Origin: Prosthecobacter debontii
GTDB taxonomy: Bacteria; Verrucomicrobiota; Verrucomicrobiia; Verrucomicrobiales; Verrucomicrobiaceae
Assembly: GCF_900167535.1 (NCBI RefSeq)
Contig: NZ_FUYE01000001.1
Location: 496,001-560,000, forward strand
Direction of reading: 5' to 3'
DNA: 64,000 bases
Positions within the stretch are counted from its first letter, which is position 1. Each line of letters begins with the position of its first letter. This document shows positions 1 to 64,000 of the stretch, piece by piece. The notes under the pieces were generated by a model. It worked only from the letters and a program-made list of their open reading frames with translations, did not search any database and was not told the origin of the DNA. Both the position numbers and the translations under genes were made by a program.

Positions 1-840
1 TTTAGCTAGAGTTTCAGCATCGTACTGGCGGGCGTTTTCAAACATCGTTTTGGCCTGCTGACGCGCATTCGTCACTTCTTCAAAGGCGGCTAAGACTTGG
101 GCTGGAGGAGAGAGTTCCCGAATATCGAGCCCAGTTATACGGACGCCGAGATTGAGCCTAGTGGCTTCGTCTTGGATCAGCTTGGCGGTCTCGGTTCCCA
201 ACTCTCGGCGGTCGTCCGTCAGGCTAGCATCGATGCGCCGAGCCACCAGCCGTGCTGAAAGTGCCCGATAGCTGAGTTGGGCCAGCAAGCGGTCGATCCC
301 CTCCCCGGCAGTGGTGAATAGAAAAGGATCTTCGATACGATAACGCAGAGTGAAACGCCCCTGAATGACATTGGTATCCGCTGTTAACGTATATCCATGA
401 ATCACGGGATTCAGGGTCATGTTTTCATATTGCGGATACTCGGCCCCCGTGGTTTCACGGCTGTTGGTGCGCCGGGCCAGTTCTTCCTGGCTCAGCTGCA
501 GGGGCTGGTCGGGATCACCGATTTTCGTTCCGATCAGAGCCCAGGCATCCAACGACAAGCTGGTATCTTTTCCTGTCTCGAAAAGCAAGATTTCATCAAA
601 GGGTTTGGGCAGTCCCACCAAGAGGCCCGGGCCATGGAGGTGTGTCTGTAAACGGCCCAAGCGACGCACCAACGCGGTCTGCTGAGGCTGGATGGTATGG
701 ATGCCGGAAACGGCATACAGAAAGAGTAACGCGGCAAAGACCCAGCGGGCGTGAGCCGTGAGCTGTTTCAGGAAAAGCAAAAGGGCCTCAACGAAATGCC
801 CTTCGTCACGTAAGTGAGGTTGGGAAGAGCGGGGTTTCAT
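1..840 (-). CDS. SPFH-domain (HflK/HflC-like) membrane protein, C-terminus missing
   Basis: Partial gene: 280 codons read open from ATG at 840 to the left edge, so the C-terminus is outside the window. The start is MKPRSSQPHL, followed by one membrane segment (about residues 32-46, VFAALLFLYAVSG) and then a typical SPFH/band-7 region: TIQPQQTALVRRLGR, PGLLVGLPKPFDE, and later an alpha-helical stretch (EEVTNARQQAKTMFENA). The ATG overlaps the stop of the upstream HflC-like gene as ATGA, which suggests translational coupling. HflK/HflC-type proteins form membrane-bound cages that modulate the FtsH protease or organise membrane domains; no substrate can be read from the sequence. It is the third SPFH gene in a row and is diverged from the other two, so it is not a recent duplicate. 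Confidence 0.85.
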   Translation of the reverse strand, partial: MKPRSSQPHLRDEGHFVEALLLFLKQLTAHARWVFAALLFLYAVSGIHTIQPQQTALVRRLGRLQTHLHGPGLLVGLPKPFDEILLFETGKDTSLSLDAWALIGTKIGDPDQPLQLSQEELARRTNSRETTGAEYPQYENMTLNPVIHGYTLTADTNVIQGRFTLRYRIEDPFLFTTAGEGIDRLLAQLSYRALSARLVARRIDASLTDDRRELGTETAKLIQDEATRLNLGVRITGLDIRELSPPAQVLAAFEEVTNARQQAKTMFENARQYDAETLAK

Positions 841-1823
841 GGCGTTTGATCCAGGATGCTGGCTGAGGGAGCTGCTGGAGGAGACGAAGTGGGTTTGTCC
901 GCCACAGCACCGGGTTCCTTTGCTTTGAGCCAGTGAAAAGGTGCCACGCTGGTGTCGAGGATCACCGTGGTGTTTTTATCCACCACGGTGCGCAGGCTTT
1001 GGAGCTCCCGCAGGAATTTATAAAACTGCGGATCCTGGCCATGAGCTGCGGCATAGATGGAGGAAGCTTCGGCTTCGGCTTTGCCGCGCATTTCTTCAGC
1101 TTGGCGTTTGGCATCGGCGATCATGCGTGTGGCTTCCTTATCGGTTTCAGCTTTCATCTCGGCTGTCTTGGCACGGCCTTCCGCCCGGTATTGGGTGGCC
1201 TCGCGTTTACGCTCGGCTCGCATGCGACGGAAAACAGACTCGGTATTCGCTTCGGGGAGTTGGATTTGGGTGATGCCTGCGGAAATGAGCTCAATGCCGA
1301 GCTGTTGAGCCGCATCACCGGAAGCCAGGGCGAGCATCTCACGCTCCATCTTGGCCAATGAGCTGTCACTTTCTTCCGTCATGAGGAGGTCGGTGAAGTC
1401 ATGTTGGCCTAACACGGAGTTGCGCGCGCTGGTGATCAGGGCATCGAGTTTCGTCTGTGCGTTGTTGAATTCACGAACAGCGGTATGAAAACGCAGGGGG
1501 TCTGCAACTCGCCAAGTGAAGAAGACTGGAACAATGACATTGCGTTGATCGCGCGTTAGGGTCTCGCTCAAACGAATGCTGGCATGCTGGAGTCGGCGAT
1601 CGACACGCACCACGCGCTCGATCGGCACGGGCAACCGCAGGCACAATCCAGGAGTGCTGATGATGCGATCTGGCCGACCAAAACGCAAGATCAGGACATG
1701 CTCAGTCTCACTGACGATGAAGGCGCATGCGGAGGCGAGGACACTGAGCCCAACTGCGGCTAGCAAGACCAGCCGAAGCATGATGGGTTGACGGCGAACG
1801 GGGGGAGAATCGGTATCACTCAT
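837..1823 (-). CDS. HflC-like SPFH-domain protein
   Basis: 328 residues with a short cytoplasmic start, one N-terminal membrane anchor (about residues 15-37) and a full SPFH domain beginning SETEHVLILRFGRPDRI. The PGLCLRLPVPIERVVRVDRR stretch is the HflC signature region. A long Lys/Glu/Ala-rich helix follows (RAERKREATQYRAEGRAKTA and onward, about residues 200-250), and the tail is Pro/Ala-rich and probably disordered. HflC normally pairs with HflK to form a large ring around FtsH; that role is family knowledge. The gene overlaps both neighbours by ATGA (1820-1823 upstream, 837-840 downstream), so the three SPFH genes should be translated from one message at fixed ratios. The hflC symbol is withheld because three paralogues are present. 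Confidence 0.85.
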   Translation of the reverse strand: MSDTDSPPVRRQPIMLRLVLLAAVGLSVLASACAFIVSETEHVLILRFGRPDRIISTPGLCLRLPVPIERVVRVDRRLQHASIRLSETLTRDQRNVIVPVFFTWRVADPLRFHTAVREFNNAQTKLDALITSARNSVLGQHDFTDLLMTEESDSSLAKMEREMLALASGDAAQQLGIELISAGITQIQLPEANTESVFRRMRAERKREATQYRAEGRAKTAEMKAETDKEATRMIADAKRQAEEMRGKAEAEASSIYAAAHGQDPQFYKFLRELQSLRTVVDKNTTVILDTSVAPFHWLKAKEPGAVADKPTSSPPAAPSASILDQTP

Positions 1824-3604
1824 GGTTGAGATAGCTCGGGCTGCAGGGGCTTGCCTAAATCCGTTTTCAGGAGGTTGTCCGCATCGGACGGGGTGAAGTC
1901 TGGGGCTGGCACATCCCCTTGGTCAGCACGCAGGTAGCCTTCGATGTCGAGGTCAAAGGCTTCCATGGATTTGGAAGGCCGTGGCACCAAGCTCTGGGGC
2001 CTGGGCGGCACCGTATCGACAAAGTCGGGATTGAGCACCTTACGCAAATCGATATGCGTGGGCATTTCACCCCGGATGGATGCATCGAAGATGGCCTTTT
2101 TAGCTCCGGATAGAGTCTCATCCAGCACACGAAAACCTTCGCGCCATTGATACAAGTCGGTGGCTTGCTTCCAAGAGGTGAGCATGTCGTCGAAGCGTGA
2201 CGCTTGGCCTTTCACCTGCTCGATTCGGTTGTTTGCGTTGGACTGAGCGGTGACGAGAATCGCTTTGGCATCACCTTGAGAGCGGCTGAGGACATCCCGC
2301 CGGTAGGCCTCTCCTTCATGAAGCAAAGCTTCTTTTTCTTCCAAGGCACTGATCACCTCTTGGAATGCCGGTGCCACACCCACGGGAGGGTGAATGTCTC
2401 GGAGATAAACATTCAACAAGACCAAGCCACTTTGGCTGGCATCCAAGGCGTCTTGAAGATCTCGCTGAAACTGGTGTCTGAGGCTCTCGCGGGAACCGGT
2501 CATGATCTCCCGTGCCGGGAGACGGAGCGTCAGATTGAGAAGCACACGCTGTGCGAGGCTACGCAACAGGCCCTCAGGATCACCGGAACTGCGGAGAAAG
2601 AGGGCGGCATCCTGGACACGATAGAAAACTGGGACGCTGATGGAGAGAAAATCATCGCCACCACCCACGAGGGACTTCTGTTCGTCCTCGTAGTGCGTCT
2701 TTTCCCAGAGGATGGGTTGGCCGGGGTCCGCGCGGAACCCGAGCACCACCTCCCGCATGCGATCGGTCTCCACCGTGCGGATGCCTCCGAGAGGCCAGGG
2801 CAGAGAGCCGTGCAGCCCGGGGGCCAAAGCCATCTTTTCCCAGGTTCCGAGGTGTTGGCGTAGGCCCTGACTGCCCATGGGCAGCTCATGAATGCAAGTG
2901 AGTAGCCAAACGATGGCGAGGATCGTGACGATCAAGCTGGGTAGAGAGCGCCGCACCGTAGGCCACATCCACATCTCGGCCAGTTTAAGTTCTAATCCTT
3001 CATCCTTGGCGGCGGGTGAGGGAAGACAGCTTTTCCATTCGGGGCCTAACCAGCGATAAAAAAAGAAAGCTCCTGGCGCAGGAAGATGAGCCCAATGACG
3101 ACGGGGGGTGTAAAGTCTGGCCAGAAGGCGGAGCAGGGTATCCAGGCTCAAGATGACCGTGACGAGTGCATAGCCGATAGCGATCCAAAGTTGCCAGGAG
3201 CCTTGCAGGTAAAGAGAGCCAAGCATGAGACCTGCCGTCAGAAAATGCAGAAAGACAGCCAAGCGTGTCAGACAACCTGGGATGGGAGATGCGGAGCGTT
3301 GTTTGAGGCCGGTGAGAATGCTGATGAAAGCGAGTGAAGAGCCGACCAGCAGGGCGGTGATCGGATGCACTGTGGCGAGGCTGCCCTGAGCCATTCCAGA
3401 AGTCCAGGTCCACCCCCAGACAGCCGTTGTGCCGAGGCTGACGAGCAATCCCGTGGCCAGATAGCCTAGGGCGATGCTGCTCAATAAGGCGCATGTCGCA
3501 GCCAAAGGCAGTAGCCACCACGTGCCTGTCATACAGGCGGTGATGCCTAGAGCCAGAGCTTCAGCTCCCAAGACATAGCCAGAGAAGGGAGGGCTGGATT
3601 TCAT
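1820..3604 (-). CDS. HflK-like SPFH protein with multi-pass N-terminal domain
   Basis: About 594 residues from ATG at 3604. The frame stays open to a TTG at 3655, but that extension runs through the terminator hairpin at 3645-3675, so the ATG is preferred. The first ~240 residues hold several hydrophobic segments (for example TACMTGTWWLLPLAATCALL and TALLVGSSLAFISILTG), followed by another membrane segment (IVTILAIVWLLTC) and the SPFH domain: PGLHGSLPWPLGGIRTVETD, then a helical region with LHEGEAYRRDVLSRSQGDAK. Classical HflK has one membrane span, so this polytopic front end is the unusual part. It is the first gene of a three-gene SPFH cassette and ends in an ATGA overlap with the HflC-like gene. 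A role in FtsH or membrane-protein quality control is inferred only from family. Confidence 0.8.
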   Translation of the reverse strand: MKSSPPFSGYVLGAEALALGITACMTGTWWLLPLAATCALLSSIALGYLATGLLVSLGTTAVWGWTWTSGMAQGSLATVHPITALLVGSSLAFISILTGLKQRSASPIPGCLTRLAVFLHFLTAGLMLGSLYLQGSWQLWIAIGYALVTVILSLDTLLRLLARLYTPRRHWAHLPAPGAFFFYRWLGPEWKSCLPSPAAKDEGLELKLAEMWMWPTVRRSLPSLIVTILAIVWLLTCIHELPMGSQGLRQHLGTWEKMALAPGLHGSLPWPLGGIRTVETDRMREVVLGFRADPGQPILWEKTHYEDEQKSLVGGGDDFLSISVPVFYRVQDAALFLRSSGDPEGLLRSLAQRVLLNLTLRLPAREIMTGSRESLRHQFQRDLQDALDASQSGLVLLNVYLRDIHPPVGVAPAFQEVISALEEKEALLHEGEAYRRDVLSRSQGDAKAILVTAQSNANNRIEQVKGQASRFDDMLTSWKQATDLYQWREGFRVLDETLSGAKKAIFDASIRGEMPTHIDLRKVLNPDFVDTVPPRPQSLVPRPSKSMEAFDLDIEGYLRADQGDVPAPDFTPSDADNLLKTDLGKPLQPELSQP

Positions 3605-3644
3605 CGATTGGACTGGGATAAAAAGGGGGCTTTGAAAAAAGCAT

Positions 3645-3675
3645 TTCCCGGTCAAGCGGATTGCTTGACCGGGAA
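3645..3675 (-). terminator. Rho-independent terminator after the PhoX-like gene
   Basis: A perfect 13-bp inverted repeat (ttcccggtcaagc at 3645-3657, gcttgaccgggaa at 3663-3675) with a 5-nt loop. Read on the minus strand it is followed closely by a run of six T (3640-3635). It lies between the PhoX-like stop (3707) and the SPFH cassette start (3604), so it separates the two transcription units. Confidence 0.85.
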
Positions 3676-3706
3676 TGAGTCACCTAACTGAAAATGATCC
3701 GACGGA

Positions 3707-5374
3707 TTATTCAGCAGCAGGGCGCATGATCAGGACCTGGCCGTCTTCAGCGAAGAGGGAGATAGCTTCAGTACGAGTGTAGGTGCCACCTTCCGGTTTG
3801 GGGATGTTGGTGCGGATGGAGGTCACAGCTCCGCCGCCACCGTTGGGAGTCACGCTGGTCCCGTGGGCTTGCACGTTCACGATGAAGGTGCCTGGGCCGA
3901 AAATAGCGTCGCCACGAATGACGCCGGAAGTCTCCCATAGACCACGGGTGGTGATGGCGGAGTGGGCATCACGAGCTTCCACACCGGCAAAGTTAAAGGT
4001 GCTCTGGAGCTTGGCTGCATAGTTGTTTTTGCGGTTCAGCGTCCACAGCCCTCCGTTACGGGCATACTTAGCAAACACAGCGTCAGCGGGGCTGTTACGA
4101 TCTTCGCAAATGACGATGAAGTCTTTGGAGACGGCAATATTATCAATACTGACGGGGTAGTTGATCCCGCTATTGATGTTCCCGCCACCGTAAACACCAA
4201 GGGAGCCCGTGATGCCGTTGGCGGCATTCAGAGTGCCGGGATAGCCGTTGTAGCTACCGCCAGGCGTCACGATGAGGTCTGCGTTGTAAACCACGTTTAA
4301 CGTGCCGTTGGCGATTGGGTTGGTGGGATGCATTTTCAGCTCATAAAGACGGCCGAGGTTGTTAGGGCCGCTGCCGCCTGTGGTGGCGATGAACAAGCTA
4401 CGGGTGGGTTTGACGGGATCGAACTCTGTGTCTTCAACTCGCACGAAGCCAAAGGCTCCCACGGCATCGGCTGCGGCAAGCAGTTCTGTTGCGGAGAGAT
4501 TGGCACCGTTAGGAATTTGTCTCCAGCTCACAGGCAGACTGCCTGTATAAAAGCTGCCTTCATTGTGCTGGGCGTCCCGACCGCAAAGAACATAGATTTT
4601 ACCGTTGGTCAGACCGTTGCGATCCAGCGGTACTTTGGAGCGCATCTGCTTACGTCCCACATACATATAGATGTAGGAAGGGGAGCCGTTGTCTTCGGTA
4701 GAGATGGCCACCGTTAGAGAGTCGCGACGAGGCATGATTGCTGTGGTCTCGCGGGCGACACGACCTAGATCAGGCACGGTATACATGTTACCGTTGGCAA
4801 TCGCAACGGTCTGAGAACCTTTGACATCACCATCGTAGTTACCTGTGGCGCTTTCTTCGTTGGTAAAGAAGAACGGGCGGTCCAGGCCATTTTCACGGCT
4901 GGCAAAGGAGCCGGAGCAGAAGCGGGTGAAAGCGTTTGTGTCACCTTCCTGAGGAGGGCGGTTCGAGACCTGTGTATTTTCCAGGAACAGATTGGCGTGA
5001 GCAGGTGCACCACTGAGGATGCCTCCGTTCGGAGCGAGAACGTAACGGGAAACGAAAGCGCCCTTGAAACGTGTCAAGCCGGGCAGCGGGGCGCTGTGAG
5101 TTCCGCTGGGCATTTCATGGGCCACAAAGAGAATGTTCTGGTTGGTAGCCTTGTCTTTGTAGAGCCCCATGGCATCAGGGATACCAACGAAAGCATACTC
5201 ACTGGCAGCATCACCAGTGAGAGGCACACGGTCGCCTACGGTGACGATGGGTTCATAGCTGAAATCAGCTCCAGCGGCGGGAGTCAGATAGGAGAACTCC
5301 GAGGTCTTAAAGCCTTGTCCAAAGGCGGCAGAGGCGAGCAAAGCGCTGGCCAACAGGGTGGTGGATGTTTTCAT
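3707..5374 (-). CDS. PhoX-like (DUF839) secreted alkaline phosphatase family protein
   Basis: 555 residues. The N-terminal signal peptide is MKTSTTLLASALLASAAFGQ, so the mature protein is exported. The body resembles the PhoX/DUF839 beta-propeller family: DRVPLTGDAASEYAFVGIPD near the start, FFFTNEESATGNYDGDVKGS, RRDSLTVAISTEDNG, and near the end a DFIVICEDRNSPADAVFA stretch. Family PhoX enzymes are Ca/Fe-dependent extracytoplasmic phosphatases induced by phosphate starvation. I cannot confirm every metal ligand by eye, so it may be a family member without phosphatase activity. It uses a Sec-type signal, whereas classical PhoX is Tat-exported. Divergent from the secreted-protein genes starting at 5897 across a 522-bp intergenic region. 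No Shine-Dalgarno sequence precedes the ATG. Confidence 0.75.
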   Translation of the reverse strand: MKTSTTLLASALLASAAFGQGFKTSEFSYLTPAAGADFSYEPIVTVGDRVPLTGDAASEYAFVGIPDAMGLYKDKATNQNILFVAHEMPSGTHSAPLPGLTRFKGAFVSRYVLAPNGGILSGAPAHANLFLENTQVSNRPPQEGDTNAFTRFCSGSFASRENGLDRPFFFTNEESATGNYDGDVKGSQTVAIANGNMYTVPDLGRVARETTAIMPRRDSLTVAISTEDNGSPSYIYMYVGRKQMRSKVPLDRNGLTNGKIYVLCGRDAQHNEGSFYTGSLPVSWRQIPNGANLSATELLAAADAVGAFGFVRVEDTEFDPVKPTRSLFIATTGGSGPNNLGRLYELKMHPTNPIANGTLNVVYNADLIVTPGGSYNGYPGTLNAANGITGSLGVYGGGNINSGINYPVSIDNIAVSKDFIVICEDRNSPADAVFAKYARNGGLWTLNRKNNYAAKLQSTFNFAGVEARDAHSAITTRGLWETSGVIRGDAIFGPGTFIVNVQAHGTSVTPNGGGGAVTSIRTNIPKPEGGTYTRTEAISLFAEDGQVLIMRPAAE

Positions 5375-5896
5375 GGGATGAGTTGGTCAAGAGAACGACA
5401 AGAAAAAACATCTCATCGTTACGCACCACACGAACCCATCCGGGAGAAGACGACAAATGCCGTAGAGTAACAGTTCTGCCTCATGGCATAATTGTCACAA
5501 TCTGTGGCGTAACAAAAGTTGTGTTTAAGTGGGGGCTGAGGAATGATCATGGCTGCGGGTCTCTTGAACGAACATGTTTTGGCCGATGGTAACATTGAAA
5601 AAGGGCGGGGGTGTGGGAGGTGATCTTGGCTCCGTGTTTCCCCGTAAATTTGAACCAGTGGATTCCACGGTCTTCAACCAGATGAGAAGTGTTAGAGGCT
5701 GAATGTGACAAAGAAGTTACACATCTAATGCTATTGAGAGTAGAGATGCCAACTTTAGGCTCTAAAGGGTTGGATCAGACTGTCTAAAGGTGACGAAAGT
5801 GTTGCTGTGGAGCTTTTGTAGCAGGGGGGGAAGTGGGTTCAAATCGCGAGACGGTGCACAAGAACCCCTGCACCCCATGACCCCACCACCTCTACC
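5375..5896. other. Divergent intergenic region (PhoX-like gene / TIGR02597-like gene)
   Basis: 522 bp with no convincing gene. It must hold the promoters for both flanking transcription units. Two places carry TGTCAC-type half-sites: ttgtcacaatctgtggcgt from 5492, and tgtgacaaagaagttacaca at 5704-5723. The 3' end just before 5897 is C-rich (ccccatgaccccaccacc) without a Shine-Dalgarno motif. Confidence 0.6.
5704..5723 (-). promoter_or_regulatory. Candidate Pho-box-like direct repeat
   Basis: On the minus strand this reads GTGTAAC-TTCT-TTGTCAC, two 7-nt half-sites 11 bp apart. That is the layout of the PhoB box known from other bacteria (CTGTCAT-N4-CTGTCAT), with an imperfect match. It lies 330 bp upstream of the PhoX-like start and about 173 bp upstream of the gene at 5897. 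A similar arrangement occurs at 12067-12084. Regulation by phosphate is an inference. Confidence 0.3.
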
Positions 5897-6934
5897 ATGA
5901 CAATGAAACTAAGCTCTCCATTCGGATGGCTGGCATTGGCGGCGCTGAGCGCCAGCTCACTGCAAGGCCAAGAAAATATGCTGCCGGTCAGCCGCACCAC
6001 TGGTGTGGTGACGGTGGACCTGCCGATCAATAAGTCCACTCTGGTGGGCGCCCCCTTCACCAGCATCGTGGCAAGCGGAACGGTTAGCGCCGTCAATGGC
6101 AACGTGCTCACTTTGAGCTCGTCTCCATCTTCGCTGCCTGATCTGACAACGACGCCTTACGCCATCAAGATCACCAGCCGCGTGGATCAGCGTGGCACGG
6201 GCAGTAACGCCCCTTCTGGAAGCAGCACCAATGCTTATGGTTATACCTCCAAGATCAGCGCCCAGGCTTCTCAAGATGTCACCGCAGCACTCGCTGTGGC
6301 GCCTAACGTCGGTGATGAATTCGTGATTTATCCGGTCAAGACTCTGGCATCCATCTTTGGGGCCGCGAACAGCGCCGGCTTGAAGGCTGACGCAAGCCCT
6401 GTCAACGCGGACATCGTTTATCTGGGTTCTGAAGGTGAACTGGTGGGGTATTTCTACAACAGCTCTGCCAGCGCATGGCGTGCGGTCGCCACTCCAGATT
6501 CCGGTGATGCTGGAGCTACTGAGTTGGCTCCCGGCACCGCCGTTCTCGTGGCTCGTAAAGCGGGTGGCAGCGCTGCCAACCTGGTCATCTCCGGTGAGCA
6601 GCTTCCAGGTCGCCAAGTCTCCAACGTGAGCGTCGGCTTCCAGGTGATCAACAACCCTTTCAGCGTGAGCACGACTCTGGCTGCGAGTGGACTGGAGTCA
6701 TCTGTCACAGGCGGCACCGGCCCCGGTAATGCCGACATCCTCTACCTTGAGCAGGATGGCGTGCTGACAGGCTACTACTACAAAAACGGTGGTGTTGGCG
6801 GCACAGGCTGGCGCGCACTTGCAGATCCTCTCTCCAACCAGGGTGCAGCTCTGGTCGCCCCCGGGAAATCCATCCTCTTCAAAGAGCAAGTGGGTGCGGC
6901 GGGCCTCGTCATCCAAGAGCCCTTCGCCGAGTAA
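5897..6934 (+). CDS. Secreted TIGR02597-like protein
   Basis: 345 residues with a signal peptide ending near SLQGQ (residue ~25); ATG at 5903 is an alternative start two codons in. The protein resembles the TIGR02597 family of uncharacterised proteins seen in Verrucomicrobia and Planctomycetes. The C-terminal half contains an internal duplication: NADIVYLGSEGELVGYFY with WRAVATPDSG, and NADILYLEQDGVLTGYYY with WRALADPLSN, each followed by an APG motif. No catalytic motif is visible. It is the first of three closely spaced secreted-protein genes (36 bp to the next) and is divergent from the PhoX-like gene. A surface or matrix structural role is plausible but not shown. Confidence 0.65.
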   Translation: MTMKLSSPFGWLALAALSASSLQGQENMLPVSRTTGVVTVDLPINKSTLVGAPFTSIVASGTVSAVNGNVLTLSSSPSSLPDLTTTPYAIKITSRVDQRGTGSNAPSGSSTNAYGYTSKISAQASQDVTAALAVAPNVGDEFVIYPVKTLASIFGAANSAGLKADASPVNADIVYLGSEGELVGYFYNSSASAWRAVATPDSGDAGATELAPGTAVLVARKAGGSAANLVISGEQLPGRQVSNVSVGFQVINNPFSVSTTLAASGLESSVTGGTGPGNADILYLEQDGVLTGYYYKNGGVGGTGWRALADPLSNQGAALVAPGKSILFKEQVGAAGLVIQEPFAE

Positions 6935-6970
6935 CCTCAATAACCCCCTCATCACCCCGCATTTTCCCAC

Positions 6971-9778
6971 ATGAAAAAGTTCTTATTCTCTGCGCTACTT
7001 GCGGTAAGCGCATTTAGCAGCACCCAAGCTGCCAATCTCTATTCCAGTAACCTGGGTAATGGTCTGACCATTCCTGGAGTCGCTGGCGGTTTGCCCTCTG
7101 GCACAGTCCGTTTCGGTATCTTCCCAGACGGTTTCGATTTCGAAGCGAATGCTTCGGACTTTGCGGCTCTAGATGCTGCCTTTACTGAAGTCTCCGGTTT
7201 CAGCGGTGATCTGTCCGTCGATGATAACGATGGCTTTTATCAGGTCGCCACGACTTATGTCGCAGGCGGCACCTACGAAGGTGTTTCCTACGATTCCAGC
7301 ATCGCTGGCAAAAAGATCTATGTGTGGGTGCTGAATAGCACCACACCTGCTAACTCCACTGAGCATGCGATCTTTTCCACCTCTCAGACCTGGGTTCAGC
7401 CAGATGCCGTGGTACAGGATTCCATCGTGTCTCCTGACTCCGATGCTCCTGGTCTTCAGGCTCACATCGGTGTTCTCGCAGGTGGCTCCATCATCGGTGC
7501 GGATCTGCCTTCTCACCAGATGGGGCTTCCAGCAGCGATTGCTTCTGTCTCCCTGACTCGCACCCCAGCGACGGCGGTGGTGAATGTTGAGGAGTCCATT
7601 GTCTTCACCGCTAACGTCGGTGCTGCGACCGGACCTTTCACCTTCAAATGGCGCCGTAATGGTCAGGTCATTTCGACGGTGACGGATTCTGTGAACAACC
7701 AATTCGTTATCCCAAGCACGACGACGGGTGACACGGGTACTTATGATGTGCTAGTGTCCAACTCGGAATCGACCGATGTTGCTTCCAATACGAACGTTCT
7801 CACGATCGGCACCAAGCCTGTGATTCTTACCCAGCCGCAGTCCACCGTGATCGCTGAAGGGGATACACTGAATCTGAGCGTTGACGCTGTTGGCCCAGGC
7901 ACTCTGAAGTTCCAGTGGAAAAAAGGCGCCATCATCCCGGGAGCGGAATCTGAGACCCTCACGCTTTACAACATGAGCCTCAAGCAGGCCGGCGCATACA
8001 CCTTCACGGTGAGCAATGCCCCAGGTGCTGGCACCGCTACGGTGACGAGCAGCAAGGCCGAAGTTGTTGTGGTCAGTCAAGTGACCAACACGGTCGTCGT
8101 TGCAGATGGTGCGAAGTCGGCTGCTCTTGTAGCTCTGATTGCTGGCAAAGGAGCGACCTATCAGTGGTTCAAAGAAGGCTCTGCCACTCCTTTGGCCGAT
8201 GGTGTGGAATACAAAGGTGTGAAGACAACCAAGCTGGCGGTTTTGGCCATCGGCCCTGCCGATGCTGGCAACTACTATTGCCAAGTGACGGTGGGCAGCA
8301 CGTCGGTGAACTCCGGCATTCAGACCTTGAACGTGGTGACTGGCCAGCCTGAACTGGATGACGCCGCCTTGGCTCTCATGCCTAACGCTCTCCTGGGAGC
8401 CACCTACGTGTATCAGGTGCCAGTGCTGGGTGGAGCATCCGCTTCTCCGACGAAGTATTCCGCCAAAGGTCTGCCTGCAGGTCTGAAGCTGGATAGCAAA
8501 ACCGGTCGCATCACGGGCCGTCCGTCCCGAGTCACTACGACTGATGTCACAGTGACCTTCACCGTGAGCAACGCCAAGGGGAGTGATACTGGCACGGTGT
8601 CCATCGGCGTCGATAATTCCGAAGACCTGATTGGTTTGGCCGGTTCTTATGTGGGGCCAATTTCTCGTAACGTGGGCTCCAGCATCTATGGTGCTGAGTT
8701 GGGCGGTCGTTTCGAAATGACGGTCACCACCACCGGTGCTATCTCTGGTAAGCTGTTCCTGGGGGCCATGGTGTTGCCAGTCAAAGGCTTCATCGAAATG
8801 GATGGTGAGCTGCCCAGCACGGAGTTCGTGATCGTGCGTCCGAGCAATCTGCCTCCTCTCTATCTCGGTATCGAGATCGACGGAGATCTGATCAACGGTT
8901 ACCTTAGTTCTTCCTCGGAGTCTGGTGAGCCGATCCCCGGTGACGACGTCGTGTTCGATGGCTACCGCAACATCTACAAGAAGAAGACGGCGGAACCTAC
9001 AGAGTATCTGGGCCAATATAACTTCGTCATCGAACTGGATGAAGAGAATGACGATCTCTTGACTGATGAGACTCTGCCTCAGGGCGCTGGTTACGGCATC
9101 TTCACCGTGGCCGCTGATGGCAGACTGAGCGTCAAAGGTAAAACGGCGGATGGTGAGGCTTACACGACCTCTTCCTTCCTGAGCCCAAGTGGAGACGTCT
9201 TCATCTATCAGACACTCTACAAAACGGTTAAGAAAGGTTCCATCTTGGGGCGCTTGGTGATCGATGAGGATAAACTCATTGAGGGCGATGCCAGCCAACT
9301 TCGTCCGGCCGATCCTTCTGTCAAACAGCGCACCTATGCGGCAGGTTTTGACCTGACCGAAGAAGGCCTGATGCTGATCTCTGGTGGTGCATATACTTAT
9401 CCAGCCTCCAAGGTGCATCTGAATGCGACGGCTAACAGTGTGACTCAACTGAGTTTCCTGCGTGGTCTGGAAGAAGATGCTGAGGCTGCTGAGGCCGCCA
9501 TCACTCTGCTTGATAACTTCAAGCTGACGATCGGCACCAATAGCGGCAAGACCAAGCTGGCTATCAACGCCAAGACGGGTCTGATCACGGGTAGCTTCTC
9601 GCTGGCTGACAAGCGCTCGACCAAGTTCGAAGGCGTGGTCATCCCACAAGGCAACCAATCTGTCGGTGCTGGTTATTACCTGCTGGCGGAAGATCCTTCC
9701 AAAACGTCCCCGATCTTCTCGGGCGTCATGTCACTGGGGCTGCCTTCGGCACCTCCGCCACCTCCCTGCCATTACTAA
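6971..9778 (+). CDS. Large secreted protein with immunoglobulin-like repeats
   Basis: 935 residues. Signal peptide MKKFLFSALLAVSAFSSTQA. Residues ~20-190 form a beta-rich N-terminal domain. Three Ig-like repeats follow (about 190-280, 283-370 and 375-462), each with the GxYxxxVSN/GNYYCQV type edge (TGTYDVLVSNSES, AGAYTFTVSNAPG, AGNYYCQVTVG). A putative-Ig (He_PIG) module then spans ~465-555 with the AKGLPAGLKLDSKTGRITG signature. The C-terminal ~375 residues hold a repeated beta unit beginning LAGSYVGPISRN and end in a Pro-rich PPPPPCHY tail. The protein is surely exported and likely adhesive or structural. It sits between the TIGR02597-like gene (36 bp upstream) and the beta-helix-like gene (41 bp downstream), probably on one transcript. 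Confidence 0.75.
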   Translation: MKKFLFSALLAVSAFSSTQAANLYSSNLGNGLTIPGVAGGLPSGTVRFGIFPDGFDFEANASDFAALDAAFTEVSGFSGDLSVDDNDGFYQVATTYVAGGTYEGVSYDSSIAGKKIYVWVLNSTTPANSTEHAIFSTSQTWVQPDAVVQDSIVSPDSDAPGLQAHIGVLAGGSIIGADLPSHQMGLPAAIASVSLTRTPATAVVNVEESIVFTANVGAATGPFTFKWRRNGQVISTVTDSVNNQFVIPSTTTGDTGTYDVLVSNSESTDVASNTNVLTIGTKPVILTQPQSTVIAEGDTLNLSVDAVGPGTLKFQWKKGAIIPGAESETLTLYNMSLKQAGAYTFTVSNAPGAGTATVTSSKAEVVVVSQVTNTVVVADGAKSAALVALIAGKGATYQWFKEGSATPLADGVEYKGVKTTKLAVLAIGPADAGNYYCQVTVGSTSVNSGIQTLNVVTGQPELDDAALALMPNALLGATYVYQVPVLGGASASPTKYSAKGLPAGLKLDSKTGRITGRPSRVTTTDVTVTFTVSNAKGSDTGTVSIGVDNSEDLIGLAGSYVGPISRNVGSSIYGAELGGRFEMTVTTTGAISGKLFLGAMVLPVKGFIEMDGELPSTEFVIVRPSNLPPLYLGIEIDGDLINGYLSSSSESGEPIPGDDVVFDGYRNIYKKKTAEPTEYLGQYNFVIELDEENDDLLTDETLPQGAGYGIFTVAADGRLSVKGKTADGEAYTTSSFLSPSGDVFIYQTLYKTVKKGSILGRLVIDEDKLIEGDASQLRPADPSVKQRTYAAGFDLTEEGLMLISGGAYTYPASKVHLNATANSVTQLSFLRGLEEDAEAAEAAITLLDNFKLTIGTNSGKTKLAINAKTGLITGSFSLADKRSTKFEGVVIPQGNQSVGAGYYLLAEDPSKTSPIFSGVMSLGLPSAPPPPPCHY

Positions 9779-9819
9779 TCCGAGAGTCCCTACAGACGAA
9801 GAATCCCAAATTTAAAGAT

Positions 9820-11793
9820 ATGAAGCTACCTAAATTCAAAGCCCTCGGCCTCGCTTGCGCGGTCCTTGGCTGTGCCTTCAGCACCGCGCGTGCTGATATC
9901 ATCGAGGTGAGTTCCAACATCTCCTCTGATACGCGTTGGACGCGTGATAACGTGTATGTGGTCACTCAGATCGTTTACGTTCTGCCTCCGGCTAAGCTGA
10001 CTGTTGAACCTGGCACCGTCATCCGTGGTGCTAAGGCCTCGGTGACTGGTTTTACCAATAACCCTGGCTCGATTATCGTGACCCGCGGTGCCAAAATCAT
10101 CGGGAATGCTACCGCAGATGATCCTATTATCTTCACCTGCTTGGATGACCCTCATGTGCCTGGTGGTGTCAATACCATCCCAGCCTTCATCACTGGTCAA
10201 AACGGCGTGGTAGAGGTACCTCAGCAGGATTTCAGCCTCAGCGGTAGCCCGGGCGGAAATGCCTTTGCTTACTCCAAAGAGTGCGGTGGTCTCGTTATGC
10301 TGGGTCGCACGCCGCTTGGTTATGACCGCGACGGCGATACCAACAACATTCAATGGGATGGAAACACCCACAGCGGCGATAACATCGCTTACCCGACTGT
10401 GTTTACCACAGCTACGGGAAATGGCACCGGCTTTGCTCTGATTGAAGGCCTTACCTCGACCACAGTGACCCTTGCTGAGGCATTTGATGCCGATGGTGAA
10501 GGTTCCGTCTTTGCTCCGAGCACCACCTTCAATCTTGGCTTTTTTGGCGGTGTGGACGAAGATGACAGCAGTGGTGTTATTCGCTTCTGGTCTCATCGTT
10601 ACGGCGGTTTCAACATCGCCAGCAACAATGAGATCAATGGTGTGACCATGGGCGGTGTGGGCCGTGGAACCGTGATGGAGTTCCAAGAGGTGGCTCAGAA
10701 TGCCGACGATGGTTTCGAGTGGTTCGGTGGTTACATCAATGCTCGTTATCTCGCCTCCGTGGTGAACGGTGATGACTGCTTCGATGGTGATTTCGGGTTT
10801 TCCGGTAACCTTCAGCATCTGTTTGCGATCAATGACAATGAGAGTTACAATCGCAGCGGTTTTGGCGGTGATTCGGACGGCACTCCCGTGGGTCGTAATA
10901 GCTTCGCCGTCAGTGATAAGATGTTTGAGTGGGACGGTTCTGAACCCGATAACTCGACTGTGACTCCACAGACCAACGCTTACATTTACAGCGTGACTCT
11001 GATCGGTAACAAAGGAGCTAACTTCGCGACTCCTGCCGCACAGGATAGTGCGATCCACATCCTCAAAGGTGCTTCCGGCCTGTTCTCACACGGCGTGGCT
11101 GAAGACATCGGCGGCGGTGGCAGTGGCGACGGTCCCCTCATCTTCATCGGTAACGCCTCCACCACTCCGGTGGGCACGACAGCTGACGTCAATAACTTCT
11201 ACTACTTCAATATCGGCACTCTTCAATCGGGTGCTGGCGTTGCCAACGATCTGACCGGTGTGAGCGCTGCTGCTTCGACTCAGCTTCGTGGCAAGGGCCA
11301 CTTGGTCAAAAATGGCCTTGATCCACGTCTGGTCCGTGATGACGCTCCTAACAGCGTGGCTCGTGATCTGACGCTGGCTCTGCCTAGTCGCCCGGGAGTG
11401 ACCGGATTCTTCTCTCCGGTGCGTTATCACGGGGCGATGCGTGACAACAACTGGCTGTTCGGCTGGAGCTGGACTCACGCTGTTGAGATGATGACGACGA
11501 CCAACGTGGCTCGTCCTCGCGTCGAAATCAGCGTGGCTGGTGATCAGGTCTCGCTGTCCTTCAATGCTGATCTAAGCGACGTGGCTGCTGGCGACGCTGT
11601 GTTGTACGTGATTGAGCGCTCTATCGATGGTCGCGCTTGGACGCCGATTGGCACCGTGCAGGACGGTTCAGCTGAAGATGAACCTCATCTGGTGCTGGCT
11701 GACAGCAATGGTGCTGCGGGTTCTATCACTGTAACGGACGCAGACTACACCTACACTGGTTCCCCGATTCTCTATCGCGTGATTCCTCAGTAA
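9820..11793 (+). CDS. Secreted beta-helix-like protein
   Basis: 657 residues with a signal peptide ending at about STARA (residue 25). The mature start, DIIEVSSNISSDTRWTRDNV, then LTVEPGTVIRGAK and GSIIVTRGAKIIGNATADDP, is typical of right-handed beta-helix surface proteins. Related proteins often lie near TonB receptors in Bacteroidetes and Proteobacteria, by recollection of the family. The middle is Gly/Asp-rich (GGVDEDDSSGVIRFWSHRYG, NADDGFEWFGG, NGDDCFDGDFG), which could bind calcium. The C-terminus ends in an all-beta segment (PRVEISVAGDQVSLSF to SPILYRVIPQ). It is the last gene of the three-gene secreted cluster and is followed 37 bp later by a strong terminator. The function is unknown. 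Confidence 0.65.
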   Translation: MKLPKFKALGLACAVLGCAFSTARADIIEVSSNISSDTRWTRDNVYVVTQIVYVLPPAKLTVEPGTVIRGAKASVTGFTNNPGSIIVTRGAKIIGNATADDPIIFTCLDDPHVPGGVNTIPAFITGQNGVVEVPQQDFSLSGSPGGNAFAYSKECGGLVMLGRTPLGYDRDGDTNNIQWDGNTHSGDNIAYPTVFTTATGNGTGFALIEGLTSTTVTLAEAFDADGEGSVFAPSTTFNLGFFGGVDEDDSSGVIRFWSHRYGGFNIASNNEINGVTMGGVGRGTVMEFQEVAQNADDGFEWFGGYINARYLASVVNGDDCFDGDFGFSGNLQHLFAINDNESYNRSGFGGDSDGTPVGRNSFAVSDKMFEWDGSEPDNSTVTPQTNAYIYSVTLIGNKGANFATPAAQDSAIHILKGASGLFSHGVAEDIGGGGSGDGPLIFIGNASTTPVGTTADVNNFYYFNIGTLQSGAGVANDLTGVSAAASTQLRGKGHLVKNGLDPRLVRDDAPNSVARDLTLALPSRPGVTGFFSPVRYHGAMRDNNWLFGWSWTHAVEMMTTTNVARPRVEISVAGDQVSLSFNADLSDVAAGDAVLYVIERSIDGRAWTPIGTVQDGSAEDEPHLVLADSNGAAGSITVTDADYTYTGSPILYRVIPQ

Positions 11794-11830
11794 GCGAGTC
11801 GTGAAGCTCGCCAGAGCATATTGATCCTGG

Positions 11831-11858
11831 ATGGGGTGGTCCTGATGGACCACCCCAT
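11831..11858 (+). terminator. Strong Rho-independent terminator of the secreted-protein cluster
   Basis: Perfect 12-bp stem (atggggtggtcc / ggaccaccccat) with a 4-nt loop, followed by TTTTGTTCTTT. It ends the 5897-11793 transcription unit. Confidence 0.9.
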
Positions 11859-12066
11859 TTTGTTCTTTAGATGAGGTGTCGGAAGAATGATATGAAGCAG
11901 GTGAGTCTTGGAGCTGGCTTCGATCCTGAAGCCGCCCGAGGCTGATGCATCTGTCGTTAGAGAACTGGGGGCGTATCTTTGATCGCAGTAACGGGCATAA
12001 CGGTTGCTACACTTCGAAACCCTCCTGAATCACAATTCTGAGAAAGCTTGCTGCGGTGTGTCTGAG

Positions 12067-12084
12067 ATGTCACAAAACTGCGAC
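12067..12084 (+). promoter_or_regulatory. Candidate Pho-box-like direct repeat
   Basis: ATGTCAC-AAAA-CTGCGAC: two 7-nt half-sites at an 11-bp period, 143 bp upstream of the ATG at 12227. The first half-site keeps the TGTCA core and the second is degenerate. It resembles the element at 5704-5723 near the PhoX-like gene. Functional status is inferred. Confidence 0.3.
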
Positions 12085-12157
12085 ATGCCGAGCTTTAGTG
12101 ACCCAGTCTCCCCGGATAATGCAACCAGACTGCTACATTGAGCCGTCCGAAAGAGGG

Positions 12158-12181
12158 TTAGGTGACTGTTTTGTCACCTAA
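12158..12181. promoter_or_regulatory. GTCAC dyad, candidate operator
   Basis: Perfect inverted repeat ttaggtgac / gtcacctaa with a 6-nt T-rich spacer (tgtttt), 46 bp upstream of the start at 12227. No T-tract follows, and it is placed where a regulator could bind, so an operator is more likely than a terminator. Confidence 0.45.
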
Positions 12182-12226
12182 ATCGAGTTTCTTGATGGGG
12201 AAGGCGAAGCACTAATCGAACTTGCC

Positions 12227-13516
12227 ATGAGCAGAGAACTCACGGCCGGTTCTATGGTCAACCCCTCCCCTTCTGAAATTCCTTGTTGGCGTCGAGTTTT
12301 TCGTCACTTGCACTGCGGCATGACACTGGTGTGCTTCGTCACTGGAGTGGGGAATGCCACTGCCAAAGAGTTGTCATCCACAGAGGCTTTGGTCAATCGT
12401 TTGGTGGAGGAGTCTCAGAAACACCAAAAAACCAGACCCGGCGACCCTCACGATCTGTTGAGACAGGCTGAGACTTACGCGGTCGAATTGGCGAGTGACG
12501 TCTCTGCTTACAATCACTGGATGCTACAGATCATCCAAGGATATGTAAAAAAGGGGCAGATCGAGGAGGCGGAGTATCTCGTGGATCGTCTGCCTGGTTA
12601 CGGGAGCGCCCAAGCCCATGCCTTGTTGGCCCTTCACTACGCTCGCCTGCATCAGGCAGATAAGACTGAGCCCCATTTGATCGCTGCTCTGAAACAGGTG
12701 GATCAGATGAGCGGTCTATCCGCTGAAAATCTGCGCAGCCAATGCATCTTGGCTCTTTATCATCTCGGCAGAAAGACACAGGGAGACGCAGAGATGGGAA
12801 AACTCGGTCGTCTTTCTTTGTTGAGCTTGGAGACGGAACTCCACATGCAGGGATTGGTGCCTGCGATCAAGCTTCTGGATGCGAAACGTCGCCTGGTGTC
12901 GGTGCCGGATCAGGGCGAAGATGAGCGGCGCGCGCGCTTTTTGTTAGCCTGCGCTGAGCAGCAGTTTGTGAACGGGGAACCTGACTTGGGCAAAGCCTTT
13001 TTGGAAGAGATTGGTATGATGTCAGTACAGAACGGATTGCCGAATGCACAGCGTGTCTTGCTGGACTTGGCTCGTGTCGCTCGGATGGGAGGGCAGGAGC
13101 AACTTGCAAAAAAAAGCCTGAATCTGTTTCTGAAGTGCTGTGAGGCTTATGGTGATGGGGCGGACTGGAAGCCCATTTTTATGACCGATGCAGTGGGGGT
13201 TCTCCTTGCATGGCAGCAAAACGATCAGGCTCAAGAGTGGCTCAAGCAGGCTGAGGAAAGCATGGCGAAAGTCTTTGTCCTGGAAGCGCCTGCGGCTTAT
13301 TTGGCCATCGCTCATCAGCATGAAAAGCTGGGCCAGGTCCAGGAGGCGGATGATCTTCTGCTGGCGGCGCTGAAGGCTGGAGCTTCCTACAAGCATCCTC
13401 GGGCGCGTGCCGAGGCGGAAGTGCGAGTCTGCCTGTATTTTTCTGAGGCGGGGCGTGCGATGCCCGCCCAGATTTCCAAGTTTTTCAGTCAGGCAACGGC
13501 GGAGGTGGCGCAATAA
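12227..13516 (+). CDS. Exported helical-repeat (TPR-like) protein
   Basis: 429 residues. After a basic N-terminus (RRVFRHLHCG) there is a hydrophobic stretch (MTLVCFVTGVGNATA), consistent with a signal peptide with a long n-region. The rest is nearly all alpha-helical with TPR-like pairs: IIQGYVKKGQIEEAEYLVDR, AHALLALHYARLHQADKTEP and AIAHQHEKLGQVQEADDLLL. TPR proteins are scaffolds for protein-protein contact. The stop is 3 nt before the TonB-dependent receptor start, so the two genes are almost certainly co-transcribed. The protein may be a periplasmic partner of that receptor, which is an inference from the spacing. There is no enzymatic motif. Confidence 0.7.
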   Translation: MSRELTAGSMVNPSPSEIPCWRRVFRHLHCGMTLVCFVTGVGNATAKELSSTEALVNRLVEESQKHQKTRPGDPHDLLRQAETYAVELASDVSAYNHWMLQIIQGYVKKGQIEEAEYLVDRLPGYGSAQAHALLALHYARLHQADKTEPHLIAALKQVDQMSGLSAENLRSQCILALYHLGRKTQGDAEMGKLGRLSLLSLETELHMQGLVPAIKLLDAKRRLVSVPDQGEDERRARFLLACAEQQFVNGEPDLGKAFLEEIGMMSVQNGLPNAQRVLLDLARVARMGGQEQLAKKSLNLFLKCCEAYGDGADWKPIFMTDAVGVLLAWQQNDQAQEWLKQAEESMAKVFVLEAPAAYLAIAHQHEKLGQVQEADDLLLAALKAGASYKHPRARAEAEVRVCLYFSEAGRAMPAQISKFFSQATAEVAQ

Positions 13517-13519
13517 GGC

Positions 13520-16500
13520 ATGAGATCAGTCGGCTTTGTATCAAACATGAGGATGGGCTGGATTGCCTGTTTTTTGTTAGGTTGTTCGCTAGCGTGGGCA
13601 TCTGTGCTCTCGGCGCAAGAAGCGAACGGTGCTTTGCGTGGAAGCGTGCAGGATGCGGATTTTTACGTCCCGATTCCGGCGGTCAGCATTCAGTTGGAAG
13701 GCACGGGCTACACAACCCAGACCGATGATAGTGGGAACTTTTTCATCAATGACCTGAAGCCTGGACAATACACCGTGCTCGCTTCCGCTGGCGGGTATAT
13801 TCGCGAGCGGCGGGCTGATGTCGTGGTTTCCTCTGGCAGTGTGGCTGAAGTGTCTCTAGGTTTGACGGCCGAGATTGTTGAGCTGGATGAATTTGTCGTC
13901 TCCTCCGAGGAGTTGGTGGACACGAACTCCACGGCGGCGGCATTGACGCTGCGCTCGGAAATGAAGAGTTTCACGGACGTGTTGGGTGCCAAATTCATTG
14001 CGCAGACGGGTGCCAGCGACGCCTCAAAGCTGTTGGCAAAAACGACTGGCGTCAATGTGGCGGATGGTAAGTTCGTCGTCGTGCGTGGTCTTAATGACCG
14101 TTACAATGTCGTGAACCTCAACTCTCTCCGCGTGCCGAGTTCTGACCCGGACCGCCGCGCTGTAGCCCTGGACTTGTTTCCAAGCGCCGTCATTGAGGAT
14201 ATCCGCACCAGCAAGACTTTCGTTCCTGATCTCAATGGTGAATCGACGGGCGGAACCATCAACATCATTACGAAAGCGGTGCCGGATGAGGATTTCGTCA
14301 AATTCAAAGCAGGCACAGGCTACAACACCCAATCCACTGGCAACGATAAATTCCTCTCCTACAAAGGCGGCGGGACGGGTATGTTTGGCACGGCGGATTC
14401 ACGCAAACTACCTGACTTTATCAAAGGTTCATCTTTGCCTGCCATGGACGGTGCCAGCCGCCCAGATAGCCCAGACCGAATGTTCCGCCAGCGCGTCAAT
14501 AATAGCTTAAGCCCTGTCATGGGCACTCAAGAGGTGTCTGCACCGGTGGACTTCACCCTAGAGGCCAGCATGGGCCATCGCGGGGAGTTTATGGGCGCTC
14601 CCGCGGGCGTGACAGTCGCTTTGGATTACTCGAAGAAGTATGTTTATAGTGATGACGATCTCGTGGGACGTTATCAATTTGATCCCTCCACAGGTGAGGT
14701 GCAGGTGCTGAAACGTCTTTCCACCATCCGTTCGGGGCAGGAGACGATGCGTGCAGGTTTGCTCGTGGCTGCGGGTATCGAGCCTGATGAGGATGACGAA
14801 ATCGTCTTTACCTATTTCTTCAACCGCATCGCGGAAGATCGTGCGACGCTTCAGGAAGGCTTACTCGACATCAACCAGTTTGCGGCGACGGATCGCGACT
14901 ATCGTGAATCTCTCGCTTACACAGAGCGTGAGCTGAAAGTGTGGCAATTAGCGGGTAAGCATAAGTCCGACATTAATGGCAAGAATCTGGACGTGAACTG
15001 GGCGGTCGCTTATAACCAGTCGTCTCAGTTAGAGCCCGATCACCGCTTCGTGCGCGGTATTCTGGACCTTTCAAATCCAGTGCCGAATGCCAATGGCGTG
15101 GTGGGAATCTACCGCCCTGTTCCTGGGAACCCGACGGTGCCTGAGTTCCAGCGCCTCTGGCGTGAGTTACACGATGAAAACTATTCAGCCCGCCTGGACG
15201 TTGCTTCGGACATGTTTGAAGGTGTGGACGGCGAAAAAGTCCGGGTCAAATTCGGTGGATTGCTGGATTACTCCGATCGTGAATATCGGGCGGACTCGTT
15301 CGTGTATAACCGCGGTGCGCAGAACAATGAGTTTCCTTCGCTGGCGAAACCCGGTTTTCCTGGGGCGACTTGGGGAGATGTGTTTTTGATAGGTAACCAG
15401 CCAGTGGGTGTCGATCTGGATGGCATCCCAAATAACGCACCCTTCAATAGCGTTAACCAATTCAATTACCTTTATCGGGCGAATGGAGTGGAGTTTTACA
15501 ACGCCTCCCAAATGATCGCGGCAGGTTATGCAGCTTTGGAATTCGATCTCGGCCCGAGTCTAAACATTACGTTAGGGGGGCGCGTGGAATCGACGGATAT
15601 CAAAATTCAATCTTCCCCCATTTATCAGTATCCAGACGAGTTTCTTCGCTTTGCTCTCTTGAGTGATATTGACCGCCTGGGTCCCGATGACACCATGCGC
15701 CAATTGGTGAATGCGGCTTTCAACGGTGATGTTGCTGCTCAAAATGACCCCCGTATTCTTGCGCGGAGTCGGGCGTCCATCCAGGAACAGCATTTCCTAC
15801 CGGCGATGTCGGTGAATTGGGACATGACGGAGACTATGCGCGTGCGCTCAGCCATATCACGCACCGTCGCTCGGCCTTCGTTCAAGGAAATGGCTCCCGT
15901 GGTGTTCTTGAATGTGGAGTCAGGAGACTTGTTCGTGGGAAATGTGGATTTAGAAATGTCCACCATCATGAACTACGATGTGCGTTGGGAGTGGTTCCCC
16001 TCAGCAGGCAGTTTGATCGGCGTGAGTTTCTTTGCCAAGCAGATCGACAAACCCATCGAACTCTCACAGGAGAGCGGCACTTCGGGAGACGTTGTTCGCT
16101 ACGTGAATACCGAGAAAGGATCGGTGTATGGCCTAGAACTCGAGTTCCAGCGTGATCTCAGCTTCATTACGGATGAACTGAAGCACTTCGCCATCGGAGC
16201 CAACTATTCCTACATTCAATCGCAGGCGACGAGACCTGAGTTTGTGACGACAGGGACGGATTCCAACGGCAATCCGCTGACAGTGCCCAGTCTTTTCGGC
16301 CGTAGCCGCCGTCTTCAGGGGCAGCCCGATTACATTTTCAACTTTAACCTCACGTATGACAATCCCGAGTTCCCCTTGTCGTATGGAGCCTTCCTGAACG
16401 TCACCGGACCTCAGCTTTACGCTGTAGGGGGGCGGCCGGAAGATCCTGATGTCTTTCAGGAGCCATTCACCACTTTAGACCTCGGCGTCACTTATCGCAT

Positions 16501-16645
16501 GACCAAAAACAGTAGGGTCAGCCTACGTGCGCAGAACGTCTTGAATGCCGAGTTGACACGCTATTATAACAACCAAGGAAAGCCCACCTATTCGACGCGC
16601 AAGACCGGGATTGGCTTCTCTTTGAGCATGACGGTGGACTGGTGA
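13520..16645 (+). CDS. TonB-dependent receptor with carboxypeptidase-regulatory-like N-terminal domain
   Basis: 1041 residues. Signal peptide through about residue 33 (cleavage near VLSAQ). Residues ~37-115 form a CarboxypepD_reg-like beta-sandwich (GALRGSVQDADFYVPIPAVS, DLKPGQYTVLASAGGYIRE). A TonB plug follows (about 130-240; DASKLLAKTTGVNVADGKFV, ESTGGTINIITKAVP), and then the outer-membrane barrel with alternating aromatic strands ending in GFSLSMTVDW. These receptors import scarce nutrients across the outer membrane using TonB energy. The substrate is not readable. Proximity to the PhoX-like gene makes phosphate-containing compounds one candidate and carbohydrate another. There is no SusD-like partner; instead a helical-repeat protein sits directly upstream. 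AAGG just before the ATG is one of the few Shine-Dalgarno-like matches in the window. Confidence 0.88.
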   Translation: MRSVGFVSNMRMGWIACFLLGCSLAWASVLSAQEANGALRGSVQDADFYVPIPAVSIQLEGTGYTTQTDDSGNFFINDLKPGQYTVLASAGGYIRERRADVVVSSGSVAEVSLGLTAEIVELDEFVVSSEELVDTNSTAAALTLRSEMKSFTDVLGAKFIAQTGASDASKLLAKTTGVNVADGKFVVVRGLNDRYNVVNLNSLRVPSSDPDRRAVALDLFPSAVIEDIRTSKTFVPDLNGESTGGTINIITKAVPDEDFVKFKAGTGYNTQSTGNDKFLSYKGGGTGMFGTADSRKLPDFIKGSSLPAMDGASRPDSPDRMFRQRVNNSLSPVMGTQEVSAPVDFTLEASMGHRGEFMGAPAGVTVALDYSKKYVYSDDDLVGRYQFDPSTGEVQVLKRLSTIRSGQETMRAGLLVAAGIEPDEDDEIVFTYFFNRIAEDRATLQEGLLDINQFAATDRDYRESLAYTERELKVWQLAGKHKSDINGKNLDVNWAVAYNQSSQLEPDHRFVRGILDLSNPVPNANGVVGIYRPVPGNPTVPEFQRLWRELHDENYSARLDVASDMFEGVDGEKVRVKFGGLLDYSDREYRADSFVYNRGAQNNEFPSLAKPGFPGATWGDVFLIGNQPVGVDLDGIPNNAPFNSVNQFNYLYRANGVEFYNASQMIAAGYAALEFDLGPSLNITLGGRVESTDIKIQSSPIYQYPDEFLRFALLSDIDRLGPDDTMRQLVNAAFNGDVAAQNDPRILARSRASIQEQHFLPAMSVNWDMTETMRVRSAISRTVARPSFKEMAPVVFLNVESGDLFVGNVDLEMSTIMNYDVRWEWFPSAGSLIGVSFFAKQIDKPIELSQESGTSGDVVRYVNTEKGSVYGLELEFQRDLSFITDELKHFAIGANYSYIQSQATRPEFVTTGTDSNGNPLTVPSLFGRSRRLQGQPDYIFNFNLTYDNPEFPLSYGAFLNVTGPQLYAVGGRPEDPDVFQEPFTTLDLGVTYRMTKNSRVSLRAQNVLNAELTRYYNNQGKPTYSTRKTGIGFSLSMTVDW

Positions 16646-16712
16646 CGCTCCTGAAAAAGGCGCTGCTGTGTAGGATTAGGGGAAGTCCGCATCAATAAAG
16701 GTTTTCCTGAGT

Positions 16713-16736
16713 TGCCAGGAATTTGAATTCCTGGCA
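16713..16736. repeat. Intergenic hairpin after the TonB receptor gene
   Basis: Perfect 11-bp inverted repeat tgccaggaatt / aattcctggca with a 2-nt loop, 68 bp after the receptor stop and 37 bp before the next start. There is no T-run, so it is either a weak terminator or an mRNA-stabilising hairpin. Confidence 0.5.
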
Positions 16737-16772
16737 TATGTAGCGGCCTTCCCCCCCGTATTCCTTCCCTCA

Positions 16773-17333
16773 ATGCCTTTGGTTTCTATCAAATGCCCGC
16801 ATTGCGAGGCCGCTGTTCAGATTCAGGTGACTTCAGTCGCCCGGTCGCGGCCTTGTCCTGCCTGCCAGCAACCGCTGATGCTGCAGGTGGCGGAGCGTGC
16901 TTCAGGAGTGAAGCGTAAAGCGTTGTTAGTGGCAGATGCTCCTGCGTCCGATGCGCCTGCCCCCAAGCAGGACATGTTTGAACAGCGGGCTTTCAAAGGG
17001 GAGGCTTTTGATCGCATGCGGGCAGACCCTGAGTTGATCAGGGCGAAGCGGCGGCTCATTTATGGGGCAGCTACGGTGGCGGCCTTGGTCGTCATCGCGA
17101 CGGTCTGGAGCATTTTTTCCAGTTGGAACCGCGCTCCGGGAGAGCCCGCTGCCCGTGCCTTGCCCGAGGAAGCTGTCGCAGCTCCCGAGGCCTTGGTGAC
17201 GCCCACGGAGGGCTTGCCCACATCGGCTCATAAACAGCAAGCCGTGGCGCCGATGTTCTCTCGGCCGGTGGATTTTGAGCAGATCGTTAAGCGTCGCCAA
17301 TCCGAACTAGGAGCGAGCTTTGGTGGTGAATGA
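16773..17333 (+). CDS. Zinc-ribbon single-pass membrane protein
   Basis: 186 residues. The N-terminus carries a zinc-ribbon with two Cys pairs, CPHC (residues 8-11) and CPAC (about 28-31), like the MJ0042-type ribbon found at the start of many PVC and deltaproteobacterial proteins. A single membrane span follows at about residues 91-113 (LIYGAATVAALVVIATVW), and then a Pro/Ala-rich extracytoplasmic tail. There is no enzymatic domain, so the ribbon would face the cytoplasm. It lies 127 bp downstream of the TonB receptor and 103 bp upstream of the DUF1501 gene and could belong to either unit. The leader is strongly pyrimidine-rich (cttccccccccgtattcc). Confidence 0.65.
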   Translation: MPLVSIKCPHCEAAVQIQVTSVARSRPCPACQQPLMLQVAERASGVKRKALLVADAPASDAPAPKQDMFEQRAFKGEAFDRMRADPELIRAKRRLIYGAATVAALVVIATVWSIFSSWNRAPGEPAARALPEEAVAAPEALVTPTEGLPTSAHKQQAVAPMFSRPVDFEQIVKRRQSELGASFGGE

Positions 17334-17436
17334 TGGGCAAAAGTTGTTCAGAAAAAACTTTTTCCGAATCTGCAAGAAGCCAATTTAGGGGGCGTAATTC
17401 CCAACGGACAGTTTAAACCCCTCGCCCCTCCCGCAT

Positions 17437-18771
17437 ATGAAAATGCACCCTCATTGTCAAGGCAATCACATTGATCTCCGTGTCGGAGCCAGTCGTCGCG
17501 ACTTTCTTTATGTCGGCATGATGGGCGGGCTCGGCTTGACGTTGCCAAATCTGCTTCGTCTCCAGGCTTCTCAGGCCATTCCAGATGTCGAAAGCTTCAA
17601 GCCGATCGCGGATTCCATCATCCACATCTACCTGCCAGGTGGGATGGCACAGCATGAGTCGTGGGATCCGAAGCCGTTCGCTTCCCCAGACTATCGTGGC
17701 CCTTATACCCCGATCAAGACCTCCATCCCAGGGGAGTATGTGGGCGAGAAGTTCCAGAAGATCGCCAAGATCATGAACAAGCTGACGGTGATCCGCAGCA
17801 TGACTCACGGTGAGGCAGCTCATGAGCGTGGCACACATAATATGTTCACCGGGTATCGCCCCAGCCCGGCGATCAAGTTCCCTAGCTTCGGTTCCGTGAT
17901 TTCCCATGAGCAGGGCTCACGCAATAACCTGCCTCCTTATGTGGCGGTGCCCAACGTGTTCGCGCCTGACCAGGGCACCGGCTACATGAGCAGCGCCTAC
18001 GGGCCTTTCGCTCTGGGGAGTGACCCGGCGGATAAGAACTTCACGGTGCGTGACCTGTTGACGCCGAAAGATATCGACGACAAACGCTTTGACCGTCGCC
18101 GCTCCCTGCTGAGCACCGTGGATGAGCACTTCCGCACCGTCGAAAAGGCGGATTCCATCAGTGCCATGGATAGCTTTTATCAGTCCGCCTATGGCCTGAT
18201 CAGCAGCAGCCAAGCTCGTGAAGCTTTCGACCTGAATAAAGAAACCGCTAAGCTGCGTGATGAATACGGTCGTAACAGCGCCGGTCAGCGTTTCTTGCTC
18301 GCCCGCCGTCTGGTGGAAGCTGGCGTGCGCATGGTGTCGGTGAACTTCGGTAGCTGGGACCACCACAGCAATATCAAAGGCTCCTTTGATCGCCAAGCGC
18401 CTGAGTTCGACATGGCCTTTGCCCGCCTCATCACCGACCTGGAAGAGCGGGGCATGCTGAAGCGCACCCTGGTGCTCGTCAGTTCTGAATTTGGCCGCAC
18501 GCCGAAGATCAACGGCACCAATGGCCGTGACCACTGGCCACGTGTCTTCTCCGTGGCGATGGCTGGCGGTGGCGTGAAGGAAGGTTACATCCACGGGGCA
18601 TCGGATGCCCTCGGTGGTGAGCCTGATCGCGACGCTGTGGGCCCTGAAGATCTCGCTAAGACCATGTATCGTCTCCTCGGCATCAATGGTGAAAAACGCA
18701 TCATGTCGGATGGCGGTCGCCCCGTGGACATCGTCAATGGTGGCCGCATCATGAATGAGTTGATCGCCTGA
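17437..18771 (+). CDS. DUF1501 domain protein, Tat-exported
   Basis: 444 residues. The twin-arginine signal SRRDFLYVGMMGGLG is at residues ~19-33, so export is in folded form. The body shows the DUF1501 pattern: IHIYLPGGMAQHESWDPKP near the start, TVIRSMTHGEAAHERGTHNM, VNFGSWDHHSNIKGSFDRQ and VLVSSEFGRTPKINGTNGRD. DUF1501 is related to the alkaline-phosphatase/sulfatase fold and is abundant in Planctomycetes and Verrucomicrobia. In those genomes it usually lies next to a PSCyt1/DUF1549/DUF1553 gene, and the biochemical role is unknown. Here its usual partner sits 20 kb away at 39169. A strong terminator follows the gene. Confidence 0.85.
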   Translation: MKMHPHCQGNHIDLRVGASRRDFLYVGMMGGLGLTLPNLLRLQASQAIPDVESFKPIADSIIHIYLPGGMAQHESWDPKPFASPDYRGPYTPIKTSIPGEYVGEKFQKIAKIMNKLTVIRSMTHGEAAHERGTHNMFTGYRPSPAIKFPSFGSVISHEQGSRNNLPPYVAVPNVFAPDQGTGYMSSAYGPFALGSDPADKNFTVRDLLTPKDIDDKRFDRRRSLLSTVDEHFRTVEKADSISAMDSFYQSAYGLISSSQAREAFDLNKETAKLRDEYGRNSAGQRFLLARRLVEAGVRMVSVNFGSWDHHSNIKGSFDRQAPEFDMAFARLITDLEERGMLKRTLVLVSSEFGRTPKINGTNGRDHWPRVFSVAMAGGGVKEGYIHGASDALGGEPDRDAVGPEDLAKTMYRLLGINGEKRIMSDGGRPVDIVNGGRIMNELIA

Positions 18772-18799
18772 CCGATCTCACAGGTTTAGACCCTTTTCG

Positions 18800-18826
18800 G
18801 GCGGTGTGGAGACACTCCACACCGCC
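18800..18826 (+). terminator. Rho-independent terminator after the DUF1501 gene
   Basis: Perfect 12-bp stem ggcggtgtggag / ctccacaccgcc with a 3-nt loop and a T-rich tail (ttcttctt). It lies 28 bp after the DUF1501 stop. Confidence 0.9.
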
Positions 18827-18919
18827 TTCTTCTTGAGAGGGGTGAGGCCTAACCATGATGCTTTTCTGTTAAAAAGCCTCTTTTTGACTCCGTAGTAAGT
18901 CCCGTCGCTATTTTTCCTC

Positions 18920-21355
18920 ATGAACCTCCGCTCTCTCGCCACCCTGCTTTCGATGTCGCTTCTCGGAGCCGCCTCGGTGCATGCCGCCTACCCGGAATTT
19001 AACACCCTGAAGCCGAATGGAGCTCAGCGTGGCTCGGAGGTGAAACTGACCCTCACCGGCAATCGGCTCAATGATTTCGAAAGTCTCATCTTCTTCTCCC
19101 CAGGCTTCACGCAGAAGAGCGTGGAAAAAGTGGAGAATAACAAAGTGGAAGTGACTGTCGCGGTCGCGCCCAATGTGGAACTGGGGAATCACCTCTTCCG
19201 CGTGCGCACCCGCAGTGGTGTCTCTCATGGCCGTCAGTTCTTTGTCGGGCCGTATCCGAATGTGGAGGATAAAGAGCCCAACTCTCAGATCGACACGGCT
19301 CAGACCATCGAGATGAACCAGACCATCGAAGGACTGATTACCAGTGAAGATGTGGACTACTACAAGGTCACGGTGAAAAAGGGGCAGCGCATCAGCCTGG
19401 AGGTGGATGGCCTGCGTCTGGGTTACACCGTTTTTGATCCCTACGTCGCCATCTTGGACAAGGACCGCTTTGAAAAGGCCTTCTCGGATGACACCATCCT
19501 GCACCGTCAGGACGGCTATTGCTCCTATGTGGCTGACTATGATGGTGACTATTACATCATGGTGCGGGATTCCTCGTATCGTGGTGGTAACACCAGCTTC
19601 TACCGCCTGCACGTGGGCAGCTTCCGCCGCTCAGATGTCGTTTATCCAGCCGGGGGGGCGCTGGGCAGCACGACCAAGGTGCGCTTCATCGATGCCGCAG
19701 GTTCCTTTGAAGAGGATGTGAAGCTGCCTGATGTTGAAGATCCTAACTTTGCCTTGTTTTCCAAAGGTGCCGAGGCCGCTCCCTCCGGTAATCCCTTCCG
19801 CCTCGTGCCGTATGGCAACTCCTTGGAAGTGGAGCCTAACAATGATTTCAAATCCGCCACCGTGGTGACCACCGGTGAGCCGGTAGCGCTCAACGGCATC
19901 ATTGAGACGCCTGGAGATGTCGATGTTTTCAAAATCGCCTTGAAGAAAGATCAGCAGGTCGTGCTCCAAGCCTATGCGCAGAGCCTGGGTTCCCCCCTGG
20001 ATAGCGTCATCATCATCTACAATGAAAAAGGCGGTAACGTCGGTAGCAATGACGATGGCGGTGGTCGGCGCCGTTTAGATAGCAAGCAGGTCTTCAAAGT
20101 GCCTGCCGATGGAAATTACTTCGTGCGTGTTTCCGATCACCTGGAGCGTGGTGGGCCTAACTACGTGTATCGCATCGAGATGGTGGCCAGCCAGCCTGAG
20201 CTGACCTTCGCTTCTCCGCACTATTCGGTGAACGATTCCCACTATCGCCAGTTCATCGCCATCCCTCGCGGCGGGCGCATGGCGTTGTTGGAAAACTTCT
20301 CCCGCAGCAACGTCGGCGGAGACTTCAAATTTGAAGCGCCCGGGATGCCTCAAGGGGTAAAGCTGCTCACGGATGTGGCTCCGAAGGATCAACCCGGCAT
20401 GCCGCTGGTCTTTGAAGCTGCGCCTGATGCACCCCTCGGTCATGCCACGGTACCGGTGAAGCTCACCGCCCTGGACCCCAATGTGAAGGTCGTCGGGCAG
20501 ATGCGTCAGGAGTTCGATGTCGTCCGCCAAGGGAACGTGGTTTACCTCACGGAGTTCCAGGACAAGCTGCCGGTGGCCGTGGTGGAAGAAGCGCCTTATT
20601 CCCTCGAGATCGAAAAACCCAAGGTTCCACTCGTTAATGTGGGCTTGCTGAACCTGCGCGTCGTCGCCAAGCGCAAAGAAGGCTTCAAAGCCCCCATCCG
20701 TGTGCTCATGGTCTGGAAGCCGAATGGCATCAGCACCCTCGGTGAGCAAACCATTCCTGAAGGGCAAAACGAGTGCACCTTTGTGCTGGATGCCAGTGGT
20801 AATGTCCCGGCGGGTACCTGGAACTTTGTGGTCATGGGGGAGGCCGATGCAGGCAATGGCCGTATCTACAACGCCTCACCCTTCTGTGAAGTGACCACCA
20901 CCCCGGCCTATGTCAATGCCCCCGCCATCCCGCTCGTCGCTGTGGAGCAGGGCCAGGAAACCATCATGGTGGCCAAGATGGAGAATCTGAAGCCCTTCGA
21001 AGGTGAAGCGGTGGCTTCCATCGTCGGTGTGCCAGAGACCATCCCGATCGAGACCGCCAAGATCACCAAAGACACCAAGGAAGTGGCCTTCAAAGTGAAG
21101 ACGACCGACAAATCCCCGGTCGGCAAGCAGGCCAACCTTTTCGTGCGTGTTGAGATCCCTGTTGAAGGCGGCACCACCACCCATCGTGTGGCTCTCGGTT
21201 CCACCCTGCGCATTGATGCCCCACGTAAAGTGGTGGCCAAACCGGCTGTGGTCGCTGAGAACAAACCGAAGGAAGCTCCCAAAGCCGCCGCCGCTCCCCC
21301 AAAACCCCTGTCCCGTCTGGAACAGCTCCGCATGGAAGCTGCGGGGGGTAAATAA
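18920..21355 (+). CDS. Secreted protein with two PPC (pre-peptidase C-terminal) domains
   Basis: 811 residues with a signal peptide ending at about SVHAA (residue ~23). The first domain is beta-rich (RGSEVKLTLTGNRLNDFESL). Two PPC-type domains follow: DVDYYKVTVKKGQRISLEVD with DPYVAILDKDRF, and DVDVFKIALKKDQQVVLQA with NEKGGNVGSNDDGG. The C-terminal half is made of beta-sandwich segments and ends in a Lys/Pro/Ala-rich linker. PPC domains are non-catalytic beta modules of secreted enzymes. In Verrucomicrobia such proteins commonly accompany DUF1501 and DUF1549/DUF1553 genes, which agrees with its position here. No protease motif was seen. Confidence 0.8.
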   Translation: MNLRSLATLLSMSLLGAASVHAAYPEFNTLKPNGAQRGSEVKLTLTGNRLNDFESLIFFSPGFTQKSVEKVENNKVEVTVAVAPNVELGNHLFRVRTRSGVSHGRQFFVGPYPNVEDKEPNSQIDTAQTIEMNQTIEGLITSEDVDYYKVTVKKGQRISLEVDGLRLGYTVFDPYVAILDKDRFEKAFSDDTILHRQDGYCSYVADYDGDYYIMVRDSSYRGGNTSFYRLHVGSFRRSDVVYPAGGALGSTTKVRFIDAAGSFEEDVKLPDVEDPNFALFSKGAEAAPSGNPFRLVPYGNSLEVEPNNDFKSATVVTTGEPVALNGIIETPGDVDVFKIALKKDQQVVLQAYAQSLGSPLDSVIIIYNEKGGNVGSNDDGGGRRRLDSKQVFKVPADGNYFVRVSDHLERGGPNYVYRIEMVASQPELTFASPHYSVNDSHYRQFIAIPRGGRMALLENFSRSNVGGDFKFEAPGMPQGVKLLTDVAPKDQPGMPLVFEAAPDAPLGHATVPVKLTALDPNVKVVGQMRQEFDVVRQGNVVYLTEFQDKLPVAVVEEAPYSLEIEKPKVPLVNVGLLNLRVVAKRKEGFKAPIRVLMVWKPNGISTLGEQTIPEGQNECTFVLDASGNVPAGTWNFVVMGEADAGNGRIYNASPFCEVTTTPAYVNAPAIPLVAVEQGQETIMVAKMENLKPFEGEAVASIVGVPETIPIETAKITKDTKEVAFKVKTTDKSPVGKQANLFVRVEIPVEGGTTTHRVALGSTLRIDAPRKVVAKPAVVAENKPKEAPKAAAAPPKPLSRLEQLRMEAAGGK

Positions 21356-21389
21356 TCGCCAAGTTTGTTTGGCTAACCTTGGATTCAAC

Positions 21390-21419
21390 AACCCAGAAAA
21401 GAGCCCTCTTCTCTGGGTT
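21390..21419 (+). terminator. Rho-independent terminator after the PPC gene
   Basis: Stem aacccaga / tctgggtt, extended by further partial pairing (aaag with cttc), directly followed by a T-run (ttttt). It lies 35 bp after the PPC-domain stop. Confidence 0.8.
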
Positions 21420-21516
21420 TTTTGTGTCTGGGTATGAGGAGTTCCCAGGACGATATGCCTCGCTCTTCATCGCAGAGTCTGCCGCATCTCGGAGCTTGGG
21501 GACCATGGGCAGGTAG

Positions 21517-21537
21517 GGCACGTTGTCCCAACGTGCC
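21517..21537. repeat. REP-like palindrome
   Basis: Perfect 8-bp stem ggcacgtt / aacgtgcc with a 5-nt loop (gtccc). It lies in the convergent gap between the PPC-domain and double-VWA genes, after the terminator, so it is probably an intergenic repeat element. The rest of this gap (21356-21786) contains no gene. Confidence 0.5.
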
Positions 21538-21601
21538 GTGGATGTTCCATGGCAAGATGACCTGTTGAGTTGTCAGATTGGCTTGTCGAAGAGGTCACTT
21601 C

Positions 21602-21786
21602 GAAGTGGCCCGCACACTCCGTGTGCGGAAAGCCGTCTAGCAGGCCAGACGAGACGGTGAACCCATGAGGCCTTGCAGAGGGATATCAGGAGGCTGGAGA
21701 TGGAGAGACTTCAGGACCGGTGGAGATTACATTCCCCACTCAGACTTCGGAGCGGTAACCCGCACACGGAGTGTGCGGACCACTTC
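21602..21786. repeat. MITE-like element with 27-bp terminal inverted repeats
   Basis: 21602-21628 and the reverse complement of 21760-21786 are identical in 26 of 27 positions: GAAGTGG, then C or T, then CCGCACAC-TCC-GTGTGCGG. Each arm is itself a hairpin (8-bp stem, 3-nt loop). The 131 bp between the arms has no coding capacity. The right arm ends immediately before the stop codon (21787-21789) of the double-VWA gene. No target-site duplication is evident. It could be a miniature transposable element, a REP doublet (BIME), or a bidirectional termination and mRNA-end structure for the convergent genes. Confidence 0.55.
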
Positions 21787-24297
21787 TCAAACCCTTCGCA
21801 GCAGAATGCCGCCGAGGAGCAGGACCAGGGCGAGCCAGGCAAACCAGGAGGCGATGGGGCGGAGCTGGAAGGCGGGGGGGAGGGCTGCGGTGAGGGTGGC
21901 GGGCTGGTAGGAGGCGAGGGTGGTCAGGGGAGCGGCGGGTTGGCCATCCAGGCGATATTCATTCGGGTAGGCGGCGTGGTAGTGACGCACTTCCAGCTTG
22001 TCGTGGTCGCGATCATGCAGACGCAGGGCGATGTGCTGGCGGGTGCCTAACGGCAGAATGGCGGCATAACGACCGAGGCCGGTTTCCTCCACCTGGACGG
22101 GGAAGGCGCTGCCGTTTTCATCCAGGGCCTGGGCTTCGATGCGCAGACCGGAGAGTGGTGTTTCGTTTTCATCCCGGCGATCCAACCGCACCTGCCAGCG
22201 GCCCTCGCTGATCTCGCTGCGGGTGTCCAGGCCCTGACGATCCATCTTGCGGACGATGCCGCGCAGCACTTGGGCCCAGAAACGGCCACAGCCATCCCAG
22301 GCCAGCCACTCGCCGCCCCAGACCTCGGTGAGGTCACCGGTGTAGGCCAACCCCATGCCGAGGCCGAATCGACCGACCGCGAGCAGGGGATCGCCATTCT
22401 CGGCGGTGAGCAGCACCTGCACGGCGGGTTTGGCCTCCGTCATGACGTAACCCAGCGTGACGGGCAGGCCATCGGCATCATAACCGGCCAGCATGGGATG
22501 CTCACTGACCTGGATGTGGGGGAAGAGACCTTCTTGGGTGGCGGACTTGGAGGCTTGTGTGGTTTCCTTGGTGAAGATCTGCGGCAGGGATTCGGCTTCG
22601 TTACTTTCGTAGTAACGGCCATGGCCGACCTCAGCGATCTGCTGGAGGAGATCGGCAGCAGCCCCCTGACCGAGACCGATGGTGGAGACGGTGATGCCGG
22701 AGTCGGCCATCTGCTGGGTGAGACCGATGTGATCCGCCTCCTGGGTCTGGCCATCGGTGAGACAGATCATGTGCTTCACCTTCGCGCTGGTGCGTTCCAG
22801 CATGTCACGCCCGGCTTCCATGGCAGGATACATGAAGGTACCGCCATTGGCTTCCAGGGAATCTATGGCCGCCAGGATGGTGCCGAGCTGTGAGGCCGGC
22901 GTCATGTCACACACCACCTGAGCCGCCCCGTCAAAACCGATGACGGCAATCTGATCTCGTGCGGAAAGCAGCTCTGCCGCGCTCTTGGCCGCCTGCCGTG
23001 CTAGAGCGATGGGCTCACCCTGCATGGAGCCGCTCTTATCCATGACGAGGACCATGGCCAGGGAGGGCTTTTCCTTTTCCTTCTCGTAACGAGAGACGAG
23101 CGGCAGCACCTCCTCCACCGGGGTTTTATAATAACCGCCGAGGCCGAAGCTGTTATCACTGCCCAACATCACCAGACCGCCGCCGAAGTCAGCCACATAG
23201 CTGCGCAGCAGATTCATCTGGCGGGTCGTCATGTCCGTGGCGGGGAAATTCGCAATGACGACGGCATCGAAGGCCAGAAGCTCTTCCATACTATCGGGTA
23301 GGCCACGCTTGCCACGCATGTCCACCTCGAAGTCCTGCTCCTTCAGCGCTCGGGCGATGGCCCGCATCTCACGCTCTTTCTCATGCAAAACGAGGATGCG
23401 TGGCTGACCCTGCACATTGACGGTGAGGGAGGCCTGATTGTTGATGGGGAAATGATCCTGAGCAGGCACGATCTCAGCGCTCCAGACACCAGGACCCGGA
23501 GTGATCATCTCCTGATCAAAGGGCACTTTGATTTCTTCACCTGCCTTGAGTGAGGTGGTCTTTTCCTGAACCATCACGCCCTTGTTAAGCAGGCGCACGG
23601 TCGCTTGCATGTCGCGATTGGTTCGCACGCGGGCATTCAAGCGCAGCATCTCGCCCTGGAAGGCAAAGCTGGAGGTGCTTTCCAAGGCGACGAGGGCGGC
23701 CTCGGGCTGATCCAGAGACCCCAGTTTGACAAAGCGCACGTCCACATCCTCGCGCTGAAGCTGCTCCAGCGCCTCAGTCACCGAGTGATCCGTCTCCACG
23801 CCGTCACTGAAAAGGATGAGGCGTTTGGCTTTGCCCGCCGGGAAAGCGAGGCGAGCGCTGAGGAGGGAGTCCCCTAGACGAGACTCGGAGCGGTAAGCAT
23901 CATCCGCGAGACCTTTTTGCCAGCCTTCCAAAAGGGTGCGCAGCTCCGCCGGGGTCTTTTGCTCACGCACGCCTTTGGCTAGGGTATAGAGCGTGTAGCT
24001 ATCACCGGTGCGGAGTTGGTGGATGCCTTCTTCGATGGGCTGGAGTGCCTCCAGGGCGGACTTCAGCTCCACCGATTGAGAGACATCCACCACGAAGACC
24101 ACATGAGCGTCATCGGAGTGGTCGCGAATGTAGGGCTGGCACAAAGCCAGGGCGAGCAGGACGATGCCGAGCACACGCAGCGTGAACGAGGCGATCTTCA
24201 GTCCGCTGGGTCGATCCACCAGGGAGCGCCCATAGGCCAGCCCTGCTACGGCGAGCAGCAGGAGCCAGAGCAGAGGCGTGAAGGTGGTGAAAGTCAT
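21787..24297 (-). CDS. Membrane protein with two VWA domains and a GATase-like segment
   Basis: 836 residues. Two N-terminal membrane segments (residues ~7-23 and ~35-55) precede a VWA domain with VVFVVDVSQSV (DxSxS MIDAS). A glutamine-amidotransferase-like segment is next (DAVVIANFPATDM, YVADFGGGLVMLGSDNSFGL), then a second VWA domain with LAMVLVMDKSGSMQGEP and HMICLTDGQTQEADH. A C-terminal span (AWLALVLLLGGILL) closes the protein. VWA MIDAS domains bind divalent metal and mediate protein contacts. This is the last gene of the Bat-type operon, 24 bp after the BatA-type gene. Bat/MoxR systems act in envelope maturation or stress in studied bacteria, but the exact function here is unknown. Two VWA domains in one chain is the notable feature. 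Confidence 0.85.
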   Translation of the reverse strand: MTFTTFTPLLWLLLLAVAGLAYGRSLVDRPSGLKIASFTLRVLGIVLLALALCQPYIRDHSDDAHVVFVVDVSQSVELKSALEALQPIEEGIHQLRTGDSYTLYTLAKGVREQKTPAELRTLLEGWQKGLADDAYRSESRLGDSLLSARLAFPAGKAKRLILFSDGVETDHSVTEALEQLQREDVDVRFVKLGSLDQPEAALVALESTSSFAFQGEMLRLNARVRTNRDMQATVRLLNKGVMVQEKTTSLKAGEEIKVPFDQEMITPGPGVWSAEIVPAQDHFPINNQASLTVNVQGQPRILVLHEKEREMRAIARALKEQDFEVDMRGKRGLPDSMEELLAFDAVVIANFPATDMTTRQMNLLRSYVADFGGGLVMLGSDNSFGLGGYYKTPVEEVLPLVSRYEKEKEKPSLAMVLVMDKSGSMQGEPIALARQAAKSAAELLSARDQIAVIGFDGAAQVVCDMTPASQLGTILAAIDSLEANGGTFMYPAMEAGRDMLERTSAKVKHMICLTDGQTQEADHIGLTQQMADSGITVSTIGLGQGAAADLLQQIAEVGHGRYYESNEAESLPQIFTKETTQASKSATQEGLFPHIQVSEHPMLAGYDADGLPVTLGYVMTEAKPAVQVLLTAENGDPLLAVGRFGLGMGLAYTGDLTEVWGGEWLAWDGCGRFWAQVLRGIVRKMDRQGLDTRSEISEGRWQVRLDRRDENETPLSGLRIEAQALDENGSAFPVQVEETGLGRYAAILPLGTRQHIALRLHDRDHDKLEVRHYHAAYPNEYRLDGQPAAPLTTLASYQPATLTAALPPAFQLRPIASWFAWLALVLLLGGILLRRV

Positions 24298-24321
24298 GAA
24301 GGAGTGAAATGCAAAAAGGGG

Positions 24322-26094
24322 TTAGCCAACTTTCCGCCGATGATAGAGCGCGGACTCCGTGATGAGGGCGACTAGGCCCAGCACGAGCAGCCAGTAGCTG
24401 GGGGATTGACCCTGGGCGAGAGGGCGGGTGGTGCTTTGGAGGGTGGCATCGGCCGCGCCTGACTCGGATGGAGAGATGAGCGAGCACGCGATGACACTCT
24501 GACCCTGGCGATGGGTGGCGGTGTAAAAGCCGGTTTCTTCCAGACGCAGAGGTGTATCAGCAGTGAGTTTCAGTTCGGCTCCGGTGGGGGTGAGCACGGT
24601 GATTTCCTCCGCGGGAGCGGCTCCAGGAACGCTTGTGAGGGTGCCCGTGGGCAGGGTGGCGGCCAGAGGTGTCTCACGATGGCTGAGGTGCGCGGCGGCA
24701 TTGTGGGTGAGCACGGGAAACCATGCTGATAGGTAAAACTGAGCCGCTAAGGGATCGAGGTTAACGATACAATGCGTTAGGTCACCCTGACGTACGAGGT
24801 AGATCAAGGGCACTTGGGTTTCATCCGCCACCAGGATGACTGCTCCTGCGGGCGCTTTGAGCTGACGAGCCCCGGTGAAGTTGATCGTTTCCGCATCCAG
24901 GTAGCGCAGGAGGGCATGGTCTTTGATCTGCACCCGGGGCACCGGTGTGAGGATCTCCTCGCCGACTTCACTCCAGAGAGCGCTGGTGCCCTGAGGTTGA
25001 AAAATGAGGGAGGAGGCTGACTCCGGCGCACGACCCAGGGCGAGAAAGAGTCGGGCCGAGGCCGCATCTTCGGCCAAGGTGAGTTGCTGCTCACTCCGCT
25101 GAAAGGCCTGCACGGCATTCTGAAGAAAGAATGCATTGTCCGCCAGGACCCCGACGGGAAGCGGCTCACGAGGTGGGACCTGGAGCCAGACCTGATTGTC
25201 CAAAGCCAGTGCATCATCCAGTTCGATGCTCGTGCTCCAGCGTCCGGTGAGCGCATCCTCCAGCGTCAAGGTCACCGGAGCATTCAGACCGGGTCCCACC
25301 TTCAGCGGGATCAGTTTCACCAGATGATCGCTGTCCTCATGCTTCAAGGCAATGTCCACCGCAGTTTCTTCCTTGAAGGTGGATTGCAAGACGAGGAAAA
25401 GACCGAGGCGTAAGCCCTCTCCGGGCACAGGCCGTAGATCCGCCCGCACGATGCCGATGTTCGGTGCCTCCCCACCGATGCGGAGCACTTCCATGGTTTT
25501 GAGAAGCGTGGGGTCATCCACACAACCGTCGGTGATCAAAATCGCGCGAGTGTTTTTCAGCCCCTCTTCTCCGGCTTGGATCGAACGAAGCGCTTCCGCT
25601 CGCGAGGGAAGCTGAGAAGGAAGGATGCCATCCACGGCCTCTAGCAAGCTACGCCGATGTCGAGTGGGCTGGGCGCGAACGGTCAGTCGATCCGCCAGGG
25701 CGGCGACGGCCGCACGCTGACTGCCATTGAGGGCCGAGATGAGTTCCCGTGCTTTTTGTTGGGCCACGCTCAAGCGAGTGCCCCCACCGTCCCGTGCCGA
25801 CATGGAGGCTGAGTGGTCCACGATGATGAGTAAGTCCTTGCGTTCATCACCTTCTAGATCCGGTTCCGCCAAGGCCAAGGCAATGGCAGCAAAGGCTAAA
25901 GCCATTAGCAACAGCGACCACACGTCCCTCAAGCGTTTGAAGAGGGCTGAAGAGCGTTTCTCGGTGAAGATCTTCTGCCAGAGGAAATATGCGGTGACGG
26001 GTTTCTTTCGCGGGCGAACCTTCAAGAAATAAATGGCCGCTAGCGGGGCAATCGCCGCTAGGGTCCACAGGAGCGCTGGATTGAGAAAAGTCAC
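24322..26094 (-). CDS. BatA-type VWA membrane protein
   Basis: 590 residues from a GTG start at 26094, 10 bp after the DUF58 stop. The BatA N-terminal signature is clear: MTFLNPALLWTLAAIAPLAA, then FLKVRPRKKPV and a second span (LLLMALAFAAIALALAEPDL). A VWA domain follows with LLIIVDHSASMSARDGGGTR (MIDAS DHSAS) and ILITDGCVDDPT. The long C-terminal half is beta-rich, and a C-terminal span (YWLLVLGLVALITESALY) ends in a short basic tail. This architecture places the VWA domain in the periplasm between membrane anchors. It is part of the MoxR-DUF58-VWA set. The leader has no Shine-Dalgarno motif. Confidence 0.87.
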   Translation of the reverse strand: MTFLNPALLWTLAAIAPLAAIYFLKVRPRKKPVTAYFLWQKIFTEKRSSALFKRLRDVWSLLLMALAFAAIALALAEPDLEGDERKDLLIIVDHSASMSARDGGGTRLSVAQQKARELISALNGSQRAAVAALADRLTVRAQPTRHRRSLLEAVDGILPSQLPSRAEALRSIQAGEEGLKNTRAILITDGCVDDPTLLKTMEVLRIGGEAPNIGIVRADLRPVPGEGLRLGLFLVLQSTFKEETAVDIALKHEDSDHLVKLIPLKVGPGLNAPVTLTLEDALTGRWSTSIELDDALALDNQVWLQVPPREPLPVGVLADNAFFLQNAVQAFQRSEQQLTLAEDAASARLFLALGRAPESASSLIFQPQGTSALWSEVGEEILTPVPRVQIKDHALLRYLDAETINFTGARQLKAPAGAVILVADETQVPLIYLVRQGDLTHCIVNLDPLAAQFYLSAWFPVLTHNAAAHLSHRETPLAATLPTGTLTSVPGAAPAEEITVLTPTGAELKLTADTPLRLEETGFYTATHRQGQSVIACSLISPSESGAADATLQSTTRPLAQGQSPSYWLLVLGLVALITESALYHRRKVG

Positions 26095-26104
26095 GTCGGG
26101 GAGG

Positions 26105-26968
26105 TTAAGTCACGAGACCGCCACGGCGCAGGAGGTCGGTGATGACATCTTCAAAAGGTTGATCCGGTGTGGCCCGTGTGTGTCCGATGCCGCGTTTAGC
26201 ACAGGTGCTCTTAAGGTTGGCGTTCCACTCGTTGACGGCTTGTTCATACAGCTTGGCTTCTCGCGGAGAAATAGTGACGCGTTGGGTTTGACCGGACTCG
26301 ACACATTCCAGAGTCACGTCCCCCTTCCACTCACAATGCAGGTCGTTGTCGTCGAGGGTTTGCAGGCAGAAAACATCGTGCTTGTGCCATTGCAGTCGGC
26401 TCAGACCTTCCTCGAAGCCACCGGGGAGGAGAAAGTCGGAGATGACACAGACCAGTCCCTTGCGCCGATGACGGGCTTCAAACTCTCGGGCACAGGTTGC
26501 CAGATCGGTGCCGGAACCGAAGGTGGGGGCCAGTTCGAGAGACTTCAGGAAAGGCAGGACTTGATTGCGACCTCGGCTGGGTTCGACGAGCGGTTGAAGA
26601 TGATCCGCAAGGCCATACACGGCGAGCCGGTCCAGCGTGTTGAGTGCGATGTATCCCAAGGCCGCGGTCAGTTGTTTGGCGTAAAGCTGCTTGCTGCTCA
26701 TGGAGGGGCTGCAATCCAGGAGCAGGTAGATGGTGGCGTCTTCTTCGAGCTCGAAGAGCTTGATCAAGAGGGATTCAAACTTGGCGTAAATGCGCCAATC
26801 AATGCTGCGGTAATCGTCGCCTAACGAATATTGCGCGTAATCGGCAAAGGTGATGCCCGCTCCCTTCTTCGTGCTGCGCCTGTCCGACTGCAAAGACCCA
26901 CCCAGGATCTTCCTCGCGAGAAGATAGAGCGAATCAAGCCGACGGATGAAGGCGGGATCGGTGAGCAT
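26105..26968 (-). CDS. DUF58 domain protein of the MoxR/Bat operon
   Basis: 287 residues, no membrane segment. The DUF58 signature is present: AQYSLGDDYRSIDWRIYAKF, followed by a VWA-like region (ATIYLLLDCSPSMSS) and VCVISDFLLPGGFEEGL. DUF58 proteins almost always sit beside MoxR ATPases and are thought to link the ATPase to the VWA membrane proteins. Here the gene lies between MoxR (upstream) and BatA-type (10 bp downstream). A 110-bp inverted-repeat element occupies the gap between MoxR and this gene. Confidence 0.9.
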   Translation of the reverse strand: MLTDPAFIRRLDSLYLLARKILGGSLQSDRRSTKKGAGITFADYAQYSLGDDYRSIDWRIYAKFESLLIKLFELEEDATIYLLLDCSPSMSSKQLYAKQLTAALGYIALNTLDRLAVYGLADHLQPLVEPSRGRNQVLPFLKSLELAPTFGSGTDLATCAREFEARHRRKGLVCVISDFLLPGGFEEGLSRLQWHKHDVFCLQTLDDNDLHCEWKGDVTLECVESGQTQRVTISPREAKLYEQAVNEWNANLKSTCAKRGIGHTRATPDQPFEDVITDLLRRGGLVT

Positions 26969-26980
26969 GCGTGGGGTGGG

Positions 26981-27090
26981 GGGATGGGTGGATTATTGGA
27001 TGGGTGGATGAGTGGGGTGTTGGATCATCGAAGGTGCCGCAGGCCAGTTGATCGTTTGGACATCCATTCATCCAACAATCCAGCCATCCC
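26981..27090. repeat. Long inverted repeat in the moxR-DUF58 gap
   Basis: Arms 26981-27010 and 27061-27090 are reverse complements with 4 mismatches in 30, some of which become G-U pairs in RNA. They enclose a 50-nt loop. Each arm consists of short ggatgg(g)tgga units. A fragment of the same unit (reverse complement gggatggatgagtggatg) occurs at about 28178-28195, between MoxR and the coiled-coil gene. It could be a processing site or attenuator within the operon, or a mobile repeat. Confidence 0.65.
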
Positions 27091-27098
27091 GCTGCTAG

Positions 27099-28088
27099 CT
27101 AGACCTTCACCTTTTCGATCACATCCGCGATGAGCGCATCGGTCTTGATGCCTTCAGCTTCACCCTCGAAGGAGAGCAGAACGCGGTGGCGTAGCGCAGG
27201 CAGGGCTGCCTTGGCGATGTCTTCCCTTGCGACGTGATAACGACGATCCAGAAGCGCTAGCACGCGGGCTGCGGCGAGGATGGTCTGAGCTCCACGTGGA
27301 GAGGCACCATGGCGGACGTATTTTTTGACGTCATCGGTGGCGTTGACATCGCTAGGATGTGTGGCGCGGACGATCTTCACAAGGTAGTTTTGGATGCCGG
27401 TTTCTAAAGGCACTTCACGGACCAGTTTGCCCATTTGCAGAATGTCCTCGCCTGTGGCAACCGCATGGATCTCAGGGACATGACTGCCACCGGTGCGGTT
27501 GAGGATTTCGTGGAAGTCGTCGTGGCTGGGCACAGGCACGAAGAGCTTGAAGAAAAAGCGATCCAACTGCGCTTCGGGAAGGGGATAGGTGCCGTCTTGT
27601 TCAATGGGGTTTTGAGTGGCCAAGACAAAGAAGGGGCTATCCAGAGGATGGGTGGCTCCGGCGACGGTGACGCGTTTCTCCTGCATGGTTTCCAGGAGAG
27701 CGGATTGCGTCTTGGGTGTGGCACGGTTGATCTCATCGGCTAACAAGACGTTGCAAAAGACGGGGCCAGGCTGGAACTCGAAAACCTTGCGTCCTTCTCG
27801 CTCCACCAGAATCTGGGTGCCGACGATGTCTGCGGGGAGAAGATCGGGGGTGAACTGAATCCGCTGGAACTTCAGGTGCAGGGCCTTGGCCAGCGTATTG
27901 ACAAGCGCTGTCTTGCCTAGGCCGGGGACACCTTCAAGCAGGACGTGACCTCCGCAAATGACGGCGATGAGGACGTTCTCAATGATGTCCTTCTGGCCCA
28001 CCATGAACTTGGCAATCTCAGCCCGGAGTTTTTCAAAGCTTTCGTGAAAGTGTTCGACAGCGGCAGGGGTTTCAGTGGGGGAGGGCAT
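27099..28088 (-). CDS. MoxR-family AAA+ ATPase
   Basis: About 329 residues from ATG at 28088. A GTG at 28184 would add 32 unconserved residues, and the ATG has the pyrimidine-rich leader (cccctcttttttccc) seen across the window, so it is preferred. Walker A is GVPGLGKTALV, Walker B LLADEINRATPKTQ, and sensor region FFVLATQNPIEQDGTYPLPE. C-terminal helical lid with RHGASPRGAQTILAAARVLA and a final LRHRVLLSFEGEAEGI. MoxR ATPases act as chaperone-like activators of VWA partner proteins, which fits the three VWA/DUF58 genes downstream. Confidence 0.93.
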   Translation of the reverse strand: MPSPTETPAAVEHFHESFEKLRAEIAKFMVGQKDIIENVLIAVICGGHVLLEGVPGLGKTALVNTLAKALHLKFQRIQFTPDLLPADIVGTQILVEREGRKVFEFQPGPVFCNVLLADEINRATPKTQSALLETMQEKRVTVAGATHPLDSPFFVLATQNPIEQDGTYPLPEAQLDRFFFKLFVPVPSHDDFHEILNRTGGSHVPEIHAVATGEDILQMGKLVREVPLETGIQNYLVKIVRATHPSDVNATDDVKKYVRHGASPRGAQTILAAARVLALLDRRYHVAREDIAKAALPALRHRVLLSFEGEAEGIKTDALIADVIEKVKV

Positions 28089-28204
28089 GGGAAAAAAGAG
28101 GGGATCAAAGAGTGGGTGATCGATCAATGAGGAGACTTGAGCGCCGTTTGTGAGTTGACCAGGGCTTCCCTGAGTTTCATCCACTCATCCATCCCGTGTG
28201 GATT

Positions 28205-29878
28205 TCAGTTGCTGGCGGGTTGGGTAGGCTGTTCTTCACCCACTTGCTGGATGGCCTTGAAGTATTCCTTCACGCCGGCTTTGACTTCGGCGGGCACATC
28301 CTCTCGCTGAACGAAGCTCTCCACTTGGCGCTGCCAAGTGCGTTCCTGATGGGAAGCCTGGCGGCTGACGGTGCCGGAGCCGCTGTCCGCAGCTTCGATG
28401 CTGGTGCTGCTAGGGCCTGCGCCTTTTTGACCCTGGAGTTGATCCCGCTTACCGTTGTCCTGACTGAGCTCACTCTCGGTGCGGCGGCTTTCACTGCTGC
28501 CTGCACCGATGCCTTTGCCCGTATTTTGACCGAGGGACTGGCTGAGTGAGTTGCACTGTTTGTTAGAAAGGTAGCTCTGACACTTGGAGGTGCACTGGCT
28601 CAGTGAGGTGAGTTTTTTCGCCGCGTTGCATTGTGCGGCTGAGCGGCAGAGGCTCTGAGAGAGTTTGGCAATCTGTTGCTGCACCTGGTTCTGGCAGTTT
28701 TTGCATTCGGTGCTGGAGGGGTTCTGCTGCATGTGCTGCTCCAGTTGATTCACCTGCTGCTCCAGGGAGATCATTTGCTGGTCCATGCTCTCGCTGCTGG
28801 AGGCGCCTTGGCTACCTTGAGCTTGTTGGCCAGACTGGCTGCTTTTGGGGCTGGTGCTGGCGTTGTTCTGAGATTGGGATTGGCTGCCGGATTTCTGAGA
28901 TGAGTTCTGGCCACTGCGCTGCTGATAGCTACGGGCTGCGGCAGCCATACGCTGGGCGGCAGCTTTGAGTCGGGCCAGTTCTTGGCGGGCTTCATCAGGC
29001 TTTTGGTCATCGGCCTTGGGTTGCATCTTCCGCAGTTGTTCGGCGGCTTGCTTATAGTCCTTCTGCTCCAAGGCTTTGGCCATAGGCCGTAGAGGGGCTT
29101 CCTGGCTGAGTTCAGCGGCGGCTTTAGCGAGCAATTGCTCCTGGCTGCGCAGGCTGAGCTTTTGTGCGGCCTCTGTGATGCGGCGTTCCAGTTCTGCGTA
29201 TTGGCGCAGCGCAGCTTTTTGATCCTTCGTCTGCCGCAGTTCCTCCAGCCACTTTTTCCACTCCTCAGGCTGGAGGAGTTCACGCTCATCTTCAGGAGAT
29301 TGGGTGAGCAACTCTTCGATCTGTTTTTCCAGCTCTTTGTTGATCTCTTCGGTCTTGGCTGAGGTCTCTTGCTCCAGAGACAGACGCTCCATCACGATGG
29401 GAGAGGGCTTTTTAAAACCCATGACGAGAGAGCTAACCAAAAGGATGGCTCCCCAAGTCAGAAGCCGACGCGACCAACGAATGGGAATGCTGGCCGGTTC
29501 ACAGCTCTCGATGCGGCGGGCGGTGTCTTCCACCTGGAGCGCGATGAACTCACCCTCGCGCTGTTGTTCTTGGAAGCCCAGGTGAGAACTCAGCGCATCT
29601 TTCAAGCCAAAATGGTCATCGGCAAAACGGGCCGCTTTTCGTTGATCTGGGCGGCTCAACCACCACAGGAGAGTGCTGAACAAAGCCATGCCAAAGGCGG
29701 CCCTGAAGTAGCCATATTTAGGCACGGCATAACCTTGGAGAATCCACAGGAGACACCAGATGGCCAGCAAGACGCTGACGACGCAGAAAACGGCGGAAAC
29801 GATTCTTGCCAGCCTTGCCCGATCCATCCGGGCGCGCACAGCATGGAGGAAAGTCTGGATGCGAGTATGTGCAGGCAT
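28205..29878 (-). CDS. DUF4175-like membrane coiled-coil protein with Cys/Ser/Gln-rich tail
   Basis: 557 residues. Two N-terminal membrane segments (about 24-48 and 60-75), a third at about 135-155, and then a long coiled coil (SAKTEEINKELEKQIEELL, ELERRITEAAQKLSLRSQEQ). Residues ~310-480 are low-complexity Ser/Gln/Asn-rich with a cluster of seven cysteines between residues 392 and 442 (CKNC, LC, QC, QC, KC, QC). The C-terminus is again helical. It resembles the DUF4175-like proteins found beside MoxR/DUF58/VWA genes, but the Cys-rich tail is unusual. It is co-directional with the giant TPR gene (95 bp upstream) and MoxR. The cysteines would lie outside the cytoplasm if the three spans are real and could form disulfides or bind metal. 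Confidence 0.7.
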   Translation of the reverse strand: MPAHTRIQTFLHAVRARMDRARLARIVSAVFCVVSVLLAIWCLLWILQGYAVPKYGYFRAAFGMALFSTLLWWLSRPDQRKAARFADDHFGLKDALSSHLGFQEQQREGEFIALQVEDTARRIESCEPASIPIRWSRRLLTWGAILLVSSLVMGFKKPSPIVMERLSLEQETSAKTEEINKELEKQIEELLTQSPEDERELLQPEEWKKWLEELRQTKDQKAALRQYAELERRITEAAQKLSLRSQEQLLAKAAAELSQEAPLRPMAKALEQKDYKQAAEQLRKMQPKADDQKPDEARQELARLKAAAQRMAAAARSYQQRSGQNSSQKSGSQSQSQNNASTSPKSSQSGQQAQGSQGASSSESMDQQMISLEQQVNQLEQHMQQNPSSTECKNCQNQVQQQIAKLSQSLCRSAAQCNAAKKLTSLSQCTSKCQSYLSNKQCNSLSQSLGQNTGKGIGAGSSESRRTESELSQDNGKRDQLQGQKGAGPSSTSIEAADSGSGTVSRQASHQERTWQRQVESFVQREDVPAEVKAGVKEYFKAIQQVGEEQPTQPASN

Positions 29879-29973
29879 GGCGCAGGGGGGATTTCTAAGG
29901 GTTTTATCAGGCGGGGGTTAAAAAGGCAAGGCTGTAGAGCAGGGAGGCTTGGATTATGGGGTGGACGTCTCGC

Positions 29974-32900
29974 TCACTGCAGCCGTTTGAGCGCGTTTTC
30001 GGCCGTGCGTTTGGGATTGGGGCCGAGCTTGGGTTCTTTGAGCAGTTGTGCGAGCAGGCGGCGTGCCTCTTCCTTACGTCCCAGGCGTTCGAGAACATCG
30101 GTTTTGCGGAAAAGATAGTTAGCTCGCAAGCCGACATCGTTGCCGACGTCAGCCATGGCTTGGTCGTAAAGCGCGAGTGAGGATTCGCCGGCGGAGGGAG
30201 CCACGAGATCGGCGGCTTCTGCGGCGGTGCGACCACGGCGAGGGAGGGCCTTTGCAAAAGCGAGGCCGGCCTCCGGCAATTCTTCCAGAGTGATGAGCTT
30301 GTGCGTGTTGACGATCAGGCTGATCATGTTGGGGATGCCGGTGCCAGCGGTGGGGTATTTGTCCTGCACCCAGGAGTCTGCCATCATGCCGGTGAGGATC
30401 TGGATGCGTTCTTCGATGGGAAGCTTGGGTTTAGGTTTGCCAAAATAACCTTGGCACACAAAGAACGTGTTGCGGTTTTTGACGAGGGTTCGCAGTTCCT
30501 CCGCATCTTTTGAGCTGAGGTTCTTTTTCCACGTTTCGAAGGCTCGGGCATCACCCTCGATCGTGTGCAGCATCAGCTTGAGCAGAATGGAGGTGCCAAG
30601 CGAAGGGTTGTTCCCATGGCGGGGGCTGGCTTCGATCAGTTTGTCCGTGTAAGCCAATACCTTTTTCAGATCACCGCGCTCATTACGGCTCCAGTGCCAC
30701 TCCAGATAATCCAGAACCGGGCTAGCGAGATAATTGTAGGTATAGGCGCGCAGCCTTTCGTCTGTTGTCGCTTCGCTGTCGCGGAGTTCCTGAAACAGGC
30801 GCAATAGATTTGTGTCATCGCCAGTCGTCCAGAATTGATGAGCCAAGCCTGCGGCGATGGGTTTCATCCGGCGGAAGGTCTTCCAGGTATCCGCCAACTC
30901 CAAAATCTCTGAGGCCTTGCTTTTTTGAGCGAGTGCGAGGTATTCCTCGTGAAGAAGCGAGAAGGTCTCGAATAAGGTGGCGGTATGCTCCAGGCAGCGG
31001 GTGCGGATCTCGTCGTCCTTGAAGGGGGTCGCTTTGAGTTTCGGCACGGCATTGAGAATGCGCCGGTTATGATCGATGAAGCCTTGGGCTTGGAGTTGTT
31101 TGGGCGGGTCTTTCAAGACGGCGCAGATCATTTCACCCAGCATCGCGAGGTCCGGATTGTTGGAGCAACTGGCTATGAACTTGGGTAGTTCTTCAGTGAG
31201 TGCGGGGGTGAACTCAATGCCCGTGTAGGGATCGTAAAGAAAGTTGGCCCACTGCTGCTCCAGCCACTGCTGAGCCGCAGTGTGAGCGCCATTGGTGACC
31301 AGGGTGACGAAGGCGCTGGGATCGTCATTGAGGGAGGTCATACCCTCCGCCAGCAGACGTCGAATGGCTTCGTCATGGCCTAGCCGGGCGACGATGCCCA
31401 GCATGGCGCATGGCGTTTCATCCCGTGGGCTGTAGGCGCGATTGCGTGAACTGTTTTCATTGTTCCGGCTGTTTCGCACGACCCAGGCTTCCCACTGCTC
31501 CTGAGCTGCGGTTTTCCAGGCTTCATTGAGCGGTAGCTGGCAGAAGGCCCGCGCCAGTGGCGTGAAGTGAAAGTCACCGCTGACGGCATGAAAAGCACGC
31601 TGCTCTTTGGCGATCAGGTCCATGCTCTTGCGTACGATGTCAGGATCAGGTCTGCGGATGTCTTTCGTGGCTAGATGCGCGGCCAAGGCGATGCGAACTC
31701 GGGGATTGATCTGCTCATCATTCATCTGTTGTCGGTAGTGCTCCCAAGCGGGAGCGAGGCCACCCAGTGAGCTCAGAGTTTTTTGCAGCTCTTCATTGCC
31801 GAGTGCATTGCTCTCCGTGCCGAGATAGAATCTGCCGGCACAGGCCAGTTCGCGGCGCAGAGATTGCGTGTCCGTGGAGTCTTCTTTGAGCGCGGCTTTC
31901 AGCACGGGCACACGCATGCCTGGGGGGAGCTTGACATAAAATTCGTAGAAGCCTAAGGCGAGTAAGGTGGGAGAGGTCTGGCCTAACTCGCGATGGAGTG
32001 AGGTGAGAAGCTCATTTACAGCGGCGGCGGGTCTGGCTTGGCCTCCGGCTTTCTTCCAGGCATCCATGAGGGTGTTGCTCCAGTGGCCTTCCTGGCTTTT
32101 GCCGTCCAGGATCAGCATGCCACTATCATCTTCTTGACAGAGCTGAAGGGTGAAGGCGAGGGCCGTTAGGCCGGAGGCTTGATCATCAAAATCATCCACA
32201 AGCTCGCTGCGATAGGTCCAGCCTTCGGACCAACTGTCGCCGTTCCAGCCGTTGCTCCGGGCCTTGGCCTCGATGAGCTGGGCTGCATTCAGGAAAAGCT
32301 GACGAGCCAACTCGCGATCAGAGTTGACGAGACCTGCCATGAGACGAGGCACTTGGTTCTCGAAGATGTTGTCTGAAATGTTCACTTCTGCCAAGCTGGA
32401 GGCTTTCGTGATGCGCTCGATTTCGTCTTTCTGGGCGTTCGTTTCCTTTTCCAACAGCGGAGCCAGAGCTTGGACTAAAGCGGCATCGGCAGTGGCGGGA
32501 TTGTTCAGGGCCGGGATCGCTGTTTTGAGCAAGGCGTTGAAGGTGTTCGCTCGCTCTGGGGGGATCTTTTTCAAGTCTTCACGGCGCTTTTTCAGCGCCT
32601 CAGTCAAGGTGGCGGGGACATTCTCTTGAAGCATGGCTAAGAGAATGTCGCTGCCAAAAGTTTGCGGTGTCCGAGCTTGAATCTTTTTCTTCACCTCGGC
32701 TAGGAGTGAAGGTTTATCGCGCAGATTTTTGACAAGCTCGGTAAGCGGGTGCTCGCGTCGATGGGTCGCTTTGAAGCTTAGGTAAGTGGGGGCTTCGCTC
32801 AAGGCATGGATGGCATCGAGGAATGTGAGAGTCTCGTCCGCGCCGTTCGCGGCGACGCTGCTCATGCTGTAAATCTGGTTGCCCATCCAGGTTTCATTTT

Positions 32901-35900
32901 CGCTGAGGCCGATCATTGCGGCCAGCTTCATGCCTATGCTAAGGAGGCCCTCTTTCCGGGTCATGTCTTCAATCGTTTGACCGGTGCAATAGGCTTGCCG
33001 ATCGTTGAAGGCACCGCCGTTTCCGTAGCGGGTCGTTACCCAAGTATCCATGCGTTTTTTCCAACTCGTTTCAGCCCCCAGAGCGCTGATCAGCCATTGA
33101 TGCAGAAACTCGTCTTCGGAGGCTCCTGCGACCTGCTTCCGGCGCGTTTGTAGAAAAACGCTGAGATAATCGTAGCCGTCATAGTCCCCTGAAGTGTTGC
33201 TTTTGTGGAAGGTGTAGATGACTTCATCGAGGACGGGGTTGCGGATGTCACGAGCCGCCCAGCAATCCGAAAGCCACACGAGCTTTTGTTGATGTTGTTT
33301 GAAACTGGTGTCCAATTTGACTCCCGTCTTCAGGTAGCTGAGTGCGGTGCTCGTGAAGTCCTCTTCCGGGCAGGTCCAGAGTTTGGCTTGCAGTAGCCAG
33401 GGGGCTGAGTCCTCCCGTGTGCGAGCACTGGTGATGAGGGGGAGGATCTCTCTCTGTAGGCGCTCGGTTTCACCCTTCTGCCAGGCCTGCCAGATCAGAT
33501 ATTCCGCCGGGGTGGGATTGGGGAGGGCCGCAGCCATCTGCATGTAGCCGTTACTGGATTTGGGCATACGTTGGACGCGGCTGAGAGCGGCTGCGGACTT
33601 GAGGATCTCAATGGCCCGTCGGTGGAGGTCTTCTTGCACGGCTTTAGAGTCGCCCGTTTCGGCCAGTCGTGTGCAGGCATACCAGCGGAAGCCTTCATCG
33701 GCCAGGGACGGATAAGCCATCATGGCGAGGCAGAGACGCTGATGCACCTCGATTAGGCGCCGCATTTTAGGGCCATCCTGGCTTGCACTGGAGCTAGACG
33801 CCTGGTTTTGATAACGTTGATGGAGGTAGAGAGGATTGCGCCCATACTGAAGTGAGCGGGTCAGGGCGACGGGCAGATCGACAGCCCATTCCAGAGCTTT
33901 CGACGATTGTTGTATGGGTTCAGATGCAGGCTCTTCCAATCGGCTGGCGATGGCCTCGATCAAACCGAGCCGTGACTCGAATTCCATATCCCAGGAATTG
34001 GACAGCACCTGGATGAGTTCATTGCCCAAACCGCTTCCCAAGGATTTGAGTGAGATCTGCTTGAGCAGTTCGGCGGCTTTCTGGGGCTCTTTAGGGGCTG
34101 TGACGATGATTAACCGAACACGTGTGTCATGGTCATTGGGGTTCTCGTCCAATAGTTTCTGATAAAGGGCGGTCGCCTCAGGGACCTGATCCAGCATCTC
34201 CAGCAGGCCTGCATATTCACGTCGTTTTAACACCGAAGAGCCCTCTCCAGGATTGAGATTTTTCATCAGCTCAGCGCGCGCCTCTTTGATTCCCGTCAGA
34301 TAGGTGAGCACGCGCTTGGTTTCGGATTTGGCGTAGCTCGAATTGTTTTGGCGGAAGTTGCTGCTGTAGAGGTTTTTGAGAACGTTCGAGGCTTCACGAA
34401 GGATGGCTTCACGATTGCCTTTCGCGATGAGATTTTGGAGTTTGCTGGTCGAGCTCGAAGAGGAGTAAGAAACATAGTTGCTGCTGCTGGAGGCAGGCAC
34501 CATGGCGGCCACTCGTTTCCATTGATTCGCCTCCTCGGTCATGCCTAGCGTAGTCATCGCGACGATGAGTTCGTCTCTCTCGGAAGTGGTGACTCGTTTG
34601 CTGCGCAGACGGCGCAAGGCTTGGCTGGCCGCCTGGAGCAAGGGTGGGGCAGGTTTGTCGAGAAGGGTGGCTGAATAAACCAGGGCTGCATCCACCTGGG
34701 CGCGAAGATCTTGGTCCAGCGGCTGAGACTGGATCTTCATCAGCCACTCCGCTGCCTGCCGATGATCTTCTTTTTGTTGCGCCACTCCTGCCGAGAGCAG
34801 CCAGTCCTCCACACTTGCGGACGGATTTTCCAATCGGGCTTTGAGCTCCTTTTCCATACCTTCCGTATCGCCAGATTTGCAGGTGAGGACGAAGCGGAGG
34901 ACCGGATTCTTGACTGTGGATAAAAGGGGTTTCAACGGCTCGAAATCTGATTCGATGAGGACTCCATCGGAAGGATCTGGATTGTAAAAGTCTTTCCGTT
35001 GGAACCAGAACGCCACATGCGGTGGTAGGGTGATTGCCGGAGGAAAGGGAATGGCCTTCAGTAATTTGATTTGAGCGTTACGAATCTGTGGAAGTCCCAA
35101 TTTGGCGATCATGCCGGTGCGTTTGGCAGGGTCTTGAAACAGTTCGACCTCGGCTTCGAGGATCTGGATCAGTTCCGGCCAGCGTTCAGCTGCACGGGCG
35201 GAGTTGGCGACCCAGGCGAAAGGCGTGGTGCGTCCGTTGTTGTCTTGGGTTTCGGTCAGTAGCCGGGTTAGGAGCTTGAGCATCCGGCTGGTTTGATCGT
35301 CTGTTAGGTCATAGTTCATCCCGTAGGAATTGACCCGCTGGCCTCCACCCAAAAGCTGACTGAAGGAAAAAAGGGTAGATGTCGAAACTTTACCTTTTCT
35401 TTCAAATGCGTCCAAAGCTTGGTCTAACCACGACCGTCCTAGTAGCGGATCCGTGGGGAGTGTGGAGATGACAAGCGCCAGAGAGATGACGGGGTAGTTT
35501 TTGCCAAAAGCTTCAAAGGCTTTTTGGGACGCTAAAGGCTCCATCGAACTGAGGGATGAAGTCAAGGCCGCATGAGCTAAAAGCCCTTCGTCCCAGCCGG
35601 AAGCCTCCAGATTTTCCTGCGGCACGGAGATGCTGTAGCGTGCCATATCCGGCACCATGTAACGCAGTTGCCGCGTGGCAGGCAGCCCGGCGGTATCGGC
35701 TTGAGACCACACCAAGGCGGCACGAGATGGGGGGAGGGACTGAGTGAGGCAGATGAGGTGTGCCGCGACCATGGCAGGGACCGATTCCACATTTGGCGGG
35801 AAGTAAATGATCCCGTTTGAGCTCCGCATGTTAAAGCGCCGTTGATACTGATGCTGATAACTCTGATAGAGCCCCACATTGAGCATCTTTTGCAGAGCCT

Positions 35901-38865
35901 GATAGGAGGTGGGGAGTTCTTTGGCCGCTTCATTGACCAGGCTCATGTAGAACCAGGGGGCGGTGGCTGTGACGGTTTTCGTTTGGGTATTGCTGGGGAG
36001 TTCGGCTTTGATTTTGATGAGATCACAAAAAGCCTGGGCGGCTTCTTCTAGCTGATCATCTTCTTCCAGAGCCACGGCCCGTACATAAGCCAAGCGGTAG
36101 TCTTCGGGGTGTTTCTTGAGGATGGGATCGATGAATTCCAGCAGCCGTTTCCAGTCTCCCCGCGCCGCCATGCCATCAGCGAGACGTATGGCATCTTTCG
36201 GCTCCATCTCCGCGCCGCCTGCGATGTTGAAAAGCATGCGGTAACCGGCGGCTTCATCTCCATACGTGAGATGCAGAGAGGCGATCTGCTGGAGGCTGCG
36301 TGAGGTGGTATCCAGGGCGGCCGCTTTTTCCAGGGTGCGCAGGGCGTCTTGCCACTGTCCGCCATCTTCTTCCGCACGGGCGAGCTGCTGGAGAAGATTC
36401 ACATCGCGTGGCGTGAGGCGTGATGCTTCGGCTAGGGCCAGGCGGCGCTCCGCATCGTTTTGACCGATGCGGTGGATCTCTGCCAGAGCCAACCAGGGCA
36501 TGGGGTCTTGTCGATGGGCGCGCTGGCGCTCTTGAAAGGTCTCGATCACCCGGCTGAGAGTTCCGCGTGCATAGGCGGCCTGGGCGAGGGTGGTGACCCA
36601 ACGTTTTTTGGTGTCCGGCTCTTCAGCTTTGTCATAATACGTTAGGAAAAGCCGCTCCGCTTCGGCCGTCTGACCGGAATAGATGAGAGAGGTGGCTAAT
36701 GAACTGGCGAGGCCTTCTTCATCTTCGAACTTCCGCACAGCGCTGCGTAGCACCTTCACCGCTTCTTCGGGCTTGCCATCGGTATTGAGCAGCTGGGCTT
36801 CCATCAGCCAAGGCTGCGCGGCGCTTGGAGAGAGGGCTTTCCAATCAGGAATCCATTTCAGGGCCTGCTGGGGGAGGCCGGCACGGGAGTAGAGATCCAC
36901 CACCCGCTGGAGATTCTGCGAGGTGCGTCCTTCGGGGAGGGGGATGATTTTTTCAGCTTCCTGAGCGGCGCGGGTGAAGTCCTGACGTTTTTCGATCAAC
37001 CGAACGAGTTGGTTTTGCGCCAGCAAGGTGTCCGTGGGTGACGGGTTTTGTAAAGTTTGTTCGGCGGCTTCTTTGTCTCCGCTGGCTTCCTGCAGTGCAG
37101 CCAGGAGGCAGCGTTCCTGGATTTTTAGCTCTGTTTGTCCGCGCAGGCGGTCGAGTATTTCTTTGCCTGCGTTGGCTTGGGTGAGCAGTTCTACGGTTTG
37201 CCTGACGGCATCTTCGAGGAGACTTTCATCACGGGCCAGACGCACTCGAGTGAGAGCCCATGGGATGGCTTCTTTCAGCCGATTGAGGCGGAGTTGTACC
37301 CGGTCAGCTTCTTCCTTGGCATTGATCTCACGCGAGTTCAGGGTCGCGTGGATCAGCGCTGTGAGATAGCGGTCTTCCTGGCTAAATTTCTCGCGATGCT
37401 CATACAGCACCTCACGTGCCGCGTCAGGCTCCAGCCGGGTGGTGAGGGATTGGGCTATGGCGAGGAGTTGCTCCAGATCATCTGTTTTGGCCAGTTCCCG
37501 CCACAGGGTAAGAGCGGCGTCGCGCTCGCCGATGCGATGTAAAAAATGCGCCTGGGCTTCTCGCGCGGAGGGACTCTGCGGGAAGGTCTTCACCAGGGCT
37601 TCATAAGCGGCCTTGGCTTCGGCCTTGAGCTCCCAGGTCTCCAGCAAGCGTGCGGCGCGCAGGTGCTCGTATTCACCCGAGTTGGGGAGGGCTAGATAAT
37701 GGGTGAGGGACTCCTGCGCGGCTTTCAGGTCCTTGTTTTTCTGGTGCAGACCGGCCAACCGGATGTGCAGTTCTCCATCGGTGGGGTTTTGTTCTTGAAG
37801 CAGTTTTGTTTGTTCAATCGCCTCGCTGTATTTTTCCAACCGAGTCAGGAGGTCCAGATAAGCCTCACGCAGGTCCCGTTGCCCCGGGGTGCGCTGGAGG
37901 AGATCCTGATAAATCATCAGTGCTTTCTCACCCGCACCAGTTTCCGCCAGAATGCGCGCCTGCTGCTGGAGCAGGCGGGAACGCTGCGGATGGGTTTTTT
38001 GCAGCGTGCTGAGGTGAGTTGTCAGTCCAGATAGATCACCGCCTTTGCGAAAGGTACCCTCGATTTGAGCCAAGATCTCGCCTTCCACCCAGCTACCCTG
38101 GCCGGACTTTTCTAGGGCTTCGGCATAGACCTTCAGGGCTTCTTCACGCTTGCTGGCACGCGTGAGGATATCCGCCAGGAGAAGACGGCGGGTGACCGCC
38201 ACGGAGGTGTCCTTGGTTTTTGAGATCAGTTGGCGGCAGAGGGCGGCGGCTTCATCCAGCAGGCCTTCGCCCACCTGGACGTCGATCAATTCTTCCACCA
38301 GATCTTCATCGTCTGGATGTGCGGCCAGGAGATCCTGCCACACTTGAAGCGCCTCTTTCGTGTGGCCCGTGCGCAGCAGGAGGCGCCCCTGGAGCTTGCC
38401 AATATCGAGCGCGAGTTCGGGGGTAGGCTTCTGCACCGTGGCCTGGGTGAGGGATTGCAGCGCTGCGTCAAAGTTGAGCATCCGCGCTTCCAGGCGCCCT
38501 CGCTGAAGCCAGGCTGCGGCATTGCTGGGGTTTTGGGTTAATGCGTCTTGATAGGCTTTGAGCGCTTCAGCTTCCCGGCCTTCGTATTCATGGAAGAGGG
38601 CCAGCACGAGGAGGTCGTTCGCGGTGCCCGTGCGCTGCTGGAGGTAGGCGGCTAGGGATTCACTGCTGTCCGTTTCCAGCCAGGCATTGATGAATCGATC
38701 CATCACCAGCCCGGGTTGAGGGCGCTTGCGCAGCAGCTCGTGATACTTCGTGGCTTGCTCGGATTGAGCTTTGAGGCCTTCCGGCAGAGCTAGCCAAGCC
38801 AGCCCAACCGCTGGAGCGAAGAGCGTGGCCTGACGTAGAAAACGAGAACGTGACCGGGATGGCAT
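29974..38865 (-). CDS. Giant exported TPR-repeat protein (2963 residues)
   Basis: One uninterrupted frame of 8.9 kb. Signal peptide MPSRSRSRFLRQATLF with a hydrophobic core ending near LKAQ (residue ~34). The first ~1000 residues contain many TPR units, for example AAAWLQRGRLEARMLNFDAA, LHIRLAGLHQKNKDLKAAQE and SAREAQAHFLHRIGERDAAL. The remainder stays alpha-helical with weaker repeats and ends in a TPR-like LRANYLFRKTDVLERLGRKE. No transmembrane span is obvious after the signal. It is the first gene of the Bat-type operon; in classical Bat operons BatC and BatE are TPR proteins of only a few hundred residues, so this may be a giant equivalent. Its size suggests a long periplasmic solenoid scaffold. 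The function is inference. Confidence 0.85.
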   Translation of the reverse strand: MPSRSRSRFLRQATLFAPAVGLAWLALPEGLKAQSEQATKYHELLRKRPQPGLVMDRFINAWLETDSSESLAAYLQQRTGTANDLLVLALFHEYEGREAEALKAYQDALTQNPSNAAAWLQRGRLEARMLNFDAALQSLTQATVQKPTPELALDIGKLQGRLLLRTGHTKEALQVWQDLLAAHPDDEDLVEELIDVQVGEGLLDEAAALCRQLISKTKDTSVAVTRRLLLADILTRASKREEALKVYAEALEKSGQGSWVEGEILAQIEGTFRKGGDLSGLTTHLSTLQKTHPQRSRLLQQQARILAETGAGEKALMIYQDLLQRTPGQRDLREAYLDLLTRLEKYSEAIEQTKLLQEQNPTDGELHIRLAGLHQKNKDLKAAQESLTHYLALPNSGEYEHLRAARLLETWELKAEAKAAYEALVKTFPQSPSAREAQAHFLHRIGERDAALTLWRELAKTDDLEQLLAIAQSLTTRLEPDAAREVLYEHREKFSQEDRYLTALIHATLNSREINAKEEADRVQLRLNRLKEAIPWALTRVRLARDESLLEDAVRQTVELLTQANAGKEILDRLRGQTELKIQERCLLAALQEASGDKEAAEQTLQNPSPTDTLLAQNQLVRLIEKRQDFTRAAQEAEKIIPLPEGRTSQNLQRVVDLYSRAGLPQQALKWIPDWKALSPSAAQPWLMEAQLLNTDGKPEEAVKVLRSAVRKFEDEEGLASSLATSLIYSGQTAEAERLFLTYYDKAEEPDTKKRWVTTLAQAAYARGTLSRVIETFQERQRAHRQDPMPWLALAEIHRIGQNDAERRLALAEASRLTPRDVNLLQQLARAEEDGGQWQDALRTLEKAAALDTTSRSLQQIASLHLTYGDEAAGYRMLFNIAGGAEMEPKDAIRLADGMAARGDWKRLLEFIDPILKKHPEDYRLAYVRAVALEEDDQLEEAAQAFCDLIKIKAELPSNTQTKTVTATAPWFYMSLVNEAAKELPTSYQALQKMLNVGLYQSYQHQYQRRFNMRSSNGIIYFPPNVESVPAMVAAHLICLTQSLPPSRAALVWSQADTAGLPATRQLRYMVPDMARYSISVPQENLEASGWDEGLLAHAALTSSLSSMEPLASQKAFEAFGKNYPVISLALVISTLPTDPLLGRSWLDQALDAFERKGKVSTSTLFSFSQLLGGGQRVNSYGMNYDLTDDQTSRMLKLLTRLLTETQDNNGRTTPFAWVANSARAAERWPELIQILEAEVELFQDPAKRTGMIAKLGLPQIRNAQIKLLKAIPFPPAITLPPHVAFWFQRKDFYNPDPSDGVLIESDFEPLKPLLSTVKNPVLRFVLTCKSGDTEGMEKELKARLENPSASVEDWLLSAGVAQQKEDHRQAAEWLMKIQSQPLDQDLRAQVDAALVYSATLLDKPAPPLLQAASQALRRLRSKRVTTSERDELIVAMTTLGMTEEANQWKRVAAMVPASSSSNYVSYSSSSSTSKLQNLIAKGNREAILREASNVLKNLYSSNFRQNNSSYAKSETKRVLTYLTGIKEARAELMKNLNPGEGSSVLKRREYAGLLEMLDQVPEATALYQKLLDENPNDHDTRVRLIIVTAPKEPQKAAELLKQISLKSLGSGLGNELIQVLSNSWDMEFESRLGLIEAIASRLEEPASEPIQQSSKALEWAVDLPVALTRSLQYGRNPLYLHQRYQNQASSSSASQDGPKMRRLIEVHQRLCLAMMAYPSLADEGFRWYACTRLAETGDSKAVQEDLHRRAIEILKSAAALSRVQRMPKSSNGYMQMAAALPNPTPAEYLIWQAWQKGETERLQREILPLITSARTREDSAPWLLQAKLWTCPEEDFTSTALSYLKTGVKLDTSFKQHQQKLVWLSDCWAARDIRNPVLDEVIYTFHKSNTSGDYDGYDYLSVFLQTRRKQVAGASEDEFLHQWLISALGAETSWKKRMDTWVTTRYGNGGAFNDRQAYCTGQTIEDMTRKEGLLSIGMKLAAMIGLSENETWMGNQIYSMSSVAANGADETLTFLDAIHALSEAPTYLSFKATHRREHPLTELVKNLRDKPSLLAEVKKKIQARTPQTFGSDILLAMLQENVPATLTEALKKRREDLKKIPPERANTFNALLKTAIPALNNPATADAALVQALAPLLEKETNAQKDEIERITKASSLAEVNISDNIFENQVPRLMAGLVNSDRELARQLFLNAAQLIEAKARSNGWNGDSWSEGWTYRSELVDDFDDQASGLTALAFTLQLCQEDDSGMLILDGKSQEGHWSNTLMDAWKKAGGQARPAAAVNELLTSLHRELGQTSPTLLALGFYEFYVKLPPGMRVPVLKAALKEDSTDTQSLRRELACAGRFYLGTESNALGNEELQKTLSSLGGLAPAWEHYRQQMNDEQINPRVRIALAAHLATKDIRRPDPDIVRKSMDLIAKEQRAFHAVSGDFHFTPLARAFCQLPLNEAWKTAAQEQWEAWVVRNSRNNENSSRNRAYSPRDETPCAMLGIVARLGHDEAIRRLLAEGMTSLNDDPSAFVTLVTNGAHTAAQQWLEQQWANFLYDPYTGIEFTPALTEELPKFIASCSNNPDLAMLGEMICAVLKDPPKQLQAQGFIDHNRRILNAVPKLKATPFKDDEIRTRCLEHTATLFETFSLLHEEYLALAQKSKASEILELADTWKTFRRMKPIAAGLAHQFWTTGDDTNLLRLFQELRDSEATTDERLRAYTYNYLASPVLDYLEWHWSRNERGDLKKVLAYTDKLIEASPRHGNNPSLGTSILLKLMLHTIEGDARAFETWKKNLSSKDAEELRTLVKNRNTFFVCQGYFGKPKPKLPIEERIQILTGMMADSWVQDKYPTAGTGIPNMISLIVNTHKLITLEELPEAGLAFAKALPRRGRTAAEAADLVAPSAGESSLALYDQAMADVGNDVGLRANYLFRKTDVLERLGRKEEARRLLAQLLKEPKLGPNPKRTAENALKRLQ

Positions 38866-39168
38866 GGCAAGGTGGAGAAATTCCGACGCGGTTTATCAAA
38901 ACAGCCCTGAAAAAACAAGACAGTTAGGGGGCCCAACTTATAAACACTTCGCAAGACGGTCACGGTATCGTCTGCACACGCAGACGCTGCCGCCTGACGT
39001 TTTGTTCAATCCTCAGACGAATGGGCCGGGGGTGTTTCTTTGAAACAAAGTGCACAGGTCATGGATTTTTCTGGCACGCAGGGGGATTTCAGAGAGTGTT
39101 TTTCGTCCATTATCGAAAAAATAAGTCCGGTGCGGCGTAGGTATGCCCAAGCCCTCATCCTCGTCTCC
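38866..39168. other. Divergent promoter region (giant TPR gene / cytochrome gene)
   Basis: 303 bp between divergent starts. The right-hand gene has an in-frame ATG at 39040 that would add 43 residues before the signal peptide; that stretch has no signal-like character and is treated as noncoding. I saw no strong hairpin or promoter consensus. Confidence 0.55.
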
Positions 39169-42033
39169 ATGACACCCCCTCGTTTCGCTACTCGTTTCAC
39201 CCTGCTCAGCCTCGCTGTGTGGCCGTCTTTTGCGCTGGCCAACCCGGCACCTGCGCCTGCGACTGCACCCGCTTCGGCGGCGGCATCGGCACTGGTGGAT
39301 TTTACCCAGGTGCAGGCCTTGCTGGAAAGCAAGTGTTTGGAGTGCCACAACCCGGATAAGGTCAAAGGCAAGCTGCTGATGAACACGGCGGAGGCCATGA
39401 TCAAGGGCGGCTCCTCCGGTCCCTCCCTGGTGCCGGGTAAGCCGGACGAGAGCGAGCTTTTCAAGCGTGCCCTTCTTCCCGCAGATCACGACGACATCAT
39501 GCCACCCAAAGGCGGACCTCTGGCCGCAAATGAGCTGGATCTGCTGCGTCGCTGGATTGCGGAAGGAGCCCATTGGCCCCAAGGGCTGACCCTGCGCCAC
39601 AAGAGCCCCGAAGAGCTGAAGGCCTTAGCGGACCTTAATGCCAAGCTGCCTTCTCTGACCAAGCTGGAAATCTTCCCAGAGAAGTTCGCCCTCGAAACCA
39701 AGCGCGACTTCCACAAGGTCGTGGTGATGGCCACCTTTGCGGATGCCACCACCCGGGACGTGACCCGTTTTGCCAACCTGCGGACGGCGGATGCCAAGAT
39801 CGCCACGCTGGACGGTGATGTGCTGAAGCCAGTGGCCGATACGGGCAGCACGGAACTGCAAGCCACTCTGGGCACGACGAATGTAAAGGCGGCCGTCACC
39901 CTGGCCAATGGTCATAAAGACCGTCCGATTTCCTTCAATCTGGATGTGATGCCCGTTTTCTTGCGCGGTGGTTGTAACGCCGGGGGCTGCCACGGCGCGG
40001 CCCGTGGCAAGGATGGCTTCCGTCTCAGCCTCTTTGGTATGGACCCTCAGGGGGACTTTATCCGCCTGACCCGTGAGATGGTGGGTCGTCGCATCAACCT
40101 AGCCATCCCTGAGGAGAGCACCTTGGTGGAAAAAGCCGTGGGTGCCGTGCCTCACTCCGGCAACCAGTGCTACGAGCCGGAGTCTGAATACAATAAGACC
40201 ATCCTGGAATGGATCAGCAACGGTGCGCCTAACGACGGCAAGGACATTGCCAAAGTGACTGGCATCGAGGTTTTTCCGAAACAGATCGTCCTAGAAGGCG
40301 TGGGCAACACCCAGCAGATCACCGTGCGTGCCACCTACTCCGATGGATCGGACCGCGATGTAACCAAGCTGGCGTTGTTCATGTCCAACAACGACCCGAC
40401 CGCGACGATCAACAAAGACGGTCTGGTCACCAGCGGCGAGCGTGGCGCAGCCTTCATGCTGGCACGTTTCGATGTTTACAGTGTCACCGCTCAAGTCCTG
40501 GTCATCCCGGCCAAACTGGAATACGAACGGCCTAAGCTGGCGGAAGTGAACTACATCGATAAGCTGGTGGACGAAAACCTCCACAAGCTGCGCATCCTGC
40601 CCAGCGGTATCTGCACCGATGAAGAGTTCGTGCGTCGTGCCTACATCGATGTCATCGGTTTGTATCCCAAGCCTGATGAAGTGAAAGGCTTCCTGGCAGA
40701 TGCCAACCCGAACAAGCGCGAAGCTCTGATCGACAGCCTCACTCAGCGCAAGGAGTTCACCGAGCTGTGGGTGATGAAGTGGGCGGAGCTGCTCCAGATC
40801 CGCTCCGACATCGCCAACAACAACAACCAGCCCCCTTTCTACAAGAATGCGCTCTTGTATTACAACTGGTTGGCCGAGCGTATCGGCAAGAACATCCCTC
40901 TCGATGAGGTGGTGACCGAGCTGCTTTCCTCCACGGGCGGCACGGTTTCTAGCCCAGCCGTGAACTTCTACCAGACCGAGCTCGACCAGCTCAAGCTCAC
41001 GGAAAACGTGGCGCAGGTGTTCATGGGCATGCGCATCCAGTGCGCTCAGTGTCATAACCATCCGTTCGACCGCTGGACCATGGACGACTACTATGGGTTC
41101 AAAGCTTTCTTCGCTCAGATCGGCCGCAAGCGCACGGATGACCCCCAAGAGGTGATCATCTATAACAACAAGGGCGGTGAATCTCGTCACTTCTTGACCA
41201 ATGCGGTGATGAAACCCAAGTTCCTGGGGGGGGAGGTGCCGGAGATCAAACCTGGTGAAGACCGTCGCAAAGTCCTGGCTGAGTGGATTGCTTCTCCCCA
41301 GAACCCTTACTTCGCTCGCAACATCGCTAACATCATGTGGGCGCACTTCTTTGGTATGGGTATCGTCGATCCGGTGGATGATGTGCGCGTCTCCAACCCG
41401 CCTTCCAACCCAGAACTCCTGGCGGCTCTGGCGGAAAATCTGACGAACTACAAGTATGACATGCGCCGTCTGGTGAAGGACATTTGCAACTCCATGACCT
41501 ACCAGCGCAGCACGAAGGTGAATGAAACCAATGCGGGGGATAAGAAGAACTTCTCCCACGCTCAGGTGCGTCGTGTGCGGGCTGAAATCCTGCTGGATGC
41601 CATCTCTCAGATCACTGAGACGCCTAACAAATTTCAGGGTCTTCCGCTGGGTGCTCGTGCGGTGCAGATCGCCGATGGTGCCGTGAGCAATTACTTCCTC
41701 ACCACCTTTGGCCGCTCCAAGCGTGAATCCGTCTGCTCATGTGAGGTGAAGATGGAGCCTAACCTCTCACAGGCCCTGCACCTGATGAATGGCGATGCCA
41801 TCAATGATCGCATCAAGCAGGGCAAGGTCGTGGCCAAGCTCATTCAGGAGAAGAAGAACGATGCTGAGATCGTCGAAAATCTTTATCTGCGTGTCTTTGG
41901 CCGGATGCCCAATGACAAGGAGAAGGAATCCCTCTTCCAGACTTTGGCGGCAGCGCCCGAGCAGCGTCAGCAGGCCCTGGAGGATGTGTTCTGGGCGCTG
42001 ATGAACTCCAAGGAGTTTTACTTCAATCACTAA
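39169..42033 (+). CDS. PSCyt1-DUF1549-DUF1553 (PSD1) cytochrome-type protein
   Basis: 954 residues from ATG at 39169, chosen because a proper signal peptide follows (RFTLLSLAVWPSFALA). The first domain is a planctomycete-type cytochrome with CLECH (C56, C59, H60) and an MPPKGG distal segment. A beta-rich linker follows (GIEVFPKQIVLEG), with CNAGGCHGAARGKDGF in between. DUF1549 is recognised by RRAYIDVIGLYPKPDE and the CAQCHNHPFDRWTMDDYYG motif, and DUF1553 by NPYFARNIANIMWAHFFG and LVKDICNSMTYQRS. The family is thought to be periplasmic and redox-related, but its reaction is unknown. It is usually followed by DUF1501; here it is followed by a cytochrome-WD40-coiled-coil gene 85 bp downstream. 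Confidence 0.88.
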   Translation: MTPPRFATRFTLLSLAVWPSFALANPAPAPATAPASAAASALVDFTQVQALLESKCLECHNPDKVKGKLLMNTAEAMIKGGSSGPSLVPGKPDESELFKRALLPADHDDIMPPKGGPLAANELDLLRRWIAEGAHWPQGLTLRHKSPEELKALADLNAKLPSLTKLEIFPEKFALETKRDFHKVVVMATFADATTRDVTRFANLRTADAKIATLDGDVLKPVADTGSTELQATLGTTNVKAAVTLANGHKDRPISFNLDVMPVFLRGGCNAGGCHGAARGKDGFRLSLFGMDPQGDFIRLTREMVGRRINLAIPEESTLVEKAVGAVPHSGNQCYEPESEYNKTILEWISNGAPNDGKDIAKVTGIEVFPKQIVLEGVGNTQQITVRATYSDGSDRDVTKLALFMSNNDPTATINKDGLVTSGERGAAFMLARFDVYSVTAQVLVIPAKLEYERPKLAEVNYIDKLVDENLHKLRILPSGICTDEEFVRRAYIDVIGLYPKPDEVKGFLADANPNKREALIDSLTQRKEFTELWVMKWAELLQIRSDIANNNNQPPFYKNALLYYNWLAERIGKNIPLDEVVTELLSSTGGTVSSPAVNFYQTELDQLKLTENVAQVFMGMRIQCAQCHNHPFDRWTMDDYYGFKAFFAQIGRKRTDDPQEVIIYNNKGGESRHFLTNAVMKPKFLGGEVPEIKPGEDRRKVLAEWIASPQNPYFARNIANIMWAHFFGMGIVDPVDDVRVSNPPSNPELLAALAENLTNYKYDMRRLVKDICNSMTYQRSTKVNETNAGDKKNFSHAQVRRVRAEILLDAISQITETPNKFQGLPLGARAVQIADGAVSNYFLTTFGRSKRESVCSCEVKMEPNLSQALHLMNGDAINDRIKQGKVVAKLIQEKKNDAEIVENLYLRVFGRMPNDKEKESLFQTLAAAPEQRQQALEDVFWALMNSKEFYFNH

Positions 42034-42045
42034 TGCCACACGGAA

Positions 42046-42065
42046 TGCGGACGATGCCGTCCGCA
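42046..42065. repeat. Hairpin after the PSD1 gene
   Basis: 7-bp stem tgcggac / gtccgca with a 6-nt loop, 13 nt after the stop and 53 bp before the next start. It has no T-run, so read-through into the WD40 gene is likely. Confidence 0.4.
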
Positions 42066-42118
42066 CCGCTCGCGAATGCTACGGCATCCGCCCGTCTCTC
42101 TATTTCTGATTTTTCGCT

Positions 42119-45100
42119 ATGAAGACCCACGCCAAGATCCTTTCACTGAGCTTTCTGACAGCTGCCAGCGCAGCGGCTCAGGATGCCGAAAAGATCACTT
42201 ATGAAGATCACATTCGTCCGTTGCTGGAGAATAAGTGCTTTTCCTGCCACAGCCCGGATAAGAAGAAGGGAGATCTCGATCTCACCAGCTTCGGTGCCCT
42301 GATGACGGGTGGCGGTGGTGGTGCCATCGTGGATGCTGGAAACTCGGATGCCAGCCGCCTGTGGACGACCTGTGCGAAGAAGGAAGAACCTTTCATGCCA
42401 CCGGAAGGTGCGCCCCTGAACGAGAAGGAACTGGCCATCCTCTCCAAGTGGATCAACGGTGGTTTGCTGGAGACGAAATCCAGCGTGGCAAAAAAATCCA
42501 CCAAGCCCAAGGTGGATATGGCTGTGGCTGTGACCAGTGGTAAACCTGAAGGCCCAATCGCCAAGCCCGAGAACGTTCTGCTGGAGCCGGTGATCGTGAC
42601 TCCACGCACCACGGCGGTGACGGCCATGGCGGCGAGTCCTTGGACCTCCTTGGTCGCTCTCGCGGGCACCAAACAAATTTTGCTTTACGACACGGACACA
42701 CGCCAACTCGCGGGGGTGTTCCCCTATGAGGAAGGTTATGCCCGCAGTCTGCGTTTCAGCCGCAATGGCTCGCTCCTGATCATGGGCGGCGGTCGTGGTG
42801 GCAAGATGGGCCATGCCATTGTCTGGGATGTGAAGACGGGCAAGCGCATCGTCGAGGTCGGCAAGGAGTTCGACCAAGTGATGAGTGCGGATATCAGCCC
42901 GGATCAGAAAATGGCCGTCATTGGCAGTCCTTCCAAGAAAGTGAAGGTGTATGACACCGCGACGGGTGAAGAGCTGTATGTGATCAGCAAACACACCGAG
43001 TGGATCATGGGCACTTCGTTCAGTCCTGATGGAGTGCTGCTCGCCACCGCAGACCGTAATGGCAACGTCATGGTTTGGGAAGCCTCCAATGGCGGTGAGT
43101 TTTACATCCTGGGTCAGCACAAGGGTGCTTGCACCGATCTGGCTTGGCGTGGTGATTCCAATGTGCTCGCCTCCTCTTCCGCCGATGGCACCATCAGCAT
43201 CTGGGAGATGAATGAAGGCAAGCAGATCAAAAATTGGGCTGCCCATGGTGGTGGCGTCCAGTCCGTCTCCTTCACACCGGATGGTAAGCTCGTTTCCAGC
43301 GGTAACGATGGCTTGATCCGCCTTTGGGACATCAATGGTAACAAGGTGGGTGAAGCACCTAGCCAAGGGGATGTGGTGACGAAAGTGACCGCGCTTTTCG
43401 ATTCTAAGTCGGTGGTTTCGGCCAACTGGCGTGGGGAGATCAAGCTGTGGTCCCTCGAAGCCAAGATGGCGGAGCGGGGTCAGCTTTCCAGCAATCCCCC
43501 ATTGATTGCGCAGCGCATCGTCGAAGCTGAAAAAATCGCGACCACCCTGGTGGCGCAACTGCCTGAAGTGGAAGGCAAGGTCAAACAAACCGCTGATGCA
43601 GTGGCCGCCGCAGAGGCTCGCCTGGCGGAAACCAAGAAGCAATCCGCAGCAGCTCAAGCGGCGGTGGCTGCTCTGGAAAATGAGATCAAGAATCTGCCTG
43701 GCCAGATCGCTGCAGGCGAGAAAGCTGTGACGGAAGCTCAATCCAAGCGCAATGCTCAGGCGGAGCTGCTGAAGAAGCATGAGCAATCCCTGGCGGAGAT
43801 CAAAACCACCGAGGCTGCCTTGGCGAAACTCAATGCCGATAAAGCGGCTCTCACGAAGCCAGAAGATGCGCCTAAAGTCGCAGAGCTAACCAAAAGCATT
43901 GGTGAGCAGAGCGGTAAGCTGGAAGCGCTGAAAAAAGCCGCAGCGACGCCCCCACAAGCCCTGGCTGGCTTTGATCAAGCCGTGAAGGCTGCGCAGGACC
44001 AAGTGGCTGCGCTCAAGGCCGCCAAGCCTGGGAAAGAGAAACAACTGCCTGAGCAGAAAAAGGCCCTGGAAGCATGGCCCAAAAAGATCGCGGATAACGA
44101 GAAGCAGATCGCTGATGCCAAAGCGGCTGCGGCTTCGGCTCAAGCCCAACTGGCCGATCAGAAAGCTCAGATCGCGCTGTATCAAAAACTGCCCACCGTG
44201 CTCAAAGCCGCTCAGTTCAATGTCGGCGTGTTGAGTGAGAAGGAAAAACTTGCGAAGCTGGAAGGCGATATCAACGACTACACCGCTGCGAAAAAGGAGA
44301 ACGAAGACGCCAAGGTCGCCAATGCCGCCAGCATCGAGAGCGCCAAGAAAGCCATCGCCGAAGCGGTCAATCAAATCCCGCAACACGAAGCGACTCTCGC
44401 ACGCTTGAAGGCGGAACTGGAAGGCCTGGAAAAAGCCACGGAACCGACCCGCGCCGCCGATGCGGCGGCCGCCGCAAAACTGAATGAGCACAAGCAAATG
44501 CTGGCGGCTCGTGAAGCCGAAGTGGCTGCGCTGGCCAAGACCCGTGATGAAGGCGCTGCAGCTGCTAAAAAATCGGCGGAAGACATTCAGAAGGTCATTG
44601 ACCCGCTGAACAAAAAGCTCGTCGAAGTCGCGGCCAAGCTCAAAGGCCCTGAAGAACAACTGAAGGCCAAACAAGCCAATGTGACTCTACAAGAAGGCAG
44701 TTTGGCGAAGGCCAAGCAGACCGCAGCGGAGCGCACCGCTGCCCTGCCTGCTCAGGAGAAAGCCGTGAAGGATGCCGAAGCGGCCCTGCCTCAACTCGTC
44801 GCAGCGATCCAATCTGCCGATAAGACCCTGGCTGAGATTCGCCGAGCCACCGCAGGCACCGGCTCCGCCATCAAGTCCGCGCGCCAAGCCGTGGCTCAAG
44901 CCGAAAAAGCTCTCAACGACGCAAAGGCGAAAAACGAAAACGCTCAGCCTCACGAGCAAGCTCTGACCGCTGCCCAAGCGAAGCAGGCCGAAGCCGAGAA
45001 ACAAGCGGCTGAATCCACCCTGAAACTGGCCGATGCTCAGTCCGAGTTCGATGCCCGTCGTGAAGCCCGCGAAGCGGCTGATAAAGCTTTGAATGCCGCA

Positions 45101-45670
45101 CGTCAGACCTTGGCTAAAACCAAGAACGAACTGAACGCCGCCAATGCCGCCGCCGCCCAAGGTGAGAAGCGCGTGGCCCAAGCCAAAGCCGAAGTCGCCG
45201 CAGCCGAGAAAGCCGTGGCTCCGATCCGAGGTCAGCATGACAGCATCAGCAAGGAAATCGCTGCCCAGAAAAACGCCCTCGCCGCAAAGCAGGCCATCCC
45301 TGCGGCCCTGGAGAAAGAATTCGCCAGCAAAGCTCAACCGTTGAACGACGCCATCGCTCAACTCAAAGCTGCCCTACCGCCACTGGAGAAAACCTATGCG
45401 GACGCACACGGTAAACTCGTAGCCGAGGTGAAAATCCTCGATGCGAAGAAAGCCGAGATTGGTCAGTCCATGCTGGCTCTAGAAACAGCCAAGAAAAAGA
45501 AAGCCAGCTCCGAGGCCACCATCGCCGCTGCTGAGAAAGACACTCCACAGCGCGACAGAAACCTCGCCGAGATCAACACCGAACTCGCCAAGATGCAGCC
45601 TCAACTCGAACCCCTGCGCACCAAAGTGAAGCAGATGGAAGAGCAGTATCTGACGATGCTGCCGAAGTGA
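42119..45670 (+). CDS. Cytochrome-WD40-coiled-coil protein
   Basis: 1183 residues. Signal peptide to about residue 21. The cytochrome domain starts at KITYEDHIRPLLENK with CFSCH (C40, C43, H44) and FMPPEGAPLNEKEL. Residues ~165-460 form a WD40 propeller: IWDVKTGKRIVEVG, VYDTATGEELYVISKHTEW, VWEASNGGEFYILGQHKG, IWEMNEGKQIKNWAAHGG and LWDINGNKVGEAP. From ~470 to the end the chain is a ~700-residue Ala/Lys/Glu/Gln-rich coiled coil with many repeats (EKAVKDAEAALPQL, AEKQAAESTLKLADAQSE). Cytochrome plus WD40 is known in PVC bacteria; the long coiled-coil extension is the striking part. No transmembrane span beyond the signal. Probably co-transcribed with the upstream PSD1 gene. Confidence 0.85.
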   Translation: MKTHAKILSLSFLTAASAAAQDAEKITYEDHIRPLLENKCFSCHSPDKKKGDLDLTSFGALMTGGGGGAIVDAGNSDASRLWTTCAKKEEPFMPPEGAPLNEKELAILSKWINGGLLETKSSVAKKSTKPKVDMAVAVTSGKPEGPIAKPENVLLEPVIVTPRTTAVTAMAASPWTSLVALAGTKQILLYDTDTRQLAGVFPYEEGYARSLRFSRNGSLLIMGGGRGGKMGHAIVWDVKTGKRIVEVGKEFDQVMSADISPDQKMAVIGSPSKKVKVYDTATGEELYVISKHTEWIMGTSFSPDGVLLATADRNGNVMVWEASNGGEFYILGQHKGACTDLAWRGDSNVLASSSADGTISIWEMNEGKQIKNWAAHGGGVQSVSFTPDGKLVSSGNDGLIRLWDINGNKVGEAPSQGDVVTKVTALFDSKSVVSANWRGEIKLWSLEAKMAERGQLSSNPPLIAQRIVEAEKIATTLVAQLPEVEGKVKQTADAVAAAEARLAETKKQSAAAQAAVAALENEIKNLPGQIAAGEKAVTEAQSKRNAQAELLKKHEQSLAEIKTTEAALAKLNADKAALTKPEDAPKVAELTKSIGEQSGKLEALKKAAATPPQALAGFDQAVKAAQDQVAALKAAKPGKEKQLPEQKKALEAWPKKIADNEKQIADAKAAAASAQAQLADQKAQIALYQKLPTVLKAAQFNVGVLSEKEKLAKLEGDINDYTAAKKENEDAKVANAASIESAKKAIAEAVNQIPQHEATLARLKAELEGLEKATEPTRAADAAAAAKLNEHKQMLAAREAEVAALAKTRDEGAAAAKKSAEDIQKVIDPLNKKLVEVAAKLKGPEEQLKAKQANVTLQEGSLAKAKQTAAERTAALPAQEKAVKDAEAALPQLVAAIQSADKTLAEIRRATAGTGSAIKSARQAVAQAEKALNDAKAKNENAQPHEQALTAAQAKQAEAEKQAAESTLKLADAQSEFDARREAREAADKALNAARQTLAKTKNELNAANAAAAQGEKRVAQAKAEVAAAEKAVAPIRGQHDSISKEIAAQKNALAAKQAIPAALEKEFASKAQPLNDAIAQLKAALPPLEKTYADAHGKLVAEVKILDAKKAEIGQSMLALETAKKKKASSEATIAAAEKDTPQRDRNLAEINTELAKMQPQLEPLRTKVKQMEEQYLTMLPK

Positions 45671-45682
45671 GTCGAAGCCCAA

Positions 45683-45706
45683 GAGAGGAGTCTCCGCGCT
45701 CCTCTC
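45683..45706 (+). terminator. Probable terminator after the WD40 gene
   Basis: 8-bp stem gagaggag / ctcctctc with an 8-nt loop, 13 bp after the stop. It lacks a clean T-run (gtgttcggttg follows), so confidence is moderate. Confidence 0.5.
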
Positions 45707-45773
45707 GTGTTCGGTTGTGTCGGGTGGGTGCTTTTTTCTTTTCAGCAGTCGGTCCTTTTTCTAAACTGCCGAC

Positions 45774-46286
45774 ATGGACATAGCTTCCCCAAAAGATCTG
45801 GATACTCGACGCGGACGGATCTTCTTTTGGATCGGTCTGGCCTTTCTCCCGCTCTTCTGGGTTTGGTGGATGACTCCCCGCTACTTTAGCCGGAGGCAAC
45901 GTGGGATGGCGTGGGGCTGGCTCGCGATCTACACAGCGGGACTGGTCTTTTGGCATGAGGCAGTGTTAGGCTTCATGCCTCCCTGGGCGGTGAGTTATCC
46001 AGGCATCGCAATGCGATTGAACTTGGCGTTGTTCGTGTGGTTTGTTCTTCGATGTGTCCCCTTTGATCTATTCGTATCAATGACCATTGTCTCGGTGGAT
46101 GCTTTAGCTAGCAGTACAGTTTTAGCGCTTATAACCTGGAATAGGATTGAAAACACCATGCCTTACTTGAAGCCCCTGATCTTCGCCCCGGCCGTGGTTT
46201 TAGCCGTCATGCATTTGTTGCTCGACCCAGTGAGGAATTGGTATCGAGAGCGACAGTCGAGCAGTCTGATGGAATTGAGTGAGTAG
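45774..46286 (+). CDS. Small multi-pass membrane protein, unknown
   Basis: 170 residues with four probable membrane segments: IFFWIGLAFLPLFWVWWM, GWLAIYTAGLVFWHEAVL, LNLALFVWFVLRCVPFDLFV and IFAPAVVLAVMHLLL. Basic residues (PRYFSRRQRGMA, RNWYRERQ) flank the spans. I do not recognise a family and no catalytic motif is visible. It stands alone between the WD40 gene and a repeat-bearing intergenic region. The codon use looks like a real gene, but AT content is somewhat higher than in neighbouring genes. Confidence 0.55.
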   Translation: MDIASPKDLDTRRGRIFFWIGLAFLPLFWVWWMTPRYFSRRQRGMAWGWLAIYTAGLVFWHEAVLGFMPPWAVSYPGIAMRLNLALFVWFVLRCVPFDLFVSMTIVSVDALASSTVLALITWNRIENTMPYLKPLIFAPAVVLAVMHLLLDPVRNWYRERQSSSLMELSE

Positions 46287-46851
46287 ATTCTTGCGGCATG
46301 CATTTCTCTCTAACGAAAGTCCAGCCTGTCCAGGTGGCGCAACGACGTGGCTGTCCCTGAGTGAATGCACTGTGCCGGACGATCCCGTGGCCTCGCTTCG
46401 CTCCACCACGGCTACTTATGTTAACCCGCAATGCGGGTATACCGGAAAGTAGCGCTTTCGTTTTTGTCGCCCGTTCGGCTTCATCTGGGCTTGAAGCGCT
46501 GCACCGACTAAAGCCTGGACTCCAGTGCAAGGATTCCTTCCGCACCGCTACGGATCTCCCCCCCTTGACTCCCGGCCTGTGAATCCCCCAGGTCCGGGAT
46601 GGCATGGCGACGGGTGGATTCGGTTGTCACCTTTTGTTCCCTGGTTTGTTCCCATTCTGAGCCTTGGGAGACAACGGGTTACGGTGGGAGGCGGGACAAA
46701 ATGAAAAAGTCGACAAAAAGGCCGGCCGAGGTTCACAAAGTTTCATTTTGAGTGTCCGGTTTGGGCCTCTGACGTGGGTTGGTTGATCCAGGCGAAAAGT
46801 TTCGGGGTTGATGGTCCGTTTCCTTGCGTCTGCTTTTCCCCAACCGCGTTT
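46287..46851. other. Intergenic region with palindromic repeats
   Basis: 565 bp with no convincing gene. Two palindromes are visible: ccgtgg (46385-46390) / ccacgg (46406-46411), and acccgca-a-tgcgggt at 46424-46438. The end just before 46852 is pyrimidine-rich (tgcttttccccaaccgcg). An in-frame ATG at 46774 would add 26 residues to the next gene without adding a signal peptide and is rejected. Confidence 0.55.
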
Positions 46852-49800
46852 ATGAAATCCAGCCTCTTTACTTTTCTCGCTGCTTTGGCGCTGAGCTTGC
46901 CTTTGCAGGCTCAGGTCGAGTTTCAACCGGGTGATTCGATTGCCATTCTGGGCAATGCGTTGCCGGACCGCTCGCAGCATTTCGGGTGGCTGGAGACGAT
47001 GCTGGTGCAGGCAAATGCGGATAAGGATCTGACTTTTCGTAACCTAGCTTTCTCAGGGGATGAGGTGCAGACCTGGCATCGGGTGGATGGCTTTGGCACG
47101 CGGGATGAGTGGCTGGCGAAGGTGAAAGCGGATGTCATCTTTGCCTTTTACGGTAACAATGAGTCTTTCAAAGGTTACGACGGATTGGATGCCTTCAAAA
47201 AGAACCTGGATGCGTTTTTGAAGGAAACGAAGGCAAAGAACTACAACGGCAAGGGCAGTCCGAGAATTGTGCTGTTTTCTCCCATCGCTCTGGAGAAGCT
47301 GGCGGACCCGAGCCTGCCGCCTGTGGAGGAAAAAAATACGAATCTACAAAACTACACGGCGGCCATGAGTGATGTGGCTGCGGCCAACGGGGTGGCGTTT
47401 GTGGATCTCTTTGCGGTCAGCCAAAAAGCTTACGGGCAGAAGCCGCTGACTCTGAATGGCCTCTTGCTGACGGAAGCGGGCGACAAGGTGGTGGCCGAAG
47501 CTGCCTACAAGGCGCTGACCGGCAAAGAAGCGGCTGAGGTGAATGACAAGCTGCGCCACGCGGTCGTGGAAAAAAACTGGGAATGGCACCAGCGCTATCG
47601 CTCTGTGGATGGCTACAATGTTTACGGCGGCCGTAGCGGCTTGGCGTATCAGGCAGGTGTGGGCGGCTTCAAACAAAACGAGAAGACGCCGGAGAAACCC
47701 TACATCTCCAACTACCAGGTGATGCAGGAGGAGATGACTCAGCGTGATGTGAAGACGGCGAATCGTGACATGCGCGTGTGGGCCATCGCTAAAGGGGGCG
47801 ATCTGGTGGTGAAGGATGATAACCTCCCTGCCGTGGAGAAGGTGCCGACGAACATGCCGGACCCCAAGGAAGGCAAAGAGTTTAACAAGGTGCCGATGAC
47901 TGGCATGACCTTCACGGAAGATGGTCTAGTGGCGATCCCCGATGCCAAGGAAAAGCTGAAGGACATCCAGGTGCATAGCGGCATGAAGATCCAGCTCTTT
48001 GCAGATGAAAAGAAGTTCCCTGAACTGGTCAATCCAGTGGCGATGCAGTGGGATACTAAAGGCCGCCTGTGGGTGAGTGCCTGGCTGAACTATCCTGAGC
48101 GCACGCCGACAAGTCCGAAAGGCGACAGCCTGCTGATCTTTGAAGATACCAATGGCGATGGTGAAGCCGATAAGATGACCACCTTTGCCGATGATCTCAA
48201 CTGCCCCACAGGGTTTCAGATCTACAAGGATGGCGTCATCGTCATGCAGTCCCCGAGCCTAGTTTACATCGCTGATACCGATGGTGATGGCAAAGCGGAT
48301 AAGCGCGAGCGCATCCTGACCGGTCTTTGCGCGGCGGATAGCCATCATGAGACCTGCTACCTGAGCTATGACAATGGTGGTGCTATCTATCCCAGCGACG
48401 GCGTTTTCCATCGCACGCAGGTGGAGACGATCTATGGGGTGGTGCGCAATACCAATGGAGCGATCTATCGCTACGATCTGAATCGACAGGAACTGCAGCG
48501 CTTCACCACGGATGCGACGGTGAACCCGCACGGGAAGATCTGGGATCGCTGGGGCAATGCTTATTTCACCGACGCCACGGGTAATGTGAATACCTTTGCT
48601 GAGGCTTCCTCATGCTACCTGCCGCGTGAAGGCGGGGGCAGTGCGAAGATGAAGCCATTTTGGGATCGCCCTGCACGGCCGAGCCCTGGCAACGGCATCA
48701 TCAGCAGCCGTCATTTCCCGGAGGAGTTTCAAAACAACTTTCTCAACTGCAACGTCATCAGCTTTCAGGGCATCTGGCGTGTGAAGCTGAGTCAGGAAGG
48801 CGGCGGTATGAAGGGGGAAACCGTGGAGGATCTGGTGAAGGCTGATCCAGCGGTCTATCCAACGTTTCGTCCATCCTGTGTGAATGTGGGGCCCGATGGC
48901 GCTTTGTATTTCTGTGATTGGTCCAATGCGATCATTGGCCACATGCAGCATCATCTGCGTGACCCGAATCGTGACCACAAACATGGCCGCATCTACAAGG
49001 TCACGTATGAAGGTCGTCCGCTGCTGAAGCCGAAGAAGATCGATGGCGAGCCGATCGAGAAGCTGCTGGATCTGCTCAAGGAATGGGAAGATGGCACCCG
49101 CCAGTTGGCGAAGGTGGAATTGGCCAAACACGATCATTCAAAGGTCGCTGCCGCAGCGAAGAAATGGGCGGCTGCGTTGGATAAAAACGATCCTGAGTAT
49201 GAGCATCATCGATTGGAAGCACTGTGGACGCATCAATGGGTGGATGTGGTGGATGTGGAGCTGCTGAAGCAAGTCCTGGCTTCCCCCGATCCGCGTGCAC
49301 GTGCCGCAGCGACACGTGTGTTGTGCTATTGGAAGGATCGTGTTCCAGGTGCCTTGGACTTGCTCAAGGTTTCTGTGAATGATGAAGACCCCCGCGTGCG
49401 CATGCAGGGGGTGCGTGCGCTCAGTTTCTATCAGCCGACTCCTGAGGCTGAGAAGGCGCTGGAGATTGCTTATGATGCGCTCAAGTATCCGATGGACTAC
49501 TACACGGAGCACGTCTTTGGCGAGTGCCGTCGTGGTCTACAGAGTGTGGTGAAGACCAAGCTGCTGCCGAAGGACCCACAAGCTTTGGCGGAGTTCATTT
49601 CGAAGGCCAGTGATGCCGACCTGAAAGGCCTGCCCGATGTGGAGCCTGTGCTCATCGAGAAACTCACGCGTCCGAAGCTGCCTGCCGATGTGCGAGCCAA
49701 TGCACTGACGGAGTTGGTGAAGCTGACGGGGAATGATCGCACGCTAGAGATCGTGAAGATCCTCCAGCGGATTGATGCCGCAGGTGGTCGCTTAAACGCC

Positions 49801-50811
49801 ACGGCGGAAGAGATTGGCAAGATCCTGGTGCTGGAGCTTCAGGGGCACTTGCAGCGTCATCGTTTGGCCATTCAAGATCTGGCCTTGAAGGGAACCCAGG
49901 AGCCTGTGATCCGATCCGCCTCCGCGGCGTTGGTCATCACCGATTCGACACCCGATGAGGTGTGGAAAAGCGCGACTCCGAAAGGTCGCTTGGCCTTGCT
50001 GGAATCCATCGCCTTGATCCCCTCCACCAAGCTGAGTCTGCGGGCGAAGTTTCAGCCGCATCTTCAGGCTCTGCTGGAGGACTCCAAGACGGATGCAAAG
50101 ACGCTGCGTGCCGTGCTGGCCGCCCTGCCGCTGATGAGTCCGGCGAAAGCCAAGGAGAACTTCGACCTCGTGGCGAAGTATCTCATCGAAGGCAATGAGC
50201 GGTCAACGGCAGCTCGCTCGCTGATCAAGTTTCCGAAAGCTGTCTGGAACGCAGGTCAGGCGAAGCCGATCACGGACAGTGTGTTGGCTTATGCTAACAC
50301 CGTCCCTGCAGGAGATCGCTCCAAGCAGGCATATGTCGAGATCATCACCGCTGCGAAGGAAATGGCGGCTCTGCAGGGCGCTGCATCCGAGGCTGTGCTG
50401 AAGGAACTGCGCTCCGTGAGTGTGGATGTCTTCATCATCCACACCGTCCATGAGCAGCTGCGCTTTGACACCACGCAGCTGACCGTGCGGGCCGGTAAAC
50501 CGTTCGAGGTCATCTTCGAAAACGATGACGTCATGCCGCATAACTTCGTCATCGTGCCTCCAGGCAAGCACATGGAGATCGGCAATGCCGCCATGACCAT
50601 GACCCCGGATAAGCTGGATAAACAAGGTCGTGCTTACATGCCACCTGTCTTTGAAAAAGACATCATCGCGGCCACGAAGCTCTTGGAGCCTGGTCAGAAG
50701 GATCAGCTCAAAGTCAAGGCCCCCGCCCAACCCGGTGACTATGAATTCGTCTGCACCTTCCCCGGTCATGCCCTCGTGATGTGGGGCACGCTGAAGGTGA
50801 CGAAGGATTGA
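46852..50811 (+). CDS. SGNH hydrolase / membrane-bound dehydrogenase / HEAT / azurin-type cupredoxin fusion
   Basis: 1319 residues from ATG at 46852, followed by a signal peptide (SSLFTFLAALALSLPLQAQ). Residues ~20-230 form an SGNH-type hydrolase region (GDSIAILGNALPDRSQHFG, FAFYGNNESF). Residues ~370-750 match the PVC membrane-bound-dehydrogenase propeller (VHSGMKIQLFADEKKFPEL, FEDTNGDGEADKMTTFAD, VNVGPDGALYFCDWSNAI). HEAT-like helices follow (VLASPDPRARAAATRVL). The C-terminal ~110 residues are a cupredoxin with an azurin-like copper site: His ~1230 (MPHN), Cys1301, His1306 and Met1310 in CTFPGHALVM. Many relatives end in a CxxCH cytochrome; here a blue-copper domain takes that place, so electron transfer through copper is an inference. 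Followed 50 bp later by a ThuA-like gene. Confidence 0.87.
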   Translation: MKSSLFTFLAALALSLPLQAQVEFQPGDSIAILGNALPDRSQHFGWLETMLVQANADKDLTFRNLAFSGDEVQTWHRVDGFGTRDEWLAKVKADVIFAFYGNNESFKGYDGLDAFKKNLDAFLKETKAKNYNGKGSPRIVLFSPIALEKLADPSLPPVEEKNTNLQNYTAAMSDVAAANGVAFVDLFAVSQKAYGQKPLTLNGLLLTEAGDKVVAEAAYKALTGKEAAEVNDKLRHAVVEKNWEWHQRYRSVDGYNVYGGRSGLAYQAGVGGFKQNEKTPEKPYISNYQVMQEEMTQRDVKTANRDMRVWAIAKGGDLVVKDDNLPAVEKVPTNMPDPKEGKEFNKVPMTGMTFTEDGLVAIPDAKEKLKDIQVHSGMKIQLFADEKKFPELVNPVAMQWDTKGRLWVSAWLNYPERTPTSPKGDSLLIFEDTNGDGEADKMTTFADDLNCPTGFQIYKDGVIVMQSPSLVYIADTDGDGKADKRERILTGLCAADSHHETCYLSYDNGGAIYPSDGVFHRTQVETIYGVVRNTNGAIYRYDLNRQELQRFTTDATVNPHGKIWDRWGNAYFTDATGNVNTFAEASSCYLPREGGGSAKMKPFWDRPARPSPGNGIISSRHFPEEFQNNFLNCNVISFQGIWRVKLSQEGGGMKGETVEDLVKADPAVYPTFRPSCVNVGPDGALYFCDWSNAIIGHMQHHLRDPNRDHKHGRIYKVTYEGRPLLKPKKIDGEPIEKLLDLLKEWEDGTRQLAKVELAKHDHSKVAAAAKKWAAALDKNDPEYEHHRLEALWTHQWVDVVDVELLKQVLASPDPRARAAATRVLCYWKDRVPGALDLLKVSVNDEDPRVRMQGVRALSFYQPTPEAEKALEIAYDALKYPMDYYTEHVFGECRRGLQSVVKTKLLPKDPQALAEFISKASDADLKGLPDVEPVLIEKLTRPKLPADVRANALTELVKLTGNDRTLEIVKILQRIDAAGGRLNATAEEIGKILVLELQGHLQRHRLAIQDLALKGTQEPVIRSASAALVITDSTPDEVWKSATPKGRLALLESIALIPSTKLSLRAKFQPHLQALLEDSKTDAKTLRAVLAALPLMSPAKAKENFDLVAKYLIEGNERSTAARSLIKFPKAVWNAGQAKPITDSVLAYANTVPAGDRSKQAYVEIITAAKEMAALQGAASEAVLKELRSVSVDVFIIHTVHEQLRFDTTQLTVRAGKPFEVIFENDDVMPHNFVIVPPGKHMEIGNAAMTMTPDKLDKQGRAYMPPVFEKDIIAATKLLEPGQKDQLKVKAPAQPGDYEFVCTFPGHALVMWGTLKVTKD

Positions 50812-50861
50812 AAGTCTTCTTCCCATTTTTAACCCTCACTGATAGATACCACCAACCCACT

Positions 50862-51872
50862 ATGATTCGTCGTCGCACACTCCTTGCTTCTCTCTTGGCC
50901 ACCCTGCCTCTGGGCTCCTGCCTTGCCGCAGAAGATTACCTCACCTATGCGCCTTCGGGCCCGAGCATCAACAAGCACGTCGTGCTGCTGGCAGGGGATG
51001 AAGAGTATCGCAGTGAGGAAGCCATGCCCATGCTGGCGCGCCTGCTCACAGAGCGTCACGGTTTTAAGACCACCGTGCTGTTTTCCGTGGGTGCGGATGG
51101 TGGGGTGGACCCGACGGCTGGCGGTAGCCTGACCCATCCGGAGGCGCTGGACAGTGCCGATGCCATCGTCATGCTGATTCGTTTCCGTAAATGGAATGAA
51201 GAGACGCTGGCCAGGTTTGATGCGGCCATCAAGCGTGGCGTGGCGGTGGTGGCGCTGCGCACGAGCACGCATGCCTTCTCCGGTATTCCCAAGGATAGTG
51301 CTTATGTCTCCTGGAACTGGAACAATGAGGGTGGCTGGGGCAAAAAGGTGCTGGGTGAAACCTGGGTGAGCCACTGGGGTAAACACAAGTTTGAAGCGAC
51401 CCAAGCGGTCATCGAAAGCGCCAATGCCAGCGATCCGGTGCTGCAAGGTGTGACGGATATCTTTGGCACCAGCGATGTCTATGAAGCCTATCCGGCTGCC
51501 GATGCGAAGATCCTGCTGCGTGGCAAGGTGCTGACGGGCATGACCCCCGACACGGCGGCTGCCAGCCATGTGAAAGCCCGAGCCTCCGATAAGCAGGAGC
51601 AGGCGGTAAATGAGCCGATGATGCCCATCGCCTGGACTCGGGTGGTAAAGAACGACGCTGGCACGGAGAATAAGATCCTCTGCACCACCATGGGCGCTGC
51701 GACGGACCTGACCAACGAAAGCCTGCGCCGCCTCGTGGTGAATGGCGTTTACTGGGGCCTGGGCATGGATGTCCCCGCTAAGGCTGACGTGACGCTGGTG
51801 GGCGATTACAATCCGACCGCCTATGGGTTCAATGGCTTCAAGAAGGGCCTCAAAATCTCTGATCTGAAGTAA
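50862..51872 (+). CDS. ThuA-like domain exported protein
   Basis: 336 residues from ATG at 50862, with a signal peptide (IRRRTLLASLLATLPLGSCLA). The ThuA-like glutamine-amidotransferase fold is recognised from KHVVLLAGDEEYRSEEAMPM, ADAIVMLIRFRKWNEETLAR and GVAVVALRTSTHAFSG. In PVC bacteria ThuA-like domains often accompany membrane-bound-dehydrogenase proteins, as here. The name comes from trehalose utilisation in rhizobia, but the reaction is not established. No amidotransferase catalytic Cys is evident. It is followed by a terminator at 51897-51921. Confidence 0.82.
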   Translation: MIRRRTLLASLLATLPLGSCLAAEDYLTYAPSGPSINKHVVLLAGDEEYRSEEAMPMLARLLTERHGFKTTVLFSVGADGGVDPTAGGSLTHPEALDSADAIVMLIRFRKWNEETLARFDAAIKRGVAVVALRTSTHAFSGIPKDSAYVSWNWNNEGGWGKKVLGETWVSHWGKHKFEATQAVIESANASDPVLQGVTDIFGTSDVYEAYPAADAKILLRGKVLTGMTPDTAAASHVKARASDKQEQAVNEPMMPIAWTRVVKNDAGTENKILCTTMGAATDLTNESLRRLVVNGVYWGLGMDVPAKADVTLVGDYNPTAYGFNGFKKGLKISDLK

Positions 51873-51896
51873 CCGCACTCTCACTCGAATCGATGC

Positions 51897-51921
51897 AAAG
51901 GATGGCTCATGGCCATCCTTT
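51897..51921 (+). terminator. Rho-independent-type terminator after the ThuA-like gene
   Basis: Perfect 10-bp stem aaaggatggc / gccatccttt with a 5-nt loop and a short T-containing tail. Its position inside a possible N-terminal extension of the next gene supports the downstream ATG at 51971 for that gene. Confidence 0.7.
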
Positions 51922-51970
51922 GCTATTTGTGGAGAGGCCGAGCTGTGGCTACAGTAGCGATTCACATCCC

Positions 51971-52855
51971 ATGCTCGCCCTTGGTCAAATCAATCCACTC
52001 CCCGTTCTCCGCAGCACGCCTCAGGGCGTTTACCTGGGAGGAGGGGAGAATGAAGAGATCCTGTTGCCGACTCGCTATGTCCCTCGCGGCACCCAGCTGG
52101 ATGACGTCCTGGAGGTCTTCGTTTACCGCGACTCGGAGGATCGGCTGATCGCTACCACCGAGCGACCTCTGGCTATGGTGGGAGAGTTCGCTGCGCTGAA
52201 GGTGGTGAGCGTGAACCGCAATGTGGGGGCCTTTCTCGATTGGGGCCTGCCCAAGGATCTGATGCTGCCGTTCCGTGAGCAGGCAGACCCCATTTATGCG
52301 GGCGATAAGGTCTTGGTTTACGTTATGGTGGATGAGCGCTCGCATCGCATCATCGCAACGACGAAGCTGAATCGTTACCTCAGCAAACAACCGCCGCGTT
52401 ATCGTCCCAAGCAACCCGTGTCGCTGGTGATCGTCAACCGCACCCCTTTAGGTTACAATGCCATCGTGGAGAATGCTCACCAGGGTCTGCTTTACCATAA
52501 CCAAGTCGGCGCGACTTTGGAGCCTGGGCAGAAGCTCAAGGGCTTTGTCTCCGCCATTCGGCCCGGAGGTAAGATCGACCTCAGTCTGGATGCGGCGGGG
52601 TATCAAAGAGTGGCTTCTTTGACCGACCAGATCCTGGATGCCTTGAAGGCCGCAGGTGGGCGCTTGGATTATGACGATGACACGGCTCCAGAGGTGATTC
52701 GTCAGCAGTTCGATTGCAGTAAAAAGGCCTTCAAGCAGGCGCTCGGAGCTTTGTTCCGTCAGCGTCGCATCCAGTTTACCAACCCGGGCATCTCGCTGGT
52801 GGATCTACGCGTGGCAGGCGATAGCGAATGGACGCCGGGGGAGGGGAAGAAGTAA
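51971..52855 (+). CDS. CvfB-like S1-domain RNA-binding protein
   Basis: 294 residues from ATG at 51971 (MLALGQINPLPVLRST). An earlier in-frame ATG at 51893 lies before the terminator hairpin and is rejected. Successive S1-like domains are visible: GVYLGGGENEEILLPTRYVP with GTQLDDVLEVFVYRDS, NVGAFLDWGLPKDLMLPFRE, and YNAIVENAHQGLLYHNQV with ATLEPGQKLKGFVSAIRPGG. A C-terminal winged-helix region follows (APEVIRQQFDCSKKAFKQAL). This is the CvfB/YitL layout; CvfB in Staphylococcus is an RNA-binding protein affecting virulence gene expression. Convergent with the M50 protease gene, 19 bp apart. Confidence 0.88.
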   Translation: MLALGQINPLPVLRSTPQGVYLGGGENEEILLPTRYVPRGTQLDDVLEVFVYRDSEDRLIATTERPLAMVGEFAALKVVSVNRNVGAFLDWGLPKDLMLPFREQADPIYAGDKVLVYVMVDERSHRIIATTKLNRYLSKQPPRYRPKQPVSLVIVNRTPLGYNAIVENAHQGLLYHNQVGATLEPGQKLKGFVSAIRPGGKIDLSLDAAGYQRVASLTDQILDALKAAGGRLDYDDDTAPEVIRQQFDCSKKAFKQALGALFRQRRIQFTNPGISLVDLRVAGDSEWTPGEGKK

Positions 52856-52874
52856 CGTAACTGAGGTCGAACGA

Positions 52875-53972
52875 TCAATGCCGATTGCGCAACGCGGCGC
52901 GGATCATCAGCACCTCACCGACATTCTCGGCCGTGAGCAGTCCGATGAGTCGGCCCGTGTTGGCATCCACGACGGGCATCATCGGGCAGCTCGTGGCGCG
53001 TAGGCGCTCCAGGCCTTCGCTCAGGCTGACGGCGCTGGTCACGGAGTCAGGGCAGATTTCCAAGACCTCCTCGGCAGGGTGCAGCGGTCCGTGCTCGGAG
53101 AGGGCGGATACGAGTCGATTGCGACTCAGCACGCCGAGCAGATTGCCCCCGGCATCCAGCATGGGGAAATCCTGCTGAGAACCCGACAGCAGCAGATCCA
53201 CGGCATCCCGCAGTGTGGCGTGCTGGGGCAGGGTATGAAACTCCGTCATCATGGCATCCCTCACCCGCAGGCCATGAGTGGCTTCGTCTTGCGTGACGGC
53301 GGCGGCTTCCTGGCCCGCAGCCATGAAGATGAAGAAAGCGATGATCATGAGAATGGGGTGGAAGTGGCCCGACAGAATCATCCACAGTGCGACCGAGAGC
53401 GCGATGCCTTGGCCAATCGTCGCCGCCCAACGGGTGGCACGACCGTAGTCGGTGAACATGGCCAGGAAGGCCCGCAGCACACGGCCTCCATCCATCGGGA
53501 AGGCGGGCACCATGTTAAACACCACCATGATCAGATTCCACTTCATGAGGTTTTCCCAAAAGTGTCCGGTTTGTGCAAACTCCAGGTCGGGTTTCAGCAC
53601 TCCCTTGATGCCGATGGCTAGCCAGATAGCGGCGGCGATGGCGACATTCACGAGAGGGCCACAGACCGCCACGACGAGCTCATGCGTCGGCTTGCGCGGC
53701 ATGCGTTCCAGGCGGGCCACGCCTCCAATCGGCAGGAGCGTGATATCTGGCGTGCGGATGCCATAACCGCGAGCGGCAAAGACATGCCCAAACTCATGCA
53801 GCAGGACACAGAGGAAAGCCGAACTGACAAAGAGGATGGCTTCGATGGCACCGCTAGCTCCATGGCCTCCGCCCATGCCCTGGAGAGCGACCAGCAGCAG
53901 CAGAATGAAAAACGTGAAGTGAATGCGAACTTCCGTGCCTGCCACTGTCGCAATTTTCAGGGACCATTTCAT
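52875..53972 (-). CDS. Site-2 protease-type M50 metallopeptidase with CBS domains
   Basis: 365 residues. Multi-pass protein with the zinc-binding HEFGH at residues 59-63 (HExxH) and the second motif NMVPAFPMDGGRVLRA, whose Asp completes zinc coordination. Hydrophobic segments surround both motifs. The C-terminal ~130 residues hold a CBS-domain pair (RDAMMTEFHTLPQHATLRDA, PMMPVVDANTGRLIGLL), which usually binds adenylate ligands and regulates activity. M50B-type proteases cleave membrane-embedded substrates, often anti-sigma factors; the substrate here is unknown. Convergent with the CvfB-like gene. Confidence 0.92.
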   Translation of the reverse strand: MKWSLKIATVAGTEVRIHFTFFILLLLVALQGMGGGHGASGAIEAILFVSSAFLCVLLHEFGHVFAARGYGIRTPDITLLPIGGVARLERMPRKPTHELVVAVCGPLVNVAIAAAIWLAIGIKGVLKPDLEFAQTGHFWENLMKWNLIMVVFNMVPAFPMDGGRVLRAFLAMFTDYGRATRWAATIGQGIALSVALWMILSGHFHPILMIIAFFIFMAAGQEAAAVTQDEATHGLRVRDAMMTEFHTLPQHATLRDAVDLLLSGSQQDFPMLDAGGNLLGVLSRNRLVSALSEHGPLHPAEEVLEICPDSVTSAVSLSEGLERLRATSCPMMPVVDANTGRLIGLLTAENVGEVLMIRAALRNRH

Positions 53973-54008
53973 GGAGCCCTATAAACATCACTTGGAAGAA
54001 AAAGCAAA

Positions 54009-54037
54009 GGGTGCCTGGAGAAAGTCTCCAGACACCC
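54009..54037 (-). terminator. Rho-independent terminator after the barrel-like gene
   Basis: 13-bp stem gggtgcctggaga / tctccagacaccc with a single G-U-type mismatch and a 3-nt loop. On the minus strand the stem is followed by TTTGCTTTTTCTT. It ends the gene at 54097-55017 and separates it from the M50 protease gene. Confidence 0.88.
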
Positions 54038-54096
54038 CGCTCATCAACTGCAAACCAAAGTGATAAAAGCGGCCCGACCTACAGGCCGCGACTAAC

Positions 54097-55017
54097 TCAG
54101 AAGCGGATGCACACATCCACCGTGAAGCGATCCTCGGTCAGGCCGTGGGGCTCGATGATGGCTTTTTCATACGCAAAGCCGAGGTCCACATTGTTCAGAA
54201 TCCGTGAGCGGAAGCCGACACCGAGGGTGCCTTGGGTCACGCCATTGGCTTCACTGGAGCCAAAGTTGATGACGTCATATCCCTCGGTATCTAGCCCGAT
54301 GTTGTTACCATCATCCAGCACGGTGTAGGCGTTGAACGCTACGAAGGGGATGAACCAGCGGCAGGTGTAGTAGTCCGCCATCATGCTGTAGTGAAGGAAG
54401 GTGCTGTTTTCATCCGTGTTGTTAGGTAGGCGAACGCCGAGGTTGCTGGAGAGGTGGAAGTCTCCGAAACCCTTCTGCGCTGCGATGAACAGATCCCACT
54501 CACCACCCCCGCGGCCTTGGAAAACCTCACGGTCACCGGTCGGGATCTTGAAGGTGAACCCAGGTGTCAGGATGAACTGGCTGGCTTCATCATCGATGAC
54601 TGCATATTTGAAGCCCAAGGCCAGATCCATCCAGCCTTCAGGATTGGCAATCGCATCGTTCTGAATGTCGAAGTAGCCATCCTGAGTAGCGATGAAGGCT
54701 AAGCGATCGGTGATGGCATAGCGGATCTGCATGGCGTAAAGTTGGGCATTGCCGCCACCGAGGAATTCATCGTCGATGTTATGATAGACAAAGACGGGAC
54801 GAATCTCCGAGCGGATAACCGCATCTTCATGGAAGAAGGGGTTGGCTACTGGAGCGATCGTGTGTTCTTTCCAGCTTACCGCTTCCACCGGCACGGTGGG
54901 CGCTTTGCCAGAGAGAGCCGGAGTGCCAGCCTGAAGAGCACTGATGAATGATAGGGCTGCGCATGAAGTCAGACTGAGACGACGCAACCAACGACGGGAG
55001 TGAGTTTGTGGGTCCAT
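54097..55017 (-). CDS. Outer-membrane beta-barrel-like protein
   Basis: 306 residues from ATG at 55017 (MDPQTHSRRWLRRLSLTS, signal peptide ending at about LQAG). An earlier in-frame start (55092) adds 25 residues before the signal and is rejected. The mature sequence has alternating hydrophobic/polar strands with aromatic ends (AQLYAMQIRYAITDRLAFIA, GWMDLALGFKYAVIDDEASQ, LSSNLGVRLPNN) and ends in an aromatic FTVDVCIRF typical of outer-membrane barrels. No family name can be assigned; the closest pattern is transporter/porin-like barrels. It stands as its own unit with a terminator behind it. Confidence 0.65.
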   Translation of the reverse strand: MDPQTHSRRWLRRLSLTSCAALSFISALQAGTPALSGKAPTVPVEAVSWKEHTIAPVANPFFHEDAVIRSEIRPVFVYHNIDDEFLGGGNAQLYAMQIRYAITDRLAFIATQDGYFDIQNDAIANPEGWMDLALGFKYAVIDDEASQFILTPGFTFKIPTGDREVFQGRGGGEWDLFIAAQKGFGDFHLSSNLGVRLPNNTDENSTFLHYSMMADYYTCRWFIPFVAFNAYTVLDDGNNIGLDTEGYDVINFGSSEANGVTQGTLGVGFRSRILNNVDLGFAYEKAIIEPHGLTEDRFTVDVCIRF

Positions 55018-55147
55018 GGTTAAACCAAAGCATCGTAATCCCCGATGCGATGCGCTTGGTTTGTCATTCACTGAGCACCTGTTATGCGGCATTGATCAAA
55101 AAAAGTGGCCGACAGGTCTATGGCGCAAGATTTACCTCATCAGGGAT

Positions 55148-55182
55148 GGGCTTGATCAGCAGGGGGGATGCCGATCAAGCCC
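55148..55182 (-). terminator. Hairpin after the GreA/B-like gene
   Basis: 10-bp perfect arms gggcttgatc / gatcaagccc with a 15-nt loop, 19 bp beyond the stop at 55201. The T-run is weak, so Rho-independent termination is only likely. Confidence 0.6.
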
Positions 55183-55200
55183 CAGATGAGCCATGCGACT

Positions 55201-55461
55201 TTAACCGGCTGCACGGCTTTTTTCGACATCGAGAATCCGCATGGGGATGGACTGATCGCGGGTGCGCACCGTCACCACATCGCCTTGGCGACGATGCAGC
55301 ACAGCCTTTGCCAGAGGCGCGTCAGCCGAGATGCGGCCGCTCAGGACATCCGCTTCATAGTTGGGCACGATTTGGATGATGAGCTCCCGTTCATCGACAG
55401 GCAGTTCCGCCTCCTGCAAAGCACGCAGGTGGACTCGGTCATAGTAGAGAATCTTGTTCAT
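55201..55461 (-). CDS. Stand-alone GreA/GreB C-terminal-domain (Rnk-like) protein
   Basis: 86 residues. The whole protein corresponds to the FKBP-like C-terminal domain of GreA/GreB: the motif ISADAPLAKAVLHRRQGDVV matches ISxxSPLGxALLGKKxGDxV in Gre factors. The N-terminal coiled coil that enters the RNA polymerase secondary channel is absent. Related short proteins such as Rnk bind RNA polymerase and compete with Gre factors, so a modulatory role is plausible. ATG at 55461; no Shine-Dalgarno motif. Confidence 0.75.
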   Translation of the reverse strand: MNKILYYDRVHLRALQEAELPVDERELIIQIVPNYEADVLSGRISADAPLAKAVLHRRQGDVVTVRTRDQSIPMRILDVEKSRAAG

Positions 55462-55852
55462 GGTCTGTAGCGGTTATGTGTGGAGGATCAGGGCGTGGAC
55501 ATGCAGCGCCTGTTTCTTTACAGGGGTGAAATCAAAGAAAGTTAGGCCGACGGGCCTGGGCAGCTCAGGGGTGCGAGTGGGGAAATTCCTGAATCAGGCG
55601 AGATGGTCTCAGGGATAGAGCCTGAGACATGGCTTGGGCCGGTCTCGCATGGAATTTCTCTGCGGATGCGGGCAGGCTCTCGGAGCTGCAAAGAGTCGCC
55701 CGCTTAAGCCCGGCTTGCCACGAGGCGGTGGCACCGGACCGCACGCGTGCCCATCCCTGCTTTGAGGGAAGTGGCTGAGTAGCGTGCCGGTTTGGATTTC
55801 ATTACAACCTCGAAAATAACTCAAGATGAAATGAAAGCAAGGTCTTCGTTAT
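55462..55852. other. Intergenic region with a repeat element
   Basis: 391 bp with no gene supported. Contains one copy of a ~67-bp repeat (55668-55734) whose other copy lies at 57582-57647. The sequence between the repeat and the HPP stop is A/T-richer. Confidence 0.5.
55668..55734 (+). repeat. Intergenic repeat, copy A
   Basis: Shares gcgggcag and, 32 bp on, a 35-bp core (55700-55734) with 57613-57647 at 30 of 35 positions (ccgctta-gcccggct-gcc type). Same orientation as copy B. Probably a dispersed intergenic element. Confidence 0.5.
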
Positions 55853-56587
55853 TCAGCGTGTGCAATGAATGTTAGGTCGTGAATCGGTCGGCTGCTTCCG
55901 CGAGGTTTGAGAGGTCTGCCTTCGCGATAAGATCTGGCAGAGACGCAGTAAATCGTCTTCCGTGATGTCCACAAACGAGTCGAGGCTCTTGAGGGCATGA
56001 ACGATCTCTTCGTGGGTGGGTTCCTGAGGCGTCGGAGCCGTAGGTTGAGCGGCTTTTGGCCGCACCCATTTGGCGGGATAGCGCCGCCAGCGGAAGGCCG
56101 CATTCAACAGGATGGCTAAGAGGACCATCCACAGGGCGTTGATCAGAATGGGCCAGACGATGAAGCCAAATCCCAGCTCGCGGATCATGGGGCCTCCGAT
56201 GACGGCGGTGAGTGCGGTGGCTCCTCCGGGCGGGTGGATGCACTTGAGCTGATGCATGGTGCCTATGGCTAGACCGACAGCCGCCGCTGCGGCCAGCTCG
56301 GGAATGGGGATCCAACCTGCACAGAGCACCCCGATGAGGGCTGAGAAACCATGCCCCGCAATGACGGGCCAAGGCTGAGAGAGCTGACCGTGCGGCACGG
56401 CGAAGAGGAGCACCGCAGTGGCTCCCATGGAGCCCACGACGAAGTGGCGGCCGAGACCATCCAGTCCCCAACGCCCAAGGGTGATCAGAATCCAGATGGA
56501 GGCGATCCCTCCGAGGGTGGAGATCAACTTTTCCTTCAGACTCACCTCACTGAGTTCAACGCCTAGCCATTCTCTCCAAGTCTGCAT
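55853..56587 (-). CDS. HPP-family integral membrane protein
   Basis: 244 residues with four to five membrane segments; residues ~1-170 are the HPP domain (IASIWILITLGRWGL, FVVGSMGATAVLLFAVPHGQ) with the defining CIHPPGGATALTAVIGGP motif. A short C-terminal cytoplasmic helix follows (EEIVHALKSLDSFVDITEDD). In cyanobacteria an HPP protein was linked to nitrite transport; the function here is not established. Divergent from a MarR-family gene with an inverted-repeat candidate operator between them. Confidence 0.85.
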   Translation of the reverse strand: MQTWREWLGVELSEVSLKEKLISTLGGIASIWILITLGRWGLDGLGRHFVVGSMGATAVLLFAVPHGQLSQPWPVIAGHGFSALIGVLCAGWIPIPELAAAAAVGLAIGTMHQLKCIHPPGGATALTAVIGGPMIRELGFGFIVWPILINALWMVLLAILLNAAFRWRRYPAKWVRPKAAQPTAPTPQEPTHEEIVHALKSLDSFVDITEDDLLRLCQILSRRQTSQTSRKQPTDSRPNIHCTR

Positions 56588-56631
56588 TTAAGTGGCAAAG
56601 CTGAGGTGAAATCATATCTTCTCACGATTGT

Positions 56632-56644
56632 ATCGTATTACGAT
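56632..56644. promoter_or_regulatory. Candidate MarR operator
   Basis: Palindrome atcgta-t-tacgat between the HPP (starts 56587) and MarR (starts 56696) genes, next to a consensus TTGACA hexamer on the minus strand (56651-56646). MarR proteins usually bind such inverted repeats between divergent genes. Confidence 0.45.
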
Positions 56645-56695
56645 TTGTCAAATATACTCCCGGTTTGGCACGGTTATTGTTTGCATACGTGCGCG

Positions 56696-57124
56696 ATGCG
56701 CCAGGAACGCCCGATCACCCAGGCTCAATATGAGCACCTAGCTACCTTCCGGTTTGCCATGCGCCAGTTTCTTCGGTTCAGTGAAACGGCTGCTCAGGAG
56801 GCCGGTGTCACACCGCAGCAGCACCAGGCCTTGTTGGCCATCAAGGGCTTTTCTGTGGCCGGTCGCATGACGGTGGGTGAGCTGGCAGAACGTCTCCAGA
56901 TCACGCATCACAGTGCCGTGGGGCTTGTGGATCGGATGGTGACGGAACATCTCGTGACACGACAGACTGACCCTGTGGATCGCAGACGTGTGCATGTGGT
57001 GCTGACACGGCGCGGAGAGCGCGTGCTGGAGAAGCTCTCCTATGCTCATCGCGACGAGCTCCGACGCATCGGGCCTGGAATGCGTGAGTTGCTGGATCGC
57101 TTAAACGTCGAGCAAGGGGGATGA
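56696..57124 (+). CDS. MarR-family transcriptional regulator
   Basis: 142 residues from ATG at 56696; the frame is open 30 codons further upstream, but that part overlaps the promoter region. The winged helix-turn-helix is clear: GVTPQQHQALLAIKGF, MTVGELAERLQITHHSAVGL and VDRMVTEHLVTRQTDPVDRR, with a wing VHVVLTRRGERVLEKLS. MarR proteins are dimeric repressors that usually control their own gene and a divergent neighbour. That makes the HPP gene the likely target. The ligand is unknown. Confidence 0.88.
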   Translation: MRQERPITQAQYEHLATFRFAMRQFLRFSETAAQEAGVTPQQHQALLAIKGFSVAGRMTVGELAERLQITHHSAVGLVDRMVTEHLVTRQTDPVDRRRVHVVLTRRGERVLEKLSYAHRDELRRIGPGMRELLDRLNVEQGG

Positions 57125-57138
57125 AAATTGGAGTCGAC

Positions 57139-57459
57139 TCAGCCGCCAGGTCCTTCATCGGCTCGGATGGTGGCGCATTGATAACCCGGGTAGCTCTTGG
57201 CCAGTTCATGCAGCGCTGTAGCGAGAGCATCTGTGCGTGAGGTGGCGGTGACATGGCATTCAGACTGGACGGACACAATGCCAAAGACGGCCTCGCGAGT
57301 CAGGGTGGCGGTGACTCTCCAGCACAGGGCAGTGCCTGGGCGCGGGTGAGTTGACGCCGTGGGCCCCACGGAAAGTGACTGATTTGAGCGAGGGCGGAGA
57401 TCTTTGACTGCTTGGAGCAGCCTTTGGAAAAGAGTTGGGGCAGGGGATAGGACATCCAT
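57139..57459 (-). CDS. Hypothetical small protein
   Basis: 106 residues from ATG at 57459 (MDVLSPAPTLFQRLLQAVKD). It has an alpha/beta look with a C-terminal ALATALHELAKSYPGYQCAT stretch but matches no family that I recognise. It is convergent with the MarR gene, 14 bp away. No signal or membrane segment. The frame is open further to 57489. It could be a chance frame; the regular hydrophobic pattern is the only support. Confidence 0.35.
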   Translation of the reverse strand: MDVLSPAPTLFQRLLQAVKDLRPRSNQSLSVGPTASTHPRPGTALCWRVTATLTREAVFGIVSVQSECHVTATSRTDALATALHELAKSYPGYQCATIRADEGPGG

Positions 57460-57866
57460 GGTGGACATCCGCATGCGGGTGGGATTCATGACCAGAAAAG
57501 GGAAGTGCGAACAGGCTCTCGCGAAAGAGCATGATGTGGACGCAGAAGAGGCAGTGGGTGATGTGATTCAGGCTGGGGTCTGCGGGCAGTCCTGGAAGCA
57601 CACCTGGACTGTCCGCTTACGCCCGGCTGGCCCCGAGCCTGTGGCACAAAGACGCTCCCATACACTTCGCCGCCAGGATGGTGCGGCGATGGCTGTGAAG
57701 CGTCTCTTTTCTCATGATTAAGGGCTAGTGTGCCGTATCTATGCTGCAGATGCAAGCTTTCCTGCCGGATTGATTTTTATTGGTTAGGCGGACCTGTGCG
57801 GGATGACGAAAAAAGCTTTGCGGTCCGGGCTTGAATCGAGGGCATGTCACGCCTAGCAAATGCGGC
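57460..57866. other. Intergenic region upstream of exonuclease III
   Basis: About 407 bp without a supported gene, apart from one copy of the repeat seen at 55668-55734. The exonuclease III promoter should be here; no obvious consensus was found. Confidence 0.5.
57582..57647 (+). repeat. Intergenic repeat, copy B
   Basis: gcgggcag (57582-57589) followed 31 bp later by the 35-bp core at 57613-57647 that matches copy A (55700-55734) at 30 of 35 positions in the same orientation. Confidence 0.5.
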
Positions 57867-58625
57867 ATGAAACTCTCCACCTGGAACGTCAACGGCATCC
57901 GTGCCTCCCTCAATAAAGGCCTGCGTGAATACCTGCTGAGCCATGATGCGGATGTGATCTGCCTCCAGGAAACCAAGGCGGAAGAAGCGCAGGTGGATCT
58001 CAGTTTCCTCACCGGTTATCAGGCCATCTGGAACAGTGCCGAAAAGAAAGGTTACTCAGGCACCTGCATCCTCAGTCGAGTGCCGTGGAAGAGCCCTTCA
58101 TTAGGCATGAGCTTGGCCGATCATGATCGCGAAGGGCGGATGATTACCGTGGAGTTTCCTGACTTTTATTTGGTCACGGTTTATACACCAAACAGTCAGG
58201 CGAAGCTGGCCCGTCTGCCCTACCGCCTACAGTGGGATGAGGCCTTCCGCGCCTATCTGAAGGGGCTGGAGAAAAAGAAGCCGGTGCTGAGCTGTGGAGA
58301 TCTGAACTGCGCTCACAAAGAGATCGATCTGGCCAACCCGAAATCCAATCGCATGAACCCGGGTTTTAGTGATGAAGAGCGTGCGAGCTTTACCCAACAC
58401 CTGGAGGCAGGGTTTCTGGATGTGTTTCGTGAGTTCGATCCGTCACCAGGTCGCTACACGTGGTGGACTCAACGCACCCCGGATGCGCGGGAAAAGAACA
58501 TCGGATGGCGTTTGGACTACTGGCTGTCTTCCGCAAGCTTGCGTCCGGCCATCACATCCTGCAGGATTCGGGACGATGTCCGTGGCAGCGACCACTGCCC
58601 GGTGGAAGTTGTTGTGCAACCCTGA
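57867..58625 (+). CDS. xth: Exodeoxyribonuclease III (AP endonuclease family)
   Basis: 252 residues from ATG at 57867, chosen because MKLSTWNVNGIRASL is the canonical start. Catalytic signatures: N7 in WNVNGIR, E35 in CLQETK, the GDLNCAHKEIDLANP segment, the WTWW-type YTWWTQRTPDAREKNIGWRL stretch and the C-terminal GSDHCPV with the active-site His. The enzyme removes abasic-site damage in base excision repair (3'-5' exonuclease and AP endonuclease). Length is normal for the family. Followed 24 bp later by a MORN-like gene, possibly co-transcribed. Confidence 0.95.
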   Translation: MKLSTWNVNGIRASLNKGLREYLLSHDADVICLQETKAEEAQVDLSFLTGYQAIWNSAEKKGYSGTCILSRVPWKSPSLGMSLADHDREGRMITVEFPDFYLVTVYTPNSQAKLARLPYRLQWDEAFRAYLKGLEKKKPVLSCGDLNCAHKEIDLANPKSNRMNPGFSDEERASFTQHLEAGFLDVFREFDPSPGRYTWWTQRTPDAREKNIGWRLDYWLSSASLRPAITSCRIRDDVRGSDHCPVEVVVQP

Positions 58626-58649
58626 GCCTGACTCTGAATCCCTTTTTCC

Positions 58650-59048
58650 ATGAAGCCATTCCTCTTGAGTTTTCTGATTTTGACGGCCGCTACTCCCCTA
58701 GTTTTGAGGGCTGAGGACGCGCCGAAATCGGTCGCGGAAGTGACCTATAAAGAGCTGAAGTGGGAGGATGATGTGTATTTCCTCAATGGCCAACCCTTTA
58801 CCGGCGTAGCGAAGGATAAATTCAAGAGTGGCAGCCTGAAAGGGGAGTATCCCTTCAAAGAAGGCCGCTTGCATGGGGTGGTGAGGGAGTGGTGGGAAAA
58901 CGGTCAGCTCTCCACTGAGACGAACTTTGACAATGGCAAGCGCCACGGGCTGAACCGTTATTGGTCCCAGTCAGGCCAGCTCATGAAGGAGCAGGTCTAT
59001 GATCATGACCACTCTGTCAGTGAGAAGCACTACGAGGTGAAGGACTGA
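58650..59048 (+). CDS. Exported MORN-repeat-like protein (YwqK-like)
   Basis: 132 residues with a signal peptide (PFLLSFLILTAATPLVLRA). MORN-type repeats follow: DDVYFLNGQPFTGVAKDKF, GEYPFKEGRLHGVVREWWEN and TNFDNGKRHGLNRYWSQSGQ. This is the YwqK-type layout, sometimes named a toxin-immunity-like family, although no toxin gene is nearby. It ends 6 bp before the convergent gene at 59055. The role is unknown; exported MORN proteins are common in Verrucomicrobia and Bacteroidetes. Confidence 0.75.
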   Translation: MKPFLLSFLILTAATPLVLRAEDAPKSVAEVTYKELKWEDDVYFLNGQPFTGVAKDKFKSGSLKGEYPFKEGRLHGVVREWWENGQLSTETNFDNGKRHGLNRYWSQSGQLMKEQVYDHDHSVSEKHYEVKD

Positions 59049-59054
59049 GCTTTT

Positions 59055-60290
59055 CTATTCAGACTCCAGGCGGCCGCTTTTATGGCGGAAGCCCTGAATG
59101 GTACCCTGGCCGAGGTCCATGTTATACATTCTCTTGAGATCCTCCAGCTCCAGGATCACCCAGGGGATGAGCGGGTTGGCACCGTTCTTGGTGTAAACCA
59201 GATCGTCCGCCAGATAGATGCAGGAATGGTAGGCATTGCCCTTGGCATTGATGAACATCAGCACGTCACCGAAGCGGTAGGGCCCCTCGATCTGTTGGAA
59301 ATTCTCCAGCACGGCGCTGGAGGCCAGATGGGAGTCGAGATAGTAGTCCTGGGCGGTGAAATTGAAGAAATTCAGTGTGGTCCAGTGGCAGTCGGGAAAG
59401 CGGATGTGCGTGGTGAAGTCATCCGCAGGGAAGGTGTAGAGCAGCTTACGCGGCAAGGCGGGGAGCACATGCAGAAGGTCCAGGTAATCGATTCCCGGTT
59501 GTGCGGCTGTGGCTTGGAAGAGGGGCTCCAGTTCCTTCCGGCGCAGATTTAACCCTGTGGACCAGTAGTCCAGCATCTTCTGGATGTCCGTTTTGGGATT
59601 GATCTGGAGGCGGGCGATGAGGGTGCGCGTGCGGGTGAGCTTCTTTTTGATGAATTGAGCCTCGGAGGCGGACTGAGCCATGCCAAGCAGCATGGGGATG
59701 TCACTGAAGGCCAGGGTGTCTCCCCGTTCATAAGAGAGGTGGCGGATGATCGCCACGAGGTCTTCTCTAAGGCCGGAGTTTTTCGCCCAGGAATCCACAT
59801 CGCCACCGAGGAAAAAGATGGGATATTCGTAAAATTCATTGAAGGGAAAACTAGCTAGCTTGGCGTAAATGCGCTGGCGATCGATTTTATTCATCGCCTC
59901 CAGCAGAGCAGAGCTTGGAAAGAGATTGACGATTCCGTTGCGGCGAATGACGCCTCGTGGATTGAAGAGAGGGCTGACGAGGTCGTTTGAGAGTTCCGTA
60001 TCGGAAATAAGCCGCTCAAATTCCGTAAATTCCGATTCTGGGATCCTCCAGCGGGTCTGAGTATCGGGTGTGGGCGCACGCGAGACGACGGAATCAGGGG
60101 CCTCCAGATAAAAGTAATAGCATTGCAACTTGCCCCAGGGGCCTTCTTTGGTGAAGAAGCTGCTGTCAGGCTTTAGGTTATCTTCCTGAGCATGAGCTGT
60201 ATCCGCAGGCAGAGTGAAGAAAAGCAAAGCCACACTGAGAAGGCTCAGTGTGACAAGCGCATTTCGATGAGGTTGGAATGGCTTTCGCAT
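59055..60290 (-). CDS. Exported protein with NlpC/P60-like C-terminal segment
   Basis: 411 residues with a signal peptide (ALVTLSLLSVALLFFTLP, cleavage near AHAQ). Residues ~40-280 are mostly helical with no recognised family. The last ~110 residues resemble an NlpC/P60-type cysteine peptidase: C301 in PDCHWTTLNFFN, the GDVLMFINAKGNAYHSCIYL strand with H355, and a VYTKNGANPLIPWVI loop. In NlpC/P60 enzymes the pattern is Cys followed by a GD-x-x-F and then an HVGIY His, which is what is seen, with a longer inserted region. Peptidoglycan hydrolysis is therefore a possibility, not a certainty. Convergent with the MORN-like gene. Confidence 0.6.
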   Translation of the reverse strand: MRKPFQPHRNALVTLSLLSVALLFFTLPADTAHAQEDNLKPDSSFFTKEGPWGKLQCYYFYLEAPDSVVSRAPTPDTQTRWRIPESEFTEFERLISDTELSNDLVSPLFNPRGVIRRNGIVNLFPSSALLEAMNKIDRQRIYAKLASFPFNEFYEYPIFFLGGDVDSWAKNSGLREDLVAIIRHLSYERGDTLAFSDIPMLLGMAQSASEAQFIKKKLTRTRTLIARLQINPKTDIQKMLDYWSTGLNLRRKELEPLFQATAAQPGIDYLDLLHVLPALPRKLLYTFPADDFTTHIRFPDCHWTTLNFFNFTAQDYYLDSHLASSAVLENFQQIEGPYRFGDVLMFINAKGNAYHSCIYLADDLVYTKNGANPLIPWVILELEDLKRMYNMDLGQGTIQGFRHKSGRLESE

Positions 60291-60551
60291 AGGGCTGGGG
60301 ACTGACTAACAAACCTTTGAGACGGTCTCTGGCAACCTTGGAGTGATAAAGCTTTGGCGTATCGAAAGGTTTCTATCCTTTGTTGGTTGGCTAGTCATTG
60401 CTTAGCCTTGCGCAAGCCATCGTCTAATAGCCGGATAGCGGCAAATCAGATCAAAATTTGAGAGCAAAATAAATCAGCGGAGACCTCCACTCCTCTGACC
60501 ACCTGTCAGGCAACAGGTGGAAAACACTCCCAAAAACTCGATCTGACCACC

Positions 60552-63500
60552 ATGAAGAAACCTCATCTCGACCTCCGACGACTAGGGCGTCTGGCCTTGA
60601 TTTGTAGCCTTGTGAGCTGCGCTATAAACACGGCATTCGCACAAACCACGGGGTCTTGGAATTCCGATACTTCCGCCAACTGGAGTGATACCACACGTTG
60701 GTTGAACGGCACAGTTCCGAATGGGGTGGATCACATCGCGCAATTCAATTTCCAGATCAGTACCAATCGCACGATCACACTGGATTCCGGGGTCGGTTCA
60801 GCGGTCACTTTAGGGGGGCTCAGGTTGGGGGATGTGTCTGGGGGCAGTGGCTACACCATCAGCGGTGGGACCCTGACCTTCGAAGCCTCTGCGGGGAATG
60901 CCTTCATCACAAAGCTGAACAAGGGCGGGAATGATACCATTGCCTCCACCATCCGCCTGAACAGTGCGGTGGACGTCGAGGTGCAAGACACCAATTCCAA
61001 CAGTCAGGGGATCATCTTTTCCGGGTTGGTGACCGGTGGCACCTCCGGGGTCCCCATCATCAACTTCAGCGCTCTCAATGCCGATACCTCGGTGCGTTGG
61101 CTCTTGATCAACCGGAACACCAATGACTTTGCCGGTCAGATCGTGGTCAATTCGGGTTTGCTACGTCTGGAGGGCGGAGCGCGCAATACCACGTCCAACA
61201 CCTTCGGTGCTAATACTGCGGGTCTGCGCGGGGTGGGCAATGAAACCATCATCAACAACGGTGGCCGCGTGGATCTGCGGGACAGCGACTACGATGTGCA
61301 GGCGGATGATACGGAGATTTTCTCCATCGCTGGAGCCGGACCTAACAATTTGGGTGCCCTGGTCAATACCTCTTCGACAGGCACCTTGTCGCATTTGATC
61401 CTGGCAGAGGATGCCACCGTGGGCGGCTATTCTACCATCGAGTTACGCCCTCACCTGAATGCTGCTGGAGATACCACCATTGCCGCTATTCTGGACATGG
61501 GGGGAAATGATTTCACCAAGATCGGCACCAACACGTTCATCATTGATAACGCGGATATTCAAAACAAGACCGGTTCCTCCTGGAATATCCACGAAGGCAC
61601 CCTGCAGTTCCGCAATCGCGGGTTGATGGCCGGTGGGCCAAGCTCTAATAACAACGTGGATGGAATGACCTTCAATGTGGGTTACTACAGAGGCACCTTC
61701 GATGGCGTGGATCTGACCAATGGCAGTCGCACGTCAGATCCCTTTAACCCCAATCGCACCAATAGCGATCTAGCGGGCAATGCAGTGGCAGCAGCCCGCG
61801 TGACATTCCGCACAGACTGGGGAACAGGCAATACGCATCCTGCCAATACGAAGGTGACCGAAACCTTTGATGGCCTAACGTTCAATTTGAACAACGGATC
61901 TCTGGTTCGTGAAGGCAATACCGAGGCGGGGCGCATGTTTGATCAAATCTTCACAACGACCACCACATTCAATCTGGTGGGCGGAGATCTGAGCGGTAAC
62001 ATCTTTAACATGAGCGGCGGCTCCGGCGGTTACAACAGCGCCACGGCCACTTATGATCATCCTGGTGTCACGGAGATCCAGGGACAGATCGATAACACTT
62101 CTGGCGAGAATGACGGTACCGGCTTCACCAAGCGGGGTAACCGTGAGCTGCGTCTCACCAATAGCAACCCCAACTTCAAAGGGGAGGTGCTGGTCAAACA
62201 AAACACCGGGCGTTTCATGCCTGCCCAATACAGCACCAGCTCTCCCACTACGGGAGCACCGGAGTCGCAGTATTTCAGCATGTCTCTGGCCGGTGCAGAC
62301 GGTGGCCTGAACCAGGCTAGCTCCATCACGCTGACACGCTGGGGTTCTCTGGCCCTGTTGAACAATTCCACCAATCCTGTCTTCAACAGCGTCAATAACA
62401 ATGACCGCTTGAATGACAATGGGCTGCTGAATTTGCGTAACGGTTTCCTCATCATGGAAACGGACGCCTTCGATGCGAATACGGAAAACTTCGGCAACGT
62501 GGTGGCGGATCTCGGCACCAACTACCTTTTCCTCGACACTCGTGCTGGCGGTCAGTTCGATGGCAGCTTTGAGTCGCTCGATTTCAACAACGGCGGAGTG
62601 CTCAAGATCTACAACATGAACGGCAATCATGTCTGGGGCACGCAGGCCACGGATGATCGCTTGCAACTGAATAACACAGCGGGCCTGCCGTTAGTCGGCA
62701 GCAGCAGCCCTGGCAGTAACACCCAGCAGGTCATCCCTGGCCTCTTTGGCGGCAGTCTGCCCGCCAGCTTCGTGGCTACCACGGGGCTGCCTGTAGCGCG
62801 CACGGACTACACCATCCAGAATGCCTATGCTTATGGTGGTTCTGGCATCGGATTGATGACGCTTGATAACGGCTATCTGCGTCCTCTGACCGCTTCGGAA
62901 TACAGCGTGGGCGACACACCGGTGGCTAACTCGAACTGGCTTGTCGATCGCTACATCCCTGCGGGCAATGCCTCCGACCGTGCGAACTACGAGCAGAGAA
63001 ACATCACCAGTGATGTGACCGTCAATTCCTTGACCATTGCCTTCAATCCGACGTCTTCGGGTCAACTTGACCCCACCGCCGCACGTGACTACATCATCAT
63101 CGAGCCCGGCAATACCCTGACGATCAACTCCGGCATCATCAACTTCGCTTCCTTCATCGAATCGGTGAACTCCAATGCGGAGGCGATCATTCGTGGGGGT
63201 TCCTTGGACATGAATGGGCAGGCAGCGATCATCAACTCGGCTTTGACGCGCCATGATCTGGATGCCAACAGCGGCACCTTCACCACCTTCATGCCAGGCA
63301 GCAGCGCCTTTATGCGCAGCAACATCATCAATGCGACGGATCTGGTCAAAACCGGGCGTAACAATTTGTATCTGGAAACCTGGAACGACATCACTGGCAA
63401 TATTTACGTGGGTGAGCAAGCTGGGCTCTATGTGCGCCATCCCGGCGCGTTGGGTGAAGGAGCTGCCGGACGCGAATTGGTGATCGGCGGGGCTGGAAAC

Positions 63501-64000
63501 CTCTACCTGGAATACGGCACCAACATCAGTGGCGTCGATCTCCGCGTCACCAATTCCCTGGATACCTCACGCACCGTTCTGCGTGCGGAAGGCACCACCC
63601 ACAGCACCTGGGGCGGAGACATCATCATGGACATTGCCGACCAAGCCGGTTCAGGTGAGTTCCAAGCCAATGTGATCACGGCTCGCAACAACGGCACGCT
63701 GACCATCTCAGGCAATATTTATACCGCCAACAATGAGAACTACACGGACAACGATACCTGGAATGATCCGGCGATCCTGTCCACCGCCATCGGTGAACGT
63801 GGGACCATCAATCTGAAAGGCCAGGTGCGGGATACGGTAGATGGGCCGCTGGCGAATGTCGGTGCTACAGGGGATAGCGCCACACGTCTGGACCGCAATC
63901 ACTCGATGGTGTTCCAGATGCGCGGTCACGATGAGATCAACGTGAATGCCTTCCAACAATGGGATGCTACGGGCTCCCTCTTTGCCACCCAGGGTTACTT
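60552..64000 (+). CDS. Autotransporter-associated beta-strand-repeat protein, C-terminus missing
   Basis: Partial gene: 1149 codons open from ATG at 60552 to the right edge. A signal peptide (LGRLALICSLVSCAINTAFA) is followed by GSWNSDTSANWSDTTRWLNG, the typical opening of these large passenger proteins in Verrucomicrobia. Repeats of the PF12951-like type occur throughout: FTKIGTNTFIIDN, FTKRGNRELRLTNSNPNFKG and LVKTGRNNLYLETWNDITGN. The composition is rich in Asn, Gly, Thr and Ser with few cysteines, as expected for a right-handed beta-solenoid. Whether it ends in a barrel or a PEP-CTERM-like sorting signal is outside the window. A role in adhesion or surface structure is inferred. Confidence 0.85.
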   Translation, partial: MKKPHLDLRRLGRLALICSLVSCAINTAFAQTTGSWNSDTSANWSDTTRWLNGTVPNGVDHIAQFNFQISTNRTITLDSGVGSAVTLGGLRLGDVSGGSGYTISGGTLTFEASAGNAFITKLNKGGNDTIASTIRLNSAVDVEVQDTNSNSQGIIFSGLVTGGTSGVPIINFSALNADTSVRWLLINRNTNDFAGQIVVNSGLLRLEGGARNTTSNTFGANTAGLRGVGNETIINNGGRVDLRDSDYDVQADDTEIFSIAGAGPNNLGALVNTSSTGTLSHLILAEDATVGGYSTIELRPHLNAAGDTTIAAILDMGGNDFTKIGTNTFIIDNADIQNKTGSSWNIHEGTLQFRNRGLMAGGPSSNNNVDGMTFNVGYYRGTFDGVDLTNGSRTSDPFNPNRTNSDLAGNAVAAARVTFRTDWGTGNTHPANTKVTETFDGLTFNLNNGSLVREGNTEAGRMFDQIFTTTTTFNLVGGDLSGNIFNMSGGSGGYNSATATYDHPGVTEIQGQIDNTSGENDGTGFTKRGNRELRLTNSNPNFKGEVLVKQNTGRFMPAQYSTSSPTTGAPESQYFSMSLAGADGGLNQASSITLTRWGSLALLNNSTNPVFNSVNNNDRLNDNGLLNLRNGFLIMETDAFDANTENFGNVVADLGTNYLFLDTRAGGQFDGSFESLDFNNGGVLKIYNMNGNHVWGTQATDDRLQLNNTAGLPLVGSSSPGSNTQQVIPGLFGGSLPASFVATTGLPVARTDYTIQNAYAYGGSGIGLMTLDNGYLRPLTASEYSVGDTPVANSNWLVDRYIPAGNASDRANYEQRNITSDVTVNSLTIAFNPTSSGQLDPTAARDYIIIEPGNTLTINSGIINFASFIESVNSNAEAIIRGGSLDMNGQAAIINSALTRHDLDANSGTFTTFMPGSSAFMRSNIINATDLVKTGRNNLYLETWNDITGNIYVGEQAGLYVRHPGALGEGAAGRELVIGGAGNLYLEYGTNISGVDLRVTNSLDTSRTVLRAEGTTHSTWGGDIIMDIADQAGSGEFQANVITARNNGTLTISGNIYTANNENYTDNDTWNDPAILSTAIGERGTINLKGQVRDTVDGPLANVGATGDSATRLDRNHSMVFQMRGHDEINVNAFQQWDATGSLFATQGY

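Follow-up and report, generated by a model that had tools for sequence, protein, structure and literature searches.

A giant TPR solenoid protein partnered with a MoxR/DUF58/VWA operon in Prosthecobacter debontii: a candidate envelope machine of Verrucomicrobiota

A window of 64 kb of DNA from Prosthecobacter debontii (GCF_900167535.1, contig NZ_FUYE01000001.1, 496,001-560,000; all coordinates given here are those of the window) raises the question of why a protein of almost 3000 residues is encoded at the head of a MoxR, DUF58 and VWA gene set, and whether the two belong together. The initial annotation had placed the giant immediately before a membrane/coiled-coil protein, MoxR, DUF58 and two VWA proteins, and the family matches bear this out: six genes run on the minus strand in the order giant, P0002, MoxR, DUF58, BatA-type VWA protein and VWA plus GATase1-like protein (Table 1).

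Table 1. Features of the six-gene run in the window.
Feature	Position	Strand	Evidence
Giant TPR/alpha-solenoid protein P0001, 2963 aa, 332 kDa	29974..38865	-	ORF, TPR families, AlphaFold2, orthologues
Likely signal peptide of P0001, ~residues 1-33, before QSEQATKY	38767..38865	-	sequence and orthologue N-termini
P0002, 557 aa, membrane protein with long Gln/Ser-rich probable coiled coil	28205..29878	-	alignment, hydropathy, Pfam null
MoxR-family AAA+ ATPase P0003	27099..28184	-	AAA_3 4.1e-64, AAA_lid_2, Walker A
DUF58 protein P0004, short form, DxSxS motif DCSPS	26105..26968	-	DUF58 3.7e-33
BatA-type protein P0005	24322..26094	-	BatA 2.9e-12, VWA_2, hydropathy
VWA + GATase1-like membrane protein P0006	21787..24297	-	VWA 4.3e-28, GATase1_like 3.5e-20

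The giant solenoid and its gene run

The ORF of P0001 begins with ATG and is uninterrupted by stops over its 2963 codons. It is real and intact, as first annotated with the strand unstated; a chance ORF was ruled out, since comparably long orthologues accompany this operon in other genomes: within the order, the mapped genes that are complete measure 2937-3093 aa, and the range is 2594-3786 aa in the phylum sample outside the order. The claim of a TPR/helical solenoid is likewise supported. TPR families lie above their cut-offs, most strongly in the first third (TPR_14, 1.7e-30), and AlphaFold2 predicted residues 935-1960 and 1940-2963 to be nearly all helix, with pLDDT values of 75.9 and 84.2, respectively. 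Judged from these TPR matches and from the helical models of the other two thirds, P0001 is an alpha-solenoid. The N-terminal TPR third (~residues 40-950) is the best-conserved part of the giant, the remaining two thirds being more variable, and the orthologues share a conserved segment (KY..LL.KRP...FDRF) just after the likely signal peptide. The giant is probably exported, as had been proposed, since its N-terminus resembles a signal peptide by eye; classical-looking signal sequences also stand at the start of many orthologues, although a hydropathy scan did not flag the h-region of P0001's own N-terminus.

Structure searches of the modelled two thirds with Foldseek and VIA-align returned generic TPR/HEAT solenoids only, and the best VIA-align match (IFT-A, rmsd 17.9 over 308 residues) has a Z of 11.3, within the range that is uninformative for repeats; no function was assigned to the giant on these grounds. 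Large TPR/HEAT alpha-solenoids such as Ski3, IFT-A, Ctr9 and the importins share the fold class of the modelled region, but they are eukaryotic and cytosolic or nuclear, and the likeness is one of repeat architecture only (Foldseek TM-scores ~0.06-0.27). A Campylobacter flagellar periplasmic scaffold appeared at rank 46 of the Foldseek matches.

The five partners differ in how well they are known. P0002 belongs to a family without a Pfam match: none was found for it at E <= 0.001, and among 8 orthologues the best E was 0.014, with nothing credible at E up to 10. A resemblance to DUF4175 was not supported, as no match to that family was listed for any of the 8 at E up to 10. Conserved segments recur across 17 P0002 sequences, and hydrophobic segments lie at residues 30-46 and 139-155. 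Its topology is ambiguous, as two crossings would leave the coiled coil in the cytosol and three would place it in the periplasm. P0003 is a MoxR AAA+ protein by its AAA_3 (214.8 bits) and AAA_lid_2 (59.4 bits) domains, carries the Walker A motif GVPGLGKT at residue 85 of the called frame, has 2r44 as its nearest solved relative (3.2e-84) and is presumably cytosolic. Its true start may be ~28088, because many orthologues begin at ~residue 33 of the called frame. The DUF58 protein P0004 has no hydrophobic segment. P0005 combines two N-terminal hydrophobic segments, a VWA domain with the DxSxS motif DHSAS and one C-terminal hydrophobic segment, and its PF07584 match (47.3 bits, cut-off 25.9) together with this motif identifies it as BatA-type. 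P0006 joins VWA to GATase1_like and lacks PF07584.

From the giant onward, the genes are separated by 95, 20, 130, 10 and 24 bases, and in four relatives (G292, G275, G108, G213) the giant and P0002 overlap by 4 bases; these short gaps and overlaps are consistent with co-transcription of the six genes. Promoter and terminator scans gave counts at chance level (5 vs 4.6 and 22 vs 19.8, respectively). A WD40 protein is encoded divergently at 42119, and no relative of this protein turned up next to the operon in the related genomes that were compared.

Comparison with Bat operons and other MoxR systems

The Bat operon comprises batA-batE with moxR and DUF58, and its products have been proposed to form a membrane/periplasmic complex (PMC3557215, PMC5700661). 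The label 'Bat-type' first given to the present locus holds in part. MoxR, DUF58, a membrane protein with the BatA N-terminal domain and VWA, and a TPR protein stand in one run here as well. In contrast to Bat, whose TPR proteins are small, the only TPR-matching protein of the run is the giant of ~3000 residues, with no small BatC/BatE protein beside it; P0002 is extra relative to Bat; no BatD-type Pfam model matches any of the six proteins at E <= 0.001; and P0006, the other VWA protein, lacks the BatA domain expected of BatB and has GATase1_like instead. By its gene content, the operon is a new variant of the MoxR/DUF58/Bat type and not a Bat operon proper. According to PMC3557215, bat deletion in Leptospira biflexa produced no growth, shape or oxidative-stress phenotype, and that paper concludes that 'Bat function remains elusive'.

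Other MoxR systems offer partial parallels. In the operon RL3499-RL3502 (cmdA-D) of Rhizobium leguminosarum, MoxR reportedly likewise stands beside DUF58 and BatA/VWA-GATase-like membrane proteins. RavA, of the RavA-ViaA pair of Escherichia coli, belongs to another MoxR subfamily, and that system is not known to include a TPR giant, DUF58 or BatA. The first resembles the present locus in having a MoxR-proper in a conserved operon, and its mutants show envelope and cell-shape defects; the passages on it in PMC3893208 and PMC5700661 mention no giant TPR partner. The second resembles it in joining a MoxR-family ATPase to a VWA partner, in keeping with the account of MoxR proteins as chaperones working with VWA cofactors, and acts in a chaperone-like manner in membrane-complex maturation (PMC3893208).

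Two further families of systems were weighed against the same gene content. In MoxR-vWA ternary conflict systems, the third component is described as of the VMAP, iSTAND, FtsH or beta-propeller type (PMC7159879). A cytosolic defence system of this sort with a TPR module would fit the patchy presence of the operon within the genus (see below), and P0003 does pass the cut-off of the bpMoxR model at 46.6 bits. It scores 214.8 bits against AAA_3, however, none of those third components occurs among the six proteins, the PADLOC matches are marginal (E 3e-4 to 5e-4), and the membrane segments and export-type N-termini point away from the cytosol, which makes a defence system very improbable. An outer-membrane polysaccharide or secretion exporter with the TPR protein as its periplasmic arm, as in PgaA, BcsC and PrsT, is suggested by weak NCBIfam matches of P0001, yet the scores (PrsT 100.9, PgaA 42.7 and BcsC 30.8 bits) fall far under the curated cut-offs of 312.2, 366.65 and 858 bits, and membership of these exporter families was rejected. 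Furthermore, the models of the last two thirds contain no beta-barrel and no glycosyltransferase or synthase is found among the six proteins, so that we regard an exporter as highly unlikely.

Co-inheritance of the giant and the operon

When 387 Verrucomicrobiota genomes were searched with profiles for the giant and for the operon DUF58, both found the same 16 genomes, spread over 12 of 197 genera and 7 coded families. In the order sample (288 genomes), all 38 genomes with the operon DUF58 also have a giant, and five genomes have the giant without a DUF58 match. Four of these five carry another part of the operon, namely P0002-family matches in G064 and G140 and, in G069 and G285, proteins that share 57% and 53% identity with P0006; the fifth, G282, has no P0006 relative at 1e-40 and a MoxR of at most 49%. 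Three order genomes match P0002 with the giant below threshold (G023, G164, G182): G023 holds a short contig with the C-terminal part of the giant and a MoxR of 81%, and G182, with a weak P0002 match and a MoxR of at most 50%, was counted as negative. One contig scan returned 8 Verrucomicrobia records, and the co-occurrence counts cover Verrucomicrobiota.

In 30 of the 40 loci mapped, the gene immediately upstream of P0002 is that of the giant, and 28 of the 40 keep the full six-gene order. The mapping covered 29 of the 38 DUF58 genomes of the order (G042, G157, G162, G169, G176, G215, G268, G274 and G287 were left out), and in five of the 29 the giant is on another contig (G026, G043, G065, G100, G196); the last operon gene or genes are missing from their usual place in G043, G065 and G026. 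G331 and G141 each have a tandem pair of giants. Copy number was scored from the two best candidates per genome, and a count of two means at least two.

Of the 48 genomes from the genus, 11 carry the operon along with giant A and, on a separate contig, a second giant; 36 carry none of these, and one, G023, has fragments only. Since most of the genomes sampled in the genus lack the module, it is dispensable. A one-gene tree was built from 45 of the 48 genomes and four from other genera, leaving out G006 (a weaker match judged to be a paralogue) and G127 and G019 (no marker match); G023 was placed in the tree and excluded from the count of changes. Only three to four independent changes are well supported (sign test p 0.25 to 0.125). 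G104, which belongs to a different genus, was placed among the genus members with a long branch, which marks the limits of a one-gene tree, and a repeat without G104, G191, G213, G015 and G023 gave 8 changes, of which at least 3 are forced. The second giant is flanked in G000 by RND efflux genes, a DUF3686 AAA protein and an M64 peptidase, which offer no functional lead.

These patterns bear on mere linkage, in which an independent giant would happen to travel with the operon. When the two are adjacent, a single event gains or removes both, and the genus tree cannot separate linkage from function for giant A. Against linkage stand the identical set of 16 phylum genomes, the retention of the giant on another contig in G043, G065, G026 and G100, the same genus pattern of the second giant, and the pairing's specificity: in the P. 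debontii genome, only one of eight MoxR loci has a giant in its 20-kb stretch, the largest ORF in the stretches of the other seven being 1387 aa. Linkage is accordingly rated improbable. A paralogous DUF58, present in 177 of the 288 order genomes, does not follow the giant, and together with the eight loci this rules out the giant as a general feature of MoxR loci. A viral contig scan with MoxR found one relative (56%), and the 8.3 kb piece that bears it contains no relatives of the other five operon proteins. Absence of co-occurrence elsewhere had been named beforehand as what would count against the idea; conserved synteny and the shared phylum distribution were found instead. It is well supported by these sequence comparisons that the giant and the MoxR/DUF58/VWA set form one partnership.

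A possible trans-envelope machine and its meaning

What the partnership does can be proposed at graded strength. The most likely reading, to which we give an even chance, is that the six genes encode one trans-envelope machine of the MoxR-chaperone type, with the exported giant as periplasmic scaffold or receptor. In the cytosol, MoxR would form an AAA+ ring for which the short DUF58 protein serves as a VWA-like adaptor. This ring would act at the inner membrane, where its targets would be P0002 together with P0005 and P0006, the pair of VWA proteins anchored there; the VWA domains of that pair probably face the periplasm. The giant solenoid would belong to the machine as its scaffold or receptor in the periplasm. 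Through its first third (~40-950) it may dock a shared client or the membrane complex, and the variable two thirds may extend to clients that differ by species. ATP-driven MoxR would then load, release or remodel an assembly held on the solenoid, and in this way an envelope complex would be assembled, activated or kept under quality control. The basis observed for this scheme is the gene set, its order and co-inheritance, the Walker A and DxSxS motifs and the helical two thirds. From topology and protein families we infer the cell location of the parts, their physical contact, the direction of force and the nature of the client, as well as the roles assigned at first to the giant as periplasmic scaffold and to MoxR as ATP-driven regulator. 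Several points count against the machine: MoxR, being presumably cytosolic, could not directly touch an exported giant; the module is dispensable; the giant is on another contig in five of the mapped order genomes; few independent changes within the genus are well supported; the hydropathy scan did not flag the N-terminus of P0001; the topology of P0002 is ambiguous; bat deletion in L. biflexa changed neither growth, shape nor the response to oxidative stress; and the structure matches are to generic solenoids only.

The giant may instead be the client: an exported structural solenoid that builds a filament or lattice, either on the surface or in the periplasm, and that depends on MoxR/VWA, acting via P0002, to license its assembly. 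The tie between a MoxR/VWA gene set and one partner gene is in keeping with MoxR systems dedicated to maturing a single protein or complex, as portrayed in PMC3893208, and the second giant that tracks the operon in the genus, like the tandem giants of G331 and G141, would suggest several clients per machine. However, conservation is best in the N-terminal TPR third, a pattern that would suit a surface for docking better than a uniform polymer, and neither the family searches nor the two models revealed a surface-anchoring domain in P0001; we consider the client role possible but rather unlikely. Returning to the giant as scaffold, we put forward, tentatively and with some doubt, an undescribed AAA+-powered machine in which a cytosolic MoxR/DUF58 motor works through the new membrane coiled-coil family of P0002 and two periplasmic VWA proteins on one or more giant exported TPR solenoids of ~2600-4000 residues holding variable clients, as an optional, all-or-none module across Verrucomicrobiota. 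An undescribed envelope machine, as the initial annotation suggested, is a plausible candidate, and no description of a giant-TPR/MoxR machine was found in the open-licence literature.

P0002 adds a protein family without a Pfam match, and the all-or-none presence in one genus means that near relatives which carry the module can be set directly against those that lack it. A dedicated, co-inherited giant partner provides a concrete handle on the targets of Bat-like MoxR/DUF58/VWA operons: since the giant can be tagged, deleted and pulled down, the questions of client and energy coupling become testable.

Architecture of the giant protein and its operon

The initial annotation had described a 2963-residue TPR protein heading a gene run with a coiled-coil membrane protein, MoxR, DUF58, and two VWA proteins. 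The reading frame proved genuine, and all of the named neighbors follow it on its strand (see the table). The intergenic gaps from the giant to the last operon gene are 95, 20, 130, 10, and 24 bases, and the run is flanked by a gene at 39040 that diverges from it and by one that converges on it, ending at 21355. Promoter and terminator scans of the run returned chance-level counts. In four relatives (G292, G275, G108, and G213), the giant gene shares 4 bases with the P0002 gene, an overlap typical of translational coupling.

Features of the giant gene and its operon in the window
Feature	Coordinates	Strand	Length and remarks
Giant ORF (giant A)	29974-38865	minus	2963 codons, ATG to stop
P0002	28205-29878	same as giant	557 aa
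MoxR		same as giant	361 aa as called; start at about residue 33 in many orthologues
DUF58		same as giant	287 aa
BatA-type VWA protein		same as giant	590 aa
VWA+GATase1-like protein		same as giant	836 aa

The giant has a computed mass of 332 kDa and a pI of 6.1. Its strong Pfam matches are to TPR families, with the best stretches in the N-terminal part (TPR_14, 102.7 bits; TPR_19, 66.2; TPR_16, 54.1). For residues 935-1960, the AlphaFold2 model (pLDDT 75.9, pTM 0.50) contains 53 helices and two strands of 3 residues each; that for residues 1940-2963 (pLDDT 84.2, pTM 0.71) contains 60 helices and lacks strands of at least three residues. Each model was based on a 12-row orthologue alignment. With TPR matches in the first part and almost entirely helical models for the rest, the predicted protein as a whole resembles a single, very long alpha-solenoid. 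Ten orthologues share with it, in 100-residue bins, a mean identity of 0.26-0.44 at residues 1-1000 and 0.15-0.27 past residue 1000. Its N-terminus resembles a signal peptide that would end near residue 33, but a hydropathy scan flagged no hydrophobic segment there; many orthologues open with signal sequences of textbook appearance, after which comes a conserved segment, KY..LL.KRP...FDRF. From these N-termini, the giant is likely exported.

A Walker A motif was found in MoxR, and the DxSxS motif, by which alone the MIDAS was assessed, in DUF58 and the BatA-type and VWA+GATase1-like proteins. The DUF58 protein is a short form with zero hydrophobic segments. Both VWA proteins possess two N-terminal hydrophobic segments with basic residues between them and one C-terminal segment, and the BatA-type protein has an additional weaker one at 418-434. 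By the positive-inside rule applied to these basic residues, both VWA domains would face the periplasm. In P0002, the segments at 30-46 and 139-155 are clear and one at about 57-74 is weaker, judged by eye; the coiled coil would lie on a different side of the membrane with two crossings than with three. No credible Pfam family was found for P0002. Its family is traceable phylum-wide (17 sequences) through a segment of approximately ADxxFxLKDaL and a C-terminal one of approximately ESFxxRxDxPxxxKxGVxxYFxxIH, and relatives occur in eight metagenome-assembled contig records, from Prosthecobacter sp. (2) and Verrucomicrobia/Verrucomicrobiaceae (6). Seven cysteines of P0002 fall within residues 392-442, of which C429 and C433 are the same in all of 8 sequences from the genus and the others vary.

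Elsewhere in the window, 39040-45670 encodes, divergently, a PSCyt1/PSCyt2/PSD1 protein and a PSCyt1-WD40 protein whose long, charged tail is probably a coiled coil; close relatives of either were not found next to the operon at the compared loci. A 1345-aa protein at 46774-50811 combines a GDSL lipase, DUF7133, HEAT repeats, and a C-terminal plastocyanin-like domain, and a ThuA-like gene comes next. An ORF of at least 1149 codons (60552-63998) extends past the window edge and gave no Pfam match at E <= 0.001.

Co-occurrence and synteny across the phylum

Profiles of the operon DUF58 (A3, 16 rows) and of giant residues 1-1000 (A4, 12 rows) were run over the order sample (288 genomes) and the phylum sample (387 genomes, 197 genera). 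In the order sample, A3 matched 38 genomes at E <= 1e-70, in single copy each, all contained in the 43 matched by A4 at E <= 1e-60; both samples include the genome of the window itself, and some query-alignment rows come from order-sample genomes, so those matches are not independent tests. In the phylum sample, the two profiles matched an identical set of 16 genomes each, spanning 12 genera and 7 coded families, and none of the profile rows came from the 11 of these genomes that lie outside the order. The Fisher p values, 2e-42 (order) and 1e-28 (phylum), ignore shared ancestry. The expectation that giants accompany MoxR/DUF58 sets in other genomes was thus borne out within the phylum.

The association is specific to one of several MoxR loci. 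The window's genome has 8 MoxR genes, and a giant lies within the 20-kb stretch at the window's locus only; neighbors at other MoxR loci (nine scanned) include BatA-type proteins, an Omp85-type protein, and a transglutaminase, among others. A paralogous DUF58 from the C2 locus occurs in 177 of the 288 order genomes, whereas 43 have a giant. One IMG/VR contig (L039) encodes a MoxR 56% identical to the window's, and relatives of the other five operon proteins were not found in the 8.3 kb piece of this 20.6 kb contig, which is filed as viral and is possibly bacterial DNA instead.

Loci were mapped and rechecked by tblastn in 40 genomes, namely 29 of the order sample's 38 DUF58 genomes plus the 11 of the phylum sample that lie outside the order. 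In 30 of them (21/29 and 9/11), the giant is the immediate upstream neighbor of P0002, and all six genes keep the window's order in 28; contig ends truncate the other two (G020 and G331). From P0002 to the last VWA protein, the order of the five genes is kept in 33/40; contig ends interrupt them in G020, G331, G401, G530, and G043, the VWA protein is missing after BatA in G065, and G026 has P0002 and MoxR on one contig and DUF58 on another. The giant directly follows the last operon gene in G086 and G141, and in G109 an open frame of 2530 codons from the contig start would end beside that gene, convergently. It is on another contig than the operon in G026, G043, G065, G100, and G196, and the short operon contigs of G401 and G530 (7.0 and 4.3 kb) are without it. 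Two giants stand in tandem ahead of P0002 in G331 (L144/L145, C14) and after the operon in G141 (C27). The end of an additional TPR gene is seen just upstream of the giant in G084 (L121, C2).

Across 19 operons, pairwise distances of the giants are correlated with the MoxR (Spearman 0.69) and DUF58 (0.79) distances, the outcome expected from linked inheritance and alone no proof of contact. We consider it very probable that giant and MoxR operon make up a single functional module.

Presence, absence, and a second giant within the genus

Among the 48 genomes of the window's genus in the order sample, 11 carry the operon DUF58 with giant A, and the same 11 possess a second giant, located on a different contig (for example G000:C3:362527, whose flanks are without MoxR); the contigs of G020 and G213 are short, so its unlinked state is not established in these two. 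In the other 37, operon and giants are absent at the thresholds used (Fisher for the threshold sets, 4e-11), and one of these, G023, holds operon and giant fragments on a short contig, leaving 36 with none. In this fragment (G023:C138:1-4622, L051), the giant's C-terminal part comes after unrelated sequence, with the appearance of a mobile-element end or an assembly join. G037, which belongs to a different genus in the family, carries the operon and gave a single giant match.

A 49-row tree of one gene, a paralogous DUF58, implies 9 switches between presence and absence in its best topology and at least 4 when only well-supported branches count; once five rows that are incomplete or on long branches are dropped, the figures are 8 and at least 3. 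Operon and giant states are equal in all tree rows counted, and the well-supported pairs (4/4, p 0.125; 3/3, p 0.25) are too few for significance in a sign test. One linked gain or loss event each time would account for the shared pattern of giant A. For the second giant, a function shared with the operon is the simpler reading. Additional giants, about 3400-4000 aa long and encoded apart from the operon (G000:C3:362527-372711, L033 and L074; G018:C1, L075; G001:C83, L076; G026:C96, L079), are related to the window's giant across about 2200 residues.

A candidate membrane-spanning MoxR machine

The label "Bat-type" holds in part. The window's system shares a core of the MoxR/DUF58/BatA-VWA kind, but three Bat features fail (the small TPR proteins BatC/BatE, BatD, and a BatA-type BatB) and two parts of its own are added. 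A description of the partnership between the giant and the MoxR operon was not found in the open-licence literature, as judged from titles, abstract starts, and passages.

According to PMC3893208, the MoxR proteins studied appear to be chaperones that help particular complexes to mature, in most cases together with VWA cofactors. The main rival reading makes the giant a client of the MoxR machine, which we regard as less probable. PMC3557215 proposes periplasmic complexes for Bat proteins and reports that loss of the bat genes in L. biflexa left growth, shape, and oxidative-stress survival visibly unchanged, and a related R. leguminosarum operon influences the envelope (as cited in PMC5700661 and PMC3893208). 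The chaperone role, the periplasmic complexes, and the envelope effect, despite the L. biflexa result, lead us to favor a membrane-spanning machine. We infer for the module, with about an even chance of being right, that MoxR would drive such a machine with the giant as its periplasmic scaffold or receptor.
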